NCBI GenBank assembly: GCA_945862985.1
Contig: CAMAZF010000008.1
Span: forward strand, 1-64,000
From: Bordetella parapertussis
GTDB taxonomy: Bacteria; Pseudomonadota; Gammaproteobacteria; Burkholderiales; Burkholderiaceae_A
Direction: 5' to 3'
DNA length: 64,000 bases
The position numbers and the translations under genes are program-made. The notes beneath the pieces are model-generated. The model saw only the letters and a list, made by a program, of their open reading frames with translations, ran no database searches and was not told where the DNA came from. This document shows, one piece after another, positions 1 to 64,000 of this stretch. Every line of letters begins with the position of its first letter. Positions within the stretch are counted from its first letter, which is position 1.

Positions 1-285
1 AAGCGTGCAGGGCTCACGCCCAGGGACATTGACCTCTGGGAGATCAACGAGGCCTTCTCGTCCGTGGTGCTGACCTTTATTGAGCGGATGGGTATTTCGA
101 TGGACCGCGTCAATGTGAATGGCGGCGCGATCGCCATGGGGCACCCCCTCGGGGCAAGCGGCGCGATGATTCTGGGCACTCTTATCGACGAGCTTGAGCG
201 GCAGGGAAAGTCTCGGGGGCTCGTAACCCTCTGTGTCGCAGCCGGTATGGGTGTGGCCATGGTGATTCAGCGTGAAGGAGCTTGA
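1..285 (+). CDS. Thiolase (acetyl-CoA C-acyltransferase), C-terminal part, cut by window edge
   Basis: Only the last 94 codons are present; the reading frame is open from base 1. The visible part is the C-terminal catalytic half of a thiolase: the N-E-A-F motif (about residue 19 of the fragment), the G-H-P-L-G-A-S-G loop carrying the catalytic histidine, and a final L-C-V-A-A-G-M-G segment carrying the second catalytic cysteine. Thiolases cleave 3-ketoacyl-CoA with CoA to give acetyl-CoA, the last step of beta-oxidation. The FadB-type gene starts 1 base after its stop codon, so the two form the usual thiolase/multifunctional-enzyme pair. Substrate chain length cannot be judged from this fragment. 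Confidence 0.93.
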
Positions 286-286
286 G

Positions 287-2455
287 ATGACACAGCGTTC
301 AATTCGACTTGAGGTCGATTCCAATCACATTGCTCACCTGATTCTGGATACGCCGGATCGGAGCATGAATGTCATCGATCAACAGTTTCTAGATGACCTG
401 CACGCTCACGCAGCCACCATTCGTGAGGACGCTTCTATTGTTGGGGCGATTGTCCGAAGTGCTAAGCCAGCCTTTGTGGCGGGTGCGGATCTCACCACCA
501 TGGAACGCAACCTCGAGCAGATGGATCAGGACCCTATTGAGGTGGCGTTCGAGAAGTTTTTCACCTTGTCCAAGGCCATTCGAGAGATCGAGTTGCTCAC
601 CAAGCCGGTGGTCGCGCTCATCGACGGTGCTGCCATGGGCGGTGGATTTGAGCTTTGTCTGGGATGCCATCGTCGATTGATGTCAGACAGCGCCAGAGCC
701 ATGGTTGGTCTGCCTGAGGTTCAGGTGGGACTGCTGCCGGGCGGCGGTGGAACCCAGCGGCTCATTCGCATGTTGGGCATTAATCAGTCGCTGCCTTGGT
801 TATTGGAGGGCAAGTCTGCGGGGCCTGAGGCCGCCCTGAAGGCGGGACTGGTGGATGAGGTCATGCCACCGGAGCAGCTCATCCCTGCAGCCACTGCATG
901 GATCCTCTCTCAACCCAAAGTCACCAAGCCATGGGATGAGAAGGGCTTTCGAATCCCGGGTGGTGGTCCAACCGATCCGCGGGTCGCCCCATCCTTTGTG
1001 GTGGGCAACGCGATGCTCATGGCGAATACGCAGGGCAATATCCCTGCGCCACTCTCCATCCAGAGCTGCGTATTTGAGGGGGCTCAGCTTCCCTTTGATC
1101 GCGCCTTGCGCCTCGAGGTCAAGTACCTCCTTGACGCATCACTCAACAGCCCAGTCTCTAAAAGCATGATTCGCACCCTGTTTCTGAGCAAGACGCGTGC
1201 GGAGCGTGGGGCCAGCCGTCCTGCGGACATTCCCCCCTCGCAGATTGAGAGGCTCGGGATCATCGGGGCAGGCATGATGGGGCTTGGAATTGCGAAGGCC
1301 GCTTCCAGGCGAGGAATTTCGGTCAAGCTCATGGATCAATCACTTGAGCGTGCGCGCTCGGCCTGCGAACACATCAAGGCTGATTTTCAGAAGCAGGTCG
1401 ATCGAGGCCGTCTCTCTGCGGACGCCATGGATCGGGCCATTTGTCTGATCGAACCGGTCGGTACTCCTGCAGATCTGTCCGATCGAGAGCTGGTGATTGA
1501 GGCCGTGTTCGAAGACTTAGATTTGAAGCAACGCCTCGTGAGCAGCCTCGATGGGCATGTCTCCCCGGACTGCATCATTGCGACCAACACGTCAGGGCTT
1601 CCGATTGCAAAAATCGCCGGTGCCAGCACCCGTTCAGAGAGAGTGATCGGACTTCACTTCTTCTCTCCGGCAGACCGGATGCCCTTGGTCGAGGTGATTC
1701 GGGGGCCCAAGACCACCGATGCCTGCCTAGCCAAGAGCCTTGACTTCACCCTGCAGTTGAAGAAAACGCCCATTGTGGTGCGAGATTCTCGAGGGTTTTT
1801 TACCAGCAGATTCATTGGCGCTTTTGTGGATGATGCGATTGGTATGGTCGCCGAGGGCGTGAGTCCTGCATTGATTGAGAATTGCTCCCGACAGGTGGGC
1901 ATGCCGGTCGGGCCATTGGCCATCACGGACGAGCTCTCGATCGAGCTCTCCGTGCACGCGGGTGAGGCCCATCGAAAAGTCTACGGGTCAGACTACCGAG
2001 AGGGTCGATCGGTCCCGGTTCTGCGCGCGCTCTTTGAGCGGGGGAGATTGGGCAAAAAGGTTGGAAAGGGCTTCTATGATTATTCAGAGTCAGGAAAGGT
2101 GGTCTGGCCTGGACTCTCGGAGCTCTATCCTCTCGCTGAGCATCAGCCCGACCCTGAACGCTTGAGGAGGAGGATCCTTTTTGTTCAGATCATCGAGGCG
2201 CTCAAGGCTGTGGAGGAGGGCGTGCTCACCTCCGCCGCCGACGGTGATTTGGGGTCCATTCTGGGGGTTGGATTTCCAGCCTACACGGGGGGCCCCTTCT
2301 GTTATGTGGACGCGATGACGCCAGGCGTTTTCGCCGATGAATGTGATCGTCTCGCCGACCTTTTCGGAGAACACCTGAGACCCCCTGCCATTTTGAGAGA
2401 GATGGCGAGTGCGGGTCAGCGTTTCTATGGAAACCAAGCAAGAAGATTGGGCTGA
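287..2455 (+). CDS. FadB-type enoyl-CoA hydratase / 3-hydroxyacyl-CoA dehydrogenase
   Basis: A 722-residue fusion enzyme catalysing hydration of 2-enoyl-CoA and oxidation of 3-hydroxyacyl-CoA. The N-terminal crotonase domain has the oxyanion-hole stretch G-A-A-M-G-G-G and both acidic residues expected of an active hydratase (in G-G-G-F-E-L and L-P-E-V). The second half begins with a Rossmann NAD site (I-I-G-A-G-M-M-G-L-G, near residue 326) and contains the catalytic-histidine motif G-L-H-F-F-S-P; a duplicated C-terminal helical domain follows. I chose ATG 287 because GAAGGAG lies 6 bases upstream; a GTG at 272 would overlap the thiolase. The length matches FadB/FadJ (about 715-730). A second such enzyme lies at 27.9-29.8 kb, so this copy probably serves a specialised substrate. 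Confidence 0.93.
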   Translation: MTQRSIRLEVDSNHIAHLILDTPDRSMNVIDQQFLDDLHAHAATIREDASIVGAIVRSAKPAFVAGADLTTMERNLEQMDQDPIEVAFEKFFTLSKAIREIELLTKPVVALIDGAAMGGGFELCLGCHRRLMSDSARAMVGLPEVQVGLLPGGGGTQRLIRMLGINQSLPWLLEGKSAGPEAALKAGLVDEVMPPEQLIPAATAWILSQPKVTKPWDEKGFRIPGGGPTDPRVAPSFVVGNAMLMANTQGNIPAPLSIQSCVFEGAQLPFDRALRLEVKYLLDASLNSPVSKSMIRTLFLSKTRAERGASRPADIPPSQIERLGIIGAGMMGLGIAKAASRRGISVKLMDQSLERARSACEHIKADFQKQVDRGRLSADAMDRAICLIEPVGTPADLSDRELVIEAVFEDLDLKQRLVSSLDGHVSPDCIIATNTSGLPIAKIAGASTRSERVIGLHFFSPADRMPLVEVIRGPKTTDACLAKSLDFTLQLKKTPIVVRDSRGFFTSRFIGAFVDDAIGMVAEGVSPALIENCSRQVGMPVGPLAITDELSIELSVHAGEAHRKVYGSDYREGRSVPVLRALFERGRLGKKVGKGFYDYSESGKVVWPGLSELYPLAEHQPDPERLRRRILFVQIIEALKAVEEGVLTSAADGDLGSILGVGFPAYTGGPFCYVDAMTPGVFADECDRLADLFGEHLRPPAILREMASAGQRFYGNQARRLG

Positions 2456-2457
2456 GC

Positions 2458-4074
2458 ATGGAATTCGATTTCATCGTCATTGGAGCGGGGTCTGCTGGAG
2501 GGCAGCTCGTCTCCGAGCTCACTCGAGATCCTGCGCGTCGTGTGCTGCTGATTGAGGCAGGAGGAAGCCACAAGGACCTGAAGGTCGAGATGCCTGCTGG
2601 CTGGGGTGCACTTGGAAATGACCCCAAATTCAGCTGGTGTCATTGGACAGAGCCCGAGCCCATGGCACACGGCCGTCGCGTCTCCATTCCAAGGGGAAAA
2701 GTGCTCGGAGGATCCTCGTCCATCAATGGAATGATCTACATTCGTGGCCAACGATCCGATTACGACGCATGGGTCCAGGAGGGGGCATCGGGCTGGTCGT
2801 GGGATGAACTCCTCCCAGACTTTATGGCGACCGAGCATCAGCTCAACCTAAAGAACGATGCCCACGGTGTGGGCGGGTCACTGACTGCTGCGAGCCTGGC
2901 CACTGTTCATCCGGTCTCACGCGCCATGATCGAGGCAGCAAAGTCAGCCGGCCTGTCTGAGGTAGACGACTTCAATGCCGGCCAAGCGGAGGGTTGCGGG
3001 CTCTATCAGGTGAATGTCCGAGAGGGCCGCCGAGAGTCGATTGCACATAGGGCGATTGAGCCAGCACTCAAGCGAAAGAACCTCACACTGGCAGACCACT
3101 CTCTGGTCGAGCAGATACTTTTCGAAGGCAGGCGAGCCACTGGAGTCCGATACCGGCGACGCGATGGGACGGTTGTGGATGCGCGTGCGAGCATCGAAGT
3201 CATCGTATGTGCTGGAAGCCTGGAGTCCCCCGGCATTCTGATGCGCTCGGGCATTGGCCCCTCTGATCAACTTCAGGCACTTGGTATCCCGGTCCTCCAT
3301 CACCTTCCTGGGGTTGGGCAGAATCTTCAGGACCATGCTGTCATTCCAATGGCCTATCGGTTGAGAGCAGGGGCTCCGAGTCTGAATGCATCGCTTCGAG
3401 GCTTGGGCTTGGTTGCGAGCCTGCTTCGATACCTACTGACGCGCTCTGGGCCCATGACCACGCCTCCTGCCGAGTTTGGCGCATACATCCGATCGAGTGA
3501 GGGCTTGCCCCATTCGGATGTACAGGTCTTTGGTCTGCCCGTCACGGGCGACATTGAGGCGGCGCTCAAGGGCGGCCGACAGACCACAGAATCCAAGCCG
3601 GGACTCACCCTGGCTCCCTATCAGGTACGACCTTGGTCTCGTGGTCAGATCACCCTGAAGGACGCAGACCCAAGGTCTCTCCCAAGAGTGCAGGTGAACT
3701 ATCTCACCGATGAGCGGGATCAGCTGGTGTCCTTGCGTGCAGTCCGATGGCTGCGAGAGATGACCTCTCAGCCGTCCCTGCGAGACCTGATTGAGCACGA
3801 GACCGAGCCTGGCGCGCAAAGGACCAGTGACGCCGATCTCATGGAATGGATCGGTCGTGTCGTGACCACGGGACATCATCCGGTCGGGACTTGTCGCATG
3901 GGCCAAGCCAACGACCCTCGATCGGTGGTAGACCCCCAGTTAAGGGTGAATGGGCTGGAGGGCCTCCGAGTTGCCGACGCAAGCGTGATGCCATCGCTCA
4001 TCAGCGGAAATACGAATGCCACTGCCGTGGTGATTGGCCACCGGGCGGCTCGGTTGATCACTTCGTCGACTTGA
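2458..4074 (+). CDS. GMC-family FAD-dependent oxidoreductase (alcohol/choline dehydrogenase-like)
   Basis: 538 residues, starting 2 bases after the stop of the FadB-type gene, so co-transcribed with it. The N-terminus has the dinucleotide-binding motif V-I-G-A-G-S-A-G-G followed by the GMC signature around G-G-S-S-S-I-N-G. The C-terminal motif H-H-P-V-G-T-C-R-M-G (His about 473-474) and the later N-T-N-A-T segment supply the usual His/Asn active-site pair. Members of the glucose-methanol-choline family oxidise primary or secondary alcohols with FAD. No signal peptide is seen, so it is cytoplasmic. In this operon it probably oxidises a hydroxyl on the substrate before or during beta-oxidation; choline is unlikely because no betaine aldehyde dehydrogenase is nearby. 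Confidence 0.92.
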   Translation: MEFDFIVIGAGSAGGQLVSELTRDPARRVLLIEAGGSHKDLKVEMPAGWGALGNDPKFSWCHWTEPEPMAHGRRVSIPRGKVLGGSSSINGMIYIRGQRSDYDAWVQEGASGWSWDELLPDFMATEHQLNLKNDAHGVGGSLTAASLATVHPVSRAMIEAAKSAGLSEVDDFNAGQAEGCGLYQVNVREGRRESIAHRAIEPALKRKNLTLADHSLVEQILFEGRRATGVRYRRRDGTVVDARASIEVIVCAGSLESPGILMRSGIGPSDQLQALGIPVLHHLPGVGQNLQDHAVIPMAYRLRAGAPSLNASLRGLGLVASLLRYLLTRSGPMTTPPAEFGAYIRSSEGLPHSDVQVFGLPVTGDIEAALKGGRQTTESKPGLTLAPYQVRPWSRGQITLKDADPRSLPRVQVNYLTDERDQLVSLRAVRWLREMTSQPSLRDLIEHETEPGAQRTSDADLMEWIGRVVTTGHHPVGTCRMGQANDPRSVVDPQLRVNGLEGLRVADASVMPSLISGNTNATAVVIGHRAARLITSST

Positions 4075-5359
4075 GCCCAGCGATGACTGCGCGAGCAGCC
4101 TCTAGGTGTAAGGCATCTGTCTCGCTTGAGCTTGGGCTGGGGTGGCTTCCGAGGTGCACGATCACTAAATCGTGGTCGGGATAAACCACCAAACGCTGTC
4201 CGAACGCGCCACCCATATAGAAATGACGAGGCTGTCCGTGATGCACCCAGAACTGGGCCCGATAGCTATGGTCTGGGCGTGAGGCTTCTTTGCCACTTTT
4301 TCGGTATGCCTCGCGAGACCCACCCGCTGCGAGTGCCCGAGCGACTCGGGAGGGAATGACCTGCTGAACAGAATCTTGTTGGGTGGCCACCAGCATCGCC
4401 TGTCCGAGCTTGCCCAGGTCTGAGAGCGTCGCGTTAAAGCCGGCAAAGCTCACCTCTGTACCTGAGGGATCGAGCATCATGAAACCATCTTCCGTCGCGC
4501 CGAGCGGCTCCCACAGACGTCTCTGAATCCAGTGCGAGACCGATTGATTCGCAGCGCGTGAACAGACCCAAGCCAGGACATCCGTGGCCGGGCTTCGGTA
4601 ACGAAATGCCGTTCCTCGTGGGTCGGACTCGAGCTGCTTGAGCGAGGGCAGCATGGCCAAGATACCTGAGGGGTCTTTGGGGTCACGGAGCTGGGGAGCC
4701 CAGCCCATGGCGCCCACGTAGCGAAAGATGTCCGACTTCGGATCGGTGTAGACCTCTGTGAAGCGAACGCTGTCCGTCATGTCCGCAACCTGTTGGATGG
4801 TGGCATCGCCCCAAGCACTCTCGCTGAGTTCAGGAATGATGCTCTTCACACTCTGGTCCGGTTGGAGCTTTCCCTCCTCCATCAGCATCATGGCCATCAG
4901 ACCAACAAAGGATTTGGTCGCGGAGAAGAGGAGGTGCTGACGCTCTGGCGTCATGCCATTGAGGTAGCGCTCTTCGATGATTCGACCCTTGTGAATCACC
5001 ATCACGGCATCGGTGTGGGCCCGCTGGGCATAGTCCAGCCAGCTCAGGGGTTTTGGTTCGCCCGGAAGTGAGATCGTCAGGGCAGAAAACAGATCCGGTC
5101 GAAGGGCCTTGGGCAGCTGCTGCGGCTGACTGCTGCGTCTCACCCGTCGGGTGGGGAAGAGTTCCTCCACATGTTGAAAGGACCAGATCTTCTGCGGATA
5201 GGCTTGCCAGTTCAGGAGGTGAATTCTCGAGGCCTCATGGGGGGGAAACCCTTTCATGAGGGACTGCGGGTCTACTGATGGGGTCGGCTGGGTCGCACAA
5301 GCGACGTGTGGTGCCATCAGCAGGCAGGAGAGCAGCGACAGGCAGAAAGAAATTTTCAT
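4058..5359 (-). CDS. Exported beta-lactamase-fold serine hydrolase (class C-like esterase)
   Basis: 433 residues beginning with a Sec signal peptide (K-I-S then a hydrophobic stretch to about residue 21, A-C-A). The S-x-x-K nucleophile motif is S146-A-T-K149 and the following Y-x-S motif is near Y254-R-S256, as in the class C beta-lactamase / EstB-like family (Pfam Beta-lactamase, PF00144). Such proteins are often esterases or peptidases rather than true beta-lactamases. I place the start at the ATG directly before the signal sequence; an ATG 18 bases further upstream is also possible. Its 3' end overlaps the convergent GMC gene by 17 bases, and its start region lies only about 85 bases from the divergent ACAD gene. 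It may release an acid or alcohol from an ester or lactone in the periplasm. Confidence 0.88.
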   Translation of the reverse strand: MKISFCLSLLSCLLMAPHVACATQPTPSVDPQSLMKGFPPHEASRIHLLNWQAYPQKIWSFQHVEELFPTRRVRRSSQPQQLPKALRPDLFSALTISLPGEPKPLSWLDYAQRAHTDAVMVIHKGRIIEERYLNGMTPERQHLLFSATKSFVGLMAMMLMEEGKLQPDQSVKSIIPELSESAWGDATIQQVADMTDSVRFTEVYTDPKSDIFRYVGAMGWAPQLRDPKDPSGILAMLPSLKQLESDPRGTAFRYRSPATDVLAWVCSRAANQSVSHWIQRRLWEPLGATEDGFMMLDPSGTEVSFAGFNATLSDLGKLGQAMLVATQQDSVQQVIPSRVARALAAGGSREAYRKSGKEASRPDHSYRAQFWVHHGQPRHFYMGGAFGQRLVVYPDHDLVIVHLGSHPSPSSSETDALHLEAARAVIAGLKSTK

Positions 5360-5444
5360 TTTTCCAATGTCTGCCATGTTCTGCTCATGGACATCGTCAC
5401 TCCGGACGATGGCTTCTTTTTCACCAACGCAAACACTCGACCTT

Positions 5445-6464
5445 ATGGATTCACATTTCAGTCTTTGCCCGAGTGCTGAGCAGCAGCAGTTGGTTGAGGC
5501 AGTGGGCCGTATGCTCAGAGGCCTGGCAGATCCCATGGATGCCTCGGCCGTGCGAGAGGGCCTCATGGATCTGGGACTGTTGGGCGCTCAGCTCGATGAA
5601 CAGGACGGCGGATGGGGTCAGTCCTTGGCTACCCTTGTCCTGGTGCATGAGATGCTCGGGCTGTGGCGTACCCAGCCGTGTCTGTTGGAATGGACGGTTG
5701 TGCTGACGGATGTCTGGGGCATGCAGGGCCTGCCCATCGCACCATGCATCGATCAGGCGCTCTGGTCTGAGCGGCCCACGGTCCGAGGGGTTCTCTCTCC
5801 CCAGGGGGACCATTGGATGCTCGATGGATCGATCCGATTGTCGGGAGCGCCCAAGAGTCCCGCTGAATGGGTGGTGTGGTTTGAGGATGACCGAGCAGTG
5901 CGTCACATGACGGTGTTTTCTCCCTCCACGCTGCCGCAGTCATGCCCAAGCTTCTCCCCCTTGCAGAATGAGCTTCAAACCTGGGTGTTTCATCAGCAGA
6001 TGGTTCCGCTTCATCTGGTGAGGCCAGCCCGAGTGGTGATGCGAGCCTCATGGGCCATTCTCCGGTCGGCGGAACTGGTGGGCTGGTCCCAATCAGTACT
6101 GGACCAGTGTGTGAACTATGTTCAGTCCCGAGAGCAGTTTGGCGGGCCGATTGGCCGCTTCCAAGCCATACAACACAGCCTCGCCAAGATGCTGATCTCA
6201 GTCGAGGCTGCTCGATCCGCAGTCTACGGTGCCGCATGCCTGCTGCCGACAGCGACTTCAGAGGCCGAGCGCTGGTCGCATGGTGCACAGGCTGTCCTGG
6301 AGGCCTTGGAGGCGAGTCGCTTCTGCACCCAAGAAGCGATTCAAGTGCATGGAGGAATGGGCTATACCCGGGATTGCGGCCTGGATCGTCCCTTGCTCAC
6401 TTGCTTCCAGATTGAGGCTCAGCTCCAGCAAATGACTGACTGGGTGGGGGCGATATCGATATGA
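5445..6464 (+). CDS. Acyl-CoA dehydrogenase, short subunit lacking the usual catalytic glutamate
   Basis: About 339 residues, shorter than a standard ACAD (about 380-400). The C-terminal helical domain is clear (R-E-Q-F-G near residue 230, then Q-V-H-G-G-M-G-Y-T). The N-terminal half is divergent, and the middle beta domain is poorly conserved. I see no Y-E-G-T glutamate, and no glutamate in the alternative helix position (the stretch reads A-S-W-A-I-L-R). The start could be ATG 5445 (chosen, closest to the homologous region) or ATG 5409. It overlaps the following ACAD gene by 4 bases (ATGA), so the two are translationally coupled. That pattern matches alpha2-beta2 heteromeric ACADs of steroid and related catabolism, in which one subunit is non-catalytic. 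Subunit pairing is inferred. Confidence 0.85.
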   Translation: MDSHFSLCPSAEQQQLVEAVGRMLRGLADPMDASAVREGLMDLGLLGAQLDEQDGGWGQSLATLVLVHEMLGLWRTQPCLLEWTVVLTDVWGMQGLPIAPCIDQALWSERPTVRGVLSPQGDHWMLDGSIRLSGAPKSPAEWVVWFEDDRAVRHMTVFSPSTLPQSCPSFSPLQNELQTWVFHQQMVPLHLVRPARVVMRASWAILRSAELVGWSQSVLDQCVNYVQSREQFGGPIGRFQAIQHSLAKMLISVEAARSAVYGAACLLPTATSEAERWSHGAQAVLEALEASRFCTQEAIQVHGGMGYTRDCGLDRPLLTCFQIEAQLQQMTDWVGAISI

Positions 6465-7645
6465 ATCTTCAAGAGTCTCCAGAGCTTCTTGCTTTTAGGG
6501 CCAGCGTTCGAGACTGGATGTCAGCCCATTTCGCAGGCTCGTTTCGACAGTTGGAGGGTGTGATTGGCCCGGGCTCGAAGGGATTTGACTGCGAACTTGC
6601 GAAAGCCTGGGAGCGCAAGGTGGCTTCTGGGGGCTGGATCGGTCTTACCTGGCCGAGCGCTGTCGGCGGTAGGGCACTGCCACTTGTATATGAGATGGCT
6701 TTTCAAGAGGAATACGTTCGCTCGGGCGGACCGGGCCGCTTAGGGCACATTGGGGAACATCTGCTGGCACCAACCCTCATTGCTGAGGGGACTGAGGCTC
6801 AGCGAGCCCGATTCCTGCCTCCCATTCTTCGGGGGGAAGCGTTCTGGGCTCAGGGCTACTCGGAGCCCGGCGCCGGCTCCGATCTGGCGAGTCTTCGAAC
6901 ACGCGCTGATTGGGACCCAGATGGCCAGCAATGGCGGGTGACGGGGCAGAAGGTCTGGACCTCTTGGGCGCGTGAGTCTGACTGGGCGTTTGTGTTGGCC
7001 CGCTCGGAGCATGGCTCACAAAGGCATCGCGGCCTGGTCTTGTTGATGGTGTCCTTGCATCAGCCGGGTGTGTCGATTCGACCCATTGAACAGATCTCCG
7101 GCGCGTCGGAATTCAACGAACTTTTTCTCGATGGGGCGATTGCGCAAGCCGACGCCGCGATTGGAGCACCCGGTGACGGCTGGCGTGTGGCCATGGATCT
7201 GTTGACGCACGAGAGGGGTGCTTCCACTCTGGGGCAGCAGGCTCAATTCATCAGAGAGTTCGAACGGCTCACGTTATTCCTGAGGCGACACTCGCTTCTG
7301 CACGACGCCTCGGTTGCGCAGGAGTGGTCGCGTCATCTCGCTCGGTTAAGAACCTTGCGTCACCATGCCATTCGGGTGGCCTCAAGCCTATCGACCTCTC
7401 AGGGGCAGAGCGCTGCTTCAGCCTCAAAGTATCTCTGGTCGAACTGGCGCCGAGATGTGGGCCATTTTGCCGCACGATGTCTGGCGCGAATCCCTTCGCT
7501 AGACGCCGCAGAAAGAGCGGTGGTGGATCACCTGATCTCTCTGTGGCTCACCTCCAAGGCAGACACCATTTATGCGGGCACCAACGAGATTCAGCTGAAC
7601 CTCATTGCCCGACGAACCCTGGGATTGCCGAGGACTTCAAGCTGA
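6461..7645 (+). CDS. Acyl-CoA dehydrogenase, catalytic partner subunit
   Basis: 394 residues with all ACAD parts: N-terminal helical domain, flavin-contacting G-Y-S-E-P-G-A-G-S-D-L-A motif, middle beta domain (V-T-G-Q-K-V-W-T-S-W-A), and C-terminal helical domain. The usual E of the Y-E-G-T motif is alanine here (I-Y-A-G-T-N-E-I-Q), as in the FadE26/FadE29-like subgroup. A glutamate in L-T-H-E-R-G-A, the position used by isovaleryl-CoA dehydrogenase and the mycobacterial heteromeric enzymes, is the probable base. It introduces a 2,3-double bond into an acyl-CoA, passing electrons to ETF. The ATGA overlap with the short ACAD gene upstream argues for a joint complex. The next gene is convergent, 18 bases away. 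Confidence 0.92.
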   Translation: MNLQESPELLAFRASVRDWMSAHFAGSFRQLEGVIGPGSKGFDCELAKAWERKVASGGWIGLTWPSAVGGRALPLVYEMAFQEEYVRSGGPGRLGHIGEHLLAPTLIAEGTEAQRARFLPPILRGEAFWAQGYSEPGAGSDLASLRTRADWDPDGQQWRVTGQKVWTSWARESDWAFVLARSEHGSQRHRGLVLLMVSLHQPGVSIRPIEQISGASEFNELFLDGAIAQADAAIGAPGDGWRVAMDLLTHERGASTLGQQAQFIREFERLTLFLRRHSLLHDASVAQEWSRHLARLRTLRHHAIRVASSLSTSQGQSAASASKYLWSNWRRDVGHFAARCLARIPSLDAAERAVVDHLISLWLTSKADTIYAGTNEIQLNLIARRTLGLPRTSS

Positions 7646-7657
7646 AGCCCTCGGCGT

Positions 7658-7683
7658 TTCAAACTACCACTTGAGCGTGGTTT
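7658..7683. terminator. Hairpin at the convergent end of the ACAD operon and TonB receptor
   Basis: An inverted repeat with arms TTCAAAC(TA)CCAC and GTGGTTTGAA, a two-base bulge and a short loop spans the stop codon of the TonB receptor. It has no clear T-run on either strand, so it may slow or end transcription from both sides but is not a canonical intrinsic terminator. Confidence 0.35.
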
Positions 7684-9916
7684 GAAGCGTCACCTGACGC
7701 GGAGGCGTGTAATAGCCCTGGGTAAGGTTTCCAAACCCTGGCCCGAAGTCGATTCGGTTGGTCTGGTGCTCTTTGTCCGTGAGGTTCTTGACAGACAGTG
7801 ACACCACTCCATCGAGCCCTTTGCCAAGCGAAATCTCGCGAAGGCTCAGACGCGCATTGATGATGGCGTGGGAGCCCACTCGCGTGTTCTTGGCCACCTG
7901 AGCCATGGGATCGAAACCCGCACCCGACTCTGCGAGCTGAAAGGGATAGAGGTAGTAGCTGCTCTTGAACCCAACCTCCAGCTGACCAAAGAGCTGCCCA
8001 AAGCCGGTTTGTGCAAGTCGGCTGTCCAATGCCAGGTTGGCATTGTGCTTGGGCGCGTGGATGAAGGCTCGGTTGTTCGCGACATTCTGCCCCTTGTCAA
8101 TGAACTCGTCGTAGCGGCCATTGAGATAGCCGTACGAAAATTGAAGCTTGGATGAGGACGAGAGTTGCACCACGCCATCGACTTCAAGTCCATCGACCTT
8201 GGCCTTGCCGGCGTTTCGGATCACTGATGCGGCCGCGCCCTCTGCGGTGAAAATGGCCAGCTGCATGTCATCGATCTTATTGCTAAAGCCCGTGAGGTTC
8301 AGGAGCCCCTTGCCGTTCATGATCTTGGACTTCAACCCCACCTCAATGCTCTGTTGGGTCTCGGGCTTGAACGCGGTTTGAACTTCCTTCACATTGCTCG
8401 CGATTCCCTCGGGAGTGGGATTCACCACACCGTACTCTCCATTGAAGCCGCCGCTCTTGAAACCTTCAGCGTAGCGAGCATAAAGCTGTTGGTTTGCATT
8501 GAGCTTATAGCCCAGGGACACCATCGGAGTCGTGGCGCTGAAAGTCTCCTCTGCGGAGGTTCCAGCTGGAACCAGGGGGATGAATGGGTCGCCGATTGCT
8601 GTGTTGAATCCAAGGGTGCGGGTGATGGACTTCTTTTCCTCTGTGGACCGCAGGCCAGCGGTGAGGGTGAGGTTCGGTTGGACCTGGACATCGGCTTGCC
8701 CGTAAATGGCATTGGATTCAGTGGTGAAGCCGTAACGCGAATCAAAATTGAAGGTCCCGAAGAAATACTTCTGAGGGTTGTTGGTGAATCCCTCGTCTTC
8801 AAAGCGATAGACACCAGCCACATAGTTCACCCCGCCTCGAGAGCCTGTCCACTGCAGCTCAGCGGATGACTGGTCGTAGTCGGAGAGTCGTTGGGTATGA
8901 GCCACGAGGAGTGGGGATCCATCGAGGTCCAGCGCGTCCTCCCAGGTCATGCTTCTGCTCGACAGAATCAGCTTGATTCGGTCGGTTGCGCTCGCGGCAA
9001 GGTCAGCAGTCAGCGTATGCCCCTGAACCTTCGAGATTTCGAAGAGTTCGCCATCGACCGCTGCGGTCTTCTGGCGGGTCGAAAACACGAAGTCGGTCAG
9101 GAATGGGAGGTCAGAGCGTACGAGTTGAGAGTGGGTCGGTGTCTGGTCGACTTTGGAATAATCGAACCGATAGTCCAATGAGAAATCTTTGGTGGCCGCT
9201 AGGGTCGCAGCCAGGCGAAAGCTTGTCTCGTCTGCGCCATTGAGATCCTTGACGCTGCTCCCAGGCGCCGTCTTCACCCAGCCGTCACGCTTTTCTTGGC
9301 GAAGGCCCAAGCCCACTTTCAGTGCGCCGCTGGAGGGTAGGTCCATCGATGCCTTGAGGATTCGCTCAGAGTCTGTGCCCAGCCCTACTGTTGCCTCTGC
9401 CGCAAACTCACCCAGTGGTTTGCGCGTCACAAAGTTGATGGCTCCAGCGAGGGTGTTTCGGCCATAGAGCGTGCCTTGGGGGCCGCGTAGAGCCTCAATT
9501 CGCTCGAGGTCGAGGAGCTTAAAGATGGAGCCTTGTGTCTTCCCAATGTAAACCCCATCGACATAAATACCGACGGCGGTGTCCCAGAAGAGCGCAGGGT
9601 TCGTGGTGACCCCCCCTCTAATCGCGATCTGAGAAGCAGTCGAGTTGCCTGGCGTCTTTGACACCATGAGGTTGGGCGCTAAACCGGAGAGATCCGAGAC
9701 GTCCTCTAGTTCGCGGTTCTGAATGTCTTGTGCAGTGAGGGCCGTGACGGCAATGGGCACCTCTTGCAGGGGCTGGGCACGCTTCTGGGCGGTCACCGTA
9801 ATTTCTTGGACATTCTGGGCGATGACGCCCGTGGAGCCCAGGGTGGAAAACGCGGCCGCAATGGCCCATGCGAGAGGTTTCCGAGCGTGTGGTGTTGGGT
9901 GGCGTGTGTGCGACAT
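7664..9916 (-). CDS. TonB-dependent outer-membrane receptor
   Basis: 750 residues. A Sec signal peptide (positively charged N-terminus, hydrophobic stretch ending near G-V-I-A-Q) is followed by E-I-T-V-T-A-Q-K-R, typical of the TonB-box region of this receptor type, and by a plug domain ending in R-G-P-Q-G-T-L-Y-G-R-N-T. The rest is beta-barrel ending in K-W, an aromatic last residue as expected for Bam-inserted barrels. Receptors of this class bring compounds too large or too scarce for porins across the outer membrane using TonB energy. It is divergent from the SDR/ACAD11-like operon and faces the ACAD pair, so it probably imports the substrate of this region. The ligand cannot be read from sequence; a siderophore is not excluded. 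Confidence 0.93.
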   Translation of the reverse strand: MSHTRHPTPHARKPLAWAIAAAFSTLGSTGVIAQNVQEITVTAQKRAQPLQEVPIAVTALTAQDIQNRELEDVSDLSGLAPNLMVSKTPGNSTASQIAIRGGVTTNPALFWDTAVGIYVDGVYIGKTQGSIFKLLDLERIEALRGPQGTLYGRNTLAGAINFVTRKPLGEFAAEATVGLGTDSERILKASMDLPSSGALKVGLGLRQEKRDGWVKTAPGSSVKDLNGADETSFRLAATLAATKDFSLDYRFDYSKVDQTPTHSQLVRSDLPFLTDFVFSTRQKTAAVDGELFEISKVQGHTLTADLAASATDRIKLILSSRSMTWEDALDLDGSPLLVAHTQRLSDYDQSSAELQWTGSRGGVNYVAGVYRFEDEGFTNNPQKYFFGTFNFDSRYGFTTESNAIYGQADVQVQPNLTLTAGLRSTEEKKSITRTLGFNTAIGDPFIPLVPAGTSAEETFSATTPMVSLGYKLNANQQLYARYAEGFKSGGFNGEYGVVNPTPEGIASNVKEVQTAFKPETQQSIEVGLKSKIMNGKGLLNLTGFSNKIDDMQLAIFTAEGAAASVIRNAGKAKVDGLEVDGVVQLSSSSKLQFSYGYLNGRYDEFIDKGQNVANNRAFIHAPKHNANLALDSRLAQTGFGQLFGQLEVGFKSSYYLYPFQLAESGAGFDPMAQVAKNTRVGSHAIINARLSLREISLGKGLDGVVSLSVKNLTDKEHQTNRIDFGPGFGNLTQGYYTPPRQVTLQTTLKW

Positions 9917-10009
9917 GCTGAGTCTCCTTGTAGTGATGTCACACTAGCGTCCTGCACCGTCCGTGCATGGTCCGTTTGAACGATCTCTCGACTCATGGGG
10001 GTTAGTGCA

Positions 10010-10753
10010 ATGCAGAATCAGCAGCGTTTCTCTGGATTGACCTTTCTGGTGACTGGGGCCACTTCGGGCTTGGGCGCTCATTTCTGTCAGGCTCTGCATG
10101 CTCAGGGGGCTCGGGTTATTGGCCTGGCCCGTCGGGACTGTAGCGCTCAGCCAGGGGTAGACCGAGCCATCCAGGCAGACATTGCAGACGCCTCAGGCCT
10201 TCAGGCGGCGGTCGCTCGGGTCCTTGGATTGCCCGGGGAGGCGGATCGCATTGACGGGCTGGTGAACAATGCGGGCATTGCGATCACTGCAAGCCTTGAT
10301 CAGACCGCTCCTGAGGATGAGGCTCGGGTCCTTGCCACAAACATTTCAGGTGTGACCAACATGACGCGGGTCATGACGCCCTATCTGCGTGCACAGGGCG
10401 GGGGTGTCATGGTGAACATGGCCTCGGTGCTCGGCATACTCCCTGTCAAGCAGGTGGCGACTTACGCGGCAAGCAAAGCGGCGATTATTCAGATGACGCG
10501 TTCTGCAGCCATCGAGCTTGCGCGAGATCAGATTCGGGTGAATGCGTTGGCCCCAGGATATGTGAAGACGGAGCTGAATTCGGACGTCTTGGACGGGCCT
10601 GCCGGGGAGGCTTTGAAGAAGATGACGCCCCTGAGACGATTCGCCAGACCTGAAGAGCTAGACGCCGCACTCTTCTGTCTACTGGATCCTCAAAACAGCT
10701 ATATGACGGGGGCAGTCATGGTGGTGGATGGCGGCATGAGTGCGGGCTTGTAA
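10010..10753 (+). CDS. Short-chain dehydrogenase/reductase (SDR)
   Basis: 247 residues of classical SDR architecture. The NAD(P) motif is T-G-A-T-S-G-L-G near residue 15, N-N-A-G follows, the catalytic serine is in N-M-A-S-V-L-G, and the catalytic Y-x-x-x-K is in Y-A-A-S-K. It oxidises or reduces a hydroxyl/keto group. GTG/ATG choices exist: ATG 10010 has a GGGGG stretch 8 bases before it, while ATG 9995 has no visible ribosome-binding site, so I prefer 10010. It is the first gene of a run SDR / ACAD11-like / APH-like kinase and divergent from the TonB receptor. A role in converting a 4-hydroxy or keto group of the imported substrate is plausible but unproven. Confidence 0.92.
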   Translation: MQNQQRFSGLTFLVTGATSGLGAHFCQALHAQGARVIGLARRDCSAQPGVDRAIQADIADASGLQAAVARVLGLPGEADRIDGLVNNAGIAITASLDQTAPEDEARVLATNISGVTNMTRVMTPYLRAQGGGVMVNMASVLGILPVKQVATYAASKAAIIQMTRSAAIELARDQIRVNALAPGYVKTELNSDVLDGPAGEALKKMTPLRRFARPEELDAALFCLLDPQNSYMTGAVMVVDGGMSAGL

Positions 10754-10779
10754 ATGCTAACAATCGGAATGGACTGATC

Positions 10780-11988
10780 ATGGACTTTCACGTTTCAGCC
10801 GAGCATCAGCGGCTCATGGACCAAGTCGATGCATTTGTGAACGAGAGATTGCTTCCCCTCGAGCAAGATCCAAACAGCTTTGATGCACACGAGAATGTTC
10901 GCGAGGATTTGCTTGAGACGCTGCGCAGGGAGGTCAAGTCCATGGGCCTCTTTTCCCCACAGGCGCCTCGGGCCCGAGGGGGGCTCGGCCTCACTCCGGT
11001 TGGACAGGCGCTTTTGTATGAGCGCATGAACCGCTCCATTTTTGGTCCGGTCTGCTTCAACTGTGCAGCACCCGACGATGGCAATTTAACTGTCCTTTCG
11101 AAAGTTGCTACGCCTGCTCAGCAGGACCGTTGGCTTCAGCCCCTGATCGATGGAGAGGTTCGATCTGCATTTGTCATGACGGAGCCGCACCCAGGCGGCG
11201 GCTCCGATCCGTCCATGATGCTCACGCGTGCTGAACGCCACGGAGATCGCTGGCGAGTTCAGGGCCACAAGTGGTTTATCACCGGTGCTGGTGTCGCCAG
11301 TCATTTCATCCTCATCGCCAAGACGGGTGAGGGCAGCCGAGATGGCCTGACCGCCTTTGCCTTTCACAGGGACGATCCGGGTTGGGAGATCGTTCGGCGT
11401 ATACCCATCATGGGACCAGAGGAACACGGTGGGCACTGTGAACTGAGATTCGATGGCTTGGAGATTCCTGACGACAATCGACTCATGGAGGTTGGCCAAG
11501 GCTTGAAGCTGACTCAGATCCGACTGGGGCTCGCTCGACTGACGCATTGCATGCGGTGGCTGGGTCTTGCCCAGCGCTGTCTCCAGATTGCCACGGACTA
11601 TGTGGCGGTCAGGGAGGGCTTTGGAGTGCGACTGGCCGACCGAGAGAGTGTTCAGATGCAGCTCGGCCGGGTTGCCATGGCCATTGATACGGGCCGGCTG
11701 CTGACCATGCGAGCAGCTTGGCGTTTGGAGCAAGGCGGTAAGGCGCGTCCGGATATCTCCATGGCCAAGATTCAGGTGGCCGATACCCTGCAGCTCGCCG
11801 CAGACACCGCCATTCAGCTCTGTGGTGCGCGTGGCTACAGTCGAGACACACCGCTGGAGTGGATCTATCGATATGCGCGCCAGGCGCGCCTCGTGGACGG
11901 TGCCAGCGAGGTCCACCAAATGGTGATCAGCAAGGCGGTGCAGGCGCAGGGGCAGTCCTTTTTTGCGTGGGGGCCCGGTGCAGACTGA
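10780..11988 (+). CDS. ACAD10/ACAD11-like acyl-CoA dehydrogenase-family protein
   Basis: 402 residues. Several stretches resemble the dehydrogenase domain of animal ACAD11 more than ordinary ACADs: F-N-C-A-A-P-D-D-G-N near residue 90, F-V-M-T-E-P with G-G-G-S-D, H-G-G-H-C-E-L-R-F, R-L-T-H-C-M-R-W-L-G, and V-D-G-A-S-E-V-H near the C-terminus. In ACAD10/11 and the bacterial levulinate enzymes (LvaC with the kinase LvaA), the ACAD-type protein works with an APH-fold kinase on 4-hydroxyacyl-CoA: the hydroxyl is phosphorylated and phosphate is then eliminated. The very next gene is such a kinase, overlapping by 11 bases. Family resemblance is from memory of the human sequence; function is inferred. 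Confidence 0.92.
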   Translation: MDFHVSAEHQRLMDQVDAFVNERLLPLEQDPNSFDAHENVREDLLETLRREVKSMGLFSPQAPRARGGLGLTPVGQALLYERMNRSIFGPVCFNCAAPDDGNLTVLSKVATPAQQDRWLQPLIDGEVRSAFVMTEPHPGGGSDPSMMLTRAERHGDRWRVQGHKWFITGAGVASHFILIAKTGEGSRDGLTAFAFHRDDPGWEIVRRIPIMGPEEHGGHCELRFDGLEIPDDNRLMEVGQGLKLTQIRLGLARLTHCMRWLGLAQRCLQIATDYVAVREGFGVRLADRESVQMQLGRVAMAIDTGRLLTMRAAWRLEQGGKARPDISMAKIQVADTLQLAADTAIQLCGARGYSRDTPLEWIYRYARQARLVDGASEVHQMVISKAVQAQGQSFFAWGPGAD

Positions 11989-13336
11989 CGCGCTCGTTCG
12001 TGAGCTGACACCGATCGTAGGGGCGCTCCTCAGTCAGCGTCCGGAGAGGGATCATGGGCTGGTCCTGACCGCAGCGGTGCGGATGGCGGGCGGGGCTATC
12101 AATCAGAATTTCCTTGTCGAGCTGACCGCCCCCGAGGGCGCCACACAGCAATGGGTTCTCCGACGAGGCCAGGCCAAGCCCGTGCCAGGCACGCACAGCC
12201 GCGCGACTGAGTTTAGGCTCTTTGAGTTTGCTCATCGGGCAGGCCTAGCGGTGCCAGAGCCCCTTGGCCTGCTCGAGGGGCAGGGGCAATCGGTCAGTGC
12301 ATTCAGACGCGCGAACGGCGACGCAGACCCTCGCAGCATCATGCGCTGGTTCAATACCCTGCGAGGCCAAGGGGAGCGGGCTGCAGAGCAATTTGGACAA
12401 TCCATTGCACACGCATTCGGTGAACAGCTTGGCCTGCTGCACCGAGTGAGTGCCCAGCCCGAGGCTGACCGTCAGCTCACGCCCCTGCTTGGGGAGCGTC
12501 ACGCCAACAGCCTCGATGCAGCCCTCACCGGTCTGAGGGCCAGCCTGGGACTGTTGCAGGCCCCTGCGAGCTATCTTCGATATGCCGTGGAGCAGCTGAT
12601 CGCGGATCGCCCTTCCCGCGGTGCGGTGCATCCCGCAGTGCTCTGCCATAACGACTTTCGGCTCGGTAATCTGATGATCGAACTGCCAGAGGGCGGGCAG
12701 CCGCTGGGCTCACACGCTCTGACTGCAGTGCTCGACTGGGAATTTGCCCACTGGTCAGACCCCATGGCGGACCTGGGCTGGCTGACTGCTCCCTGCTGGC
12801 GCTTCGGTGGTGCAGCAGAGGTGGCGGGTCTGGGAACCCTGAGTGCCTTTATGGACGGCTACAGGCGTGCGCATCCGCAGGATCGCTTGCCGCTGGATGA
12901 GCTTCCCTATTGGCAACGATTTGCTCAGATTCGCTGGGCTCTGATCGCCGCCCAGCAGGGGGAGCGTGCGGTACCCGGAGAGCCTGAGACGCTGGAACTC
13001 CGCATCACGGGCGCGATGGCGGCAAGCCTCGCTCAGCCAGTGGTCGAGCATTACCTCGGGCATCGGGTCCATCCTGTACCCATGCCCACGTTTCAGCCGC
13101 AGTGGGGGGCGGCCCGAGATCTTTTACAGTCGGCCGCTCAGCACCTGAGGTCTCAGATGCCTCCTGATCTGGGCGCTGGTGGGCGGTACGCCAGCCTCAT
13201 GGCCTCAAACGCCATACGACTTGCATATAACCACCTGCTTGTTCAGTCGGTTGAGCGAGATCATCCCGAGGGAAATCCCGTGGAGCTTGACCTGGCGCAA
13301 GACCTGTCTATTTGGGAGTTTCGGGGTTTCCCCTGA
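11978..13336 (+). CDS. APH-family phosphotransferase, split partner of the ACAD11-like protein
   Basis: About 452 residues. The protein-kinase-like aminoglycoside phosphotransferase fold is shown by the N-terminal A-G-G-A-I-N-Q-N-F nucleotide loop, the catalytic loop C-H-N-D-F-R-L-G-N-L (Asp and Asn of the Brenner motif present, with the usual H-G-D glycine replaced by Asn), and the metal-binding L-D-W-E-F-A-H-W-S-D-P segment. Human ACAD10/11 carry this kinase fused to the ACAD domain; here the two are separate and translationally coupled. A GTG at 11978 and a TTG at 11963 are both possible starts; GTG is chosen. Roughly 130 C-terminal residues beyond the kinase core are of unclear role. Aminoglycoside resistance is unlikely in this context. 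Confidence 0.9.
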   Translation: MQTDALVRELTPIVGALLSQRPERDHGLVLTAAVRMAGGAINQNFLVELTAPEGATQQWVLRRGQAKPVPGTHSRATEFRLFEFAHRAGLAVPEPLGLLEGQGQSVSAFRRANGDADPRSIMRWFNTLRGQGERAAEQFGQSIAHAFGEQLGLLHRVSAQPEADRQLTPLLGERHANSLDAALTGLRASLGLLQAPASYLRYAVEQLIADRPSRGAVHPAVLCHNDFRLGNLMIELPEGGQPLGSHALTAVLDWEFAHWSDPMADLGWLTAPCWRFGGAAEVAGLGTLSAFMDGYRRAHPQDRLPLDELPYWQRFAQIRWALIAAQQGERAVPGEPETLELRITGAMAASLAQPVVEHYLGHRVHPVPMPTFQPQWGAARDLLQSAAQHLRSQMPPDLGAGGRYASLMASNAIRLAYNHLLVQSVERDHPEGNPVELDLAQDLSIWEFRGFP

Positions 13337-13384
13337 CGGCTTGAAGTCATGAATCTGCATGGGCGTGGGTTATAACTCGCACTT

Positions 13385-14161
13385 ATGTCGCAAGCACACG
13401 ATCTGGTCATTGAGACGCGCGGACTCACCAAGGAATTCCTGGGGTTTGTTGCGGTCAACGATGTGAACCTGAAGGTTCGTCGCCACTCCATTCACGCCAT
13501 CATCGGGCCCAATGGCGCCGGCAAAAGCACTTGTTTCAATCTCATCACCAAGTTTCACCCGCCCACCAAAGGCCAGATCCTTTTTAACGGGGTCGACATC
13601 ACAGGTCATTCCCCTTCACAGATCGCACGAGAGGGCGTGGTGCGCTCTTTTCAGATCTCGGCTGTTTTCCCGCACCTCACGGCGCTGGAGAATGTTCGCA
13701 TCGGCCTTCAGCGCACCCTGGGCACCACGTTTCATTTCTGGAAGAGCGACAAGACGCTCGATGTGCTGAATGATCGCGCCCTCGAGGCCTTGGACCAGGT
13801 CGGGCTTCAGGAGTACGCACATGAGCTTGCGGTGAATCTCCCCTACGGACGAAAGAGGGCGCTGGAGATCGCGACCACGGTCGCCATGAATCCTGAGGTG
13901 ATGCTGCTTGATGAGCCCACGCAGGGCATGGGTCACGAAGATGTCGACCGCGTCACCGAACTCATCGCCAAGGTGGCCAAGGGGCGCACGGTGATCATGG
14001 TGGAGCACAACATGCGGGTGGTCTCGAACATCGCCCACACCATTTCCGTGCTTCAGCGCGGGGAGGTGATTGCAGAAGGCGATTACGCCACCGTGTCCTC
14101 TAATCCCCAAGTGATGGAAGCCTACATGGGCGCCAGCGACACCGAGCTTCAAGGACACTGA
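13385..14161 (+). CDS. livG: Branched-chain amino acid-type ABC transporter ATP-binding protein LivG
   Basis: 258 residues with Walker A G-P-N-G-A-G-K-S, an ABC signature degenerated to L-P-Y-G-R-K-R-A-L-E, Walker B V-M-L-L-D-E-P, and the switch histidine in V-E-H-N. It is one of the two ATPases powering a LivHM permease. It opens a tight run livG-livF-binding protein-livH-livM with gaps of 3-33 bases. A TATAAC box lies about 10 bases before the start codon, which would allow transcription to begin close to the ATG. HAAT-family importers of this sort carry amino acids but also aromatic and aliphatic carboxylates, which fits the catabolic genes upstream. Confidence 0.95.
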   Translation: MSQAHDLVIETRGLTKEFLGFVAVNDVNLKVRRHSIHAIIGPNGAGKSTCFNLITKFHPPTKGQILFNGVDITGHSPSQIAREGVVRSFQISAVFPHLTALENVRIGLQRTLGTTFHFWKSDKTLDVLNDRALEALDQVGLQEYAHELAVNLPYGRKRALEIATTVAMNPEVMLLDEPTQGMGHEDVDRVTELIAKVAKGRTVIMVEHNMRVVSNIAHTISVLQRGEVIAEGDYATVSSNPQVMEAYMGASDTELQGH

Positions 14162-14167
14162 CCCTTC

Positions 14168-14875
14168 ATGAGCATTCCTGTTCTTGCGATTGAAAACCTC
14201 AACGCCTGGTATGGCGAGTCGCATGTCCTTCATGGAATCGATTTGACGGTTCAGCAGGGCGAGGTGGTCTGCTTGCTTGGCCGAAATGGGGCCGGTCGCA
14301 CCTCGACGCTCAGATCCATTTTGGGTCTCACGGGTCAGCGGACCGGCAGTATTCGCGTGAACGGCCGAGAGGTCATTGGCATGCCCACGCATGAGGTTGC
14401 ACAGCTTGGCATTGGATACTGCCCAGAAGAGCGCGGAATTTTTGCGAGCCTCACCTGCGAGCAGAACCTGATGCTCCCACCCAAGGTCGGGGACGGCGTG
14501 GCCCTGACGCTGGATGAGATCTATTCCATGTTCCCCAACCTCCTGGAGCGTCGTAACAGCCCCGGAGGAAGGCTCTCGGGGGGGGAACAGCAGATGCTTG
14601 CCATTGCGCGCATTCTCAGGACGGGCGCCAACTTATTGCTTTTGGATGAGATCACGGAGGGCCTGGCCCCAGTCATCGTTCAGAAGCTTGGACAGGTGGT
14701 GCAAACCCTGCGGGATAAGGGTTTCACGATTGTGCTGGTGGAGCAGAACTTTCGATTTGCCTCGAAGCTCGCTGATCGTAATTACGTCATCGAGCATGGG
14801 CAGGTCGTGAAGACCGTCGCGAGAGATGAACTCGAGACGAACCAAGAAGAACTCAAATCTTTGCTTGGTGTTTAG
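14168..14875 (+). CDS. livF: Branched-chain amino acid-type ABC transporter ATP-binding protein LivF, Arg in Walker A
   Basis: 235 residues, the second ATPase of the importer. The signature is L-S-G-G-E-Q-Q, the Walker B region L-L-L-L-D-E-I-T-E-G-L-A-P, and the H-loop position carries Gln (V-E-Q-N), which is usual for LivF. The Walker A reads G-R-N-G-A-G-R-T-S: the lysine that binds the ATP phosphates is replaced by arginine (codon CGC at about 14299). I recall the same replacement in other proteobacterial LivF proteins, so it may be a lineage trait rather than a defect. With His absent from the H-loop as well, this subunit may hydrolyse ATP weakly and LivG may do most of the work. Confidence 0.94.
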   Translation: MSIPVLAIENLNAWYGESHVLHGIDLTVQQGEVVCLLGRNGAGRTSTLRSILGLTGQRTGSIRVNGREVIGMPTHEVAQLGIGYCPEERGIFASLTCEQNLMLPPKVGDGVALTLDEIYSMFPNLLERRNSPGGRLSGGEQQMLAIARILRTGANLLLLDEITEGLAPVIVQKLGQVVQTLRDKGFTIVLVEQNFRFASKLADRNYVIEHGQVVKTVARDELETNQEELKSLLGV

Positions 14876-14908
14876 GCGTACATGACCCCTCAATTTTTGG
14901 AGACCGCT

Positions 14909-16123
14909 ATGACCCGTAAGACCCCAATCGCTGCTCTGGTTGCTGGCCTCTTGGCCGCTGCAGGCGCTGCGGCTCAGGCACAGACCGTGTCTGACAATGA
15001 AGTCCGTATTGGTGTGCTCACCGACCTCTCAGGCATTTATTCCGCTATTGAGGGCCCAGGTGCTGTGCTGGCCGCCCAGATGGCCGTTAAAGATTTTGGT
15101 GGCAAGGTTCTGGGCAAGAACATTGTGATCACCTCTGCCGATACCCAGTCCAAAGCAGACCTCTCAAGCTCAAAAGCGCGTGAGATGTTCGAGAAGGACA
15201 AGGTCGACATGATTGTCGGAAACGTCTCCACAGCGTCGGCTCTGGCCGCTATGGAAGTCTCCGAGCAGTTCAAGCGCGTGGCGATTGTGACGGGTGCAGC
15301 CTCACTGCCCATCACCAATGAGAAGTGCACGCCCTACAGCATTCACTACGTGTACGACACCTACGCGCTCTCCCGCGGCACCGGCAAGGCCGTGGTCGAT
15401 ACGGGCAAAAAGACCTGGTTCTTCGTGACGGCAGACTATGCATTTGGCCACACCCTCGAGCGTGACACCTCGGAAGTGGTGAATGCCTCTGGCGGTAAGG
15501 TCATGGGATCAGTCAAGCACCCCATCAACACCACCGATTTCTCGTCCTTCTTGGCCCAGGCACAAGCCTCCAAGGCGGATGTGATTGGCCTGGCCAACGC
15601 GGGCGGCGACACCATCGGCTCGGTCAAGCAGGCCGCTGAGCTGGGCATCATGGGTTCAAAGCAGACGGTTGTGCCCCTTCTGATGTTTATTTCCGACGTT
15701 CAGGCCTTGGGCCTTAAGCAGACTGCTGGAATGAACTTCACCGTGGGTTGGTACTGGGACTACAACGACAGCAACCGCAAGTTCGCTGAGCGTTTCATGA
15801 AGGAGTTCAAGGGCAAGGCACCCACTTCAGTCCAGGCAGGCGTGTACTCGTCCACCATGCAGTATCTGAAGGCGGTCGAGAACACCAAGACCGACAACGC
15901 AGATGCGGTGATGAAGCGTCTGAAGTCGATCGAGATCGACGATGGTCTCTTCAAGGGCAAGATCCGCGCAGACGGTAAGTTTGAGCACGACATGTTCCTG
16001 CTTCAGGTCAAGGCTCCAAAGGAGTCCAAGGGACCCAACGATGTGGCGAAGGTGGCGAAAGTGATTGCAGCGAAAGATGCAACGCTTCCTCTCTCTCAGT
16101 CCAAGTGCAAGCTGGTGAAGTAA
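14909..16123 (+). CDS. Periplasmic substrate-binding protein of the Liv-type ABC transporter
   Basis: 404 residues. ATG 14909 is chosen because GGAG lies 6 bases upstream and a Sec signal peptide (T-R-K, hydrophobic stretch, cleavage near A-Q-A-Q) follows directly; an ATG 27 bases earlier adds an unlikely extension. The mature part is a type I periplasmic binding protein (Peripla_BP_6), starting V-R-I-G-V-L-T-D-L-S-G. It lies between the ATPase and permease genes. Within this family, forms ending with a segment like H-D-M-F-L-L-Q-V-K-A-P-K-E-S are frequent in Burkholderiales and often linked to aromatic or other carboxylate uptake. The ligand is unknown. Confidence 0.95.
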   Translation: MTRKTPIAALVAGLLAAAGAAAQAQTVSDNEVRIGVLTDLSGIYSAIEGPGAVLAAQMAVKDFGGKVLGKNIVITSADTQSKADLSSSKAREMFEKDKVDMIVGNVSTASALAAMEVSEQFKRVAIVTGAASLPITNEKCTPYSIHYVYDTYALSRGTGKAVVDTGKKTWFFVTADYAFGHTLERDTSEVVNASGGKVMGSVKHPINTTDFSSFLAQAQASKADVIGLANAGGDTIGSVKQAAELGIMGSKQTVVPLLMFISDVQALGLKQTAGMNFTVGWYWDYNDSNRKFAERFMKEFKGKAPTSVQAGVYSSTMQYLKAVENTKTDNADAVMKRLKSIEIDDGLFKGKIRADGKFEHDMFLLQVKAPKESKGPNDVAKVAKVIAAKDATLPLSQSKCKLVK

Positions 16124-16126
16124 GGC

Positions 16127-17041
16127 ATGTTTGAGCTGCTCGGAATCACTCCCCAAGCCCTGACAGCCCAACTCTTGATTGGGCTGATCAATGGCTCGTT
16201 CTATGCCCTCTTGAGTCTGGGCTTGGCGGTGATTTTCGGGTTGCTCAACGTGATTAACTTCACACATGGCGCTCAGTACATGCTGGGCGCCATGTTTGCT
16301 TGGATTGGTCTGACACAACTCGGGGGCTGGATTGGCATGCCCGAGTTTCAGCTGAATTATTTCGTGGCGCTGATTCTTGCGCCGCTGCTGGTTGGGGCGA
16401 TGAGCATCGTCATCGAAAAGACCATGCTGAAGCGCCTCTACCACCTAGACCACCTTTACGGACTCTTGCTGACCTTCGGGCTGGCGCTGGTGATAGAGGG
16501 ATTGTTCCGACACTGGTACGGAGCACTGGGTAACAGCTATGAAGTGCCCGAGGTGCTGACCGGCGGCCTCAGAGCTGCGGGCATCTACCTGCCCTACTAC
16601 CGCCTCTGGGTGGTGGCTTTGGCCCTCATGGTTTGCTTTGCGACCTGGTACTTCATTGAGAGAACCAAGCTGGGCAGTCTGCTGCGCGCAGGAACGGAGA
16701 ACCCCCGCTTGCTGCAGGCCCTGGGGGTGAACGTCCCGCTCATCATCACGCTCACCTATGGCGCAGGCTGTGCGTTGGCCGCCTTTGCTGGCGTGATGGC
16801 AGCCCCCATTTATCAGGTGACGGCAGTGATGGGCTCGAATCTCATCATTGTGGTGTTCGCGGTGGTGGTCATTGGGGGTATGGGGTCCATCGCAGGCTCC
16901 ATCCTGACTGGGCTTGGGCTTGGCGTGGTCGAGGGCCTGACCAAAGTCTTCTACCCCCAGGCCTCGTCCGTCTCGATTTTCGTCATCATGATCATCGTGC
17001 TGCTCATCAAGCCCGCCGGTCTCTTCGGAAAAGTGCGTTAA
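16127..17041 (+). CDS. livH: Branched-chain amino acid-type ABC transporter permease LivH
   Basis: 304 residues, strongly hydrophobic with about eight membrane segments, and the characteristic N-G-S-F-Y-A-L-L-S-L-G-L-A start and G-L-L-N-V-I-N-F-T-H-G loop of LivH. It forms the inner-membrane channel with LivM. Starts 3 bases after the binding-protein gene, and its stop is followed by AAGGAG, which serves livM. Confidence 0.95.
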   Translation: MFELLGITPQALTAQLLIGLINGSFYALLSLGLAVIFGLLNVINFTHGAQYMLGAMFAWIGLTQLGGWIGMPEFQLNYFVALILAPLLVGAMSIVIEKTMLKRLYHLDHLYGLLLTFGLALVIEGLFRHWYGALGNSYEVPEVLTGGLRAAGIYLPYYRLWVVALALMVCFATWYFIERTKLGSLLRAGTENPRLLQALGVNVPLIITLTYGAGCALAAFAGVMAAPIYQVTAVMGSNLIIVVFAVVVIGGMGSIAGSILTGLGLGVVEGLTKVFYPQASSVSIFVIMIIVLLIKPAGLFGKVR

Positions 17042-17049
17042 GGAGACCC

Positions 17050-17985
17050 ATGATGCAACTCACCACCTTCCAGAAGATCTCCCTGGTCATTTTTCTGTTG
17101 TTGCTGATCGTTCCTTTTCAGAACGTGGTCTACGACCTATTCATGATGAAGGTCTTTTGCTTTGCGATATTCGCGGCCTCACTCAATCTTCTGCTGGGGT
17201 ATGTGGGGCTTCTCTCTTTTGGCCATGCGGCCTTCTTTGGGTCTGCGGCGTACGTGACGGCCCATGCCATGAAGGAATGGGGCGTGACCCCCGAGATTGG
17301 TCTTTTGCTTGGCGTGGCCACGTCGGCGGCCATTGGCTATGTTTTTGGTGCTTTGGCCATTCGCAGGCAGGGAATTTACTTCGCCATGATCACGCTGGCG
17401 TTGGCCCAGGTGATCTACTTTCTGGCGACCCAACTCCCCTTTACGAATGGCGAGGACGGCATTCAGGGCGTACCCAGAGGTGAATTTCTGGGCTTGATCG
17501 ATCTGAGCAGCTCCACGGCCATGTATCTCTTCAGCCTGGGCGTGTTCGCGCTGGCCTTCGTGCTGATCATTCGCATTGTGAACTCGCCCTTCGGACAGGT
17601 TCTGAAGTCGATTCGCGAGAACGAACCTCGGGCCATATCGCTGGGTTACGACGTCGATCGCTATAAATTGATTGCCTTTACGCTCTCAGCCGCCCTGGCT
17701 GGGCTGGGTGGCGCCCTCAAGAGCCTGGTGTTGCAGCTCGCGTCTCTGGGCGATGTGTTCTGGCACATGTCTGGAGAGGCGGTGCTCATGACCATTCTTG
17801 GCGGCATTGGCACCCTCTGGGGGCCGATTGCCGGCGCGGCCATCATTGTGAACCTTCAGAATTATCTCGCCAATCTCGGCGGATGGAGCACCATCGCGAC
17901 GGGGGCGATCTTTGTGATCTGCGTCCTGGCTTTCCGAAAGGGCGTGGTGGGCGAGCTTGCGGATCGGCTTAAGATCAAGCTCTAG
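17050..17985 (+). CDS. livM: Branched-chain amino acid-type ABC transporter permease LivM
   Basis: 311 residues with about eight to nine membrane segments. The hallmark segments are A-A-S-L-N-L-L-L-G-Y-V-G-L-L-S-F-G-H-A-A-F-F-G and the cytoplasmic coupling loop S-I-R-E-N-E-P-R-A-I-S-L-G-Y. AAGGAG precedes two adjacent ATG codons, either of which could start the protein. Last gene of the transporter operon; the next gene begins 94 bases later behind its own leader. Confidence 0.95.
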   Translation: MMQLTTFQKISLVIFLLLLIVPFQNVVYDLFMMKVFCFAIFAASLNLLLGYVGLLSFGHAAFFGSAAYVTAHAMKEWGVTPEIGLLLGVATSAAIGYVFGALAIRRQGIYFAMITLALAQVIYFLATQLPFTNGEDGIQGVPRGEFLGLIDLSSSTAMYLFSLGVFALAFVLIIRIVNSPFGQVLKSIRENEPRAISLGYDVDRYKLIAFTLSAALAGLGGALKSLVLQLASLGDVFWHMSGEAVLMTILGGIGTLWGPIAGAAIIVNLQNYLANLGGWSTIATGAIFVICVLAFRKGVVGELADRLKIKL

Positions 17986-18022
17986 CTGAGGCATTTCCGC
18001 CACACTGACATCTTTCTGTCAT

Positions 18023-18058
18023 CTGTCTGATAGACAGTATGGGGGTTATTGCCCCCAT
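18023..18058 (+). promoter_or_regulatory. Inverted repeat and leader hairpin before the Oar-like TonB receptor
   Basis: Two adjacent dyads occupy the 94-base gap after livM. The first is CTGTC-TGATA-GACAG (18023-18037), operator-like. The second is ATGGGGG-TTATTG-CCCCCAT (18039-18058), a perfect 7-bp GC-rich stem with a 6-base loop, 21 bases before the receptor start codon. No T-run follows, so it is not a standard terminator; it could stabilise or regulate the receptor mRNA. Confidence 0.4.
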
Positions 18059-18079
18059 CACGACACAAAGAGGATGTCC

Positions 18080-21000
18080 ATGTCACAGTCCCCACTATTT
18101 GTCCGCTCCGCCCTGGCGCTCGCCATCGCGGCCAGTCTCTCACCTCTCGCCATCGCCCAGAACACGTCCTCCTCCATTGGCGGATTGGTCTCTGATGGAT
18201 CCGGCAAAGCCATTGCTGGCGCGACCGTGGTCGTGACCCACGCACCCTCGGGCACCCGAAGCGTGACCTTGTCTGATGCCACTGGCCGCTTCTTGGCGAC
18301 TGGTCTTCGTGTGGGCGGTCCCTATACCGTGACGGCGACCAAGGGTGGTCAGACCGCAAAGGAAGACAATCTCGTTCTCAAGCTCGCAGAGCCTCTCGAA
18401 CTGGCCCTGACCATTGGTGCTGCCCCGGTCCAGACCGTGACTGTGCTTGGACAGAAGGGCTTCACGGATCCCCGTTCCAACCGCTTCGGCGCGGGCACCA
18501 GCTTCAGTCAGGCGGATCTTGAGAACCTGCCGGGCTTTGGCCGTGACCTCCAAGAGGTGGCTCGCCTAGACCCCCGCGTGAGTCAAGTGGACAAAGGCAC
18601 GGACAAGATCTCAGCCCTGGGTCAAAACTTCCGCTACAACACCATCACCATCGACGGCGTGGGCGTGTCCGACCCCTTCGGACTCAGCTCCAATGGATTG
18701 CCCACCCTCAAGCAGCCCATTCCTTTTGATGCAATTGATTCCGTTCAGGTGAACGTCTCGAACTTTGACGTCACCCAGTTCGGGTATTCGGGCGCCAACA
18801 TCAACGCAGTCACCAAGTCCGGTACGAACAAGCTCTCTGGTAGCGTCTACTACGCCCAGCAGGATGAGCGCATGGCCGGCGATCGCGTGACCAACCTGAG
18901 CACCAACGCCACAGCCAAGCAGGCCGATTTCAAGGTCACCAACACGGGCTTTACGCTGGGTGGCCCCATCATCAAGGACAAGCTCTTCTTTTTTGTGAAT
19001 GCCGAGAAGTTCAAAGACTCACGCGCAGGTGCGCCCCAGTACGGCCCTGTGGGATCCAACCTGATCAACATTGGCATCACCCAGAGCGACATTGAGAGAA
19101 TCCAGTCGATTTCCAAGACCACCTATGGCTTTGAGGCTGGAAACCTGGTGGCTTCCCAGGGGGAGCTGATCTCTGATTCGGTGATGGGCAAGATTGACTG
19201 GAACATCAACCAGGACCATCGCCTGACCCTCACCTACAGCGACACCGACTCCAACGAGCCGCTCTATTACGGCATGGGGTCGAGCTCTCTGAGTCTCTCC
19301 TCTTACTGGACTGCTGAGTCCAAGAAGTTCAAGACCAACACGGTGCAGGTCTACTCCGACTGGTCTGACAACTTCTCAACCGAGGTAAAGCTTGGAAACC
19401 GGACCTATGACAAGGTCTTCGCGAACAACTCTGCGGCTCCCACCGTTCAGATTCAGTTCGAAGGCTCTGCGCCGGCTGGTTCCGGCCTGACCTCCTCTTC
19501 GAACCGCTCTGTGTACCTGGGCACCGAACAGTACCGTCATTACAACATCCTGAAGACGGACACCCAAGAAATGTTTTTCGCAGGCACCTATCTCATGGGT
19601 GCACATGAGCTCAAGTTCGGTGGAACCCGTGAGACCAATGATGTCTTCAATGCCTTTTTGCCTCAGTCCAATGGTGTGTATCGGTTTGAGTGTGATGAAA
19701 GATTCAGTTACACCAGCATCACCGGTACCGTGAACTGTCGCGTGGGTGAGCAAGCTGCCCTGGCAGCACTTGAGAACTTCGAGAAGGGTCGCCCCAGCTA
19801 CTTCAATATTCGTGTCCCTCAGGCCGGACTGACCTTGGACCAGGGCGCAGCTGAGTTTTCATATGAAAACACGGGGGTCTTCCTGCAAGACACCTGGCGG
19901 GTGAACCGTGATCTCACCATCCTGGCCGGTATGCGGATGGACACCCAGACCACGGACGATCGTCCCCTCAAGAGTGAGGCGGGCGCCCAGGCGCTTGTGG
20001 CTGGAAATGCTGCAACCAACACGGCCCAGTCGGGCGGGTTCGGGCGCGACAACTCCGCCATCAACGACGAAATGACGCTGGTCCAGCCCCGCTTTGCCTT
20101 TACCTGGAACCTTCGCGATGCCATGCAGAGCCGTGTTCGTGGTGGCTACGGTCTGTTCAAGGGCGGTGCGCCCACGGTTTGGTTCTCGAACCCCTACTCC
20201 AACACGGGCGTGCAGACGGCTCTGACGACCTGCACCGGATCGAGTGGTTCGGCTTGCCCCGTAGATGGCCTCGACGTGACCATGGACCCACGGAATCAGC
20301 CGGCTGTTGCAGGGGCCGCACCCATCCCCGCGATCGACTTCAATGACGGTGGCCTTGAGACCCCCTCCATCTGGAAGGGCAATCTTGCCTATGAGGCCAC
20401 GCTCAAGGAGGGCTACGTGGTGTCGGCCGAGTACATCCGCACGGACACCAACGCAGACATTTACTTTGAAAACCTGAACCTGGGCCCCGCAACTCGCACA
20501 GGCCCTGACGGTCGTCAGATGTTCTTCAACGATGCTGGCTACAAGGACACCAGCTATGCAGTGGCATCGAATGGCGCGGTGAGCACCATCTCCTCCGCAG
20601 GCGTACAGAATAAATTCCTGCGCAACCGTTCCTTCGACAATGTCATGCTCACGAAGAAGACAGACAAGGGCTATGGCAACACGGTCACACTGTCTTTGGC
20701 CAAGCCTGCTGCAGGAATGGGCTTTGGCTGGAACGCAGCCTACACCTACAGCGATGTGAAGTCGGTGCACGATGGTAGCTCCTCGATTGCGTATTCCAAC
20801 TGGCGTTACTTCCCCCGTCTGCAGGCCAACGAGGCGGAGCTTGCTCGCTCACGCTATGAGATTCGTAATCGCGTGAACCTCGGTGCCACCTACAAGACGA
20901 AGCTCTTCGGGAACCTGACCACCAGCTTCGGTATCTTTGCTGAGCATCGCACGGGCTACCCCTACAGCTGGACCTTCTACAACGATGCGAACGGTGATGG

Positions 21001-21472
21001 CCAAGGTGGTAACGACCTGCTCTACATCCCCAGCGCGCCAGGTTCCGGTGAAGTGGTGTTTGCCGCAGTGGGCAACAAGTCCCCTGCAGAGTCTGAGCTC
21101 GCATTCTGGAATGTCGTCAACAGCGAGAAGGGCCTGAGCAGCCATAAGGGATCCGTGGTGCCCCGCAACAGCAGCACTGCTCCCCGAGTGAACGTGATCG
21201 ACTTCCGCATGAGCCAAGATGTGCCGGCATTCAATGCCCAGCATCGCGCCTCTGTGTCGTTCGACATCTTTAACCTGGGCAACCTGCTCAACAGCAAGTG
21301 GGGGCGCACCATGCAGTCCGTCAATGAAGCTCGCGAGTTTGTGTCCTATGCTGGTATGACGGCTGATGGCCGCTACATCTATGCCGTGGGAACACCCGAG
21401 AGCCTGGCGCTTCAGCAGAGCAAGAACGAGTCGCAGTGGGCGCTGCGCATCACTGCGAAGTATCAGTTCTAA
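18080..21472 (+). CDS. Oar-like TonB-dependent receptor with N-terminal carboxypeptidase-regulatory-like domain
   Basis: 1130 residues. AAGAGG lies 6 bases before ATG 18080, which I chose over an ATG 6 bases earlier that overlaps this site. A Sec signal peptide ends near A-I-A-Q. Residues about 30-105 are a small beta-sandwich (CarboxypepD_reg-like: G-L-V-S-D-G-S-G-K-A-I-A-G-A-T-V), as in Oar/OmpA-related receptors, followed by a plug with N-A-V-T-K-S-G-T-N and a long barrel ending in Y-Q-F. Such receptors take up large ligands such as peptides or proteins, or are involved in secretion of envelope proteins. The preference for C- and G-ending codons, stronger than in neighbours, suggests high expression. 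Ends at a strong terminator. The ligand is unknown, and the link to the Liv transporter is only positional. Confidence 0.94.
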   Translation: MSQSPLFVRSALALAIAASLSPLAIAQNTSSSIGGLVSDGSGKAIAGATVVVTHAPSGTRSVTLSDATGRFLATGLRVGGPYTVTATKGGQTAKEDNLVLKLAEPLELALTIGAAPVQTVTVLGQKGFTDPRSNRFGAGTSFSQADLENLPGFGRDLQEVARLDPRVSQVDKGTDKISALGQNFRYNTITIDGVGVSDPFGLSSNGLPTLKQPIPFDAIDSVQVNVSNFDVTQFGYSGANINAVTKSGTNKLSGSVYYAQQDERMAGDRVTNLSTNATAKQADFKVTNTGFTLGGPIIKDKLFFFVNAEKFKDSRAGAPQYGPVGSNLINIGITQSDIERIQSISKTTYGFEAGNLVASQGELISDSVMGKIDWNINQDHRLTLTYSDTDSNEPLYYGMGSSSLSLSSYWTAESKKFKTNTVQVYSDWSDNFSTEVKLGNRTYDKVFANNSAAPTVQIQFEGSAPAGSGLTSSSNRSVYLGTEQYRHYNILKTDTQEMFFAGTYLMGAHELKFGGTRETNDVFNAFLPQSNGVYRFECDERFSYTSITGTVNCRVGEQAALAALENFEKGRPSYFNIRVPQAGLTLDQGAAEFSYENTGVFLQDTWRVNRDLTILAGMRMDTQTTDDRPLKSEAGAQALVAGNAATNTAQSGGFGRDNSAINDEMTLVQPRFAFTWNLRDAMQSRVRGGYGLFKGGAPTVWFSNPYSNTGVQTALTTCTGSSGSACPVDGLDVTMDPRNQPAVAGAAPIPAIDFNDGGLETPSIWKGNLAYEATLKEGYVVSAEYIRTDTNADIYFENLNLGPATRTGPDGRQMFFNDAGYKDTSYAVASNGAVSTISSAGVQNKFLRNRSFDNVMLTKKTDKGYGNTVTLSLAKPAAGMGFGWNAAYTYSDVKSVHDGSSSIAYSNWRYFPRLQANEAELARSRYEIRNRVNLGATYKTKLFGNLTTSFGIFAEHRTGYPYSWTFYNDANGDGQGGNDLLYIPSAPGSGEVVFAAVGNKSPAESELAFWNVVNSEKGLSSHKGSVVPRNSSTAPRVNVIDFRMSQDVPAFNAQHRASVSFDIFNLGNLLNSKWGRTMQSVNEAREFVSYAGMTADGRYIYAVGTPESLALQQSKNESQWALRITAKYQF

Positions 21473-21500
21473 ATTGGTTTTTGCGCCCTCGGTGCTGCTC

Positions 21501-21531
21501 AAAACCCCGGCCTGGTGCCGGGGTTTTTTTT
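21501..21531. terminator. Strong bidirectional intrinsic terminator
   Basis: Stem CCCCGGC / GCCGGGG with a 5-base loop, followed by eight T on the plus strand and preceded by four A. It ends the TonB-receptor transcript and may also stop the convergent LysE-family transcript. Confidence 0.93.
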
Positions 21532-21539
21532 GGCTGCTG

Positions 21540-22199
21540 TTATGCCGTTGAGGTCAAGAGCATGTGGAGGGCGAATCCGATGAAGCAGAGGCTGACGAGA
21601 AGGATGCCCACTGCTGATCGACGCGGATGCGTGGTAAACACAGTCTTCAATCGAGCACCTGCCACAATCAGCATCCAGAGGTAAGCGAGGCTGCAGATCT
21701 GCACCACGACTCCAAGGGTGGCGTAAGCGAGGGCTGGGGAAGATGCATCCGTGCTGACAAACTGGGTGAAGAAGGCCAGAAAAAAGAGAATGGCCTTCGG
21801 GTTGGTAAGCGAGAGTCCCAGCGCTTTCCAGTAGGGAGCGCGCTCGGTCGTAAGCACGGGTTGGGTTGACGCCACCGAGGCCGCAGGGGCGCAGTGCCAT
21901 TGTTGTAGGCCCGCACGAAAGAGTCCGACCCCAATCCAGCCCAGGTAGACCGCACCGAGTGACTTGACGGCAACAAAGGCCACAGGAAAAAGCACCATCA
22001 GAGAGGCCGCGCCTGAGGCTGTGGCCATCATGAGCAGGGTGTCCCCCGTGAAAATACCCCAGGCGGCATGCCATCCCAGTCTGGGCCCGTTCTGCGCCGC
22101 AGTCGTGAGGACGTAGAGCGAATTAGGGCCCGGGAGCAGCACCACAATGATGGTTCCCAGGACGAACTGCCAGAAATTCAGAATGCCAAGGTCGGTCAT
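21540..22199 (-). CDS. LysE/RhtB-family amino-acid exporter
   Basis: 219 residues with five to six hydrophobic segments. The N-terminal motif L-P-G-P-N-S-L-Y-V-L and the G-W-H-A-A-W-G-I-F-T-G-D loop are typical of LysE translocators (PF01810), which export amino acids such as homoserine, threonine or leucine. Its start codon overlaps the stop of the upstream EamA-family gene by 4 bases, so two exporters form one operon. The substrate is not evident. Confidence 0.93.
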   Translation of the reverse strand: MTDLGILNFWQFVLGTIIVVLLPGPNSLYVLTTAAQNGPRLGWHAAWGIFTGDTLLMMATASGAASLMVLFPVAFVAVKSLGAVYLGWIGVGLFRAGLQQWHCAPAASVASTQPVLTTERAPYWKALGLSLTNPKAILFFLAFFTQFVSTDASSPALAYATLGVVVQICSLAYLWMLIVAGARLKTVFTTHPRRSAVGILLVSLCFIGFALHMLLTSTA

Positions 22200-23092
22200 G
22201 ATCTAGGTCGAAGGCTGGCCCAGGCCGCCGCAGCGATGATGAGCCCGCCTCCGATCCACTCATGGGCCGGCGGATGGCTCCCCAGAACAAAGGCCGCTGA
22301 GGCTGCTGCAAACACGATCTCCGAGAGCATGATCAGGCTGGTCACCTGGGCGGGCAGTCTGCTGGCGCCATATTGAAGAGAGAAGTTGGCGAGGGCGAGA
22401 CCAAGGATGACCAACGGAAGGAGTGCATAGGCGTAAGGCTGGGCGGTCCAAGGCAGTTCAACAGGCCCCAGCAGTGCAGAGGGCCATAGGCCTGCAGGTA
22501 AGAGCAGGGCCGCCGTGAGCAGAATGAGGAGCGGCATGGCCCCCGATCCAGCAAACATCATCCAGAGTCGAGCCGTCTGGCTCTGGTCCTGAGCTTGTCG
22601 CAAGAGCACATTGGCCAGCCCAAAAAAAAGCCCTCCAGCAATGGCCAGCACATCAGCGGCTCCGCTCGTCGTACCCACACCTCCCAACACCACCACTGCG
22701 CCAACGAGTGCCAGACCCAGCCTAGCGGTGCCCTCTATTCCGAGCTTTTCCTTGAGCATCCAATGCGCGAAGAGGGCAGACCAGATGGGCATGAGGTAAA
22801 AGAGCAGGACTACACGCACCACATCGCCCAGGGCCAGGGCCCAATTGAAACAGGTGTTGGTTAAGCCGTAGCAGAGGGCCATCGCCCATAGCGGATTGCG
22901 CCATCTCAGAAGATGCGACACGACTTGCCGGCGTATTAGGAATAGTCCCAGTGTGAGGACGGAGTATGCGAGTGCCGTCGCCCATAGAATGGAGAGCCCA
23001 TAGGCTTCCATGGCCTTGTAGGGAATCCAAGATAAGCCCCAGAGCCCCGCATTGATGATGAGGGCGAGGTGGGGAAGAGAAGAGGGGGTCAA
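22196..23092 (-). CDS. EamA/DMT-family transporter
   Basis: 298 residues with ten predicted membrane segments in two EamA repeats (drug/metabolite transporter superfamily). The only start giving an intact first membrane helix is a TTG at 23092; the next ATG, at codon 28, would delete that helix. The TTG lies 1 base from the ATG of the divergent pirin gene, and no Shine-Dalgarno is visible before it, so translation may be weak. Substrates of this family include amino acids and other metabolites; direction is usually export. Confidence 0.9.
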   Translation of the reverse strand: MTPSSLPHLALIINAGLWGLSWIPYKAMEAYGLSILWATALAYSVLTLGLFLIRRQVVSHLLRWRNPLWAMALCYGLTNTCFNWALALGDVVRVVLLFYLMPIWSALFAHWMLKEKLGIEGTARLGLALVGAVVVLGGVGTTSGAADVLAIAGGLFFGLANVLLRQAQDQSQTARLWMMFAGSGAMPLLILLTAALLLPAGLWPSALLGPVELPWTAQPYAYALLPLVILGLALANFSLQYGASRLPAQVTSLIMLSEIVFAAASAAFVLGSHPPAHEWIGGGLIIAAAAWASLRPRS

Positions 23093-23093
23093 G

Positions 23094-23795
23094 ATGATTG
23101 AGGTGCGACGGTCAGAAGAACGCGGGTTTGCAGATCACGGATGGCTCAAGTCTTTCCATAGTTTTTCATTCGCAGACTACTACGATCCTCAACACACACA
23201 ATTTGGAAACCTCAGAGTCATCAACGAGGACTGGATCGCCCCAGGAAAGGGATTCGGCACCCATCCGCACCGTGACATGGAGATTGTCACCTATGTGCTA
23301 GAAGGGGCTTTGGCCCACAAAGACTCTCTTGGGAATGGTGCAGCCATCCTGCCTGGTGATGTTCAACGGATGAGTGCCGGAACGGGGATTGCCCATAGCG
23401 AATACAACCATAGCCAGGCACAGACCACCCACTTGCTGCAGATCTGGATTCATCCTGCCCAGCGGGCGATTGCGCCAGGCTACGAGCAGAAGCAGTTCTC
23501 AGATGAAGACAAGCGTGGTCGGCTTCGTCTGGTGGCCTCCCCCGATGGCGCAGATGGATCTGTCTCCTTCTCAGCAGATGCCCGAATTTATGCAGGGCTC
23601 TTTGACGGCCAAGAGACGGCTCGGCTGCCACTTGCGACAGGACGACTCGCGTATGTCCATGTGGCTCGAGGCGCTGTCACTATCAATGGGTATGCGGTCC
23701 AGGCGGGTGATGCCCTCAAGATGATGGACGAGCCACTGGTCACAATTGAGTCAGGGCAGCAGGCTGAGGTGCTGCTCTTCGACTTGGCGCCCTGA
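23094..23795 (+). CDS. Pirin-family bicupin protein (YhaK/quercetinase-like)
   Basis: 233 residues. The Pirin domain metal site is clear: H-P-H-R-D-M-E (two His) and, about 45 residues later, I-A-H-S-E (His, Glu), the four ligands that bind iron. The N-terminus M-I-E-V-R-R-S-E-E-R-G-F follows AGAGGGGG, which I take as the ribosome-binding site; a longer GTG/ATG extension reaching 23052 would overlap the divergent gene. Bacterial pirins include quercetin 2,3-dioxygenases and redox-sensing proteins; the specific role here is unknown. Confidence 0.93.
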   Translation: MIEVRRSEERGFADHGWLKSFHSFSFADYYDPQHTQFGNLRVINEDWIAPGKGFGTHPHRDMEIVTYVLEGALAHKDSLGNGAAILPGDVQRMSAGTGIAHSEYNHSQAQTTHLLQIWIHPAQRAIAPGYEQKQFSDEDKRGRLRLVASPDGADGSVSFSADARIYAGLFDGQETARLPLATGRLAYVHVARGAVTINGYAVQAGDALKMMDEPLVTIESGQQAEVLLFDLAP

Positions 23796-23838
23796 TCACG
23801 GTTTAGATGTTCATCGGAATGTCATCTTGGATGGGTAC

Positions 23839-23854
23839 GGTCAGGGTTTTGACC
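23839..23854 (+). promoter_or_regulatory. Short inverted repeat before the choice-of-anchor I gene
   Basis: GGTCA-GGGTTT-TGACC, two perfect 5-bp arms with a 6-base spacer, 23 bases before the lipoprotein start codon. Operator-like but unassigned. I looked for a Pho box here because some homologues are called phosphatase-like; only one half-site (TGTCAT) is present. Confidence 0.25.
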
Positions 23855-23876
23855 TACTCCACGACAAGAGACAACG

Positions 23877-25757
23877 ATGAAAGCAAACATTCAACGCCCG
23901 ACGCTCCGCGTTCTCACCGCCGCCGTATTGGCGGCCTCCATCTCAGCCTGTGGCGGTGATGGCAACAACAAGGTAGACCTCAGCTCTTTTAACGCAACCA
24001 ATCTGGAGCCCACCCCCACCAGCCTGACCCTCTCGAAGGCCGGAGGCTACAGCACCAATCTGTTTGATGAGGGTGGCGCTGAAATCACTGCATTCGATGC
24101 AGCAAGTGTTCGTGCCTTTGTGGTGAACGCCAAGGCGGGAACGGTGGATGTCTTGAACCTCGTGGATCCCACCAAGCCTGCGAAGGTCGGTGAGATCAAG
24201 GCCTCTGCCGTGCTCGCTGGCGGAGAGATCAATAGCGTCGCTGTATCAAATGGCATTGTGGCCGCGGCGATTCAGGCCCCAGTGAAGACTGATGCAGGCC
24301 GGCTGGCACTCTACCGTGCAAGTGACTTGAGCCTGCTCTCCACCGTGACCATTGGCGCTGTGCCTGACAATGTCACTTTTTCACCCGATGGCAAGACGGT
24401 CTTGGTCGCCAACGAGGCCGAACCTTCCGACGATTATCAGACAGACCCTGAAGGTTCTGTGACCGTCGTGAACGTCGCTGATCCAGCCAAGCCAGTCGCA
24501 AAGACCGCTACGTTTACCGCATTCAATGGCCAAGAAGCCGCTCTGCGTGCGAAGGGCGTGCGCATCTACGGGCCTGGTGCCAATGCCTCTCAGGATCTGG
24601 AGCCCGAGTACATTGCAGTAACGCCCGACAGCAAGACTGCCTTCGTGACGCTGCAGGAAAACAATGCGCTGGCCAAAATCGACATCGCCACGGCCACCGT
24701 CACCGACATCATTGCCCTGGGCTACAAGGATTACGGCAAGGCCGGCAACGAGATCGACGCGAGCGACAAAGACAAGGCCATCAAGATTCAGGCTTGGCCT
24801 GGTGTGGTGGGCATGTATCAGCCGGACACCATCGCTGCATATTCGGCAGGAGGAAAAACCTATCTCGTCACGGCGAACGAGGGTGACGCACGGGCCTGGG
24901 GTGAAGACACCGATGCCTATTGGGCGGGGGATGCCTCCAAAGGCTTTGTGGAGGAGTTTCGGGTGAAGTACGTGGTCGACAAGAAGGGTTGGTCAGGGCG
25001 TGCTGGAGATGACCTTCCCCCACAACTGGCTGCACTCGCCAAGGGCGGTCTTCTGAACCCCGAGGTCTTCGCATACTGTGGCGCAACGGCCGGCGACCCA
25101 GGCAAATGCCGGGACGACGCCAATCTCGGACGACTGAACATCACCTGGACCCAGGGTTATCGCACCGACGCTCAGGGCAAGCCCGTCCTATTTAACGCGG
25201 CCGGTGAGCAGGATGCAGCCGGCGACCGCCTCATGTACGACAAGCTCTACTCCTACGGCGCCCGCTCCTTCACCATCTGGAACGAGCAGGGACAGCTGGT
25301 CTGGGACTCTGGCTCTGAGATAGAGAAGTTCCTCGCCAGCGACGAGTGTAAGGCTGGCCCCACACGCACCATCGCCTGTAAAGACTTCTTCAACCAAGGC
25401 CATGACGAAGGAGACGCGTTTGACAGCCGAAGTGATGCCAAGGGTCCCGAGCCCGAGGGTCTCGCAGTGGGTCAGGTCGGATCCAAGACTTACGCGTTTA
25501 TTGGCTTGGAGCGCATGGGTGGTGTGTTGGTTTATGACATCACCAACCCATCTGCACCCAAGCGGGTGGATTATCTGAACACGCGGACGGATTGGGTTCT
25601 AGACCCAGAGACCAATCTTTCGAAAGTGGGAGATCTTGGTCCTGAGGGCTTGACCTTCATTGCTGCAAAGGACTCGCCCAATGGCAAGCCTCTGCTGCTG
25701 GTCGGGAATGAGGTGAGTGGATCGACCGCCGTGATCCAACTCAACCTCAGCTACTGA
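23877..25757 (+). CDS. Choice-of-anchor I family lipoprotein (beta-propeller, phosphatase-like annotation in homologues)
   Basis: 626 residues. A signal peptide ends in a lipobox (S-I-S-A-C-G-G, Cys about 25), so the protein is a lipoprotein. The body shows repeated beta-propeller-like blades: V-V-N-A-K-A-G-T-V-D-V-L-N-L-V, V-P-D-N-V-T-F-S-P-D-G-K-T-V-L-V-A-N-E-A-E-P, and E-Y-I-A-V-T-P-D-S-K-T-A-F-V-T-L-Q-E-N-N. N-E-G-D-A-R-A-W-G-E-D near residue 335 and G-P-E-G-L near the end are hallmarks of the choice-of-anchor I family, some members of which are called alkaline-phosphatase-like. Acidic clusters suggest calcium binding. No enzymatic role is certain. Its stop codon directly abuts the convergent fadD stop (TGATCA). 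Confidence 0.88.
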   Translation: MKANIQRPTLRVLTAAVLAASISACGGDGNNKVDLSSFNATNLEPTPTSLTLSKAGGYSTNLFDEGGAEITAFDAASVRAFVVNAKAGTVDVLNLVDPTKPAKVGEIKASAVLAGGEINSVAVSNGIVAAAIQAPVKTDAGRLALYRASDLSLLSTVTIGAVPDNVTFSPDGKTVLVANEAEPSDDYQTDPEGSVTVVNVADPAKPVAKTATFTAFNGQEAALRAKGVRIYGPGANASQDLEPEYIAVTPDSKTAFVTLQENNALAKIDIATATVTDIIALGYKDYGKAGNEIDASDKDKAIKIQAWPGVVGMYQPDTIAAYSAGGKTYLVTANEGDARAWGEDTDAYWAGDASKGFVEEFRVKYVVDKKGWSGRAGDDLPPQLAALAKGGLLNPEVFAYCGATAGDPGKCRDDANLGRLNITWTQGYRTDAQGKPVLFNAAGEQDAAGDRLMYDKLYSYGARSFTIWNEQGQLVWDSGSEIEKFLASDECKAGPTRTIACKDFFNQGHDEGDAFDSRSDAKGPEPEGLAVGQVGSKTYAFIGLERMGGVLVYDITNPSAPKRVDYLNTRTDWVLDPETNLSKVGDLGPEGLTFIAAKDSPNGKPLLLVGNEVSGSTAVIQLNLSY

Positions 25758-27434
25758 TCACTCGCGCAAGGCCCGTCTGAGGATCTTGCCTACATTGGTC
25801 TTCGGCAGTTCGGTTCGGAACTCGATCTGCCGAGGCACCTTGTAGTTGGTGAGGCGCTCTCGACAATGGGCCAGCAGGCTGCCCTCGGTGAGGGTGGGAT
25901 CTTTGCGCACAATGAAGATCTTCACCGCCTCACCGGTCTGGGCGTCTGGCACACCCACTGCAGCTACCTCCTGCACCCCGGGGTGCTCGGCCACCACCTC
26001 TTCAATCTCGTTCGGATAGACGTTAAAGCCTGAGACGAGAATCATGTCTTTCTTGCGATCGACAATAAAGACAAAGCCGTTCTCGTCCATATAGCCCATA
26101 TCGCCGGTCTTGAAGAACCCATCCGGGGTGAAGATCTTGGCGGTTTCCTCCGGTTGGTTCCAGTAGCCAGGGGTGACCTGGGGGCCTGCAATACAGATTT
26201 CGCCGACCTGCCCGTGGGGAAGCGACTGGCCCTCGTCGTTGCGAATCTCTACTCGAGTGGAGGAGATGGGAAGACCAATCGACCCATTGAACTCCTTCGC
26301 GGTGAGCGGGTTGATGGTGGCAGCGGGTGACGTCTCGGTGAGGCCATAGGCCTGCGTGAGCGGGCTTCCTGTTACGGCCTGCCAGCGCTCTGCCACGGGT
26401 TTCTGGACCGCCATGCCTCCACCCAGATTGAGCCTGAGCTTGCTGTGGTCTAGCTTGCAGAACTCTGGATTGTTGAGCAGCGCATTGAAGAGCGTATTGA
26501 CCCCTGTGAAGACCGTCACGGGATGTTTGGCCCACTCTTTGACAAACCCGGGAATGTCTCTCGGGTTGGCGATGAGCAGGTTGCGTGCACCAAACATCAT
26601 GAAAGTCATGCAGTTCGCCGTGAGCGCAAAGATGTGATAAAGCGGCAGCGCAGTCACGATCAATTCTTCTGACGGTTTGATCTCGGGCTCGATCCAGGCC
26701 ATGGCTTGAAGCACATTGGCTGACATGTTTCGGTGGGTGAGGACAGCCCCCTTAGATGTGCCCGTGGTGCCCCCCGTGTACTGAAGGAAGGCAGGATCGT
26801 CGAGCGTGAGGCTGGCCCCTGCTGCCAAAGCCTGGGCCTTCGCCTTCGCATCGTGAAAGCCCAAATTCAGTGCCTTACGCAGCGAGATCGACCCGGGGAG
26901 TGACCATGCAGGAACGAGCTTCTTGACTCGTCGCACGACGAAGTTCACGAGCGTGCGTTTGGGCTGCGGCAGCATCTCTCCAAACGGGGTGACGATCACC
27001 TGCTCCACCGCCGTTCCCTCCTTGGCTTTCTGGAGGGTGTGGGCGAAGTTCTCGACGATCACGATGGCCTTGGCCCCAGAATCTTTCAGCTGAAAGTGAA
27101 GCTCGCGCGGGGTGTAGAGGGGGTTGCAGTTCACCACCACGCAGCCTGCACGCAGCGCCCCCATCAGTGCGATGGGATATTGAATCAGGTTGGGCATCAT
27201 CAGTGCCACCCGGTCGCCTTTTTTGAGCCCTGCTCTGTGGAGCCAGCTCGCGAAGGATTCACTCTGGGTGAGTAAGTCTCCATAGCTGATGCTGTGACCC
27301 AGACTGAGGTAAGCGGTCTGGGTGGCGAAGCGCGTGCAGGCGTCAACCATCATCTGACCGACGGGCTTGGCCCGCTGCAGATCAATTTCGGGCGGTACGC
27401 CCTTCGGGTAGTGCGCGAGCCATGGCTGGTTCAT
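25758..27434 (-). CDS. fadD: Long-chain fatty-acid-CoA ligase FadD
   Basis: 558 residues of the AMP-forming acyl-CoA synthetase family. The AMP-binding motif is Y-T-G-G-T-T-G-T-S-K-G; the adenylate motif Y-G-L-T-E-T-S-P follows; the hinge is near T-G-D-M-G-Y-M; the C-terminal lysine region is K-T-N-V-G-K-I-L-R-R. It activates free fatty acids to acyl-CoA using ATP. GAAGGAG 5 bases before ATG 27434 fixes the start. Last gene of the overlapping minus-strand beta-oxidation operon, with its first 53 bases inside the preceding DUF4442 gene. Confidence 0.95.
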   Translation of the reverse strand: MNQPWLAHYPKGVPPEIDLQRAKPVGQMMVDACTRFATQTAYLSLGHSISYGDLLTQSESFASWLHRAGLKKGDRVALMMPNLIQYPIALMGALRAGCVVVNCNPLYTPRELHFQLKDSGAKAIVIVENFAHTLQKAKEGTAVEQVIVTPFGEMLPQPKRTLVNFVVRRVKKLVPAWSLPGSISLRKALNLGFHDAKAKAQALAAGASLTLDDPAFLQYTGGTTGTSKGAVLTHRNMSANVLQAMAWIEPEIKPSEELIVTALPLYHIFALTANCMTFMMFGARNLLIANPRDIPGFVKEWAKHPVTVFTGVNTLFNALLNNPEFCKLDHSKLRLNLGGGMAVQKPVAERWQAVTGSPLTQAYGLTETSPAATINPLTAKEFNGSIGLPISSTRVEIRNDEGQSLPHGQVGEICIAGPQVTPGYWNQPEETAKIFTPDGFFKTGDMGYMDENGFVFIVDRKKDMILVSGFNVYPNEIEEVVAEHPGVQEVAAVGVPDAQTGEAVKIFIVRKDPTLTEGSLLAHCRERLTNYKVPRQIEFRTELPKTNVGKILRRALRE

Positions 27435-27942
27435 GAGAACTCCTTCGTCTGCGTTCGTAGTCTCGAGTTGCGAGGTATACCGTCCGCTCAACCGTGGCAT
27501 AGGTCTGTTGGTCTGCACCCACCAGGTCGATCGTAAACACGTGTTCTATCGCTTCCTCGGTCTGAAGTCGATGCTGGATTTCCTCAAGAAGCTTTTGGGG
27601 AACTTCAAAGCGTGCTCGCAGGTGCTGCTTGGCTGGCCGCCTAAAGCGAATGCTGGCCGACTTATCCCAGACCACCACGTTTTCAGGCCCAAGGGCGTGC
27701 AACAGCATGATGGGGTGAGGTCCATCCGTCACGGCGAACAAGGAGCCGCCATAGAGGGTTCCATTGGCGTTGCGGGTTCTCCAATTGAACCGGAGCTCGG
27801 CCTCCATGGCCAGCAGGTCAGGAGCGACCCATATCAGCCGCCCTCCCGACCCCCGAAAGGCCGGGAAGAAGTTAAACCCAACACGCAAGACTGTTGACCG
27901 CCAGCGTTTGGGCAGGCGGTCGAGTAAGTCCATAGGGCTCAC
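27382..27942 (-). CDS. DUF4442 hotdog-fold protein (putative acyl-CoA thioesterase)
   Basis: 186 residues. The central part (N-W-R-T-R-N-A-N-G-T-L-Y-G-G-S-L-F-A-V-T-D-G) matches the DUF4442/PaaI-like hotdog fold, in which the glycine-rich turn lies over the CoA pocket. The last 17 codons overlap the start of fadD by 53 bases in a different frame and are Arg-rich. Its start overlaps the upstream FadB/J-like stop (ATGA). In an operon of beta-oxidation genes it most likely hydrolyses or binds acyl-CoA, perhaps releasing products that cannot be degraded further. Confidence 0.85.
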   Translation of the reverse strand: MSPMDLLDRLPKRWRSTVLRVGFNFFPAFRGSGGRLIWVAPDLLAMEAELRFNWRTRNANGTLYGGSLFAVTDGPHPIMLLHALGPENVVVWDKSASIRFRRPAKQHLRARFEVPQKLLEEIQHRLQTEEAIEHVFTIDLVGADQQTYATVERTVYLATRDYERRRRSSHEPAMARALPEGRTARN

Positions 27943-29840
27943 TGGCGAGACCAGTGCAGCGGGCCGCCGCGGAAAGGGGGAAATCCAGTGCCGAAGATGA
28001 CGCCCGCGTCTGCGAGATCTGCATCGGCGACAACACCCTCAGCAACCAGGCGCTCCGCTCGATCCACCAGCGGCTGCAGGAGTCGCTCCGCCAACCCAGC
28101 GGGCAGACTGCCGCTGAAAGGCTGTCGACTGGCGCGGCCCTGAGTCCAGGTGTAGAAGCCCTTGCCGGACTTCTTACCCAGGTCTCCGGCATTCACACGA
28201 GCCTGCAGGCAGCTCGGTGCTGTTTGCCCGTCTGCGGCCAGGGTCTGTCCAGCAGCCATGGCAATGTCGAGTCCCACCGTATCGGCCAGCTCCAGTGGGC
28301 CCATGGGCATTCCAAAGTTTCGACAGGCCTGGTCAATGGCCTCGGGTGAGAGGCCCTCATCCACGGCCCGCATCGCGGCCAGCATGTAAGGAGCGAGCAC
28401 TGCATTCACCAGAAACCCAGGCGCACTCTTGACGGGGAGTGGCAGCTTGTCGAGTCCCTTGACGAATGCAAGGGATCTGCTGAGCGCGTTCGGGTCCGTC
28501 TGTTCAAGGCCTATGACTTCGACTAGGGGAAGCTGGGCCACAGGGTTGAAGAAGTGAATCCCCACCAGGCGTTCGGGGCGTGCCAGCTCCGTTGCGAGAT
28601 CCTCCAGCCGAAGGCTCGAGGTGTTGCTCGCCAAAATGGCGCTCGGCTTGAGCTTGGGCTCGATGGTCCTGAAGAGGCTGTGCTTGGCCTCAAGACTCTC
28701 AAAAATGGCCTCGATCACCAGGTCGGCCTTGGCGACTCCAGCCCCCTCAGGATCGGGCATCAATCGGTCCATGGCCGCTCGTGCGCGAAGTGGATCCCGA
28801 AGCCGCCTGCCAAAGAGGGAGGCCGCTCGTGAGAGCGCCGGCTGAATGCGAGCAAGCGACTGGTCTTGAAGGGTCACGGTGTGGCCGCGCAGCGCGCACC
28901 AGGCGGCGATATCGCCGCCCATGGTGCCTGCCCCAATCACATGGACATGATCCACTTTGGATGCATCACTCTTTCCAAAACCTTTAAGACGCTCTTGAAG
29001 GAAGAAGACGCGAACGAGATTGGCGGTCGTGGGGGAGAGCACGAGGGCATCGAGTGCCTTGGGGTCCTTCAGGCTGTCGCCCTGGTGCTTGAGCCAACAG
29101 TCGATGATGGCGTAAGGCGCGGGGTACTGATCTTGACGAACTTTCTGCGCCACCGATTTTCGTGCAAGGTGAGCAACCACGGCACGCATGGGGCCCCAGT
29201 TCATGAGGGCATTCATGCCCTTGGCTCGGGCTCTGGGCTTGTTGCTGGCCAAGAGCCATCGTGCTGAGGCTTCCGCAACCCGCGGCGCTACGGCCAGGTC
29301 CACCATGCCCATGCGCTTGGCGCGACGAGCATCGACGGTCTTTCCCGTCAGCATGAGATCCAGCGCAGCCTGGGGTCCTGTGAGGCTCGGAAGCCTGGCA
29401 ATGCCACCCCAGCCGGGCAGAATGCCGAGCATCACCTCCGGCAGCCCAAGCTTGGTACTCGGATCGTCCACGGCCACTCGATAGCGGCAGGCCAGAGAGA
29501 GTTCAAGACCACCACCAAGGCAGACGCCTTGAATGAGTGCAAGGGTCGGGAATCGCAGGGCAGCGACTCGGTTAAAGAGGTGCCAGCCACGGGCCACCAG
29601 CTCCCGCGCCTGCTCGGGGGTCTTGAGTGTGGTGAACTCTTCAATGTTTGCCCCGGCAATGAATCCGTTCGCTTTGCCCGATCGGATCACGAGTGCCTTT
29701 GGGGGGCTTGCCTCGAGCGCATCGACCAGGATGCTGAGCTCAGCCATGGCCTCTTTAGAGAGCGTATTGAGGCCGGCTCCGGGCGTGGCGATGGTGAGCC
29801 AGGCCAGATCGTCTGCGTCGCGTGTGAGTGTCCAGTTCAT
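27939..29840 (-). CDS. FadB/FadJ-like enoyl-CoA hydratase / 3-hydroxyacyl-CoA dehydrogenase
   Basis: 633 residues, about 90 shorter than typical FadB/FadJ. The crotonase half has Q-G-V-C-L-G-G-G-L-E-L and L-G-L-P-E-V, with both catalytic glutamates. The dehydrogenase half has the NAD motif V-I-G-A-G-T-M-G-G and the His motif G-I-H-F-F-N-P. The shortening lies mainly in the C-terminal dehydrogenase repeat. ATG 29840 shares a base with the stop of the upstream thiolase (TGATG) and is preceded by GGAGG; an upstream extension to 29888 would run into the thiolase. It performs the second and third steps of fatty-acid oxidation; the second copy at the start of the window may be specialised. Confidence 0.94.
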   Translation of the reverse strand: MNWTLTRDADDLAWLTIATPGAGLNTLSKEAMAELSILVDALEASPPKALVIRSGKANGFIAGANIEEFTTLKTPEQARELVARGWHLFNRVAALRFPTLALIQGVCLGGGLELSLACRYRVAVDDPSTKLGLPEVMLGILPGWGGIARLPSLTGPQAALDLMLTGKTVDARRAKRMGMVDLAVAPRVAEASARWLLASNKPRARAKGMNALMNWGPMRAVVAHLARKSVAQKVRQDQYPAPYAIIDCWLKHQGDSLKDPKALDALVLSPTTANLVRVFFLQERLKGFGKSDASKVDHVHVIGAGTMGGDIAAWCALRGHTVTLQDQSLARIQPALSRAASLFGRRLRDPLRARAAMDRLMPDPEGAGVAKADLVIEAIFESLEAKHSLFRTIEPKLKPSAILASNTSSLRLEDLATELARPERLVGIHFFNPVAQLPLVEVIGLEQTDPNALSRSLAFVKGLDKLPLPVKSAPGFLVNAVLAPYMLAAMRAVDEGLSPEAIDQACRNFGMPMGPLELADTVGLDIAMAAGQTLAADGQTAPSCLQARVNAGDLGKKSGKGFYTWTQGRASRQPFSGSLPAGLAERLLQPLVDRAERLVAEGVVADADLADAGVIFGTGFPPFRGGPLHWSRQ

Positions 29841-31120
29841 CAGAGTGCCTCCACCAGAATGGCGCCGCCTTGGCCGCCACCAATACAAATGGCCGCAAGA
29901 CCGCGCTTGAGTCCACGAGCGCGAAGCGCCTGTGCCAGGTGCAGCGTGATGCGGGCCCCAGATGCACCCACGGGGTGGCCAATCGCCACGGCTCCGCCAT
30001 CGACGTTGAGCTTGTCTTCATCGATGCTCCCAAACGCGGAGGACAGTCCAAGATGGGTTCGGCAGTAGTCCTCACTCTCCCAGGCTCTCTGGCAGGCCAT
30101 CACCTGTGCTGCAAAGGCCTCATTGATCTCAACCAGGTCAAGGTCGTTGAGCGTCAGGTGATGACGCTGAAGAAGCGGCGTGGCAGCATGCACTGGTCCA
30201 AGCCCCATCTCTGCTGGGTCTAGCCCTGCCCACTGGAGGTCGGTGAGCCTGGCGATGGGCTTGAGGCCCCATCTTGTCACGGCCTCCTCGGAGGCCAGCA
30301 GCACCATGGCAGCACCGTCAGTCACCTGAGAGCTGTTGCCCGCGGTGATGTTTCCCGCGGGCTTGTCGAAGACTGGACGCAGCTTCGCCAGACCGGCGAG
30401 ACTTGCGTCCGTGCGCACGCCATCGTCTTCCTCGAACGTCTCCCCTTTGCTGGAGACGACAGGGGCGATCTCGCTGAATGCACCCGCTGTTCGGGCCGAG
30501 ACCGCTCGCTGATGGCTGCGCAATGAGAACGCGTCCATCTCGCTGCGTGAGATCTTGAACCGATGGGCAAGGTTCTCGGCTGTTTGTCCCATCGACAGGC
30601 CGACCACTGGATCGGTCAGGCCTCGCAACAGACTGATCACTGGCTTCAGGGCAGACGCGACAGGAAGGCGCAGAAAGTGTTGTAGCTTCTGCATCGGAGT
30701 GCGTTGCCTGGTCGCTTGTGCGAACCAGCGCACCATCGGGTCGTCGTAGGTGAGGGGCGAGCGCGAGAGCGCATCTACCCCACCTGCGAGCACGAGCTGG
30801 CTGCGACCGGTTTCCAGACTCATCCATGCAGCATCAATGGCCTGAAGCCCCGAGGCACAGTTGCGCATGACCGTATGTGCTTGCACGCCATGACCACAGC
30901 CGAGTCGGAGCGAGACCACACGACCAATGTTGGCCTCGTCTGCAGAAGGTATGGCGCAGCCGACCACCACCTCATCGAGGTCTTTGGCCTCCATGGGCTG
31001 ACGCATCAGAAGTGCTCGACCGGCTTGTACGGCAAGGTCTGAGGCTGAGAAAGGGCCAGGTGACCCTTTGGCCTTCAGAAACGGTGTGCGAGCACCGTCA
31101 ACGAGGTAAATCGGCTTCAT
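29840..31120 (-). CDS. Acetyl-CoA C-acyltransferase (thiolase, FadI-like)
   Basis: 426 residues. The active-site cysteine is C88 in M-R-N-C-A-S-G-L-Q, N-E-A-F-A-A-Q and I-G-H-P-V-G-A-S-G-A supply the catalytic histidine, and C-I-G-G-G-Q-G near the end supplies the second cysteine. It releases acetyl-CoA from 3-ketoacyl-CoA. Length and context with FadE, FadB/J and FadD suggest a FadI-type long-chain thiolase. Its start overlaps the fadE stop (ATGA). Confidence 0.94.
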   Translation of the reverse strand: MKPIYLVDGARTPFLKAKGSPGPFSASDLAVQAGRALLMRQPMEAKDLDEVVVGCAIPSADEANIGRVVSLRLGCGHGVQAHTVMRNCASGLQAIDAAWMSLETGRSQLVLAGGVDALSRSPLTYDDPMVRWFAQATRQRTPMQKLQHFLRLPVASALKPVISLLRGLTDPVVGLSMGQTAENLAHRFKISRSEMDAFSLRSHQRAVSARTAGAFSEIAPVVSSKGETFEEDDGVRTDASLAGLAKLRPVFDKPAGNITAGNSSQVTDGAAMVLLASEEAVTRWGLKPIARLTDLQWAGLDPAEMGLGPVHAATPLLQRHHLTLNDLDLVEINEAFAAQVMACQRAWESEDYCRTHLGLSSAFGSIDEDKLNVDGGAVAIGHPVGASGARITLHLAQALRARGLKRGLAAICIGGGQGGAILVEAL

Positions 31121-33375
31121 GCGGCTTCCTTTTTAGGGAGGTTTGCGCTGGCGTGAATCTCAAAGGGAAAGTCATCGACATGAATGACCAGATCGCGCAG
31201 ACGATCTCGCTCCTTCAACTGTGCGGCTTCGAAGCTGGTCATCAGCCCTTTATTTAGCGCAATCTCGATGCGATTGTGCAGGGTGAGGTCGAGCTGATCG
31301 TCAAAGGCTCCAGCCTTCTCCGCCTGCCGAAGCTTGGCCTCAATGGGCTCGGACCTCAGGGTAGCCTCGAGTGCCGCCTCTAGTGCACCCATGGCCTCTT
31401 GCTCTTGCGCGGGCAGATACACGCTGGCGGTGAGCCGGTCACGGATGGCACTGGGCTGAGTGAGGGTCTGGGCCACCCTCTGGCGCAGGCGGTCGCTGGG
31501 CGAGGTGACAGTGAGTCCGAAGGGAAAGAGCAAGGCTTTGAGGAGCGAACTGAGCGCGCCGAGTGGGTGGTTCTCAAACACGCCGCGCATGGCGTTTGAC
31601 AGGTCCACCTCAAGGGACATGAGTGCGTGACGCACCACAGGCTCAGCGTCTGCGGGGAAGCCCTCGTCTTGATGCCGTTTGATGACTGCACTGGCGAGAA
31701 ACTGAAAGGCGAGGAGGTCACCCAGGCGAGCGGACAGCATCTCACGGCGCTTGAGGCTGCCACCCAGCATCAGCATCGTGAGGTCACTGACAAACGCGCT
31801 TGCGGCTGACCACCGCGTGAGCCTCTGCTGCGCTCTTTGGATAAACGCTGGAGCCCCCGCTTGCGGCGAGACGCCACGGGCTCCGGTCCAGCCCAGCGCA
31901 ATGGCCCTCAAACCATTGATGCCTAGATGGCGCATATGCCCCCAGAATGCGCGCCCGAACTCCGACTGACCTTGGCGGGGGTCGGTCAACTGTGCAGCCT
32001 GCATCTCCTTGAGAAGATGGGGGTGACAACGGATGGCACCTTGACCAAACAGAATCAGGCTGCGCGTGAGGATATTGGCGCCCTCCACCGTAATGCTGAC
32101 CGGGATCTGTTGATAAATGCCCCCCATGATGTTGCCGGGGCCCATGCAAATGCCTTTGCCACCCACGATGTCCATGCCATCACTCACCACTCGGCGCGTG
32201 CGTTCGGTGACGTGGTACTTGGCAATGGCAGACACCACCGAGGGCTTCTCACCGAGGTCAATCGCCGATGCGGCAAATCTGCGAGTGGCATCGTTGATAT
32301 AGGTGTCACTGGCGATGCGTGCGAGGGCCTCTTCAATGCCTTCAAATTTACTGATGGGGGTCTTGAATTGACTGCGCACGCGCGCGTAGCCTCCCACCAG
32401 CCGAGCCGTGAGTTGGCTCATGCCCGCATTGGATGAGGGGAGGGAAATGGCACGCCCGGCCGAGAGGCACTCCATGAGCATGCGCCAGCCTTGACCCGCA
32501 CGCTCAGGTCCGCCAATGATGAAGTCCAGTGGCATGAAGACGTCATGACCTTGGGTGGGTCCGTTCATGAAGTAGGTGTTCAGGGGAATGTGCCTTCTGC
32601 CAATCTCTACCCCTGGATGGCTGCGCGGGACCAGTGCACAGGTGATGCCGATGTCTCTGCCCTTTCCGAGCAGGTTGTCGGGGTCAATGAGACGAAATGC
32701 CAGACCCAGAACCGTACAGACGGGTGCCAGGGTGATGTAGCGCTTGTTCCAAGATACCCGCATGCCGAGCACCTCTTGCCCTTGCCACTGTCCTTTACAG
32801 ACCACACCCAAGTCTGGAATGGAGGCGGCATCACTGCCTGCCCAGGGGCTGGTGAGTGCGAACGCGGGGATTTCTTCGCCGCGCGCGAGCCTCGGAAGGT
32901 AGTGCTGCTTCTGCGCCTCGGTACCGTAATGCAGGAGCAGTTCAGCTGGGCCCAGTGAGTTAGGCACCATCACGGAGACCGCAAGTGGTGAGGAACGCGT
33001 GGAGAGGCGAGCAATCACCTGAGAATGTGCGTAGGCAGAGAACCCAAGACCGCCATACGCCTTGGGAATGATCATCCCTAGAAAGCCCCTGTCCTTGATG
33101 AACTTCCACGCCTCTGCAGGCATATCAAAGGTCTCATGGTTGATGGGCCAATCATTCACCATGGCGCAGGCCTGAGGCACCTCATGATCGAGGAAGGCTT
33201 GCTCCTCCGGTGTGAGTCGGGGTGCAGGGAGGGCTGCGAGCTTCTCCCAGTTTGGATGGCCGGAGAAGAGGTCCGATTCCCACCAGGTGGTTCCGGCCTC
33301 GAGTGCTGCGCGCTCGGTTTCCGACATGGCAGGAAGTGCCTTTCGGAAGGCTTTAAAAATGAGACCTGTGATCAT
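31117..33375 (-). CDS. fadE: Acyl-CoA dehydrogenase FadE
   Basis: 752 residues: the long FadE form, with an ACAD core of about 480 residues (S-P-W-A-G-S-D-A-A-S-I-P, G-I-T-C-A-L-V-P, P-S-S-N-A-G) and a C-terminal extension (DUF1974-like) holding segments such as N-A-M-R-G-V-F-E-N-H-P-L-G. It oxidises long- and medium-chain acyl-CoA in the first step of beta-oxidation. ATG 33375 overlaps the tetR stop and has GGAG 8 bases upstream. Somewhat shorter than the E. coli enzyme (814). Confidence 0.95.
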   Translation of the reverse strand: MITGLIFKAFRKALPAMSETERAALEAGTTWWESDLFSGHPNWEKLAALPAPRLTPEEQAFLDHEVPQACAMVNDWPINHETFDMPAEAWKFIKDRGFLGMIIPKAYGGLGFSAYAHSQVIARLSTRSSPLAVSVMVPNSLGPAELLLHYGTEAQKQHYLPRLARGEEIPAFALTSPWAGSDAASIPDLGVVCKGQWQGQEVLGMRVSWNKRYITLAPVCTVLGLAFRLIDPDNLLGKGRDIGITCALVPRSHPGVEIGRRHIPLNTYFMNGPTQGHDVFMPLDFIIGGPERAGQGWRMLMECLSAGRAISLPSSNAGMSQLTARLVGGYARVRSQFKTPISKFEGIEEALARIASDTYINDATRRFAASAIDLGEKPSVVSAIAKYHVTERTRRVVSDGMDIVGGKGICMGPGNIMGGIYQQIPVSITVEGANILTRSLILFGQGAIRCHPHLLKEMQAAQLTDPRQGQSEFGRAFWGHMRHLGINGLRAIALGWTGARGVSPQAGAPAFIQRAQQRLTRWSAASAFVSDLTMLMLGGSLKRREMLSARLGDLLAFQFLASAVIKRHQDEGFPADAEPVVRHALMSLEVDLSNAMRGVFENHPLGALSSLLKALLFPFGLTVTSPSDRLRQRVAQTLTQPSAIRDRLTASVYLPAQEQEAMGALEAALEATLRSEPIEAKLRQAEKAGAFDDQLDLTLHNRIEIALNKGLMTSFEAAQLKERDRLRDLVIHVDDFPFEIHASANLPKKEAA

Positions 33376-34079
33376 GATTCACGCTCCGGAGTGGGGGTGA
33401 GGGGGAGGGGGGCGCGAAGGCCTCCCAAAAGAAAACTCATGAGACGCGCTTGGAGCTGTTCGATCTGCTTCTCGGCGTTCGCCTTGGCGCGCAAGCCTGC
33501 AATGACGGCCAGCTGATCGGCCCCAGCAATGGCGTAGGCAGTGGCTCCCAGCATGAAGTGAAAGCGCCAGACAATCTCTGCCTTGGGCACCTGAGGAAGA
33601 GATTGAATCAAGGCCCGTTTGAATCGCTTGATCACGGCCTCGTGCTCCTGTGCCAATAGGGTGTCGATGAACTTGGAGGGCTCCGTCATGGTTCGCCCAA
33701 GAAGCTGCAGAAAGACCGGACCCCCCTGGTCCGGGTTTTGGCCCATTCTGAGGAGCGTGCCAAAGAATGCATCGACGATTTTGGAGGGCTTAATCGGTGC
33801 GCCGCTTGCAGCGCGCTCGAGTGCATCGAGGGTTCTGAGTCGTTCGGTGTTGAGCCAGTCCAGTCGCCTTCTGAATACCGCTTGAACCAAGCCCTCCTTG
33901 GAGCCAAAGTGATACGTCACGGACGCAATGTTTGCTCGGGCTTGGGCCGTGATCATGCGCACGGAGGTTCCCTCCAGCCCGTGGACAGCGAGAAGCTGCT
34001 CCGCAGCATTGAGAAGCCGTTCCGCTGTGGCCGCCTCGGAGGCGGCGCGAAGTGAGGTCGAGGGAAGTGAGAGGTTCAT
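33372..34079 (-). CDS. TetR-family regulator of the beta-oxidation operon (PsrA-like)
   Basis: 235 residues. The N-terminal helix-turn-helix is clear (R-L-L-N-A-A-E-Q-L-L then I-T-A-Q-A-R-A-N-I-A-S-V-T-Y-H-F-G-S-K-E). The C-terminal ligand domain is all-helical. First gene of the operon with fadE, thiolase, FadB/J, DUF4442 and fadD, with which it overlaps by 4 bases. The palindrome TCAAAC-GTTT-GTTTGA just upstream fits the PsrA consensus (C/GAAAC-N2-4-GTTTG/C), so I infer a long-chain-acyl-CoA-responsive autorepressor like PsrA. A FadR function of the GntR type is excluded by fold. Confidence 0.9.
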   Translation of the reverse strand: MNLSLPSTSLRAASEAATAERLLNAAEQLLAVHGLEGTSVRMITAQARANIASVTYHFGSKEGLVQAVFRRRLDWLNTERLRTLDALERAASGAPIKPSKIVDAFFGTLLRMGQNPDQGGPVFLQLLGRTMTEPSKFIDTLLAQEHEAVIKRFKRALIQSLPQVPKAEIVWRFHFMLGATAYAIAGADQLAVIAGLRAKANAEKQIEQLQARLMSFLLGGLRAPLPLTPTPERES

Positions 34080-34096
34080 CGATTCTGGTCATTCAC

Positions 34097-34112
34097 TCAA
34101 ACGTTTGTTTGA
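34097..34112 (-). promoter_or_regulatory. PsrA-type TetR operator before the fad operon
   Basis: TCAAAC-GTTT-GTTTGA, a perfect 6-bp dyad with a 4-base spacer, 17 bases upstream of the tetR start. It matches the known PsrA box C/GAAAC-N2-4-GTTTG/C. Flanks extend the symmetry imperfectly (ATTCAC on one side, ATTGAAT on the other). It lies between the terminator of the upstream esterase gene and the operon start, so the promoter is probably overlapped by it. Confidence 0.75.
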
Positions 34113-34121
34113 ATTGAATGT

Positions 34122-34152
34122 CAAAAAAAGGGTCATTGCACGAATGACCCTT
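34122..34152 (-). terminator. Intrinsic terminator of the SGNH esterase gene
   Basis: A perfect 10-bp stem AAGGGTCATT / AATGACCCTT with a 5-base loop, followed on the minus strand by seven T (shown as AAAAAAA on the plus strand). It sits between the esterase and the fad operon on the same strand and insulates the two. Confidence 0.92.
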
Positions 34153-34172
34153 CTTGAGACCTGGTCAACGAC

Positions 34173-35372
34173 TTACCAGCCGCGTCCTTTGATGGCGGTG
34201 ACGATGGCATCGCCAACAATGGTGTAGGCCTTGGGCGTCGGATGGAAGTTATCCGAGAAGAGGTAGTTGCGCCAGTCTCCGCCCAGGGGCTTCCCGGTGA
34301 TGGGGCTGGTGCCGGCTCCCACCCATGCTGCAGCCGCGGCTTCGGTACAGGTGGCCAGGTTGTAGATGGGGCCTGTGGCGGGGTCTACACCCACGGGTGG
34401 GCAGCTGGCATCTACCACGTTAGTGAGGCCATACTTGGTCGGGTTCTGGATCATGTCACCCATCTGCTGGTAGCCGTTGAAAACCAACACGCGGCTGTCG
34501 CCGGCAAACTTCGCCTCGAGGTTCAGATTGAAGGCGTTCACCCAGTCGGCAAAGAGCCCCTCCAGCTGCGCCCGCGTGGCGGGACCCGCTGCACCCAGCG
34601 AACGCTCCAAGCCTGTCAGCACGATGTTCAGGCGAGGTGTGGAGGCCACTCGGACCTGGCCCACCACCACCACGCGCTGAGCCCCTTTGTCGAGGACCGT
34701 GGACTTGATGGTGCCGTGAAGGACGGTGGCCAGCGCGGCCATATAGGCGGTGCCAATCTGAGCCGGTGCCGTGGACGGGGCCGCCGCGACCTGCTGAGCG
34801 ACTGAAGTGCCAAGGATGCTGGAGGTGAGTGCAATGAACTGGCTGGGGTTGCCGGTTTGCAGCATGGCCAAGTACGCCCCAATCAGATCCGCCGCATCGT
34901 TTCCGGCTGCATCAATCAGTACCAGGTCCGTGGCCTTGTAAGTCCCAATGGCTGTGGCCGCCGTGGCCAGTTGGACTGGGATTCCGATGGGGCTGGTGGG
35001 AGCTGCCGGGTTGTTCACCTTGCCGCCGCCAATGGCGAAGTTGGTGCAACTGGTGTTGTTGGTGAAGCCGCCCGCACCGTTTGTCCGGAAGAATGCGCAG
35101 GGTTCAGCGCTACCCATTCCAGTCGCAATGGCCGAGGCCAGCACTGGGTTGGAGCCTGCGCCCGTGGCCTTGGCACCCTGCGTGACCGCCTTCACACCGA
35201 AGGTGCCGGTGTCCATCAGGCTGTCACCGAAGGCCACGATCCGAGGCGGGCTCGCCTGCTCAACGGTGTTTTCGCCGCCGCCGCAGCCGGCCAGTGCCAA
35301 CAAACCTAGAATGACAACGGCGCTGAGTGAGCGAGCACGCAGCTGGGGGGTGTTCTGGAAGGGCACAGGCAT
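34173..35372 (-). CDS. SGNH/GDSL-family lipoprotein esterase
   Basis: 399 residues. A lipoprotein signal peptide ends in L-A-L-A-G-C-G-G-G (Cys about 30). The first SGNH block is F-G-D-S-L-M-D-T-G (nucleophile Ser near residue 50). The later blocks include D-A-A-G-N-D-A-A-D-L and the C-terminal F-S-D-N-F-H-P-T-P-K-A (Asp and His of the triad). Anchored to an envelope membrane, it probably hydrolyses an ester or lipid, and sits divergent from the DUF1302/RND operon. No autotransporter barrel is present. A hydrophobic ester shared with that operon is an inference. Confidence 0.92.
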   Translation of the reverse strand: MPVPFQNTPQLRARSLSAVVILGLLALAGCGGGENTVEQASPPRIVAFGDSLMDTGTFGVKAVTQGAKATGAGSNPVLASAIATGMGSAEPCAFFRTNGAGGFTNNTSCTNFAIGGGKVNNPAAPTSPIGIPVQLATAATAIGTYKATDLVLIDAAGNDAADLIGAYLAMLQTGNPSQFIALTSSILGTSVAQQVAAAPSTAPAQIGTAYMAALATVLHGTIKSTVLDKGAQRVVVVGQVRVASTPRLNIVLTGLERSLGAAGPATRAQLEGLFADWVNAFNLNLEAKFAGDSRVLVFNGYQQMGDMIQNPTKYGLTNVVDASCPPVGVDPATGPIYNLATCTEAAAAAWVGAGTSPITGKPLGGDWRNYLFSDNFHPTPKAYTIVGDAIVTAIKGRGW

Positions 35373-35526
35373 CTCCTTAACGCAGAGGCGTTGTTGATTC
35401 GTGAATGCTGCATTCTCGTGTCAATCGCAGCCGCACATCTAGTTCGGGTAAGTACTGCCTCACCTTGGTGTTCAAATTCGCAGACACTTACTTTTATTCC
35501 GATTTGTCCCTGAAGGAGGGTGAGGT

Positions 35527-37410
35527 ATGTCACGTCCCATAGTCCGTGCAGTCAGCGTAGCGGTCGCTTTGTCTTGCTGGTCAATGTCCGCACAAGCGCT
35601 TGAGCTCAAGCTCGACAACGGCTGGTCAGGCACTCTGAATTCGACCATGACCTACGGTACGAGCGTGCGGGCCCAGGACCCGAGCCCGCTGCTTTACAGC
35701 CAAGGCAATGGCATCCGAGCAGGTCTGGGCAACGGCGGCAAGGGCGGCTCGAACACCGACTCCGGAAACGTGAACTACGAGAAGGGAGAGCCGTTCTCAT
35801 CGATGCTGCGCCTCAGCACAGAGCTCTCCATCAACAAAGGCAAAAGCGGCTTCTACGGACGCGCCCGCGCATGGTATGACCACGCGTTGACGGAGGGTGA
35901 TGTGAAGCAGGGCAGCGGAGCAACCGGCTACAAGAAGAACGCCCCCCTGAGCGACTCGGGCTTTGACCGTTTGGGGCAGTTCTCCGGTGCAGCGTTGTTG
36001 GACGCTTATGCATACACCGAGGTCAGCGCGGGCGATCTGCCGCTTCAGATTCGCCTGGGCAGCCAGGTGATCAACTGGGGTGAGAGCCTCTTCATTCAGG
36101 GCATCAACCAGATCAATCCGGTAGATCTCACCACGCTGCGCAAGCCCGGCACGGAGCTGAAGGACGCTTTCCTTCCGGTGACCTCCTTGTTTGCCAACCT
36201 CGGTCTGGGAGATGGCCGCTCGGTTGAGGCCTTCTATCAAATGAAATGGCGGGCCGCGAACGTAGATTCCTGCGGAACCTACTTTTCACCCGTTGAGTTT
36301 CAGCTCACCCACAAGGCTGGAAATGCATGCTCGACCGTCCTGACGACCATTGGTCCCAACAATGCCGATTCCATCCCCGCGGGGCTCTATGTGCCGATGG
36401 TGCAGGGGCGTGCTGGTGAGGACCGTGGTCAGTTCGGTATGGCGCTGCGTCTTCCTGTTGAAAAGCTTGATTCCGAGGTGGGTCTCTACGCCATGAAATT
36501 TAGCTCTCGCACGCCGGTGGTGTCTGGCCGATCGGGATCTAACGTTCGTCAGCTCTCTGGTCCCATTGGCGCCGCGCTCAATAGCAGTGGACTGCTCAAT
36601 CCCATCCCAGCACAGGTTGCGGGTGCAAAGGCGCTGGGCCTCACCCTGGTTCCTGCCGTAGGCTTCTGGGAATACCCCGAAGACATCCGGATGTTTGGTG
36701 TGTCGGCGACCACCAACCTCGGTGGTATCTCGGTCGGTGCCGAGTACAGCCATATTCCAAACTATCCCGCTCAGATCAATGCCAACGATTTGTTGGCGGC
36801 TCTCCTCCGAGGACTTGGGCCCATGGGGTCAACCGCAGTCGCCTCCAATATGCGTGGTGCTGGGGATGAGGTGAAGGGTTATGACCGTATCAGCCGCAGC
36901 CAGCTTCAGGTGAATGGCCTTGCCATCATCCCTCGAGTCTTGGGCTCAGCTCAAGCCACTGTGGTCGCTGAGGCCGCCGTTCAGACGGCCGACGTGGGTG
37001 ACAGCTACACCGGCAAGCGTTACGGGCGTGCGTTTATTTTTGGAACCGGTAAGCACGCGCTCTACGGCGGAACTGCGGCCGGCAATCCTCAGCCCGATGG
37101 TGCGGAGAACGACGGATTTGTGACCGACTCCTCTTGGGGGTACCGCGCGCGTTTCCTGCTCGAGTACCCGGGTTTTGCAGGCACCTCCGCCACCCTTTAT
37201 CCTCAGCTGAGTCTCTCTCATGACGTCAGTGGTTACTCGGTGGATGGGCAGTTCATTGAGGGGCGCCAGACCGTCGGATTGAGTGCTCGGATGAACCTGA
37301 ACAAGGTCCATAATTTCGAGATCGCTTGGGTGCACTACACCGATTCCGCGAAGTACGATCCTTTCCGCGACCGAGATCACTACAGCATCGTGTTTAGCAC
37401 CAGCTTCTAA
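35527..37410 (+). CDS. DUF1302 outer-membrane protein
   Basis: 627 residues with a Sec signal peptide ending near A-Q-A-L-E-L. The body is rich in short alternating strands and in aromatic girdles, and the C-terminus ends in S-T-S-F, as for outer-membrane barrels; I match it to DUF1302 (PF06980) from the L-D-N-G-W-S-G-T-L-N-S-T start and the R-L-G-S-Q-V-I-N-W-G-E-S motif. GGAGGG lies upstream of the ATG. It begins the operon with DUF1329, a BNR protein, an RND exporter and an MFS transporter. DUF1302/DUF1329 pairs commonly occur with MMPL-type RND proteins; a role as the outer-membrane channel is an inference. Confidence 0.9.
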   Translation: MSRPIVRAVSVAVALSCWSMSAQALELKLDNGWSGTLNSTMTYGTSVRAQDPSPLLYSQGNGIRAGLGNGGKGGSNTDSGNVNYEKGEPFSSMLRLSTELSINKGKSGFYGRARAWYDHALTEGDVKQGSGATGYKKNAPLSDSGFDRLGQFSGAALLDAYAYTEVSAGDLPLQIRLGSQVINWGESLFIQGINQINPVDLTTLRKPGTELKDAFLPVTSLFANLGLGDGRSVEAFYQMKWRAANVDSCGTYFSPVEFQLTHKAGNACSTVLTTIGPNNADSIPAGLYVPMVQGRAGEDRGQFGMALRLPVEKLDSEVGLYAMKFSSRTPVVSGRSGSNVRQLSGPIGAALNSSGLLNPIPAQVAGAKALGLTLVPAVGFWEYPEDIRMFGVSATTNLGGISVGAEYSHIPNYPAQINANDLLAALLRGLGPMGSTAVASNMRGAGDEVKGYDRISRSQLQVNGLAIIPRVLGSAQATVVAEAAVQTADVGDSYTGKRYGRAFIFGTGKHALYGGTAAGNPQPDGAENDGFVTDSSWGYRARFLLEYPGFAGTSATLYPQLSLSHDVSGYSVDGQFIEGRQTVGLSARMNLNKVHNFEIAWVHYTDSAKYDPFRDRDHYSIVFSTSF

Positions 37411-37427
37411 GGTCTGAAAGGACACTG

Positions 37428-38744
37428 ATGGGTATGAAGACATTGAATCGACGCGCCTGGCTAGAGTGGTCTCTGAAGGCGCCCGTGGCAGCGAATCTCC
37501 TTCCCAAAGCAGGCCTTCTGGGGTTGGCGGGTCTCTCTGGTGTGGCGTCCGCCCAGTCTGCAGATTCCACCGCCTCGGGAGCCATTGCCGCAGGGAACGC
37601 AGATGGAAGCATTCCCGCATATGCTGGCGGCCTCACCAAGCCGCCTGCAGGATGGTCCCCGGAGAAGGGGTATGTGGATCCCTTTCCTCAGGATAAGCCG
37701 CTCTACACCATCACCGCTGCCAATGCAGGCCAATACGCTGGCCTGCTCACTCCAGGTCTTCAGGCCTTACTCAAGCGCCAGCCTGCGTTTCAGATGCCGG
37801 TCTACCAGACCCGTCGTACGGCAGCCTTACCTGCAACCGCAAAGGGAACCGTCCCCTACCCGCAGCCCAAAACGGGCGAGCAGGCTATGCAAAACCACCT
37901 CAATCGGTATGCAGGGGGTGGCTATGACAGGGAGTATGCGTGGTTCCCAGTGCGAGCAAATGGCGATTATTACAAGGTCGGCTATGCCGACACGGTGGTC
38001 TATGCCGAGAACTTCACGCCCTCGCAAAAGGACAGTGGTCTTCAGTTTGCCTTCATGTCCCGTTACACCGCACCGGCAGCGCTTGCAGGCACGGTCTACC
38101 TCGTTCATGAGTTCGAGGACCCCATCCGAAATCCTCGTGCAGCCTGGGTCTATAACGCGGGGCAGCGTCGCGTGCGTCGCGCGCCCGATCTGGCCTACGA
38201 CAACGTGGCCGATGGCACCGAGGGCATGCGCGTCACCGACCAGTACTTTGCATTTAATGGCGCGCTCGATCGCTACGATTGGAAGCTCGTTGGTCGCAAG
38301 GAAATGCTGGTGCCCTACAACACCTACAAGGTGGGCAGTAAGTCGCTGAAGTACGCCGATGTGATTGGCAAAGGAACGGCAAAGTCCGAGCTCATGCGAT
38401 ATGAGAAGCATCGGGTCTGGGTGGTGGAGGCCACCCTCAAGAAAGACAGCAAGCACATCTATGGAAAGCGGGTGTTTCTGCTGGACGAAGACAGCTGGGT
38501 GGTGCTCCAGGAAGATTGCTACGACACGCGGGGGGAGATCTGGCGTGTGGGCCTCCATGGGTTTATCCAGTGCTATGACGTGGGAGTGCCTTGGTACAGC
38601 ATCCAGATGTGGCACGACCTCAACAACGGCAGTGTGTTGATCTCCCATCTGGACAATGAGGTCACCAAGCCCATCCAGTTTGGGGTGAAGGCCAGCTGGT
38701 CAGACTTCCAGACCGACGCCTTGCGGCGTCGGGGCACGCGATAG
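37428..38744 (+). CDS. DUF1329 protein with Tat signal peptide (LolB-like fold)
   Basis: 438 residues. The N-terminus (L-N-R-R-A-W-L-E-W then a hydrophobic stretch ending near V-A-S-A-Q) is a twin-arginine signal peptide, so it is exported folded. The remainder matches DUF1329 (PF07044), an outer-membrane-lipoprotein-sorting-related fold, with conserved segments such as F-M-S-R-Y-T-A-P, R-R-V-R-R-A-P-D-L-A-Y-D and D-E-D-S-W-V-V. Starts 17 bases after the DUF1302 gene; a second ATG 6 bases in is possible. It likely shuttles a lipophilic molecule in the periplasm between the RND protein and DUF1302. Confidence 0.92.
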   Translation: MGMKTLNRRAWLEWSLKAPVAANLLPKAGLLGLAGLSGVASAQSADSTASGAIAAGNADGSIPAYAGGLTKPPAGWSPEKGYVDPFPQDKPLYTITAANAGQYAGLLTPGLQALLKRQPAFQMPVYQTRRTAALPATAKGTVPYPQPKTGEQAMQNHLNRYAGGGYDREYAWFPVRANGDYYKVGYADTVVYAENFTPSQKDSGLQFAFMSRYTAPAALAGTVYLVHEFEDPIRNPRAAWVYNAGQRRVRRAPDLAYDNVADGTEGMRVTDQYFAFNGALDRYDWKLVGRKEMLVPYNTYKVGSKSLKYADVIGKGTAKSELMRYEKHRVWVVEATLKKDSKHIYGKRVFLLDEDSWVVLQEDCYDTRGEIWRVGLHGFIQCYDVGVPWYSIQMWHDLNNGSVLISHLDNEVTKPIQFGVKASWSDFQTDALRRRGTR

Positions 38745-39712
38745 CCCCTGTTTCGCGCCGTCAGGTTCTGGCGGCGCTGTCCCTGAGCCCGGCCCTTGGA
38801 TGGCCGGGTTTGCTTTTGGCGCAAGGCTATCCGCTTCGACCTGATCGGGTGCGGTTTCTTGGCCTGGCGGGTGCAGCATCGGCTGGACTGCTTGCCGTGG
38901 GTGAACGCGGAGTGGTGGCCCGTCGTCGCCCCGAGGATTCGGCCTGGGCCTTGCAGCGACTGCCCACACGCGAGAGTCTCACCGCTGCCGGCTTAAGAGA
39001 TGATGGACTCGCGTTTGCGGTGGGGCATGGAGGGGTGGCATTTCGGTCCGATGATTCGGGTCAGTCTTGGCAGTCGCTTGCCCCTCAACTCGACTCCTTG
39101 AACGCCAACCGAGATCCGTGGCTTGGAGTGTCTCTGGGACGTCGAGGAGGCGTTTGGCTGATGGGTGGCTTTGGTCTTCTGGTTTATTCGGATGACGCCG
39201 GACAATCCTGGCAGCGCATCTCCCCCATGGAGCCCGAGTTTGATCGCCATCTCTACGGCATGACGGAAGTGTTGGAGGGAGGCTATCTCTTGCTGGGTGA
39301 GTCCGGCAGCCTCGCAGAGTCATTTGATGGTCGTGAATGGAAGGCAGCGCGCTCGCCTTACGACGGCTCCTGGTTTGGTGGCCTGCAGACCGCAGCGGGT
39401 ACCTTGCTGGCCTTTGGCATGCGCGGACAGGTCTTTCGACGGGCTGCCGGACAGTCAGGCTGGGTGGCTGCGCTGGGGGCGCAGGCCAGTCATGCCTGGG
39501 TGGCCTCGGCGCAGCTCAGCGACGGTTCAGTCGTGCTCGTGGGCGGGCAAGGCGTGGTGGCCGTGAGTCGAGACGATGGCCGAAATTTCACGCTCCAGAC
39601 CGTTTGGGAGGGCAGTCTCTCTGGCATTGCCCAGGACGCCCGAGACCAGATCTGGCTCTCGGGCACGCAAGGCCTTAAAGGGTTTGATGCTCAATGGAAG
39701 GCCTTGCCATGA
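38741..39712 (+). CDS. BNR/YCF48-like beta-propeller protein with probable Tat signal; start codon non-canonical
   Basis: About 323 residues if it starts at the ATA at 38741. Repeated blades such as F-R-S-D-D-S-G-Q-S-W-Q, Y-S-D-D-A-G-Q-S-W-Q and V-S-R-D-D-G-R-N-F-T show the YCF48/BNR propeller. The upstream in-frame sequence A-P-V-S-R-R-Q-V-L-A-A-L-S-L followed by L-L-L-A-Q-G is a good Tat signal peptide, but between the in-frame stop at 38657 and this point no ATG, GTG or TTG exists; the first standard start is a TTG at 38810, after most of the signal. ATA 38741 overlaps the stop of DUF1329 (ATAG) and is preceded by GGGG. The start is therefore uncertain. The same protein type usually sits between DUF1329 and the RND gene. 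Confidence 0.8.
   Translation: MAPVSRRQVLAALSLSPALGWPGLLLAQGYPLRPDRVRFLGLAGAASAGLLAVGERGVVARRRPEDSAWALQRLPTRESLTAAGLRDDGLAFAVGHGGVAFRSDDSGQSWQSLAPQLDSLNANRDPWLGVSLGRRGGVWLMGGFGLLVYSDDAGQSWQRISPMEPEFDRHLYGMTEVLEGGYLLLGESGSLAESFDGREWKAARSPYDGSWFGGLQTAAGTLLAFGMRGQVFRRAAGQSGWVAALGAQASHAWVASAQLSDGSVVLVGGQGVVAVSRDDGRNFTLQTVWEGSLSGIAQDARDQIWLSGTQGLKGFDAQWKALP
38788..38817 (+). other. Terminator-like hairpin inside the BNR gene's signal-peptide region
   Basis: CCCGGCC-CTTGGAT-GGCCGGG followed by TTTGCTTTT: a perfect 7-bp GC stem with a 7-base loop and a broken T-run. It overlaps the presumed Tat signal-peptide codons. It may attenuate transcription between DUF1329 and the RND genes, or may be a by-product of the GC-rich signal peptide. 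Confidence 0.4.
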
Positions 39713-42015
39713 ACCGAATGGAGCGCTTTGCGCAAGGCCTTGTGGCTCGAAGTCGGCTCTGGCTGTTCGCCTTTGCGATGCTGACTGTCTTTCTGGGATG
39801 GAGTGCCGCCACAGGGCTGAAGGCTGATGCAGCATTTTCCAAGATGATCCCGCTGGACCATCCCTTTATGAAGGTCTTCACCGAGCATGAGGCCACCTTC
39901 GGAGGGGCGAATCGAATCTTAGTGGCTGTTGCTCCGAAATCGGGCGACCTCTATAACGAGACCAGCCTGAATCTGCTGCGCAAGGTCACCGAAGAGGTCT
40001 TCTACATTCAAGGAGTTGAGCGCAGCTCCGTCACATCGCTCTTCACCCCCAATGTCCGCTTCACCGAGGTGGTGGAGGAGGGGTTTCGAGGCGGCAACAT
40101 CGTTTCTGCCGATTTCCAGGGCAGGCCCGAGCAGATCGAGCAGGTCCGAGCCAATGTGGCCAAGTCGGATTGGGTGGGTCGCATTGTGACGCGCGACGGC
40201 AGTGCGGCCTTGGTGGCCGCCAGCCTCCAGGAACGGGACCCGCAAACTGGAGCGCGACTCAATCTTCAAGCGGTGGCCGAGGCGCTCGAGGAGATCCGAG
40301 CTCGCCACGAGAACGAGCACCACAGTGTGCACATCATTGGGTTTGCCAAGGCGACGGGTGACATTGCCGACGGTGCTGCGGGCGTCTTGGTGTATTTCGG
40401 CGTCGCGTTTGTCCTGACCTGTGTGCTCCTGCTCGTCTACAACCGATCGGTGGCGCTCACCCTTTACGCCCTGGGCTGCGCCGTGGTTCCTGTGATCTGG
40501 CTGCTGGGCCTCATGCCCCTGCTTGGGCTTGGCCTGGACCCGCTTTCTATCCTGGTCCCCTTCCTCATCTTCTCTATTGCGGTCTCTCATGCCGTCCAGA
40601 TGACGGAGGCCTGGAGAACCCAACGCCTGGCCGGACTCGATGCGCCATCCGCCTCGGTGAGCGCCTTCTGCCAGTTGTTGATTCCCGGGTCGGTCGCGCT
40701 GTTGGCGAATGCGCTTGGCTTTGTCGTGATTGCGTTGGTCGACATTGAGATTGTTCGCGAGCTGGCCATCACAGCAACCCTGGGCGTGACCGTCATGATC
40801 CTCTCCAATAAGCTGCTGCTGCCCGCTTTTCTGGCCCTGCGGGCCGGAGTGCCGCCCGCTCGCAGAGAGCAGGCCTTGCTCGAGGGGCTGTGGACGCGAC
40901 TGGCGCGCATCGTAGAGAAACGTTTTGCATATGGCGTCATTGGCTTGGGGGTGATCACCCTCGCAGCCGGCGGTTGGATCGCCAAGGATCTTCAGATCGG
41001 AGACCTTGGTCAGGGCGTGCCTGAGCTCCGACCCGATGCTCGATACAACCAAGACACAGCGTTCATCACCGAGCGCTTTGAGATTGGTGTGGATGTGCTT
41101 CGCGTGCTCGCCATGGCGGAGGGCGCAGACTCTCCTTGCGTGCGGCCGGAGGTCATGGACCAGGTCGCCGAGTTTGAGCTTCAGATGCGGCAGAACCCGT
41201 CTGTGGTCTCGGTGTCAGGCTTGGCTGGCTTTGTGGGTCAAGTGTCTCAGGCCTACGCCGAGGGCCATGTCAAGTGGAATGCGGTTCCGCAAGACTCTGC
41301 CCAGATTGCCCAGGGCGTGGGTGCCGCCACTCGGATGGGCAATGCCCTCATGAACCCAGGCTGCGGCGTGATGCCCATTTCGCTCTACACCACAGACCAT
41401 CAGGCTCAGACCATTTCTGCACTGGTGGCGGATGTGCAACGCTTCGCTCAAGCATCTGCAGAATCTGGGGTGCGCTTCGTGCTCGGGCTTGGCAATCTGG
41501 CCGTGATGGCGGCTACGAATGAGGTGGTTGCAGCAGCCGACCCTTGGGTGAATGCGGCGCTGTTTGGTTCTGTGGCCGTACTCTGCTTGCTGGCCTTTCG
41601 GTCTTGGCGCATCACGCTCTGCATCATTCTTCCTCTGGCCTTGGTCACCGTGCTCTGCAATGCCGTGATGACCTTGCTCGACATTGGCGTGAAGGTGAAC
41701 ACGCTTCCAGTGGTAGCGCTTGGTGTGGGGGTTGGCGTCGACTATGGCATCTACCTCTTCGAACGCATTCGTCATGCACTCGATGAGGGTCTCGACTTGC
41801 AACAGAGCCTGCTGACTGCCCTTCGCGAACGCGGCGCGGCCAGCACATTCACGGCGGTCACCATGACCTTGTCGGTGCTGACCTGGATGGGATCGTCCCT
41901 TCAGTTTCAGTCCGATATGGGCATCTTGCTTGCCTTCATGTTCCTGGTGAACCTTCTTGGCGCTATTCTGTTGGCACCGGCTCTCGCAGCCTTCCTGGTC
42001 TACAAGCGCAGCTAA
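39709..42015 (+). CDS. RND-superfamily (MMPL/HpnN-like) transporter
   Basis: 768 residues with about twelve membrane segments in two repeats of 1 + 5, separated by large periplasmic loops. The C-terminal half has the MMPL-type motif G-V-G-V-D-Y-G-I-Y-L-F-E-R (proton-relay Asp); the equivalent position in the N-terminal half reads F-S-I-A-V-S-H-A-V-Q-M, without the Asp. ATG 39709 overlaps the preceding stop (ATGA) and has GGAAGG 7 bases before it. MMPL/RND proteins of this class move lipids and other hydrophobic compounds; with DUF1302, DUF1329 and the BNR protein it forms a probable envelope-spanning lipid transport system. Confidence 0.93.
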   Translation: MNRMERFAQGLVARSRLWLFAFAMLTVFLGWSAATGLKADAAFSKMIPLDHPFMKVFTEHEATFGGANRILVAVAPKSGDLYNETSLNLLRKVTEEVFYIQGVERSSVTSLFTPNVRFTEVVEEGFRGGNIVSADFQGRPEQIEQVRANVAKSDWVGRIVTRDGSAALVAASLQERDPQTGARLNLQAVAEALEEIRARHENEHHSVHIIGFAKATGDIADGAAGVLVYFGVAFVLTCVLLLVYNRSVALTLYALGCAVVPVIWLLGLMPLLGLGLDPLSILVPFLIFSIAVSHAVQMTEAWRTQRLAGLDAPSASVSAFCQLLIPGSVALLANALGFVVIALVDIEIVRELAITATLGVTVMILSNKLLLPAFLALRAGVPPARREQALLEGLWTRLARIVEKRFAYGVIGLGVITLAAGGWIAKDLQIGDLGQGVPELRPDARYNQDTAFITERFEIGVDVLRVLAMAEGADSPCVRPEVMDQVAEFELQMRQNPSVVSVSGLAGFVGQVSQAYAEGHVKWNAVPQDSAQIAQGVGAATRMGNALMNPGCGVMPISLYTTDHQAQTISALVADVQRFAQASAESGVRFVLGLGNLAVMAATNEVVAAADPWVNAALFGSVAVLCLLAFRSWRITLCIILPLALVTVLCNAVMTLLDIGVKVNTLPVVALGVGVGVDYGIYLFERIRHALDEGLDLQQSLLTALRERGAASTFTAVTMTLSVLTWMGSSLQFQSDMGILLAFMFLVNLLGAILLAPALAAFLVYKRS

Positions 42016-43233
42016 ATGAAGTGGGTGCTCATCACAGGATGCCTGATTGGCTTCCTGGCTTTTGGTATTCGGTCCAGTTTTGGGCTCTTTGTGGATCCCA
42101 TTGCCGGATCTGAGGGCTTCGGATTTGGACGCGAGGCTTTTGCGCTTGGACTGGCGGTTCAGAATCTGGCCTGGGGGGTCGGGCAGCCCATCGCTGGGGC
42201 TCTGGCCGATCGGTTCGGGCCTTGGCGCGTCATTGCCGGCGGTGGTGTGCTGTTCACACTCGGTCTGGTCTCCATGACCGTCGCCTCCGATCCATTCTCG
42301 TTTACCGTCACCGCTGGGCTCCTGATTGGCCTGGGCATGAGCGGGGCGGGACACAACACCGTGCTGGCTGCCTTCGGGCAGCTCATGCCGCCAGAGCGTC
42401 GCGCATGGGCCATGGGCCTTTGCACCGCGACGGCGAGCCTGGGGCAATTTCTGGTGGTTCCCATGGGCCAAGGGTTCATCGAGGTCTATGGCTGGGGGGC
42501 GGCCGTCTTGATCATGGCCACTGCCATGGCCACCACCCCGCTCTTGGCCCTGGGCTTGCGCCCCACCCGGCGAGAGGGGCAGCCTGGGTCTGTCCCGCAG
42601 ACCGCCACCGCCTCTTGTTTTCAGCAGGCGGTCTCACAGGCTTTCCAGCATCAGAGCTACTGGCTGCTCATCAGTGGCTTCTTTGTCTGCGGCTTTCAGC
42701 TGGCCTTCATCACCATTCACCTGCCTCCCACCTTGATTGATGCGGGCCTCTCGGGCACGGTGGCCAGCTGGTCTATTGCACTGATTGGACTCTTTAATGT
42801 GGTGGGTGGCTACCTCAGTGGCGTGCTGGGTTCACGTTATTCCCGGCGCCTTTTGCTCAGTGGAATCTATGCCTTGCGCGCGTTGGTGACAGTGGCGTTT
42901 CTCGTCTTGCCGATGACGCCTGCCACCGCCTTGTTGTTTGGCGCAAGCATGGGGCTGCTCTGGCTCTCGACCGTCCCTCCCACCATACAGCTGGTGGGTG
43001 TCATGTTTGGCAATCGTTATCTCTCTACCCTCTTTGGCTTCGTTTTTCTCTCGCATCAGATTGGGGCCTTCTTTGGCGTATGGCTGGGCGGGCTGGTTCA
43101 CACAGAGACTGGCAGCTACCTTCTGATCTGGTGGGGAAGCGTAGCGCTGGCTGTTTTTGCGGCGGTGGTCCATTTGCCCATCGTTGAACGTCTTGCACAC
43201 CCGTTGGTCTCCGCCCCATCGCCTCGCGCTTAG
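42016..43233 (+). CDS. MFS transporter (monocarboxylate/OFA-like)
   Basis: 405 residues with twelve membrane segments. The loop between helices 2 and 3 (G-A-L-A-D-R-F-G-P-W-R) is the MFS signature, and the first helices (L-A-F-G-I-R-S-S-F-G-L-F) resemble monocarboxylate and oxalate/formate antiporters. It begins immediately after the stop codon of the RND gene, so it belongs to that operon. It might carry the acid released from the compound moved by the RND system. The substrate is not known. Confidence 0.92.
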   Translation: MKWVLITGCLIGFLAFGIRSSFGLFVDPIAGSEGFGFGREAFALGLAVQNLAWGVGQPIAGALADRFGPWRVIAGGGVLFTLGLVSMTVASDPFSFTVTAGLLIGLGMSGAGHNTVLAAFGQLMPPERRAWAMGLCTATASLGQFLVVPMGQGFIEVYGWGAAVLIMATAMATTPLLALGLRPTRREGQPGSVPQTATASCFQQAVSQAFQHQSYWLLISGFFVCGFQLAFITIHLPPTLIDAGLSGTVASWSIALIGLFNVVGGYLSGVLGSRYSRRLLLSGIYALRALVTVAFLVLPMTPATALLFGASMGLLWLSTVPPTIQLVGVMFGNRYLSTLFGFVFLSHQIGAFFGVWLGGLVHTETGSYLLIWWGSVALAVFAAVVHLPIVERLAHPLVSAPSPRA

Positions 43234-43600
43234 CCTGATTGCGGCTCTGGCGTTGATGGCGATCCTTCTGTGGAGCTGGGTGCAGGGGCAGCGCACAGAG
43301 CCGGTGTCCACGCTGGTCTGGGGACCATCACTCAAGGATCGCACCGTGCTGGACCTGGGCGCACCCCTGCGTGGAAGGTTTTGGTCTGGCCTCTGGGTGT
43401 TGGAGGCCGATATCCTGACGCGGGATCAGTTGAGAACACGAGGCGCTTGGCTCACCTGGCCCATTCCAAAGGCGGTGGCGAGGATGCCGGGCTGCAGCGG
43501 GGAGTTGCCCAGGCTAGACCAAGTCCATGGCGCCCCGCAGCGTCGGGAACACACGCTTGGGACCGAAATGGTCAATCAGTCCCCATCTGGTCATCGTTGA
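43193..43600 (+). CDS. Possible small single-pass membrane protein
   Basis: 135 residues from a TTG start (ATG 43256 is an alternative). Hydrophobic residues about 11-25 (S-L-I-A-A-L-A-L-M-A-I-L-L-W-S-W) are followed by a soluble domain without recognised motifs, for instance D-R-T-V-L-D-L-G-A-P-L-R-G-R-F-W. It fills an otherwise gene-free stretch of 281 bases, overlaps the MFS C-terminus by 41 bases and the SulP 3' end by 87. No clear ribosome-binding site. The last third, antisense to SulP, is probably less reliable. It may not be a real gene. Confidence 0.4.
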   Translation: MHTRWSPPHRLALSLIAALALMAILLWSWVQGQRTEPVSTLVWGPSLKDRTVLDLGAPLRGRFWSGLWVLEADILTRDQLRTRGAWLTWPIPKAVARMPGCSGELPRLDQVHGAPQRREHTLGTEMVNQSPSGHR

Positions 43601-45196
43601 GAGCACGACGGGTTGAATGTGCGTCAGGCGCAGCTCAATGTTTCTTGCGGCCAGGGTCTCATCTAAGGTTTTGATGGCATCAATGCCTGTGCTGTCGATG
43701 GCCAGCAGGGCGCTCAGGTCGAGGACGACCACTGGCGCAAAAGCACGTTTGGTGTCCAGAAAGGGCTCGAGCTTACTGACGGCACCGAAAAACAGGACGC
43801 CTGAGACACGCAAGACTTCGACACGTTCGTTGTGAAGCCGCTCTGCATCGAGCTCGGGCTGGGTGATGGGCTCTACCCGGGTGAGCTGGGACATACGACG
43901 AATGAAAAAGACCGCAGCCAGCAAGAGACCCACTTCCACGGCGACGGTGATGTCGATGATCACGGTGAGTGCGAAGGTGGTGAGCAGGGTGATCCGATAC
44001 GGCATGCTGTAGATCTTGAGGTCTCTGAATGACTGCCAGTCCCCCATGTTGTAAGCCACCACGAGTGCGACTGCGGCGAGGGAGACCAGTGGAATCTCTT
44101 CGGCCAGAGGGGCTGCACCCAGCACAATCACCAGCAGCGTGAGGGCGTGAATGATGCCGGCGATCGGGGTTTTGGCCCCTGAGCGAATGTTGGTGACGGT
44201 CCTGGCGATGGTGCCCGTTGCACAGAATCCGCCAAAGAGGGGGCTCGCCATGTTGGCAATGCCTTGTGCCATGAGCTCTTGATTTGGGTCGTGACGCTCT
44301 TTGTGCAGACCGTCGGCCACTCGGGCACAGAGCAGAGATTCAATCGCACCCAGTAGCGCGATGGTCAAAATAGGGGCGAGCAGGAACTGGACGGTCGACC
44401 AGTTCAGCTCGGGCAACTCCGGACTGGGAAGCCCCGTTGGAATGGCACCAAATCGGTCTCCCACGGTTTCGATGGGGAGGCTCATGAAGCTCACAAGTAG
44501 GGTGCTTGCCACAATGGCGACGAGGCTGCCTGGCATTCGAGAGAATGCGCGGCTCAGTGGTCCACCCTGCGCATGGTTGCTGGCAGGCCAGAGCAGAATC
44601 GTCACGAGGCAGCCGACTCCCAGCAGCAAGGTTTCGACATGCAGGCTGGGCAACGCGTGCCAGAGGGCCTCGCACTTGGCAAAGAATTCTGCCGGGAGCG
44701 CAGGCCCCTTGAGCCCGAAGAACTCCTTCACTTGCGAGAGTGCAATCAGCACGGCAATGCCGCTGGTGAAGCCACTCACGATCGATACTGGAATGAGACG
44801 GATGAGCCCGCCCAGGCGAAATGCGCCCATGGCGACCATCAGTACGCCGGCACAGGCCGTTGCAATGAGCAGGTTAGGAACGCCGTATCGCTCGACGATG
44901 GCATAGACCACCACAATGAATGCACCAGCGGGACCCCCAATCTGAACGGACGACCCCCCGAGTGCAGAGATGAGAAAGCCCGCAATGATGGCTGTAAAGA
45001 GCCCGGACTGCGGAGGCAGGCCAGAGGCAATGGCGAAGGTCATTGCAAGGGGCAGAGCCACAAAGCCCACCGTGACACCCGCAGAGAGGTCAGCCAGGAA
45101 GGTCTTACGCGAATAACCCGCGAGATGATCGAGGAGTCTTGGCCTGAAACCCTCTTGCAGACGGGAAAGCAGAGATGAGATGGATTGCTGTGCCAT
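43514..45196 (-). CDS. SulP-family anion transporter with STAS domain
   Basis: 560 residues. The N-terminal part has ten or more hydrophobic segments with the SulP motifs P-L-A-M-T-F-A-I-A-S-G-L-P-P-Q-S-G-L-F and S-S-V-Q-I-G-G-P-A-G-A-F; the C-terminus is a STAS domain (V-V-L-D-L-S-A-L-L-A-I-D-S-T-G). Such proteins move sulfate, bicarbonate or dicarboxylates. I start at the ATG that precedes the first helical segment; a long upstream extension would run into the divergent MFS gene. The substrate is not evident; no sulfur genes are nearby. Confidence 0.93.
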   Translation of the reverse strand: MAQQSISSLLSRLQEGFRPRLLDHLAGYSRKTFLADLSAGVTVGFVALPLAMTFAIASGLPPQSGLFTAIIAGFLISALGGSSVQIGGPAGAFIVVVYAIVERYGVPNLLIATACAGVLMVAMGAFRLGGLIRLIPVSIVSGFTSGIAVLIALSQVKEFFGLKGPALPAEFFAKCEALWHALPSLHVETLLLGVGCLVTILLWPASNHAQGGPLSRAFSRMPGSLVAIVASTLLVSFMSLPIETVGDRFGAIPTGLPSPELPELNWSTVQFLLAPILTIALLGAIESLLCARVADGLHKERHDPNQELMAQGIANMASPLFGGFCATGTIARTVTNIRSGAKTPIAGIIHALTLLVIVLGAAPLAEEIPLVSLAAVALVVAYNMGDWQSFRDLKIYSMPYRITLLTTFALTVIIDITVAVEVGLLLAAVFFIRRMSQLTRVEPITQPELDAERLHNERVEVLRVSGVLFFGAVSKLEPFLDTKRAFAPVVVLDLSALLAIDSTGIDAIKTLDETLAARNIELRLTHIQPVVLSTMTRWGLIDHFGPKRVFPTLRGAMDLV

Positions 45197-45205
45197 GATG
45201 AGCGG

Positions 45206-46453
45206 GTGCTTACTCCTGCCAGCATACTCCTCGCTCACATTCTGTCCATGCTCGGATTCTCCAGTTACGCGGTCACGCTGCTGGAATTGAAGGCCCTTTG
45301 GTCGATCTCGAACACGGTTTCTGGCTTGATTGCCAGTGGCTTCTTTCTCGGCTACATGCTGTTCGTCTCGATGTGGAACGCCATGACCGATCGACGGGAT
45401 GCTCGGCAGGTTTACACAGTCGGTGGTCTGCTGACGGCCTCTGGCAGCCTCGGGTTTGCCTTTTTTGCACATGGACCCGTCTCGGCCTTTCTCTTTCAAT
45501 TGCTTTTGGGCGCAGGCGTGTCTGCCACCTACATGCCCGGGCTGCGCATGCTTTCAGAGCGGTTGAGTGGTCGAACCCAGGCGCGATTTGTGTCCTTCTA
45601 CACGGCCTTCTTCGGCATCGGTGTGGGTGGATCCCTGCTCTTGGCGGGCTGGGCGAGTGAGGTCTTGGGCTGGAGATGGGCCTTCGGTTTGGCGTCTCTT
45701 GGTCCCATCGCCGCAGTGGCCCTGGTGTTGTGGGCCACGCGCGCAGATCCGTTCAAGCCGGTCTTACCGCCCCCCGGAGGGTCTCTGGGCTGGATCCAAG
45801 TGATTTTCCCAGTGGCAGCATGGCGAGAGGCCATGAAGGATCGTGCAGTGGCCGGATACACGATCGGATATGCAGTCCACTGCCTTGAGCTCTTTGCGGC
45901 ACGCTCGTGGACGGTTGCTTTCCTCAGCTTCGCCATAGCCCTTCAGGCTGATGTGCCAATGTGGTCGGCAGCGACGCTGGCCGCTCTGGTGAACCTGGTG
46001 TCTGTTCCTTCTTCCATTCTGGGAAATGAGGTGGCCATGCGCATCGGCCGACGGGCGTGGATTGTGCTCGTCATGGCCTCAGGCAGCCTCGTCGGCGTCA
46101 TCATGAGCCTGATGGTGGGTCTGCCTTGGTGGATGGTCACGCTGGTGGTGGGGCTGCACTCCATTCTCATCATGGCGGATTCTGCGAGCCTGACCGCTGG
46201 ATTGGTCTCCTCTGTCCCCGCTCATGTCAAAGGCGCCGCCTTTGGGTTCTACTCGCTGCTCGGCTTTGGAGCAGGGGCCATCGGCCCAGCTCTCTTTGGC
46301 GTCGCGCTCGACTTTGCGGGCGGTGGGCAGTTGCCCTCTGCCTGGGCCATCGCATTTCTGGTTTGTGGTCTGGGCTGTCTCGCCTATCCCATCATGGACC
46401 GTCGACTCTTCGGTGGGAGTCCCTTTGAGTCAGAGGCGCGAAGGTCTGCCTAG
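45206..46453 (+). CDS. MFS transporter
   Basis: About 415 residues with twelve membrane segments. The N-terminal signature loop is T-D-R-R-D-A-R-Q, and G-L-R-M-L-S-E-R-L and G-L-A-S-L-G-P occur further on. The start is a GTG at 45206, 9 bases from the start of the divergent SulP gene, so the promoters must lie within or overlap the coding regions. Its stop shares a CTAG with the convergent ppc stop. No substrate can be assigned. Confidence 0.88.
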
Positions 46454-49188
46454 CCCGTATTGCGCAGGCCTGCTGCCACGCCGTTGATGGAGATGTGGAT
46501 GCCGCGCTGAATCCGCTCATCATGCTGACCCTCACGCCAGCGACGAATCAGCTCGACTTGAAGGTGATTGAGCGGGTCGAGGTAAGGGAATCGATGGCGA
46601 ATGGATTCGGCTAACACGGGGTTCGAGGCGAGGCGCGTTTTGCTGCCAGTCAGCAGGTCGATGGCCTTGACGGTCTTGAGCCACTCCTGCTCGATGAGGT
46701 TGAAGATCCGTTTGGAGAGCTTCTGGTCTGGCACCAGGCTGGCGTAATGGCGCGCGACACTGAGGTCGGCCTTGGCCAGCACCATATCGACATTGGACAC
46801 CACAGCAGCAAAGAATGGCCATTGCGCCACCATCTGCAGGAGCAACGCACGGTTGGCCTTTGGCGATTCGGCCAAGAGGACGTCGACTGCACTTCCGAGC
46901 CCAAACCATCCCGGAAGATTGATGCGGCTCTGGCCCCATGAGAAACCCCAGGGGATGGCTCGAAGGCTCTCAATCCGCTTGGGTTTTCCTCCTTGCCCGG
47001 GACGAGAGGCAGGACGTGAACCAATGTTGAGCTCAGCGATCTCTGAGATGGGTGTCGCGGCGAAGAAGTAGTCGGCGAAGCCTTCAGTCTCATAGACCAC
47101 CGCTCGATAGGCGCGTCGACTCTCATCGCTCATGCGCTGGGCGGCCTGCCGGAAGGAAGGCGGTAGTTCACCACGCTCGGGCAAGAGGCTGGCCTCGAGC
47201 ATGGCTGCAACCAGGGTCTCCAGGTTCCGACGGCCAATCGTGGGGTCGGCATACTTGCTGCTGATCACCTCGCCTTGCTCGGTCAGCCGAATCTGCCCGT
47301 TGACGGTGCCCGGAGCCTGCGCGCGAATGGCTTGAAAGCTCGGCCCCCCTCCACGTCCAACCGTTCCCCCACGCCCATGAAAAAGACGCAGCGTGAGGCC
47401 CTTGCGCGAATGGAAGAAGCCGACCAGTTCTTCGGACGCCTGATAGAGCGACCAGGTGCTGCAGAAGACTCCGCCGTCTTTGTTGCTGTCAGAGTAGCCG
47501 AGCATGATGTCTTGCACGCCACCGCTGCGTTTGATGAGGGCTTCCACTCCGGAGAGTTGATAGAACTCCCTCATGATGGGTTCGGCCCGCTCCAAGTCGT
47601 CAATGGTCTCAAAGAGCGGAACCACAATCAGCCCCAGCCGACCGCGTTGAAGCGTGCCCTGCATGAGGCCACTCTCTTTTTGCAGGACCATGGCCTCGAG
47701 CAGGTCACTCACGCTCTCGGTATGGCTGATGATGCCGTGGCGCATGAGGCTCGGCCCAAACGCCTCCCGAAGCGCTGCCGCCTTTTCAAAAATGGCGAGC
47801 TCAGACTGCACCAGCGGGCTGTACTCGGCACCGAGTACACGCAGAGGACGAGGGTCCCGTAGGAGACCGAGCAGCAGTTCGCGGCGGTCCGTCTCAGACA
47901 GCGCGCTGTAGTCCTGACAGACCTCAGCCACCCGCAGGAGCTCAGCCAGGGTGGCTTCATGGATATCGGAGCTCTGGCGCAGGTCAATGGTGGCGAGATG
48001 GAAGCCGAAGGTCTCAGCTGCTCGTATAAGGGGCTGAAGCCGATCCTCTGCAAGCCGACGGCCCTTGTGGCGGAGCAGTGCGGCCTCTACGGTACGCAGA
48101 TCATCGACGAACTCCGTGACATCCACATAAGGGACCGATGGAGAGACCGCATGCCGAAGGGCCTCAGTCCCTGTGAGGTGTGTGAGCGTTGCAGCCAGTC
48201 GAGCATAGACTCCAATGAGGGCCTGCCGATACGGCTCGTCACTGCGATGTTGACTGGGGTCTTGCGCGCGTTCTGCCAGGTCCTCTAAGGCTGGTGTGGA
48301 TCCGCGAAGCAGACGAGAGACCGAGAGCTCAGCTCCAAGGGTATGGACCTCGACGAGGTAGTGCCGAAGGATGGTCTCGGCATGCCGCTTGACGGAGAAG
48401 TCGAGGGTCTCAGCCGTGACGTTGGGATTGCCGTCTCGATCGCCTCCGATCCAGTTCCCCATCTGCAGGAACCGGGGAACCTGGCGAGCACCCAGGCGGG
48501 ATTCGAGTTCGGCGTAGAGACGCGGAATCTCGGGGATGAAGGTGGTTTTGTAGAACGAGAGTGCGTTCTCAATCTCATCACGAACCTGCAGCTTGGAGGT
48601 CCGCAGCATTCGGGTCTGCCAGAGTTGGGTGATGCGTGCACGCAGTCTGCGGTCGTTTTCCTCGAGCGCTGTACCCCGCTGGTTATGCTCTAGGTTGGAG
48701 CGTTCGAGCAACAAGGCCGCAATGTCTCGCTCCGCATCGAGCACACTTTTTCGCTGGACCTCGGTGGGATGCGCGGTGAGCACTGGGGATACATGGGCGC
48801 GCTTGAGCAAGTCTTTGACCTGCCCCGCATCCACTCCCGATTGGCGCAGGACGTAAAGCGCATGTCCCAGCGTTCCAGGAGGCTGCTTTGCATCTTCGAG
48901 CGCTCCGGCCCCTTCAGCCTCTCGAAGTCGCGCGAGGTCTTCCACAATGTTGGCAAGGTGAGAGAAATAGCTGAACGCGCGGATGACCGTGACGGTCTGC
49001 TCCGGCGTGAGGCGTTTGAGCGCTCGGTCAAGCGCCTGCGCCGCCCCGGGCTCACCTCGGCCTCGGGTGGCCACACTCAGTTGTCGAATGCGCTCGACGA
49101 GGGTGTAGGTGGCTTCGCCTTCTTGTTCTTTCAGGGTGTCGCCGAGAAGGCGACCGAGGTACCGAATCTGGTCACGAATGAGGCTCAT
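46450..49188 (-). CDS. ppc: Phosphoenolpyruvate carboxylase
   Basis: 912 residues, normal for bacterial PEP carboxylase (about 880-930). The catalytic His is in T-A-H-P-T-E-V, the second signature is [10 protein letters not shown], the glycine-rich loop is [13 protein letters not shown], and the protein ends in the conserved R-N-T-G. It carboxylates PEP to oxaloacetate, refilling the TCA cycle. I take the ATG at 49188, directly before S-L-I-R-D-Q-I-R, because the upstream extension overlaps pgi. It is last in the series zwf-pgl-edd-eda-pgi-ppc, coupling hexose breakdown to anaplerosis. Confidence 0.97.
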
Positions 49189-49204
49189 GGGCAGCATACT
49201 AGGG

Positions 49205-50743
49205 TTAACCCCAGCGCTTGGCAATGACCTTGCCGAGCTCAACCCCCCACTGATCGTAGGCGCAGATATTCCAAATGGCCGCTTGGGTAAAGACCTTGTG
49301 CTCGTAGAGCGCAATGAGTGCGCCCAATGCGCCCGGGGTGAGCCCATCATCCAGACTGATCAGACTGGAGGGGCGCTCACCTGGATAGCTTCGATGGGGT
49401 GTCAAGCGCTCAATGTCTGAAGGCGCGAGCCCCTGTGCAGCGAGTGCCTCACGCGTCTGGGCCTCCGGCCTCCCCAAGGCCAAAGCCTCTTGCTGAGCGC
49501 GAAGGTTGATGTTGACCACGTGGCGGTGAATGGATGCTCTGGGCATCTCAGGGTCATCGTTTTGTACGCCGATGAAATCGACGGGAATGGCGTCAGTGCC
49601 CTGGTGCAGCAACTGAAAGTAGGCGTGCTGTCCGTCAATGCCTAGGCCGCCCCAGAGCACAGGGGCGGTTCCGACTGCGCTGAGGCGTCCATCGCGCTGG
49701 ACGCGCTTGCCATTTGACTCCATCTCGAGCTGTTGAAGAAACGGGGTGAAGAGGCGGAGTCGAAAGTCATAACAGACCACCGCGTGACTGCTGGACTGCA
49801 GGAAATTGCGATTCCAGATTCCGAGCAGGGCGAGCAGTTGAGGTAGGTTCTCACTGGTTGGTGCTTGGAGAAAATGCTGGTCCATGGCGGACGCGCCCTT
49901 GAGGAAGGCGCGGAATCCACTGGAACCGATGTGCAGGGCGAGGGGAAGTCCGATGGCCGCCCAGACCGATGTGCGACCACCGACCCAGTCCCAGAATAAA
50001 AAGCATCGATCAGCAGAGAATCCCTGCGCGAGGGCGAGTCCTTCCGCTGCCGTGACTGCAACGAATGCTTTCATGGCGTCGCCTTCGGTCACACCCGAGG
50101 TCTTGACCCACTCGAGCGCGGTGCCAAAGAGGGTCAGAGTCTCTTGGGTGGTGAAGGTCTTGGACTGAATGATGAAGAGCGTGCGAAGGGGGTCGAGCTG
50201 CTCGAGGGCCTGGGCAATACACCATGGGTCCGGATTCGAAACGAAGGTGACGGGGAGCGAGGAGGCAGCCGCTGGACCCAGCGCCTCACAGGCCATGCGT
50301 GGGCCAAGGTCAGAGCCCCCGATGCCAATGTTGACCACGTGAGTGAAAGCGAGGCCGGTCGGGCCCAGCACGGATCCGGATCGGACAGCGTCTGCAAACG
50401 CCAGAAACCGCTCACGCTGATGCGCAACAGACTGGGCGAGTGATTCTCCCCAAGGGTTGGCCTGCGTCTCATCCCCGCGTAAGGCCATATGCAAGACGGC
50501 CCGGTCCTCTGTGGTGTTGATGCGTTCGCCCTGGGCCATGGCCATGGCTTGATCTGCCACACCTGCCTCTTGCGCGAGCGCGAGGAGGGACGAGAGGATA
50601 GAGGGACTCACTCGCTGCAGCGAATAGTCCAGGCGAATCCCGCAGGTGCTCTGGCTCAGTGACTTTGGAACATGAAGGCTGGGGATTTCATGGGCGAGTG
50701 TGCTGAGTCGGGACCAGGAGGGCAGCTGTGTGGGGCAGGTCAT
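49205..50743 (-). CDS. pgi: Glucose-6-phosphate isomerase
   Basis: 512 residues. Signatures are [12 protein letters not shown] and [12 protein letters not shown], with S-K-T-F-T-T-Q-E-T between them; the catalytic Glu-His motif falls in the M-E-S-N-G-K region. It interconverts glucose-6-phosphate and fructose-6-phosphate, letting fructose (from the neighbouring kinase) enter the Entner-Doudoroff pathway. It lies 21 bases after eda and 16 before ppc. Shorter than the E. coli enzyme (549). Confidence 0.96.
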
Positions 50744-50764
50744 GGGTCTAAGGGGGGCGAGGGT

Positions 50765-51406
50765 CTAGAGGGTTTGTGCTCGTCGGGTTTCGTCAGTGGC
50801 TTGCTGCGCCAGTCTGCGCAAACCGGCCCAGTCCTTAGTTTGAACCATGTTCGGCGGGGTGAGCCAGGATCCGCCCACCATGGCCACATTGGGGAGTGCG
50901 AGGAACGCACCGAAGTTCTCAAGCGTGATGCCACCGGTGGGGCAGAACCGGCATTGGGGGAAGGGGCCCGCCATGGCGCGCAGCATGCCCAGTCCTCCTG
51001 CCTGAGAGGCGGGGAAAAGCTTGAGCAGCTCGAAGCCTGCCGCCAACGCGGACATGGCCTCGGAGGGAGTCATGACCCCGGGCACGAAAGGAATGCCACA
51101 CGCCTGTCCGGCCGAGAGGAGCTCGGGGGTGGCACCCGGCGAGAGCGCGAATTGGGCACCAGCATTCTTCGCTGCTGCCAGGTCATCTGGCGTCAGTACG
51201 GTGCCGGCACCCACCACCACCTCTGGTACGGCCTTGGCGATGGCCTCAATGGCCGGAAGGCCGGCCTTGCTGCGAAGCGTGATCTCGAGCACATCGATTC
51301 CTCCCTCACGCATCGCATGCGCCAGCGGAACCGCTTCCTCAACCGACTGAAGCACGATGACCGGAAGAATCTTGGACTCAAAACGAGGAAATGAAGCACG
51401 ACTCAT
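50765..51406 (-). CDS. eda: 2-keto-3-deoxy-6-phosphogluconate aldolase
   Basis: 213 residues, right size for KDPG aldolase. The catalytic Glu is in E-I-T-L-R-S, the P-G-V-M-T-P-S-E loop follows, and the Schiff-base lysine is in L-L-K-L-F-P-A-S. It splits KDPG into pyruvate and glyceraldehyde-3-phosphate. ATG 51406 overlaps the edd stop (ATGA), fixing the start; the long upstream extension is out of context. Confidence 0.96.
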   Translation of the reverse strand: MSRASFPRFESKILPVIVLQSVEEAVPLAHAMREGGIDVLEITLRSKAGLPAIEAIAKAVPEVVVGAGTVLTPDDLAAAKNAGAQFALSPGATPELLSAGQACGIPFVPGVMTPSEAMSALAAGFELLKLFPASQAGGLGMLRAMAGPFPQCRFCPTGGITLENFGAFLALPNVAMVGGSWLTPPNMVQTKDWAGLRRLAQQATDETRRAQTL

Positions 51407-53247
51407 GAATGGGATCCTGAAGAAGGCGAGAAGAAACCGAGGGGACTGGCGCCCGCCTCGGCGGTGGTGATGGCATCTCTGAAACAGGAAAAGAGGCCTC
51501 GACCGAAGGTGGATGCAGCAATCTCGTCGGCCTCGGATTTCACGGGCTGCACTTGGCTTCGAGTGGCCCACTCGGTCGGCGGCACCAGCGCCTCCAGACG
51601 TCCTGTCGCGCAGTCGAGCTCGATGAGGTCTCCATCCCTGAGCTTGCCGATGGCCCCGCCCAGAAGGCACTCCGGCGAGAGGTGAATGGCGGCTGGGATC
51701 TTGCCAGATGCGCCCGACATTCGACCATCGGTGACCAGTGCAACGTGAAAACCCTTGTCTTGCAGCGCCCCTAGCAACGGCGTGAGCTTGTGGAGTTCGG
51801 GCATGCCATTGGACTTGGGTCCCTGGCCGCGAACCACGGCGATGAAGTCTTTCTCGAGTGCACCGGCCTTGAACAGGTCTTGAAGCGCCTGCTGGCTCTC
51901 CACCACCACTGCGGGCGCCTTCACGTACTGGTGCTCCTTGGCGACTGCGGAGATCTTTGCGACCGCCCGACCCAGGTTTCCTTGGAGCAGCACGAGACCT
52001 CCGTTTGCAGAGAAGGGCTCCTGCGCCGAACGGAGCACGGCAGTATCCAGAGGCTGCAGCGGAGCGGGCGAATAGGTGAGCTGGTCCTGCAACAGTTGGG
52101 CCTCACGGGCAAAGGCGCTCAGGCCTGTCCCCAGAATGGTCTGAACCTGCTCATGGACCAGGCCCTCTGCGAGCAGCGTTTGGATCATGAAGGGCACGCC
52201 CCCTGCGGCATGGAAATGATTTACATCAGCCTGGCCGTTGGGATAGACCTTGGCAATCAGGGGAATGATCTCTGAGAGGCGCGAGAGGTCATCCCAATTC
52301 ATCTGGACCCCTGCCGCTTTGGCAATGGCCATGAGATGGATGGCGTGATTGGTCGACCCTCCGCTGGCCAGCAGGCCAATGGCGGCGTTCACCAGGGTTG
52401 GGACGTTGACCATCTCCCCCAGTCCAACCGGCCCCTGGGTCAGGGAGACGACGTGTTGCATCGCCGATCGGGTGAGCGCTTCCCGAAGGGGTGTGTGAGG
52501 GGGAACAAACGAGGAGCCCGGAAGCTGCAGTCCCATGAACTCGAGCATGAGCTGATTGGAATTGGCTGTTCCGTAAAAGGTGCAGGTGCCCTGTCCGTGG
52601 TAAGCCGCCTGTTCTGAGGCCAGCAGGGCCTCACGACCGACTGTGCCCAGGGCGTACTGCTGCCGAACCTTGGCTTTTTCTCCATTGGAGATCCCTGTGG
52701 GCATCGGTCCTGAGGGGACAAAGATCTGTGGCAGGTGTCCGAACTGGAGCGCGCCAATCAGTAGGCCCGGAACAATCTTGTCGCAGATGCCCAGGTGCAG
52801 TGCGCCGTCGAAGACATTGTGGGAGAGGGCCACTGCGGTGGAGAGCGCAATCACATCGCGCGAGAACAGTGACAGCTCCATGCCCTCGTACCCTTGTGTG
52901 ACACCGTCGCACATGGCAGGGACGCCGCCAGCCACCTGTGCGGTGGCTCCATGCCTGAGCGCCTCATCACGGAGCAGTTGAGGGTAGTGCTCGTAGGGCT
53001 TATGCGCCGAAAGCATGTCGTTGTATGCGGTGACGATGGCCACGTTGGGCGCGCGCTCAGAGCGAATGGCAATCTTCTCTCTTGCATCCAAAGCTGCGGT
53101 GGCATGGGCTAGGTTCGCACAGCCCATCGAGTCCTTGCGTGGCCGCTGCTGACGTGAGGCTGACAACATCTCTTCGTAACGCTTGCGGCTGTGCTCGCTG
53201 CGTAGGGCAATGTCTTGCGTGATGGCCAGAAGCGTCGGGTGGGTCAT
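51403..53247 (-). CDS. edd: 6-phosphogluconate dehydratase
   Basis: 614 residues of the IlvD/Edd family. Three cysteines expected for the iron-sulfur cluster are visible: C-D-G-V-T-Q-G, C-D-K-I-V-P-G, and G-T-C-T-F-Y-G-T-A-N-S-N. The C-terminal S-G-A-S-G-K-I-P motif is present. It dehydrates 6-phosphogluconate to KDPG, the committed step of the Entner-Doudoroff pathway. Overlaps pgl and eda by 4 bases each. Confidence 0.97.
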   Translation of the reverse strand: MTHPTLLAITQDIALRSEHSRKRYEEMLSASRQQRPRKDSMGCANLAHATAALDAREKIAIRSERAPNVAIVTAYNDMLSAHKPYEHYPQLLRDEALRHGATAQVAGGVPAMCDGVTQGYEGMELSLFSRDVIALSTAVALSHNVFDGALHLGICDKIVPGLLIGALQFGHLPQIFVPSGPMPTGISNGEKAKVRQQYALGTVGREALLASEQAAYHGQGTCTFYGTANSNQLMLEFMGLQLPGSSFVPPHTPLREALTRSAMQHVVSLTQGPVGLGEMVNVPTLVNAAIGLLASGGSTNHAIHLMAIAKAAGVQMNWDDLSRLSEIIPLIAKVYPNGQADVNHFHAAGGVPFMIQTLLAEGLVHEQVQTILGTGLSAFAREAQLLQDQLTYSPAPLQPLDTAVLRSAQEPFSANGGLVLLQGNLGRAVAKISAVAKEHQYVKAPAVVVESQQALQDLFKAGALEKDFIAVVRGQGPKSNGMPELHKLTPLLGALQDKGFHVALVTDGRMSGASGKIPAAIHLSPECLLGGAIGKLRDGDLIELDCATGRLEALVPPTEWATRSQVQPVKSEADEIAASTFGRGLFSCFRDAITTAEAGASPLGFFSPSSGSHS

Positions 53248-53915
53248 GAGGGGTTCTCCTCCAGAATCGTGGTGGGGTGACCTGGTGCGTGAAGGACCAG
53301 AGAAACTGGCAACGCTTCAGTGGCTTGGGCCTTCGCCCGCATGAGGACCTCGAGTTTCTTGGTTCCGGAGAGAGGGAGCAGCCGGTGATGCGCCGAGAGG
53401 ATGCCTCGGAGACTGAGCGTCACTCGGTTGAACGGTGCCTCTGTGGGGGGATGCTCGAGGTGCATGGGCACGTAAAGGGCCGCATCCGGTGAGAGGGCTG
53501 CTGGGAGGTCGGGCTCGTTCGGGAACAACGAGGCCGTGTGGCCGTCCGTTCCCATGCCCAGGATCACGATTGAGGGTGCTTCCCCATGAAGCCGTTGATT
53601 TGCCTGATCAGACCACTCACGCGCGTCCGAGTAGACGGCATCCGTGTCAGGCATGAAGTCGAGAAACTCCGCAGCCGCTGCTTGGTTCTTCAAGAGGTGG
53701 CGTCGAATCAGTGCCGAGTTGCTGGCAGGATGCTGCTGACCCACCAGCCGTTCGTCAACGAGTGCAATACGCACCCGCCTCCAGGGAAGGTCCGCCTCCG
53801 AGAGGGCCTCCAAAAGCGCAACCGGTGATCGCCCTCCCGAGAACGCGACGGTGACGGTTGACTGCTGCCTCAGGCCATCAAGGATCCATTCCGAGACAAT
53901 GGCGAGCGCCTGCAA
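53244..53915 (-). CDS. pgl: 6-phosphogluconolactonase (DevB type)
   Basis: 223 residues from a TTG start; GAGGAG lies 8 bases upstream and within the last codons of zwf, and the TTG is 2 bases beyond the zwf stop. Family motifs are A-F-S-G-G-R-S-P (near residue 24) and G-M-G-T-D-G-H-T-A-S-L-F-P. It hydrolyses 6-phosphogluconolactone from Zwf to 6-phosphogluconate. A longer version beginning in zwf would be an unlikely frame-shifted overlap. Confidence 0.93.
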   Translation of the reverse strand: MQALAIVSEWILDGLRQQSTVTVAFSGGRSPVALLEALSEADLPWRRVRIALVDERLVGQQHPASNSALIRRHLLKNQAAAAEFLDFMPDTDAVYSDAREWSDQANQRLHGEAPSIVILGMGTDGHTASLFPNEPDLPAALSPDAALYVPMHLEHPPTEAPFNRVTLSLRGILSAHHRLLPLSGTKKLEVLMRAKAQATEALPVSLVLHAPGHPTTILEENPS

Positions 53916-53917
53916 GA

Positions 53918-55366
53918 CTACGTCTCCTCGTGCCAAGGAATGCCGGCGCCTGCAGCAAGCGCAGAGGACGAGGCCGGGCCCCAGCTGCCCGCGTTGTAGG
54001 GCTTTGGCGGGGTCTTCATCTGTCTCCAGCCCTCCTGGATTTGGTCGATCCAGGACCATGCCGCTTCGAGCTCGTCTCTGCGCATAAAGTGTGTGAGACG
54101 GCCCTTGACCACATCAACCAACAGTCGCTCATAGGCCTCAGCTCTGCGGGCCGTAAAGGCCGATTCCAAGTCAAGGTTGAGCTCTACGGGGCGTCGGTTC
54201 ATGCCCGATCCTGGCTCCTTCATGACCATCTGGAGCTTGATCGACTCTTCCGGCTGAAGCGTGATCACCAGCCGATTGGGGTGGGTATCGCCATCTCTGA
54301 AAATGGAGAAGGGCATGTCCGCAAACTCGATGATGATTTCAGAACGACGAGTGGGAAGACGCTTGCCGGTTCTCAGGAAGAACGGCACGCCAGACCAACG
54401 AGCGTTCTGTATGCCCGCCTTGATGGCGACGAAGGTCTCCGTTTCACTTCCCTTGGGAACGCCGTCTTCCTCGTGGTAAGACACGCAAGGCTTACCTTCT
54501 GCATAACCCGATCGATATTGCCCTCGCACCGTGTGGATCTTCACATCCGAGGGCGTCATGGGCGCCAGGCTTCGTAAAACCTTTCGCTTTTCGTCTCGCA
54601 CGTCATCGGGGTCGAGTGAGATAGGAGGCTCCATGGCCACAATGCAGAGCAGTTGCAAAAGGTGGTTTTGCACCATGTCCCGAAGCGCACCGGTTCCGTC
54701 GTAAAAGCCCGCACGAGACCCCACCCCGACCGATTCAGCCACTGTGATTTGAACACCCTTGATGAAGGGTGCGCGCCAGAGTGGCTCAAGGATGGCGTTG
54801 GCAAACCGAAGCACCATCAGGTTTTGGACCGTTTCTTTGCCGAGGTAATGGTCGATTCGGTAGATCTGGTTCTCGGCAAAGACGGCGGCTACTTCCTCAT
54901 TGATCTTCTGGGCGGAAGCCAGGTCATGGCCCAGTGGCTTCTCGAGCACGACTCGGCTGTTTGGGGTCACCAACCCTGCACGCTGTAATCCTCTGCAGAT
55001 GCTGGTAAAGAGCGCCGGTGCAGTTGCGAGATAGAAGATCCGGAGTGGATCGCTTTCTGCTGCTGTGGTCAGGGACTGGTAGGCCTCGGTGTCGGCGAGG
55101 TCGACTGCGGTGTAGGTCAGCCTCTCTTTGAAGCTGGCCCAGTGGCTCTCGACCAGATTCTGATCGCTGACAAACCCTCGTGACCGGGCCTCGACCTGGA
55201 TGAGGAAGTCGTCCTGGGAGAGCGCCTGTCGACCGACTGCAATAAAGCGATAAGGCTCGGGTAGTCGGCCATGCATGTGCGCCATGTAAAGGGCGGGAAG
55301 CAGCTTGCGAAAGGACAGGTCTCCGGTGCCACCGAAGATGTAAATACAAGTCTGGGCTGAAGACAT
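53918..55366 (-). CDS. zwf: Glucose-6-phosphate 1-dehydrogenase
   Basis: 482 residues. The NADP motif is G-G-T-G-D-L-S near the N-terminus, and the active-site stretch R-I-D-H-Y-L-G-K-E is intact. It oxidises glucose-6-phosphate to 6-phosphogluconolactone, producing NADPH. GGGAG 8 bases upstream of ATG 55366 favours this over the ATG at 55381. HexR-type palindromes lie directly upstream, between hexR and zwf. Confidence 0.96.
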   Translation of the reverse strand: MSSAQTCIYIFGGTGDLSFRKLLPALYMAHMHGRLPEPYRFIAVGRQALSQDDFLIQVEARSRGFVSDQNLVESHWASFKERLTYTAVDLADTEAYQSLTTAAESDPLRIFYLATAPALFTSICRGLQRAGLVTPNSRVVLEKPLGHDLASAQKINEEVAAVFAENQIYRIDHYLGKETVQNLMVLRFANAILEPLWRAPFIKGVQITVAESVGVGSRAGFYDGTGALRDMVQNHLLQLLCIVAMEPPISLDPDDVRDEKRKVLRSLAPMTPSDVKIHTVRGQYRSGYAEGKPCVSYHEEDGVPKGSETETFVAIKAGIQNARWSGVPFFLRTGKRLPTRRSEIIIEFADMPFSIFRDGDTHPNRLVITLQPEESIKLQMVMKEPGSGMNRRPVELNLDLESAFTARRAEAYERLLVDVVKGRLTHFMRRDELEAAWSWIDQIQEGWRQMKTPPKPYNAGSWGPASSSALAAGAGIPWHEET

Positions 55367-55393
55367 CGGGACAGCTCCCATTGCGGTCAGGAT

Positions 55394-55408
55394 GTAAGAA
55401 TATTACTC
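55394..55408 (-). promoter_or_regulatory. Partial HexR box, zwf-proximal
   Basis: TGTAAGAATATTACT on the plus strand: 13 of 15 positions fit the HexR consensus TGTARTWWWAYTACA. Lies 27 bases upstream of the zwf start, next to a stronger site. Confidence 0.55.
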
Positions 55409-55412
55409 TAAA

Positions 55413-55432
55413 AGTGTAAATATTATTACACT
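55413..55432 (-). promoter_or_regulatory. HexR-like operator between hexR and zwf
   Basis: AGTGTAAATATTATTACACT: 7-bp arms AGTGTAA / TTACACT around a 6-base A/T spacer. It is one base longer between half-sites than the classical HexR box (TGTARTWWWAYTACA) but the TGTA and TACA ends are intact. It ends 1 base before the hexR stop, so binding there could control zwf, the genes after it, or readthrough from hexR. Confidence 0.6.
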
Positions 55433-55433
55433 A

Positions 55434-56306
55434 TCACTGATAGCGAATCTTGAGGTTCGACTTGATGTTTTTCAGCCGCTTACCCAAGGATGGGCCGAGC
55501 CGAATGGCCAGGCCTGTGGTGAGCATGTCAATGAGGGTCAGGTGCAGAATTCTGGAGACCATGGGACTGTAGAGATCGTAGTTTTCTGCATGGTCTGCAG
55601 CGAGGCTGAGGTCAGCAATCTGGGAGAGGGGAGAATGGCTGCTGGTGATGGCAATGGTGAAGGTGCCGCGAGACTGCGCGAGCTTGGTGACCTCCAGCAG
55701 GTCTGCACTGCGGCCCGCGTTGGAAATCACCAGGACCAGATCATCTGGCTGGCAGAGGCTGGCTGTAATGACCTGAAGGTGACCGTCGCGATAGGCGCTG
55801 GCGTGCATCCCCAGCCTTTGAAATTTATGCTCTGCATCCATCGACACCAGGCCCGAGCTACCCACTCCAAAAATGATCAGGCGATGCCGCCCTTTCAGAC
55901 ATTTCTCAAGTCGATCGAGTGCCTTTTTGTATCGAGACTCATCAACCTTTCTCGCGAAGAGCTGAAGCGTTTGATGGGTGGTTTCGGCCATTTTTTCGGC
56001 AATCTGCGTCATGCTGTCTCGAGTGCCGACCGACTGGTGCACATAAGGAACTCCACTGGCCCCCAGGCTCTCCGCGAGACTCAGCTTGAAGTCCGCTAGT
56101 CCGGCAAACCCGAGTCGCCGACAGAAGCGCACAACCGTGGGCGGGCTCACTCCGACTGTTTGGGCGAGCGACGCTGCAGTACCCCGGCTGAATCGGGTGG
56201 GATTTTCGAGTAACTCCTGGGCCAGCTTAGATTCAGACGGGCTTAACTCACCCTGTTGGAGTGAGTGCGAGATTCGAGCCAGTAAAGACGAGGATGCGAG
56301 CTGCAT
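55434..56306 (-). CDS. hexR: HexR, MurR/RpiR-family regulator of hexose catabolism
   Basis: 290 residues. The N-terminal HTH_6 domain (S-L-A-Q-T-V-G-V-S-P-P-T-V-V-R-F-C-R-R-L-G) is followed by a SIS sugar-isomerase domain (residues about 130-260; F-G-V-G-S-S-G-L, I-S-N-A-G-R-S). HexR senses KDPG and represses or activates the zwf-edd-eda genes; here the gene sits directly upstream of zwf with HexR-like palindromes in the gap. It diverges from a sugar kinase 54 bases away. Confidence 0.95.
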   Translation of the reverse strand: MQLASSSLLARISHSLQQGELSPSESKLAQELLENPTRFSRGTAASLAQTVGVSPPTVVRFCRRLGFAGLADFKLSLAESLGASGVPYVHQSVGTRDSMTQIAEKMAETTHQTLQLFARKVDESRYKKALDRLEKCLKGRHRLIIFGVGSSGLVSMDAEHKFQRLGMHASAYRDGHLQVITASLCQPDDLVLVISNAGRSADLLEVTKLAQSRGTFTIAITSSHSPLSQIADLSLAADHAENYDLYSPMVSRILHLTLIDMLTTGLAIRLGPSLGKRLKNIKSNLKIRYQ

Positions 56307-56359
56307 CTCAAAATCATAGGCGTTTTTGACATGGCATTGTCATTTTTCGGGAGGGATCG

Positions 56360-57358
56360 GTGACCACGGTGCAGCAATCAAAGGACCACGCGCAGCAAAG
56401 GGTGTTGCTCGTGGGTGAGGCTTTGGTGGATTTGATCGAGGAGGGAGACGGGCGGTATCTACCCTGCCTCGGAGGGTCTGTTTTCAATGTGGGTCTTGCT
56501 CTGGCAAGGCTTCAGGTCTCTCCGGTCTATCTGAACCGGTTCTCAGATGACCATTGGGGGCAATCGTTTGCAGAGCGTGCGCTGGGGGAAGGGCTCTTGC
56601 TTTCCCCCCTCGGCAGTTCGGCGCTCCCCACCTCGCTTGCGGTGGTCCGCGTGGGGCCAAACGGCCAGCCTGAGTACAGCTTTTACCGTGAGGGAGTGGC
56701 GGATCGGGATTGGCTTGCAGGCGACCTTCTGAGTGAGGTTCGCGCCAGCCCTGAGGACGTACTGCACACCGGTGGCTTGGCGCTCCTGCCGGAAGATTGG
56801 CCAAAGCTCAGGGGCCTCTTGGAGGCTTGGAGGGGGGCGGGAGGCTTGATCTCTGTGGATGTCAACGTCCGCATGGTCGCCGCTGGCCATCCCGAAGGCT
56901 ATGCTCAGGCCGTCTGTGAGGCCGCCTCTTGGGCCGATTTCCTGAAAGTGAGTGACGAGGATTTGGTGGCTCTCGGCGCACTGACGCCTTTTGCCTCAGC
57001 GGGAGAGGCTCTGTCTGCCTTTGGGCATTGGCTGGAGCGCTGCCAAGCCACACCCTCGATCGCAGTCCTCACCCGCGGTGGCGATCAAGGCTGGTGTGTT
57101 CCCCATGGCTCGTCGGCATTGGCCTACCAGCCGGAGGAGGTTGCTGACGTGGTCGATACCGTCGGGGCTGGGGATTGCTTCTGGGCGGCATGGCTTGCGG
57201 GTCTTCGCCGATTGCGCGCTTTGCACACGGGAGCACATCATTCAGAGGACCTACGCCAGGCCTTGGTATGGGCCTGTAAGGCCGCTGGTCACAACATTCG
57301 TCATCGTGGCTGTCACCCCATCACGGAGGCGGAATTGTTTAAGGAGGGTGTTGAATGA
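56360..57358 (+). CDS. PfkB-family carbohydrate kinase (probable fructokinase)
   Basis: 332 residues. The start is a GTG with GGGAGG 6 bases before it. PfkB motifs are G-G-S-V-F-N-V-G-L-A-L-A-R near the N-terminus and D-T-V-G-A-G-D-C-F-W-A-A near the C-terminus (catalytic Asp in G-A-G-D). It phosphorylates a sugar, most likely fructose, delivering fructose-6-phosphate to pgi; a KDG kinase is an alternative. It overlaps the GH13 gene by 4 bases (ATGA), so kinase and glycosidase are made together. Confidence 0.9.
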   Translation: MTTVQQSKDHAQQRVLLVGEALVDLIEEGDGRYLPCLGGSVFNVGLALARLQVSPVYLNRFSDDHWGQSFAERALGEGLLLSPLGSSALPTSLAVVRVGPNGQPEYSFYREGVADRDWLAGDLLSEVRASPEDVLHTGGLALLPEDWPKLRGLLEAWRGAGGLISVDVNVRMVAAGHPEGYAQAVCEAASWADFLKVSDEDLVALGALTPFASAGEALSAFGHWLERCQATPSIAVLTRGGDQGWCVPHGSSALAYQPEEVADVVDTVGAGDCFWAAWLAGLRRLRALHTGAHHSEDLRQALVWACKAAGHNIRHRGCHPITEAELFKEGVE

Positions 57359-59265
57359 GAGATCGCATGTTGAATCGATTGCGGACCCAAGTCGTTGGGC
57401 TTCTCGTGTGCTCCAGCCTCTTGAGCGCTGGACCTTCATTGGCCAGTTCGGCGAGCGCTTCAGGAGCGATTCGGGTGGAGCCTGCGAACTGGTGGGTTGA
57501 TTTTCAAGATCGGCGGCTCATGCTGATGATGCATGCTTCGGGCATCGCTGATGCGAGAGTGTCTTCGAGCGACTCCCGTCTCACAAGGCTGTGGCAGGAG
57601 CGTCGCGACAGCCCGAATTACTTGTTTGTGCACCTTGAGCTCTCTGCTGGCGCCCAGCCCGGCGTGCTTGAGCTCACGCTGGAGCGCAGCGAGGGTCGCA
57701 AGCAACAAGTGTCCATTCCCCTTGAGCGTCGAGCGAAGAACGCCCCAGCGGGATTTTCTCAGGCAGACGCCGTTTTACTCATCAGTCCAGACCGGTTCGT
57801 GAATGGCGACACCCAGAATGACAGTCTGCCCGGTCTGGGAGATCGCGTGGATCGCAAAGACCCCAATGCACGACACGGGGGCGACATTGCAGGCATGATC
57901 CAGTCCCTCGATTACGTTCAGTCGATGGGGTTTACTCAGATCTGGCCCACCCCTGTTCTGGAAAATAACGCGCCCTCGTTTTCCTACCATGGCTATGCCA
58001 TCACCGACTTCTATCGCGTCGATCCGCGTCATGGAAGCCTTGCCGATTACCAGCGACTTGCCGCAGAGGCTCGCCGTCGAGGGATTGGCCTCATCAAAGA
58101 TGTGGTGCTCAATCACGCAGGCATTGGTCACTGGTGGGTGAAAGATCTTCCTTCGCGAGACTGGTTCAATCGTCAAGGTCAGGCCTTTTTGGAGACCAGC
58201 CACAAGAAAGAGGCCGTGATCGATCCCTATCGATCAGAGTCCGACCTCAGTGCACTGGTTGATCGTTGGTTTGTGGAAAGCATGCCCGATTTGAATCAAC
58301 GCAATCCGTTGATGGCCCAGTACCTGATTCAGAACAGCCTGTGGTGGATTGAGACGCTTGGCCTGTCGGGCATTCGAGTGGACACCTATTCCTACTCGGA
58401 TCGAGACTTTCTCACCCAGTGGTCCGCTCGCATGGCCTCGGAATACCCCAAGCTCTCGATTGTTGGAGAAGAGTGGCATGGCAACCCAGTGATCGTGTCG
58501 CAGTGGCAGCGGGGGAAGCAGAACCCCGACGGCTATCGGTCACACATTTCTAGCCTTATGGACTTTCCGCTCTACGATGTTCTGCCCTCGGCCTTTACTG
58601 CCAAAGACACGCAGCATGGCCCGGGGCTGAATCAGTTGTATGGGCATCTGGTGAACGACCTTCTCTATCCGGATCCCAGTCATCTCATGGTCTTTGGATC
58701 CAACCATGACGGCGATCGGCTCTTCAAGAAGCTCAACCGCGATCCGGCTCTGGTTCGGATGGCCCTCACCTACTTGGCTACGCTTCGGGGCATTCCGCAG
58801 TTTTACTATGGCGTAGAGGCGCACCTCACCAATCAGACGCCAGGCCACCACGGCGAGATTCGCGCAGACCTTCCAGGCGGATTTCCAGGTGATGCGGCGA
58901 GTGTCTTCACAGGAAAAGGTCTCTCTGCCGAGCAGCGCAAGACACAGCAGACGCTTAAAACGCTGCTCAACTGGAGGAAGACCTCTGCTGCGGTTCAGCG
59001 TGGCCGCTTGATGCACTACGTTCCTGATCATGCGGCTGGCACCTACGTCTATTTTCGGTACCTGGAAGGGCACCCCACGGTCATGGTGGTCCTCAACAAA
59101 GGCGAGGCGCAACCACTCGCTCTGAATCGCTTTCACGAGCGTGTGCTCCCGGGCCAAAAGGCAAAAAATGTTTTAACAGGTGAGACTTTCACTCTGGGGA
59201 CCCACGTCAAGCTGCCCGCCCGTCAGGCCATGGTGCTGGAGGTGCACCCGGCCTCTCACCCCTAG
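57355..59265 (+). CDS. Periplasmic GH13 alpha-glucan hydrolase (cyclomaltodextrinase/neopullulanase-like)
   Basis: 636 residues with a Sec signal peptide ending near S-L-A-S-S. An N-terminal beta domain like that of cyclomaltodextrinases precedes the TIM barrel. Catalytic residues fall as expected: nucleophile D343 (G-I-R-V-D-T-Y), acid E372 (V-G-E-E-W-H), transition-state Asp D452 (S-N-H-D-G-D); D-V-V-L-N-H is the first conserved region. The SusA-like arrangement fits cleavage of maltodextrins, cyclodextrins or pullulan fragments in the periplasm. The next operon carries a Caulobacter-type TonB receptor likely feeding it. Coupled to the upstream sugar kinase. Confidence 0.93.
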   Translation: MRDRMLNRLRTQVVGLLVCSSLLSAGPSLASSASASGAIRVEPANWWVDFQDRRLMLMMHASGIADARVSSSDSRLTRLWQERRDSPNYLFVHLELSAGAQPGVLELTLERSEGRKQQVSIPLERRAKNAPAGFSQADAVLLISPDRFVNGDTQNDSLPGLGDRVDRKDPNARHGGDIAGMIQSLDYVQSMGFTQIWPTPVLENNAPSFSYHGYAITDFYRVDPRHGSLADYQRLAAEARRRGIGLIKDVVLNHAGIGHWWVKDLPSRDWFNRQGQAFLETSHKKEAVIDPYRSESDLSALVDRWFVESMPDLNQRNPLMAQYLIQNSLWWIETLGLSGIRVDTYSYSDRDFLTQWSARMASEYPKLSIVGEEWHGNPVIVSQWQRGKQNPDGYRSHISSLMDFPLYDVLPSAFTAKDTQHGPGLNQLYGHLVNDLLYPDPSHLMVFGSNHDGDRLFKKLNRDPALVRMALTYLATLRGIPQFYYGVEAHLTNQTPGHHGEIRADLPGGFPGDAASVFTGKGLSAEQRKTQQTLKTLLNWRKTSAAVQRGRLMHYVPDHAAGTYVYFRYLEGHPTVMVVLNKGEAQPLALNRFHERVLPGQKAKNVLTGETFTLGTHVKLPARQAMVLEVHPASHP

Positions 59266-60251
59266 GCGAACAGGAACTGCATGGGCGTCTCGAGTCTGGC
59301 GGCCCATGCGGTCTCGTTGTGGTCTGTGCCCTCAAACACCAGGCTCTTGAGATCTTTGGCGTCGACGTAGCCTTTGCGTTCGAAGATGCTGTCTACCTGA
59401 CGCTGGTGTACCCCATACAGGCCATCCAGGTTCACGGTTCCGTGGTCCATATAAATGCGATGTCGGCCTGCTTGCGGGAGGTGCACAGACAGCCAGTCTC
59501 GATAGCTCTGCGCCACCGGCTGTGCGGCGGGGTGCGCCTTCATCAGCAGATCGATGTTGACCGTCATGGGCCAGTGGGTGGAGAGGCAGGCCGCCTGTCG
59601 AGCGGTCTGGGGGTATTTGCACAGCCCGTAGAGCGAAATGAGACCTCCCATGCTTGAACCCATGAGGCTGATGCCTTGCGTGGGCTGTTGCAGGCCAAGC
59701 GCGTTTAAGGATTCTGGGAGAGCCACCTCCATCAGAAATGCGAGGTACCGATTGGCCAGCCCCGGAAAAGAGCGCTTGGCAGGGTTGCCGTCTCGAGTGC
59801 CATAGGCCACGCGCCACAGATCGGGCGGCAATGATTCGAGCGGGTCTTGGGGGGCGTATTCCTCGAAGCGCTGAGCGACGTTGGGGACTCCGATTACCAC
59901 CACTTGGGGTATGCGTCCTTCACTGATGAGTGTCTGGAGGGTGCGGTCCAAGCCCCAAGGAACTCCCCCATAGGAATGGCCGGGGTCAAACAGGTTTTGC
60001 CCGTCATGGGCGATCAGCAGCTCAAAGCGCTGCTCCTTCTTGAATCCCTCTGGCAGCCAGAGCCTCAGGTCTCGGGGGCTGAGCCCAAGGAATTGAGAGG
60101 GCCTCAGGCTGAGGTGCTGTCCGGGCAGCTTGGGTCGGTCGAGCCGAGTGGACCGGGGGGCGGTGGTTGCCTGGGCGGGTGTGTGGACGACGGACCCGAT
60201 GAGAGGGAGCGTCCCGATGGTGACCATGGTTTGTCTACGACGTGGATCCAT
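59262..60251 (-). CDS. Alpha/beta-hydrolase, esterase-D-like, Tat-exported
   Basis: 329 residues. The N-terminus (D-P-R-R-R-Q-T-M-V-T-I-G then a hydrophobic run to P-A-Q-A) is a twin-arginine signal peptide, unlike the neighbouring Sec proteins. The nucleophile is S200 in G-S-S-M-G-G, and A-H-D-G-Q-N-L-F and H-N-E-T support the esterase-D (PF00756) family. It probably removes acyl groups from sugars or polysaccharides. Its start lies 4 bases from a HexR-type palindrome, and there is no visible Shine-Dalgarno. It shares a CTAG at its stop with the GH13 gene. Confidence 0.9.
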   Translation of the reverse strand: MDPRRRQTMVTIGTLPLIGSVVHTPAQATTAPRSTRLDRPKLPGQHLSLRPSQFLGLSPRDLRLWLPEGFKKEQRFELLIAHDGQNLFDPGHSYGGVPWGLDRTLQTLISEGRIPQVVVIGVPNVAQRFEEYAPQDPLESLPPDLWRVAYGTRDGNPAKRSFPGLANRYLAFLMEVALPESLNALGLQQPTQGISLMGSSMGGLISLYGLCKYPQTARQAACLSTHWPMTVNIDLLMKAHPAAQPVAQSYRDWLSVHLPQAGRHRIYMDHGTVNLDGLYGVHQRQVDSIFERKGYVDAKDLKSLVFEGTDHNETAWAARLETPMQFLFA

Positions 60252-60255
60252 ATTT

Positions 60256-60270
60256 TGTAGTCAAACTACA
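60256..60270 (+). promoter_or_regulatory. HexR-type palindrome upstream of the saccharide TonB receptor
   Basis: TGTAGT-CAA-ACTACA: a perfect 6-bp dyad with a 3-base spacer that fits the HexR consensus TGTARTWWWAYTACA at 14 of 15 positions. It lies in the 238-base gap between the divergent esterase gene (4 bases away) and the TonB receptor (219 bases away). Confidence 0.65.
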
Positions 60271-60383
60271 TAAAAAAGGTTGGAACGAGGGTGCGTGTCG
60301 CCCCGCGATGCGTTTTGGCGCGCCGCAGCTTGAAGCTAATATTGGCAAGGCAAGCGCTGCCTGTGTTGTTTTTGTGACAGAAA

Positions 60384-60399
60384 CTAGGGTAACCCCTAG
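60384..60399 (+). promoter_or_regulatory. Second dyad in the TonB receptor upstream region
   Basis: CTAGGG-TAAC-CCCTAG, a perfect 6-bp inverted repeat with a 4-base loop, 90 bases before the receptor start. It could be an additional operator or a leader hairpin. No regulator can be assigned. Confidence 0.3.
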
Positions 60400-60489
60400 C
60401 CCTTCAAAATATCTAACAAAATTACATTATCGATGTGCGCAGAAGCGATCGCCTCTGACAGCCATTGACCACAAACAAAAGGGTGAGAC

Positions 60490-63252
60490 ATGACACAACA
60501 CAACCGTAAACGCGCGCAGGTCGGCTCTGCTGACGCGGAATCCATCAAACTGCGTCTGAGTCCGGTCGCGTTTGCTGTGATGGCCGTGATGGCCTCCGGC
60601 ACCGCGATGGCGCAAGAGCAGACCGTGACCGTCACAGGTATCCGGGCGTCGATCGAGAACTCGATCAATGTGAAAAAGAACGAGAGCAACATTGTCGAGG
60701 CCATTTCGGCGGAAGACATTGGCAAGCTGCCCGACGCGAGCGTGGCGGAGTCGGTCTCTCGCCTGCCTGGCGTGACCTCTCAGCGCAACAAGATCACGGG
60801 CAAGTCCTCATCCGTGAGTGTGCGTGGCATGTCGCCCGACTTTAACGGCGGATTGTTGAACGGCCGCGAGCAAGCCTCTACTGGCGATAGCCGTGGGGTC
60901 GAGTTCGACCAGTTCCCCGCGGAATTGCTGAACTCGGTGGTGATCTACAAGACGCCTGATGCAGGCTTGCTGGGCCAGGGCCTCTCTTCCACCATTGACC
61001 TGCGCACGGTTCGCCCCCTGGACTACGGCAAGCGGGCCATCGCTGCCAACTATCGCAAGCAGACCACGGGCATTGACGCTGGTGCAGGTGAGGGCGACGG
61101 TACTCGTAAGTCGTTCTCGTATGTCGACCAGTTCATGGACCGCAAGCTGGGCGTGGCACTGGGCTTCGTCAAGTTCAAAGACACCGGTGCGGAGCAGCAG
61201 CGCTTTAACTCCTGGGGCGGATGGACCCCCGAGGTGGACTATCAGGGCGCCAAAGTCAAGGCTCCGGGCGGCTTTGGTTTCGACACCGAAAAGACCGCTT
61301 CGGACCGTGATGGCGCCATGGCTGTGGTCCAGTTCAAGCCCAGCAAAGACTTTGAATCCACCCTCGACTACTTCGCCTCTGAGGGTAAATTTGTAGTTGC
61401 CAAAAAGGGCCTTGAGGGCCCCGTGGCGGGACTCTCCGCAGGCGCATACGACACGGGCGGTTCGCTCGTCAATGCCACCATCTCGGGTGATGTGGCCACT
61501 TCAGGCACCTTCACCAACTTCCGTGGCGTCGTGCGCAACCATGGTGAAGGTTATAACGACTCGCTCAAGTCAGTGGGCTGGGAGAACAAGTTCAAGATGG
61601 GCGAGTGGACCGGCACCCTCGATCTCTCCCGCTCGAATGTGAAGCGAACTGGCGAGCGGTTTGAGACCACTGCTGGATTGCCTGCCACGGTGAACAACCC
61701 GAACGACACCGTCAGCTTCTCGGGCTTCAATGGTTCGAACTTCGATCAGGTGAAGTACACCCTGGGGCTGGATTACTCCGACCCTGCGCTCATGAAACTC
61801 ACCAACGTTCAAGGCTGGGCTGGTGGCGAGCAGGACGGCTACATTGCAGTGAACACCGTGGAAGATTCGATCAAGGGCTTCCGCGCGTCCGCCCGTCGTG
61901 ACGTGGAATACGGTGCCATCAGTGGAGTCGAGATCGGCTTTAACATCTCCGACCGCGAGAAGTCCCGTGTGGTGGACGAGGGTGCTGTGCTGCTGTTGGG
62001 CAAGTCTGGTGTGGGCGCGTTTGCAGATGTGCCCAATCCTGGAAAGACTCAAGCCGGTGGTTCAGGCCTGAATGTCATCACCTGGGATCCGTCTGGCTCC
62101 TTGGGTACGGTGTATCAGTCCGCTGGTTGGACACAGGCCGACATTCTGGCCAAGAACTGGGTGGTCAATGAGAAAGTGAGCACCACGTATTTCAAGGGCG
62201 ACATCGATGGGAAGCTCTTGGGGCGCAACTGGCGGGGCAACTTCGGTGTTCAGATGGCCCAGACGGAGCAGAACTCACAGGGCTTCACCACCAACAGTGC
62301 TGGCTGCGCAGGCACCCAGTGCAATAAGCTCGCTGCCGAGGGTGGCAAGTCATTCACCGATTTCCTGCCCAGCCTGAACCTCTCCACCGACCTTGGAAAC
62401 AATCAGGTGATCCGCGTGGGCGTGGGTAAAGTGCTGGCTCGCCCCAGCATGGCTGATATGAAGCCCAGCTTTGGCTTTGGTTATAGCAATGAGAACCAGC
62501 GCTACGAGGGCAGCGGCGGTAACCCCGAGCTTGAGCCTTTCCGTGCGAACGCCTTCGACCTGTCCTATGAGAAGTATTTTGCTGGGAACAAGGGCTACAT
62601 CGCGGTGGCTGGCTTCTACAAGGACCTGGAGAGCTTCATTGTCAAGACGGGAACGCCGTATAACTTCTCGAGCTGGCTCACGCCCAACACCACGCAGGCT
62701 GGAGCACCGGTCACCGGTATTCTGACCAAGCCCGTCAACGGCAGTGGTGGCAGCATCAGCGGATTCGAGCTGTCGGTCTCGGTGCCCTTCTCGATGGCCA
62801 CTAAGGCATTGGACGGCTTCGGCCTGGTGGTGAACCACTCCGACACGTCGAGCTCGCTCAACATGCCGGCCAGTGGCTTTAGCGTGAACGATGTTGGCAC
62901 CAGCACCATCCCGCTGCCCGGTCTGTCTAAGAAGGTCACCAACGCCAAGATCTACTTCGAGAAGTGGGGCTTCCAAGCGGCTTATGCCCGTCGCAGCCGG
63001 TCTGACTTCCTGGGTGAGATCACCGACTTCCAAGACAACCGTCAGCTCACCTACATCAAGGGTGAGGCTATTACCGATCTGCAGCTCGGATATGGTGTCG
63101 AAAGTGGTCGTCTGAAGGGCCTCTCGGTCATTTACCAGATCAGTAACCTGGGTAACGCAGAGTTCAAGCGCTACAAAGAGACCCCTGCGAACATCATCGA
63201 GACGATCAAGTACGGCAAGACCCAGTTGATCGGCGTGAACTACAAGTTCTAA
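60490..63252 (+). CDS. Caulobacter-type TonB-dependent receptor for saccharides
   Basis: 920 residues with a Sec signal peptide ending near A-M-A-Q. V-T-V-T-G-I-R-A-S-I at the TonB box, A-I-S-A-E-D-I-G-K-L-P-D-A-S-V-A-E-S and R-L-P-G-V in the plug are the hallmark of the Caulobacter-type family (TIGR01782), which imports maltodextrins and other oligosaccharides. The barrel ends in N-Y-K-F. GH13, sugar kinase and HexR nearby suggest an alpha-glucan ligand. The start has AAAGGGTGAGAC before it. It ends at a terminator ahead of a tryptophan-halogenase homologue. Confidence 0.95.
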   Translation: MTQHNRKRAQVGSADAESIKLRLSPVAFAVMAVMASGTAMAQEQTVTVTGIRASIENSINVKKNESNIVEAISAEDIGKLPDASVAESVSRLPGVTSQRNKITGKSSSVSVRGMSPDFNGGLLNGREQASTGDSRGVEFDQFPAELLNSVVIYKTPDAGLLGQGLSSTIDLRTVRPLDYGKRAIAANYRKQTTGIDAGAGEGDGTRKSFSYVDQFMDRKLGVALGFVKFKDTGAEQQRFNSWGGWTPEVDYQGAKVKAPGGFGFDTEKTASDRDGAMAVVQFKPSKDFESTLDYFASEGKFVVAKKGLEGPVAGLSAGAYDTGGSLVNATISGDVATSGTFTNFRGVVRNHGEGYNDSLKSVGWENKFKMGEWTGTLDLSRSNVKRTGERFETTAGLPATVNNPNDTVSFSGFNGSNFDQVKYTLGLDYSDPALMKLTNVQGWAGGEQDGYIAVNTVEDSIKGFRASARRDVEYGAISGVEIGFNISDREKSRVVDEGAVLLLGKSGVGAFADVPNPGKTQAGGSGLNVITWDPSGSLGTVYQSAGWTQADILAKNWVVNEKVSTTYFKGDIDGKLLGRNWRGNFGVQMAQTEQNSQGFTTNSAGCAGTQCNKLAAEGGKSFTDFLPSLNLSTDLGNNQVIRVGVGKVLARPSMADMKPSFGFGYSNENQRYEGSGGNPELEPFRANAFDLSYEKYFAGNKGYIAVAGFYKDLESFIVKTGTPYNFSSWLTPNTTQAGAPVTGILTKPVNGSGGSISGFELSVSVPFSMATKALDGFGLVVNHSDTSSSLNMPASGFSVNDVGTSTIPLPGLSKKVTNAKIYFEKWGFQAAYARRSRSDFLGEITDFQDNRQLTYIKGEAITDLQLGYGVESGRLKGLSVIYQISNLGNAEFKRYKETPANIIETIKYGKTQLIGVNYKF

Positions 63253-63272
63253 CCTGGTTCATTGGTCTGAAG

Positions 63273-63306
63273 TCCCGCGTGGTGTGAGCTGCGCGGGATT
63301 TTTTTT
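63273..63306 (+). terminator. Intrinsic terminator after the saccharide TonB receptor
   Basis: Stem TCCCGCG / CGCGGGA with a 12-base loop followed by eight T. It separates the receptor from the halogenase homologue on the same strand, so the latter depends partly on readthrough or on its own promoter. Confidence 0.9.
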
Positions 63307-63343
63307 GAGCTCGCTTAAGATGGCGCCAAAGGAGTCGCACGGC

Positions 63344-64000
63344 ATGGACATGCAGTCTTCAATACGCAGGGTGGTGATTGTGGGTGGCGGTACGGCGGGC
63401 TGGATGACCGCAGCGGCACTCTCAAAGGTCTTGCAGGGCCGATTCGAAATCGAGCTGGTTGAGTCTGATGAGATCGGCACGGTGGGGGTCGGAGAAGCCA
63501 CCATCCCCATGATTCGACTGTTCAATCAGATCCTCGAAATCAACGAAGACGAGTTTGTTCGCGCGACCAAGGCTACTTTCAAGCTCGGCATTGAGTTTGT
63601 GAACTGGAGTGAGCAGGGCGCTCGCTACATTCACGGGTTTGGACACTTCGGCCGCAAGCTCTGGACCACTGACTTTCATCAGGTCTGGCTCAAGATGTGG
63701 TTGGCGGGAAAGGCACCTGACCTGGAGGCCTATTCCATCAATCGTCTGGCCTGTCATGCAGATAAATTCATGCGGCCGGCAACGGACATGCCCAATTCGC
63801 CTCTGAGCGAGATTGTCTACGCCTTCCATTTTGATGCGGGGCTGTACGCCAAATTTCTTCGCTCCTATGCTGAGGCTCGCAGCGTGAAGCGAACCGAGGG
63901 CCGCATTCAGTCGGTCAATCGACAGGCCGTGAGCGGCGTGGTGGAGTCAGTGACCCTGGAGAGTGGAACAGTGGTGCAGGGTGATCTATTCATCGACTGC
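63344..64000 (+). CDS. Tryptophan-halogenase-family flavoprotein, N-terminal part, cut by window edge
   Basis: The first 219 codons are present. The FAD motif is V-G-G-G-T-A-G-W-M-T near the start, followed by G-V-G-E-A-T-I-P and F-K-L-G-I-E-F-V-N-W, which places the lysine expected for flavin-dependent halogenases. The W-x-W-x-I-P motif lies beyond the window. AAGGAG is 9 bases before ATG 63344; an in-frame ATG at 63320 is possible. Such genes accompany Caulobacter-type saccharide receptors in many bacteria, where the function is unknown and halogenation has not been shown. Confidence 0.92.
   Translation, partial: MDMQSSIRRVVIVGGGTAGWMTAAALSKVLQGRFEIELVESDEIGTVGVGEATIPMIRLFNQILEINEDEFVRATKATFKLGIEFVNWSEQGARYIHGFGHFGRKLWTTDFHQVWLKMWLAGKAPDLEAYSINRLACHADKFMRPATDMPNSPLSEIVYAFHFDAGLYAKFLRSYAEARSVKRTEGRIQSVNRQAVSGVVESVTLESGTVVQGDLFIDC

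Follow-up and report, generated by a model that had tools for sequence, protein, structure and literature searches.

Contig 8 of the genome of a small freshwater bacterium (2.17 Mb in 60 contigs, 91.5% complete) was analysed over 64,000 nucleotides (the window), and the following genes and features were located:

272 to 2455, + strand: FadJ/FadB-like enoyl-CoA hydratase/3-hydroxyacyl-CoA dehydrogenase
9995 to 10753, + strand: LvaD-type SDR, likely a 4-oxoacyl-CoA reductase (Pfam adh_short_C2/adh_short; SDR tree)
10010, + strand: alternative ATG start of the SDR
10780 to 11988, + strand: acyl-CoA dehydrogenase (ACAD), third clade of the ACAD11/LvaC superclade, likely a 4-phosphoacyl-CoA phosphate eliminase
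11521 to 11556, + strand: ACAD codons for R248, R253 and H256-C-M-R259, corresponding to R626, R631 and H634-C-M-R637 of ACAD11 (8v3u alignment)
11896 to 11898, + strand: ACAD codon for D373, corresponding to the catalytic D753 of ACAD11 (alignment to 8v3u)
11978 to 13336, + strand: APH-fold kinase of the LvaA lineage, with a GTG start and an 11-base overlap with the ACAD gene
12647 to 12742, + strand: kinase catalytic motifs H224-N-D226-F-R-L-G-N231 and D253-W-E255
13070 to 13336, + strand: C-terminal tail of the kinase, a predicted shortened LvaB/DUF6285-like domain (best match 13112-13240)
13385 to 14161, + strand: LivG, ABC ATPase (Pfam ABC_tran and BCA_ABC_TP_C)
14168 to 14875, + strand: LivF, ABC ATPase (position and translation; conserved in relatives)
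14882 to 16123, + strand: Liv-type periplasmic binding protein (Peripla_BP_6; nearest solved chain 3i09, 395.7 bits)
16127 to 17041, + strand: LivH permease (position and translation; conserved in relatives)
17050 to 17985, + strand: LivM permease (position and translation; conserved in relatives)

The kinase reading frame was called automatically from a TTG codon at 11963, and when it is opened from the GTG at 11978, also in frame, it overlaps the ACAD gene by 11 bases, as had been reported in the initial annotation. An SDR gene upstream of the pair and a Liv-type importer downstream of it had also been described, and both were found, the importer being a complete LivGFKHM system. The genes from SDR to LivM are all on the + strand and are separated by 26, −11, 48, 6, 6, 3 and 8 bases, a spacing consistent with a single operon. 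A scan of the locus for promoters and terminators gave results no better than those for shuffled sequences, and an Rfam search returned no match.

The FadJ/FadB-like gene at 272 to 2455 could possibly provide a downstream beta-oxidation step for the module. It is adjoined at 2458-5566 by genes for a choline-dehydrogenase-type GMC oxidoreductase and, on the opposite strand, a hydrolase with a beta-lactamase fold. Two neighbouring ACAD genes at 5256-7645 likely encode a heteromeric ACAD pair: in the first, the N-terminal domain is matched weakly and the middle domain not at all, and the second is PimC-like. As the listed start of the first overlaps the opposite-strand gene at 4058-5566, its true start is probably later. 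Outer-membrane receptors lie on both sides of the module, with a TonB-dependent receptor gene (7664-9916) divergent from the SDR and a gene for a CarboxypepD_reg/beta-barrel protein (18074-21472) downstream of LivM. Elsewhere in the genome, a steroid-type catabolic island on contig 15 (L185, L186) includes a 3-ketosteroid-dehydrogenase-like gene, paired ACADs, a CoA transferase, a thiolase and several SDRs and CoA ligases.

ACAD10 and ACAD11 phosphorylate 4-hydroxyacyl-CoAs and then eliminate the phosphate, and they share with LvaC the residues R626, the HCMR motif H634-R637 and Asp753, the last of which is Glu in other ACADs (PMC12440821, PMC11342911). Bacterial LvaA/LvaC orthologues can stand in for the ACAD10 domains in vitro (PMC11342911). 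Three ACAD domains were identified by Pfam in the window ACAD, and its best solved relatives were mouse and human ACAD11 (8v3u, 208.7 bits; 8v3v; 2wbi), which scored above all other ACADs. The full ACAD10/11-LvaC residue set was found in the alignment (R248, H256-C-M-R259 and D373), such that Asp373 takes the position of the catalytic Glu of ordinary ACADs and the phosphate clamp formed by R and HCMR is complete. The ACAD11-like stretches noted in the initial annotation were borne out by the 8v3u alignment, in which R626, H634-C-M-R637 and D753 all have equivalents. Fourteen matching places were found in the genome, and the residue set was absent from every paralogous ACAD that was aligned. 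As this set has been described as unique to ACAD10/11 and LvaC and is absent from the other ACADs of the genome that were checked, phosphorylation and elimination of a 4-hydroxyl by the pair, also proposed previously, is well supported at the level of sequence, and its hallmarks are present.

In a maximum-likelihood tree, the window ACAD joined ACAD11 and LvaC in one superclade (support 97/92) but fell within a third clade (25 rows, 100/99), apart from the ACAD11 (100/100) and LvaC (99/98) clades; the root was set for display only and does not fix the sister order among the three clades. When further genes of the third clade were checked for patterns, the R...HCMR motif was found in 21/21 and the strict Asp-region pattern in 15/21, and one of the six genes outside the strict pattern (L154) is cut by a contig end. 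The window ACAD shares just 41% identity with the plasmid LvaC and 34% with ACAD11, and no report of a tested member of the third clade was found in the literature, so the substrate of this ACAD may differ from those of LvaC and ACAD11.

The kinase carries an APH domain (Pfam, 78 bits). A PDB search with the single sequence gave weak kinase matches only, and the family profile matched, among others, the ACAD11 chain over its kinase part (E 5.6e-10). H224, D226, N231 and D253-W-E255 are invariant across seven family kinases; the ACAD11 kinase residues D220/N225 have been described (PMC12440821). In a tree of 39 kinases, which did not include the mouse ACAD11 kinase domain itself, the window family was found within the LvaA lineage (99/98), apart from kinases encoded next to ACAD11-type ACADs. 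The description of the pair as a split ACAD10/ACAD11 was thus not upheld, being ruled out by the kinase and ACAD trees together: the kinase groups with LvaA, and the ACAD lies in a clade apart from both ACAD11 and LvaC. An antibiotic kinase was ruled out by lineage and gene neighbourhood, and, judged on sequence, the nearest kin of the two proteins are neither ordinary ACADs nor antibiotic kinases. The stem of the window kinase lineage is long (1.34 changes per site), so the specificity of the kinase may have shifted.

The presence of DUF6285 tracks lineage in the kinase tree, as kinases of the LvaA lineage have DUF6285 adjacent or fused. Third-clade ACADs were found paired with either kinase lineage (L148-L150 and L160-L162 versus L138-L146), suggesting that partners have been swapped, and DUF6285 was absent from the stretches read around those with ACAD11-type kinases (L148-L150, L160-L162).

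The only description of LvaB, the 12 kDa partner of LvaA, is as a hypothetical LvaA-interacting protein, and both genes are needed for growth on levulinate (PMC6692424). Genes of the LvaB type carry the name DUF6285 in annotated records, and a literature search gave no text match for this family name. No stand-alone DUF6285 gene was present in this genome or in the family genomes searched. The last ~90 residues of the kinase are conserved in relatives, and this tail, which sits directly after the kinase where kin encode LvaB, aligns with the first ~50 of ~120 LvaB positions only. An LvaB HMM was built from twelve LvaB-type sequences, none of them from the window family, with the alignment widened to include the first helix. 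When 8892 ORFs were searched, it recovered 8/8 tails with E values of 1.8e-6 to 2.4e-4, the best unrelated ORF being at 0.74; eight is the independent count after allowing for loci that repeat the same DNA, and even of these eight, L027 and L028 belong to one genome and hardly differ where they overlap. The true tails scored 23.7-32.0 bits, against no more than 14.0 in 8000 shuffled tails, and hhalign of the tail profile with LvaB gave 95% (P 2.7e-8). A narrower comparison with only the Pfam-defined part of DUF6285 was weak (hhalign 68%; E 1.9e-5 to 2e-3 for the eight-tail set), and Pfam returned no hit for the tail alone at E up to 10. In a predicted model of the kinase (mean pLDDT 77), the tail includes three helices of low to fair confidence, and a structure search with this model returned APH-fold kinases and was uninformative for the tail.

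An independent case of fusion is encoded in another genome (G168; L152), where a kinase of the LvaA lineage and a complete DUF6285 domain share one reading frame of 477 aa. This is the only true case among the apparent full kinase-DUF6285 fusions, the kinase and DUF6285 being in different frames in L140, L143, L145, L146 and L159. On the basis of the profile comparisons, the kinase tail is a shortened LvaB domain, such that kinase and helper are fused in one chain. A fusion that has retained just ~50 initial positions indicates which part of LvaB matters, and the fused kinase offers a single-chain enzyme for the study of LvaB function.

The SDR-ACAD-kinase module was found in seven genomes of the family, and the importer lies beside it in five of these, with two intervening genes, one of them for an aldehyde dehydrogenase, in G001. 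One carrier is LSUCC0115, a cultured coastal isolate of the MWH-UniPo clade (L040; PMC6952679), which makes an experimental test practical. Within the family, the ACADs share 82-86% identity and the kinases only 43-49%. More widely, a third-clade ACAD was detected in 21 of 399 genomes of the order at the cut-off used, and plasmid copies were found in Azospirillum, Paracoccus, Chelatococcus and roseobacters. G013 and G023 carry two copies each. The third clade predicts phosphate-eliminating ACADs on many replicons that are now annotated merely as acyl-CoA dehydrogenase. Among the third-clade ACADs for which the flanking DNA was read, most have a kinase gene as neighbour. The SDR, ACAD and kinase genes are followed in the same order by a separate DUF6285 gene in Paroceanicella, Azospirillum and Thermus, which belong to other classes and phyla. 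As SDR-ACAD-kinase-Liv recurs in relatives and SDR-ACAD-kinase-DUF6285 in these other classes and phyla, the gene arrangement represents more than chance. In Thermus and Azospirillum (L123, L158) DUF6285 is followed by a gene of the histidine-phosphatase family, and such a gene has also been reported close to lva in P. citronellolis (PMC6692424).

A close homologue of the binding protein was found in 6/7 family genomes with the pair versus 1/18 without it (Fisher p = 2.6e-4), though the set consists of 25 related genomes, several of them incomplete, and the p value overstates their independence. Genetic linkage of importer and pair is thereby supported. The one genome with an importer and no pair (G011) encodes a FadE-type ACAD and an acyl-CoA ligase beside that importer, and this too suggests a carboxylic acid. 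A different Liv system adjoins the module in L138 and L141. The group to which the binding protein belongs carries an annotation of branched-chain amino-acid binding. Through the linked importer, the natural substrate can be approached directly.

The SDRs of 20 clusters, including LvaD, formed one clade (100/99) apart from the SDR paralogues of the genome, and the SDR of the Thermus cluster was the sole one outside it. As the window SDR groups with LvaD, which reduces levulinyl-CoA to 4-hydroxyvaleryl-CoA (PMC6692424), 4-oxo acids are plausible substrates, and they appear as likely as 4-hydroxy acids for the module. The gamma-lactones proposed in the initial annotation are a guess. An acyl-CoA ligase gene adjoins the module in several relatives, with two of the cluster type in G015, one on each side. 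In the genome studied here, an LvaE-like ligase is encoded on contig 44, unlinked to the module and next to enoyl-CoA hydratase and ETF genes. Its identity is 67% to the ligase linked to the cluster in a relative, and 52% to the acyl-CoA synthetase from an annotated lva operon.

It is likely, with a probability of roughly 0.77, that the locus is an Lva-type module that brings 4-oxo and 4-hydroxy acids into beta-oxidation by the chemistry of the Lva and ACAD10/11 pathways. The predicted steps follow the roles of LvaD, LvaAB and LvaC in levulinate catabolism (PMC6692424). The Liv-type importer would take up a carboxylic acid, and an acyl-CoA ligase, for which the LvaE-like enzyme of contig 44 is the candidate, would form the CoA ester. 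For keto-acid substrates, the LvaD-type SDR would convert 4-oxoacyl-CoA to 4-hydroxyacyl-CoA. By analogy with LvaAB, the kinase would then phosphorylate the 4-hydroxyl, its own LvaB-like tail replacing a separate LvaB subunit. The ACAD, using FAD, Asp373 and the R248/H256/R259 phosphate clamp as expected from ACAD11 and LvaC, would eliminate the phosphate to give 2-enoyl-CoA, the breakdown of which FadJ-like enzymes could complete. A tentative extension, held with well under even confidence, is that the third clade, which spans Alpha- and Betaproteobacteria, represents a distinct phosphate eliminator with a natural substrate that is neither levulinate nor a straight-chain 4-hydroxy acid, and that the family kinase has absorbed a shortened LvaB. 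If so, the fusion shows which part of LvaB is needed.

The generic names given by Pfam and NCBIfam, ACAD and, for the kinase, APH, would suit an ordinary ACAD performing alpha,beta-dehydrogenation beside an unrelated APH-type kinase. However, this is highly improbable given the Asp in place of the catalytic Glu, the complete phosphate clamp, and the recurrence of the kinase neighbour by most third-clade ACADs with surroundings read. The tail could similarly be an unrelated helical appendage with no LvaB remnant, as Pfam gave no hit for it, about 50 positions align and model confidence is low to fair for most of its length. Against this, 8/8 tails outscore all unrelated ORFs and all shuffles, their location right after the kinase matches that of the LvaB gene of kin, and L152 is an independent full fusion, so an unrelated origin appears improbable.

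The Liv importer could alternatively be a general amino-acid transporter that happens to lie beside the module. The annotation of the binding-protein group favours this, whereas the co-occurrence with the pair (p = 2.6e-4), the acyl-CoA ligase and FadE-type ACAD genes in the exceptional G011 operon, and the adjacency of a different Liv system in L138 and L141 do not, and the idea is considered doubtful while retaining some weight. It is also rather unlikely, though conceivable, that the same chemistry is applied to a bulkier acid with a hydroxy or oxo group at the gamma position, whether branched, cyclic, terpenoid or derived from a steroid, and not to straight-chain 4-hydroxy acids, with the third clade serving another substrate class. 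The separate and well-supported ACAD clade, the fast evolution of the kinase, the steroid-type island on contig 15 and a 25-hydroxysteroid kinase near the top of the fold search are in its favour. However, the steroid-dehydrogenase-like gene is missing from the five other module-bearing genomes searched, indicating that steroids are not the shared substrate, and the fold match, at 15-17% identity, reflects the common APH fold. A steroid substrate is therefore not favoured, as the module occurs in genomes that lack this gene.

The proposed Lva-type module resembles several known systems in part. Like the lva operon (LvaABCD) of Pseudomonas putida, with an annotated P. aeruginosa plasmid copy (L119), it includes a kinase of the same lineage, an LvaB-type helper, an LvaD-type SDR in the cluster and the same ACAD active-site set, with an LvaE-like ligase (52%) elsewhere in the genome. 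However, the kinase and shortened helper form one protein whereas LvaB is separate in lva, the ACAD is 41% identical and outside the LvaC clade proper, no LvaE-type CoA ligase is linked, and a Liv-type ABC importer is present in place of the DUF485/symporter pair. The fused kinase-ACAD proteins ACAD10/ACAD11 of animals share the equivalents of R626, H634-C-M-R637 and D753 and, presumably, the reaction. Here, in contrast, kinase and ACAD are encoded by two ORFs overlapping by 11 bases, the kinase is across a 99/98 branch from those accompanying ACAD11-type ACADs, and the ACAD is 34% identical and outside the ACAD11 clade.

The 25-hydroxysteroid kinase of Sterolibacterium denitrificans shares the APH fold and the logic of phosphorylation followed by elimination but acts on a tertiary alcohol of free steroids (PMC8449060), with 15-17% identity in the fold match. 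The SDR-ACAD-APH-DUF6285 clusters of Paroceanicella profunda (L121) and Azospirillum sp. B510 (L158), for which no characterisation was found in the literature, have the same gene order and ACAD clade, with ACADs 65-68% identical, but differ in that DUF6285 is a separate full-length gene and no Liv importer is adjacent. As the window ACAD is not in the LvaC clade, LvaB is not separate and no ligase is linked, the locus represents a variant of Lva and not the lva operon proper. The chemistry is already known from Pseudomonas and animals, and what differs here is the kinase with its absorbed, shortened helper and the third-clade ACAD.
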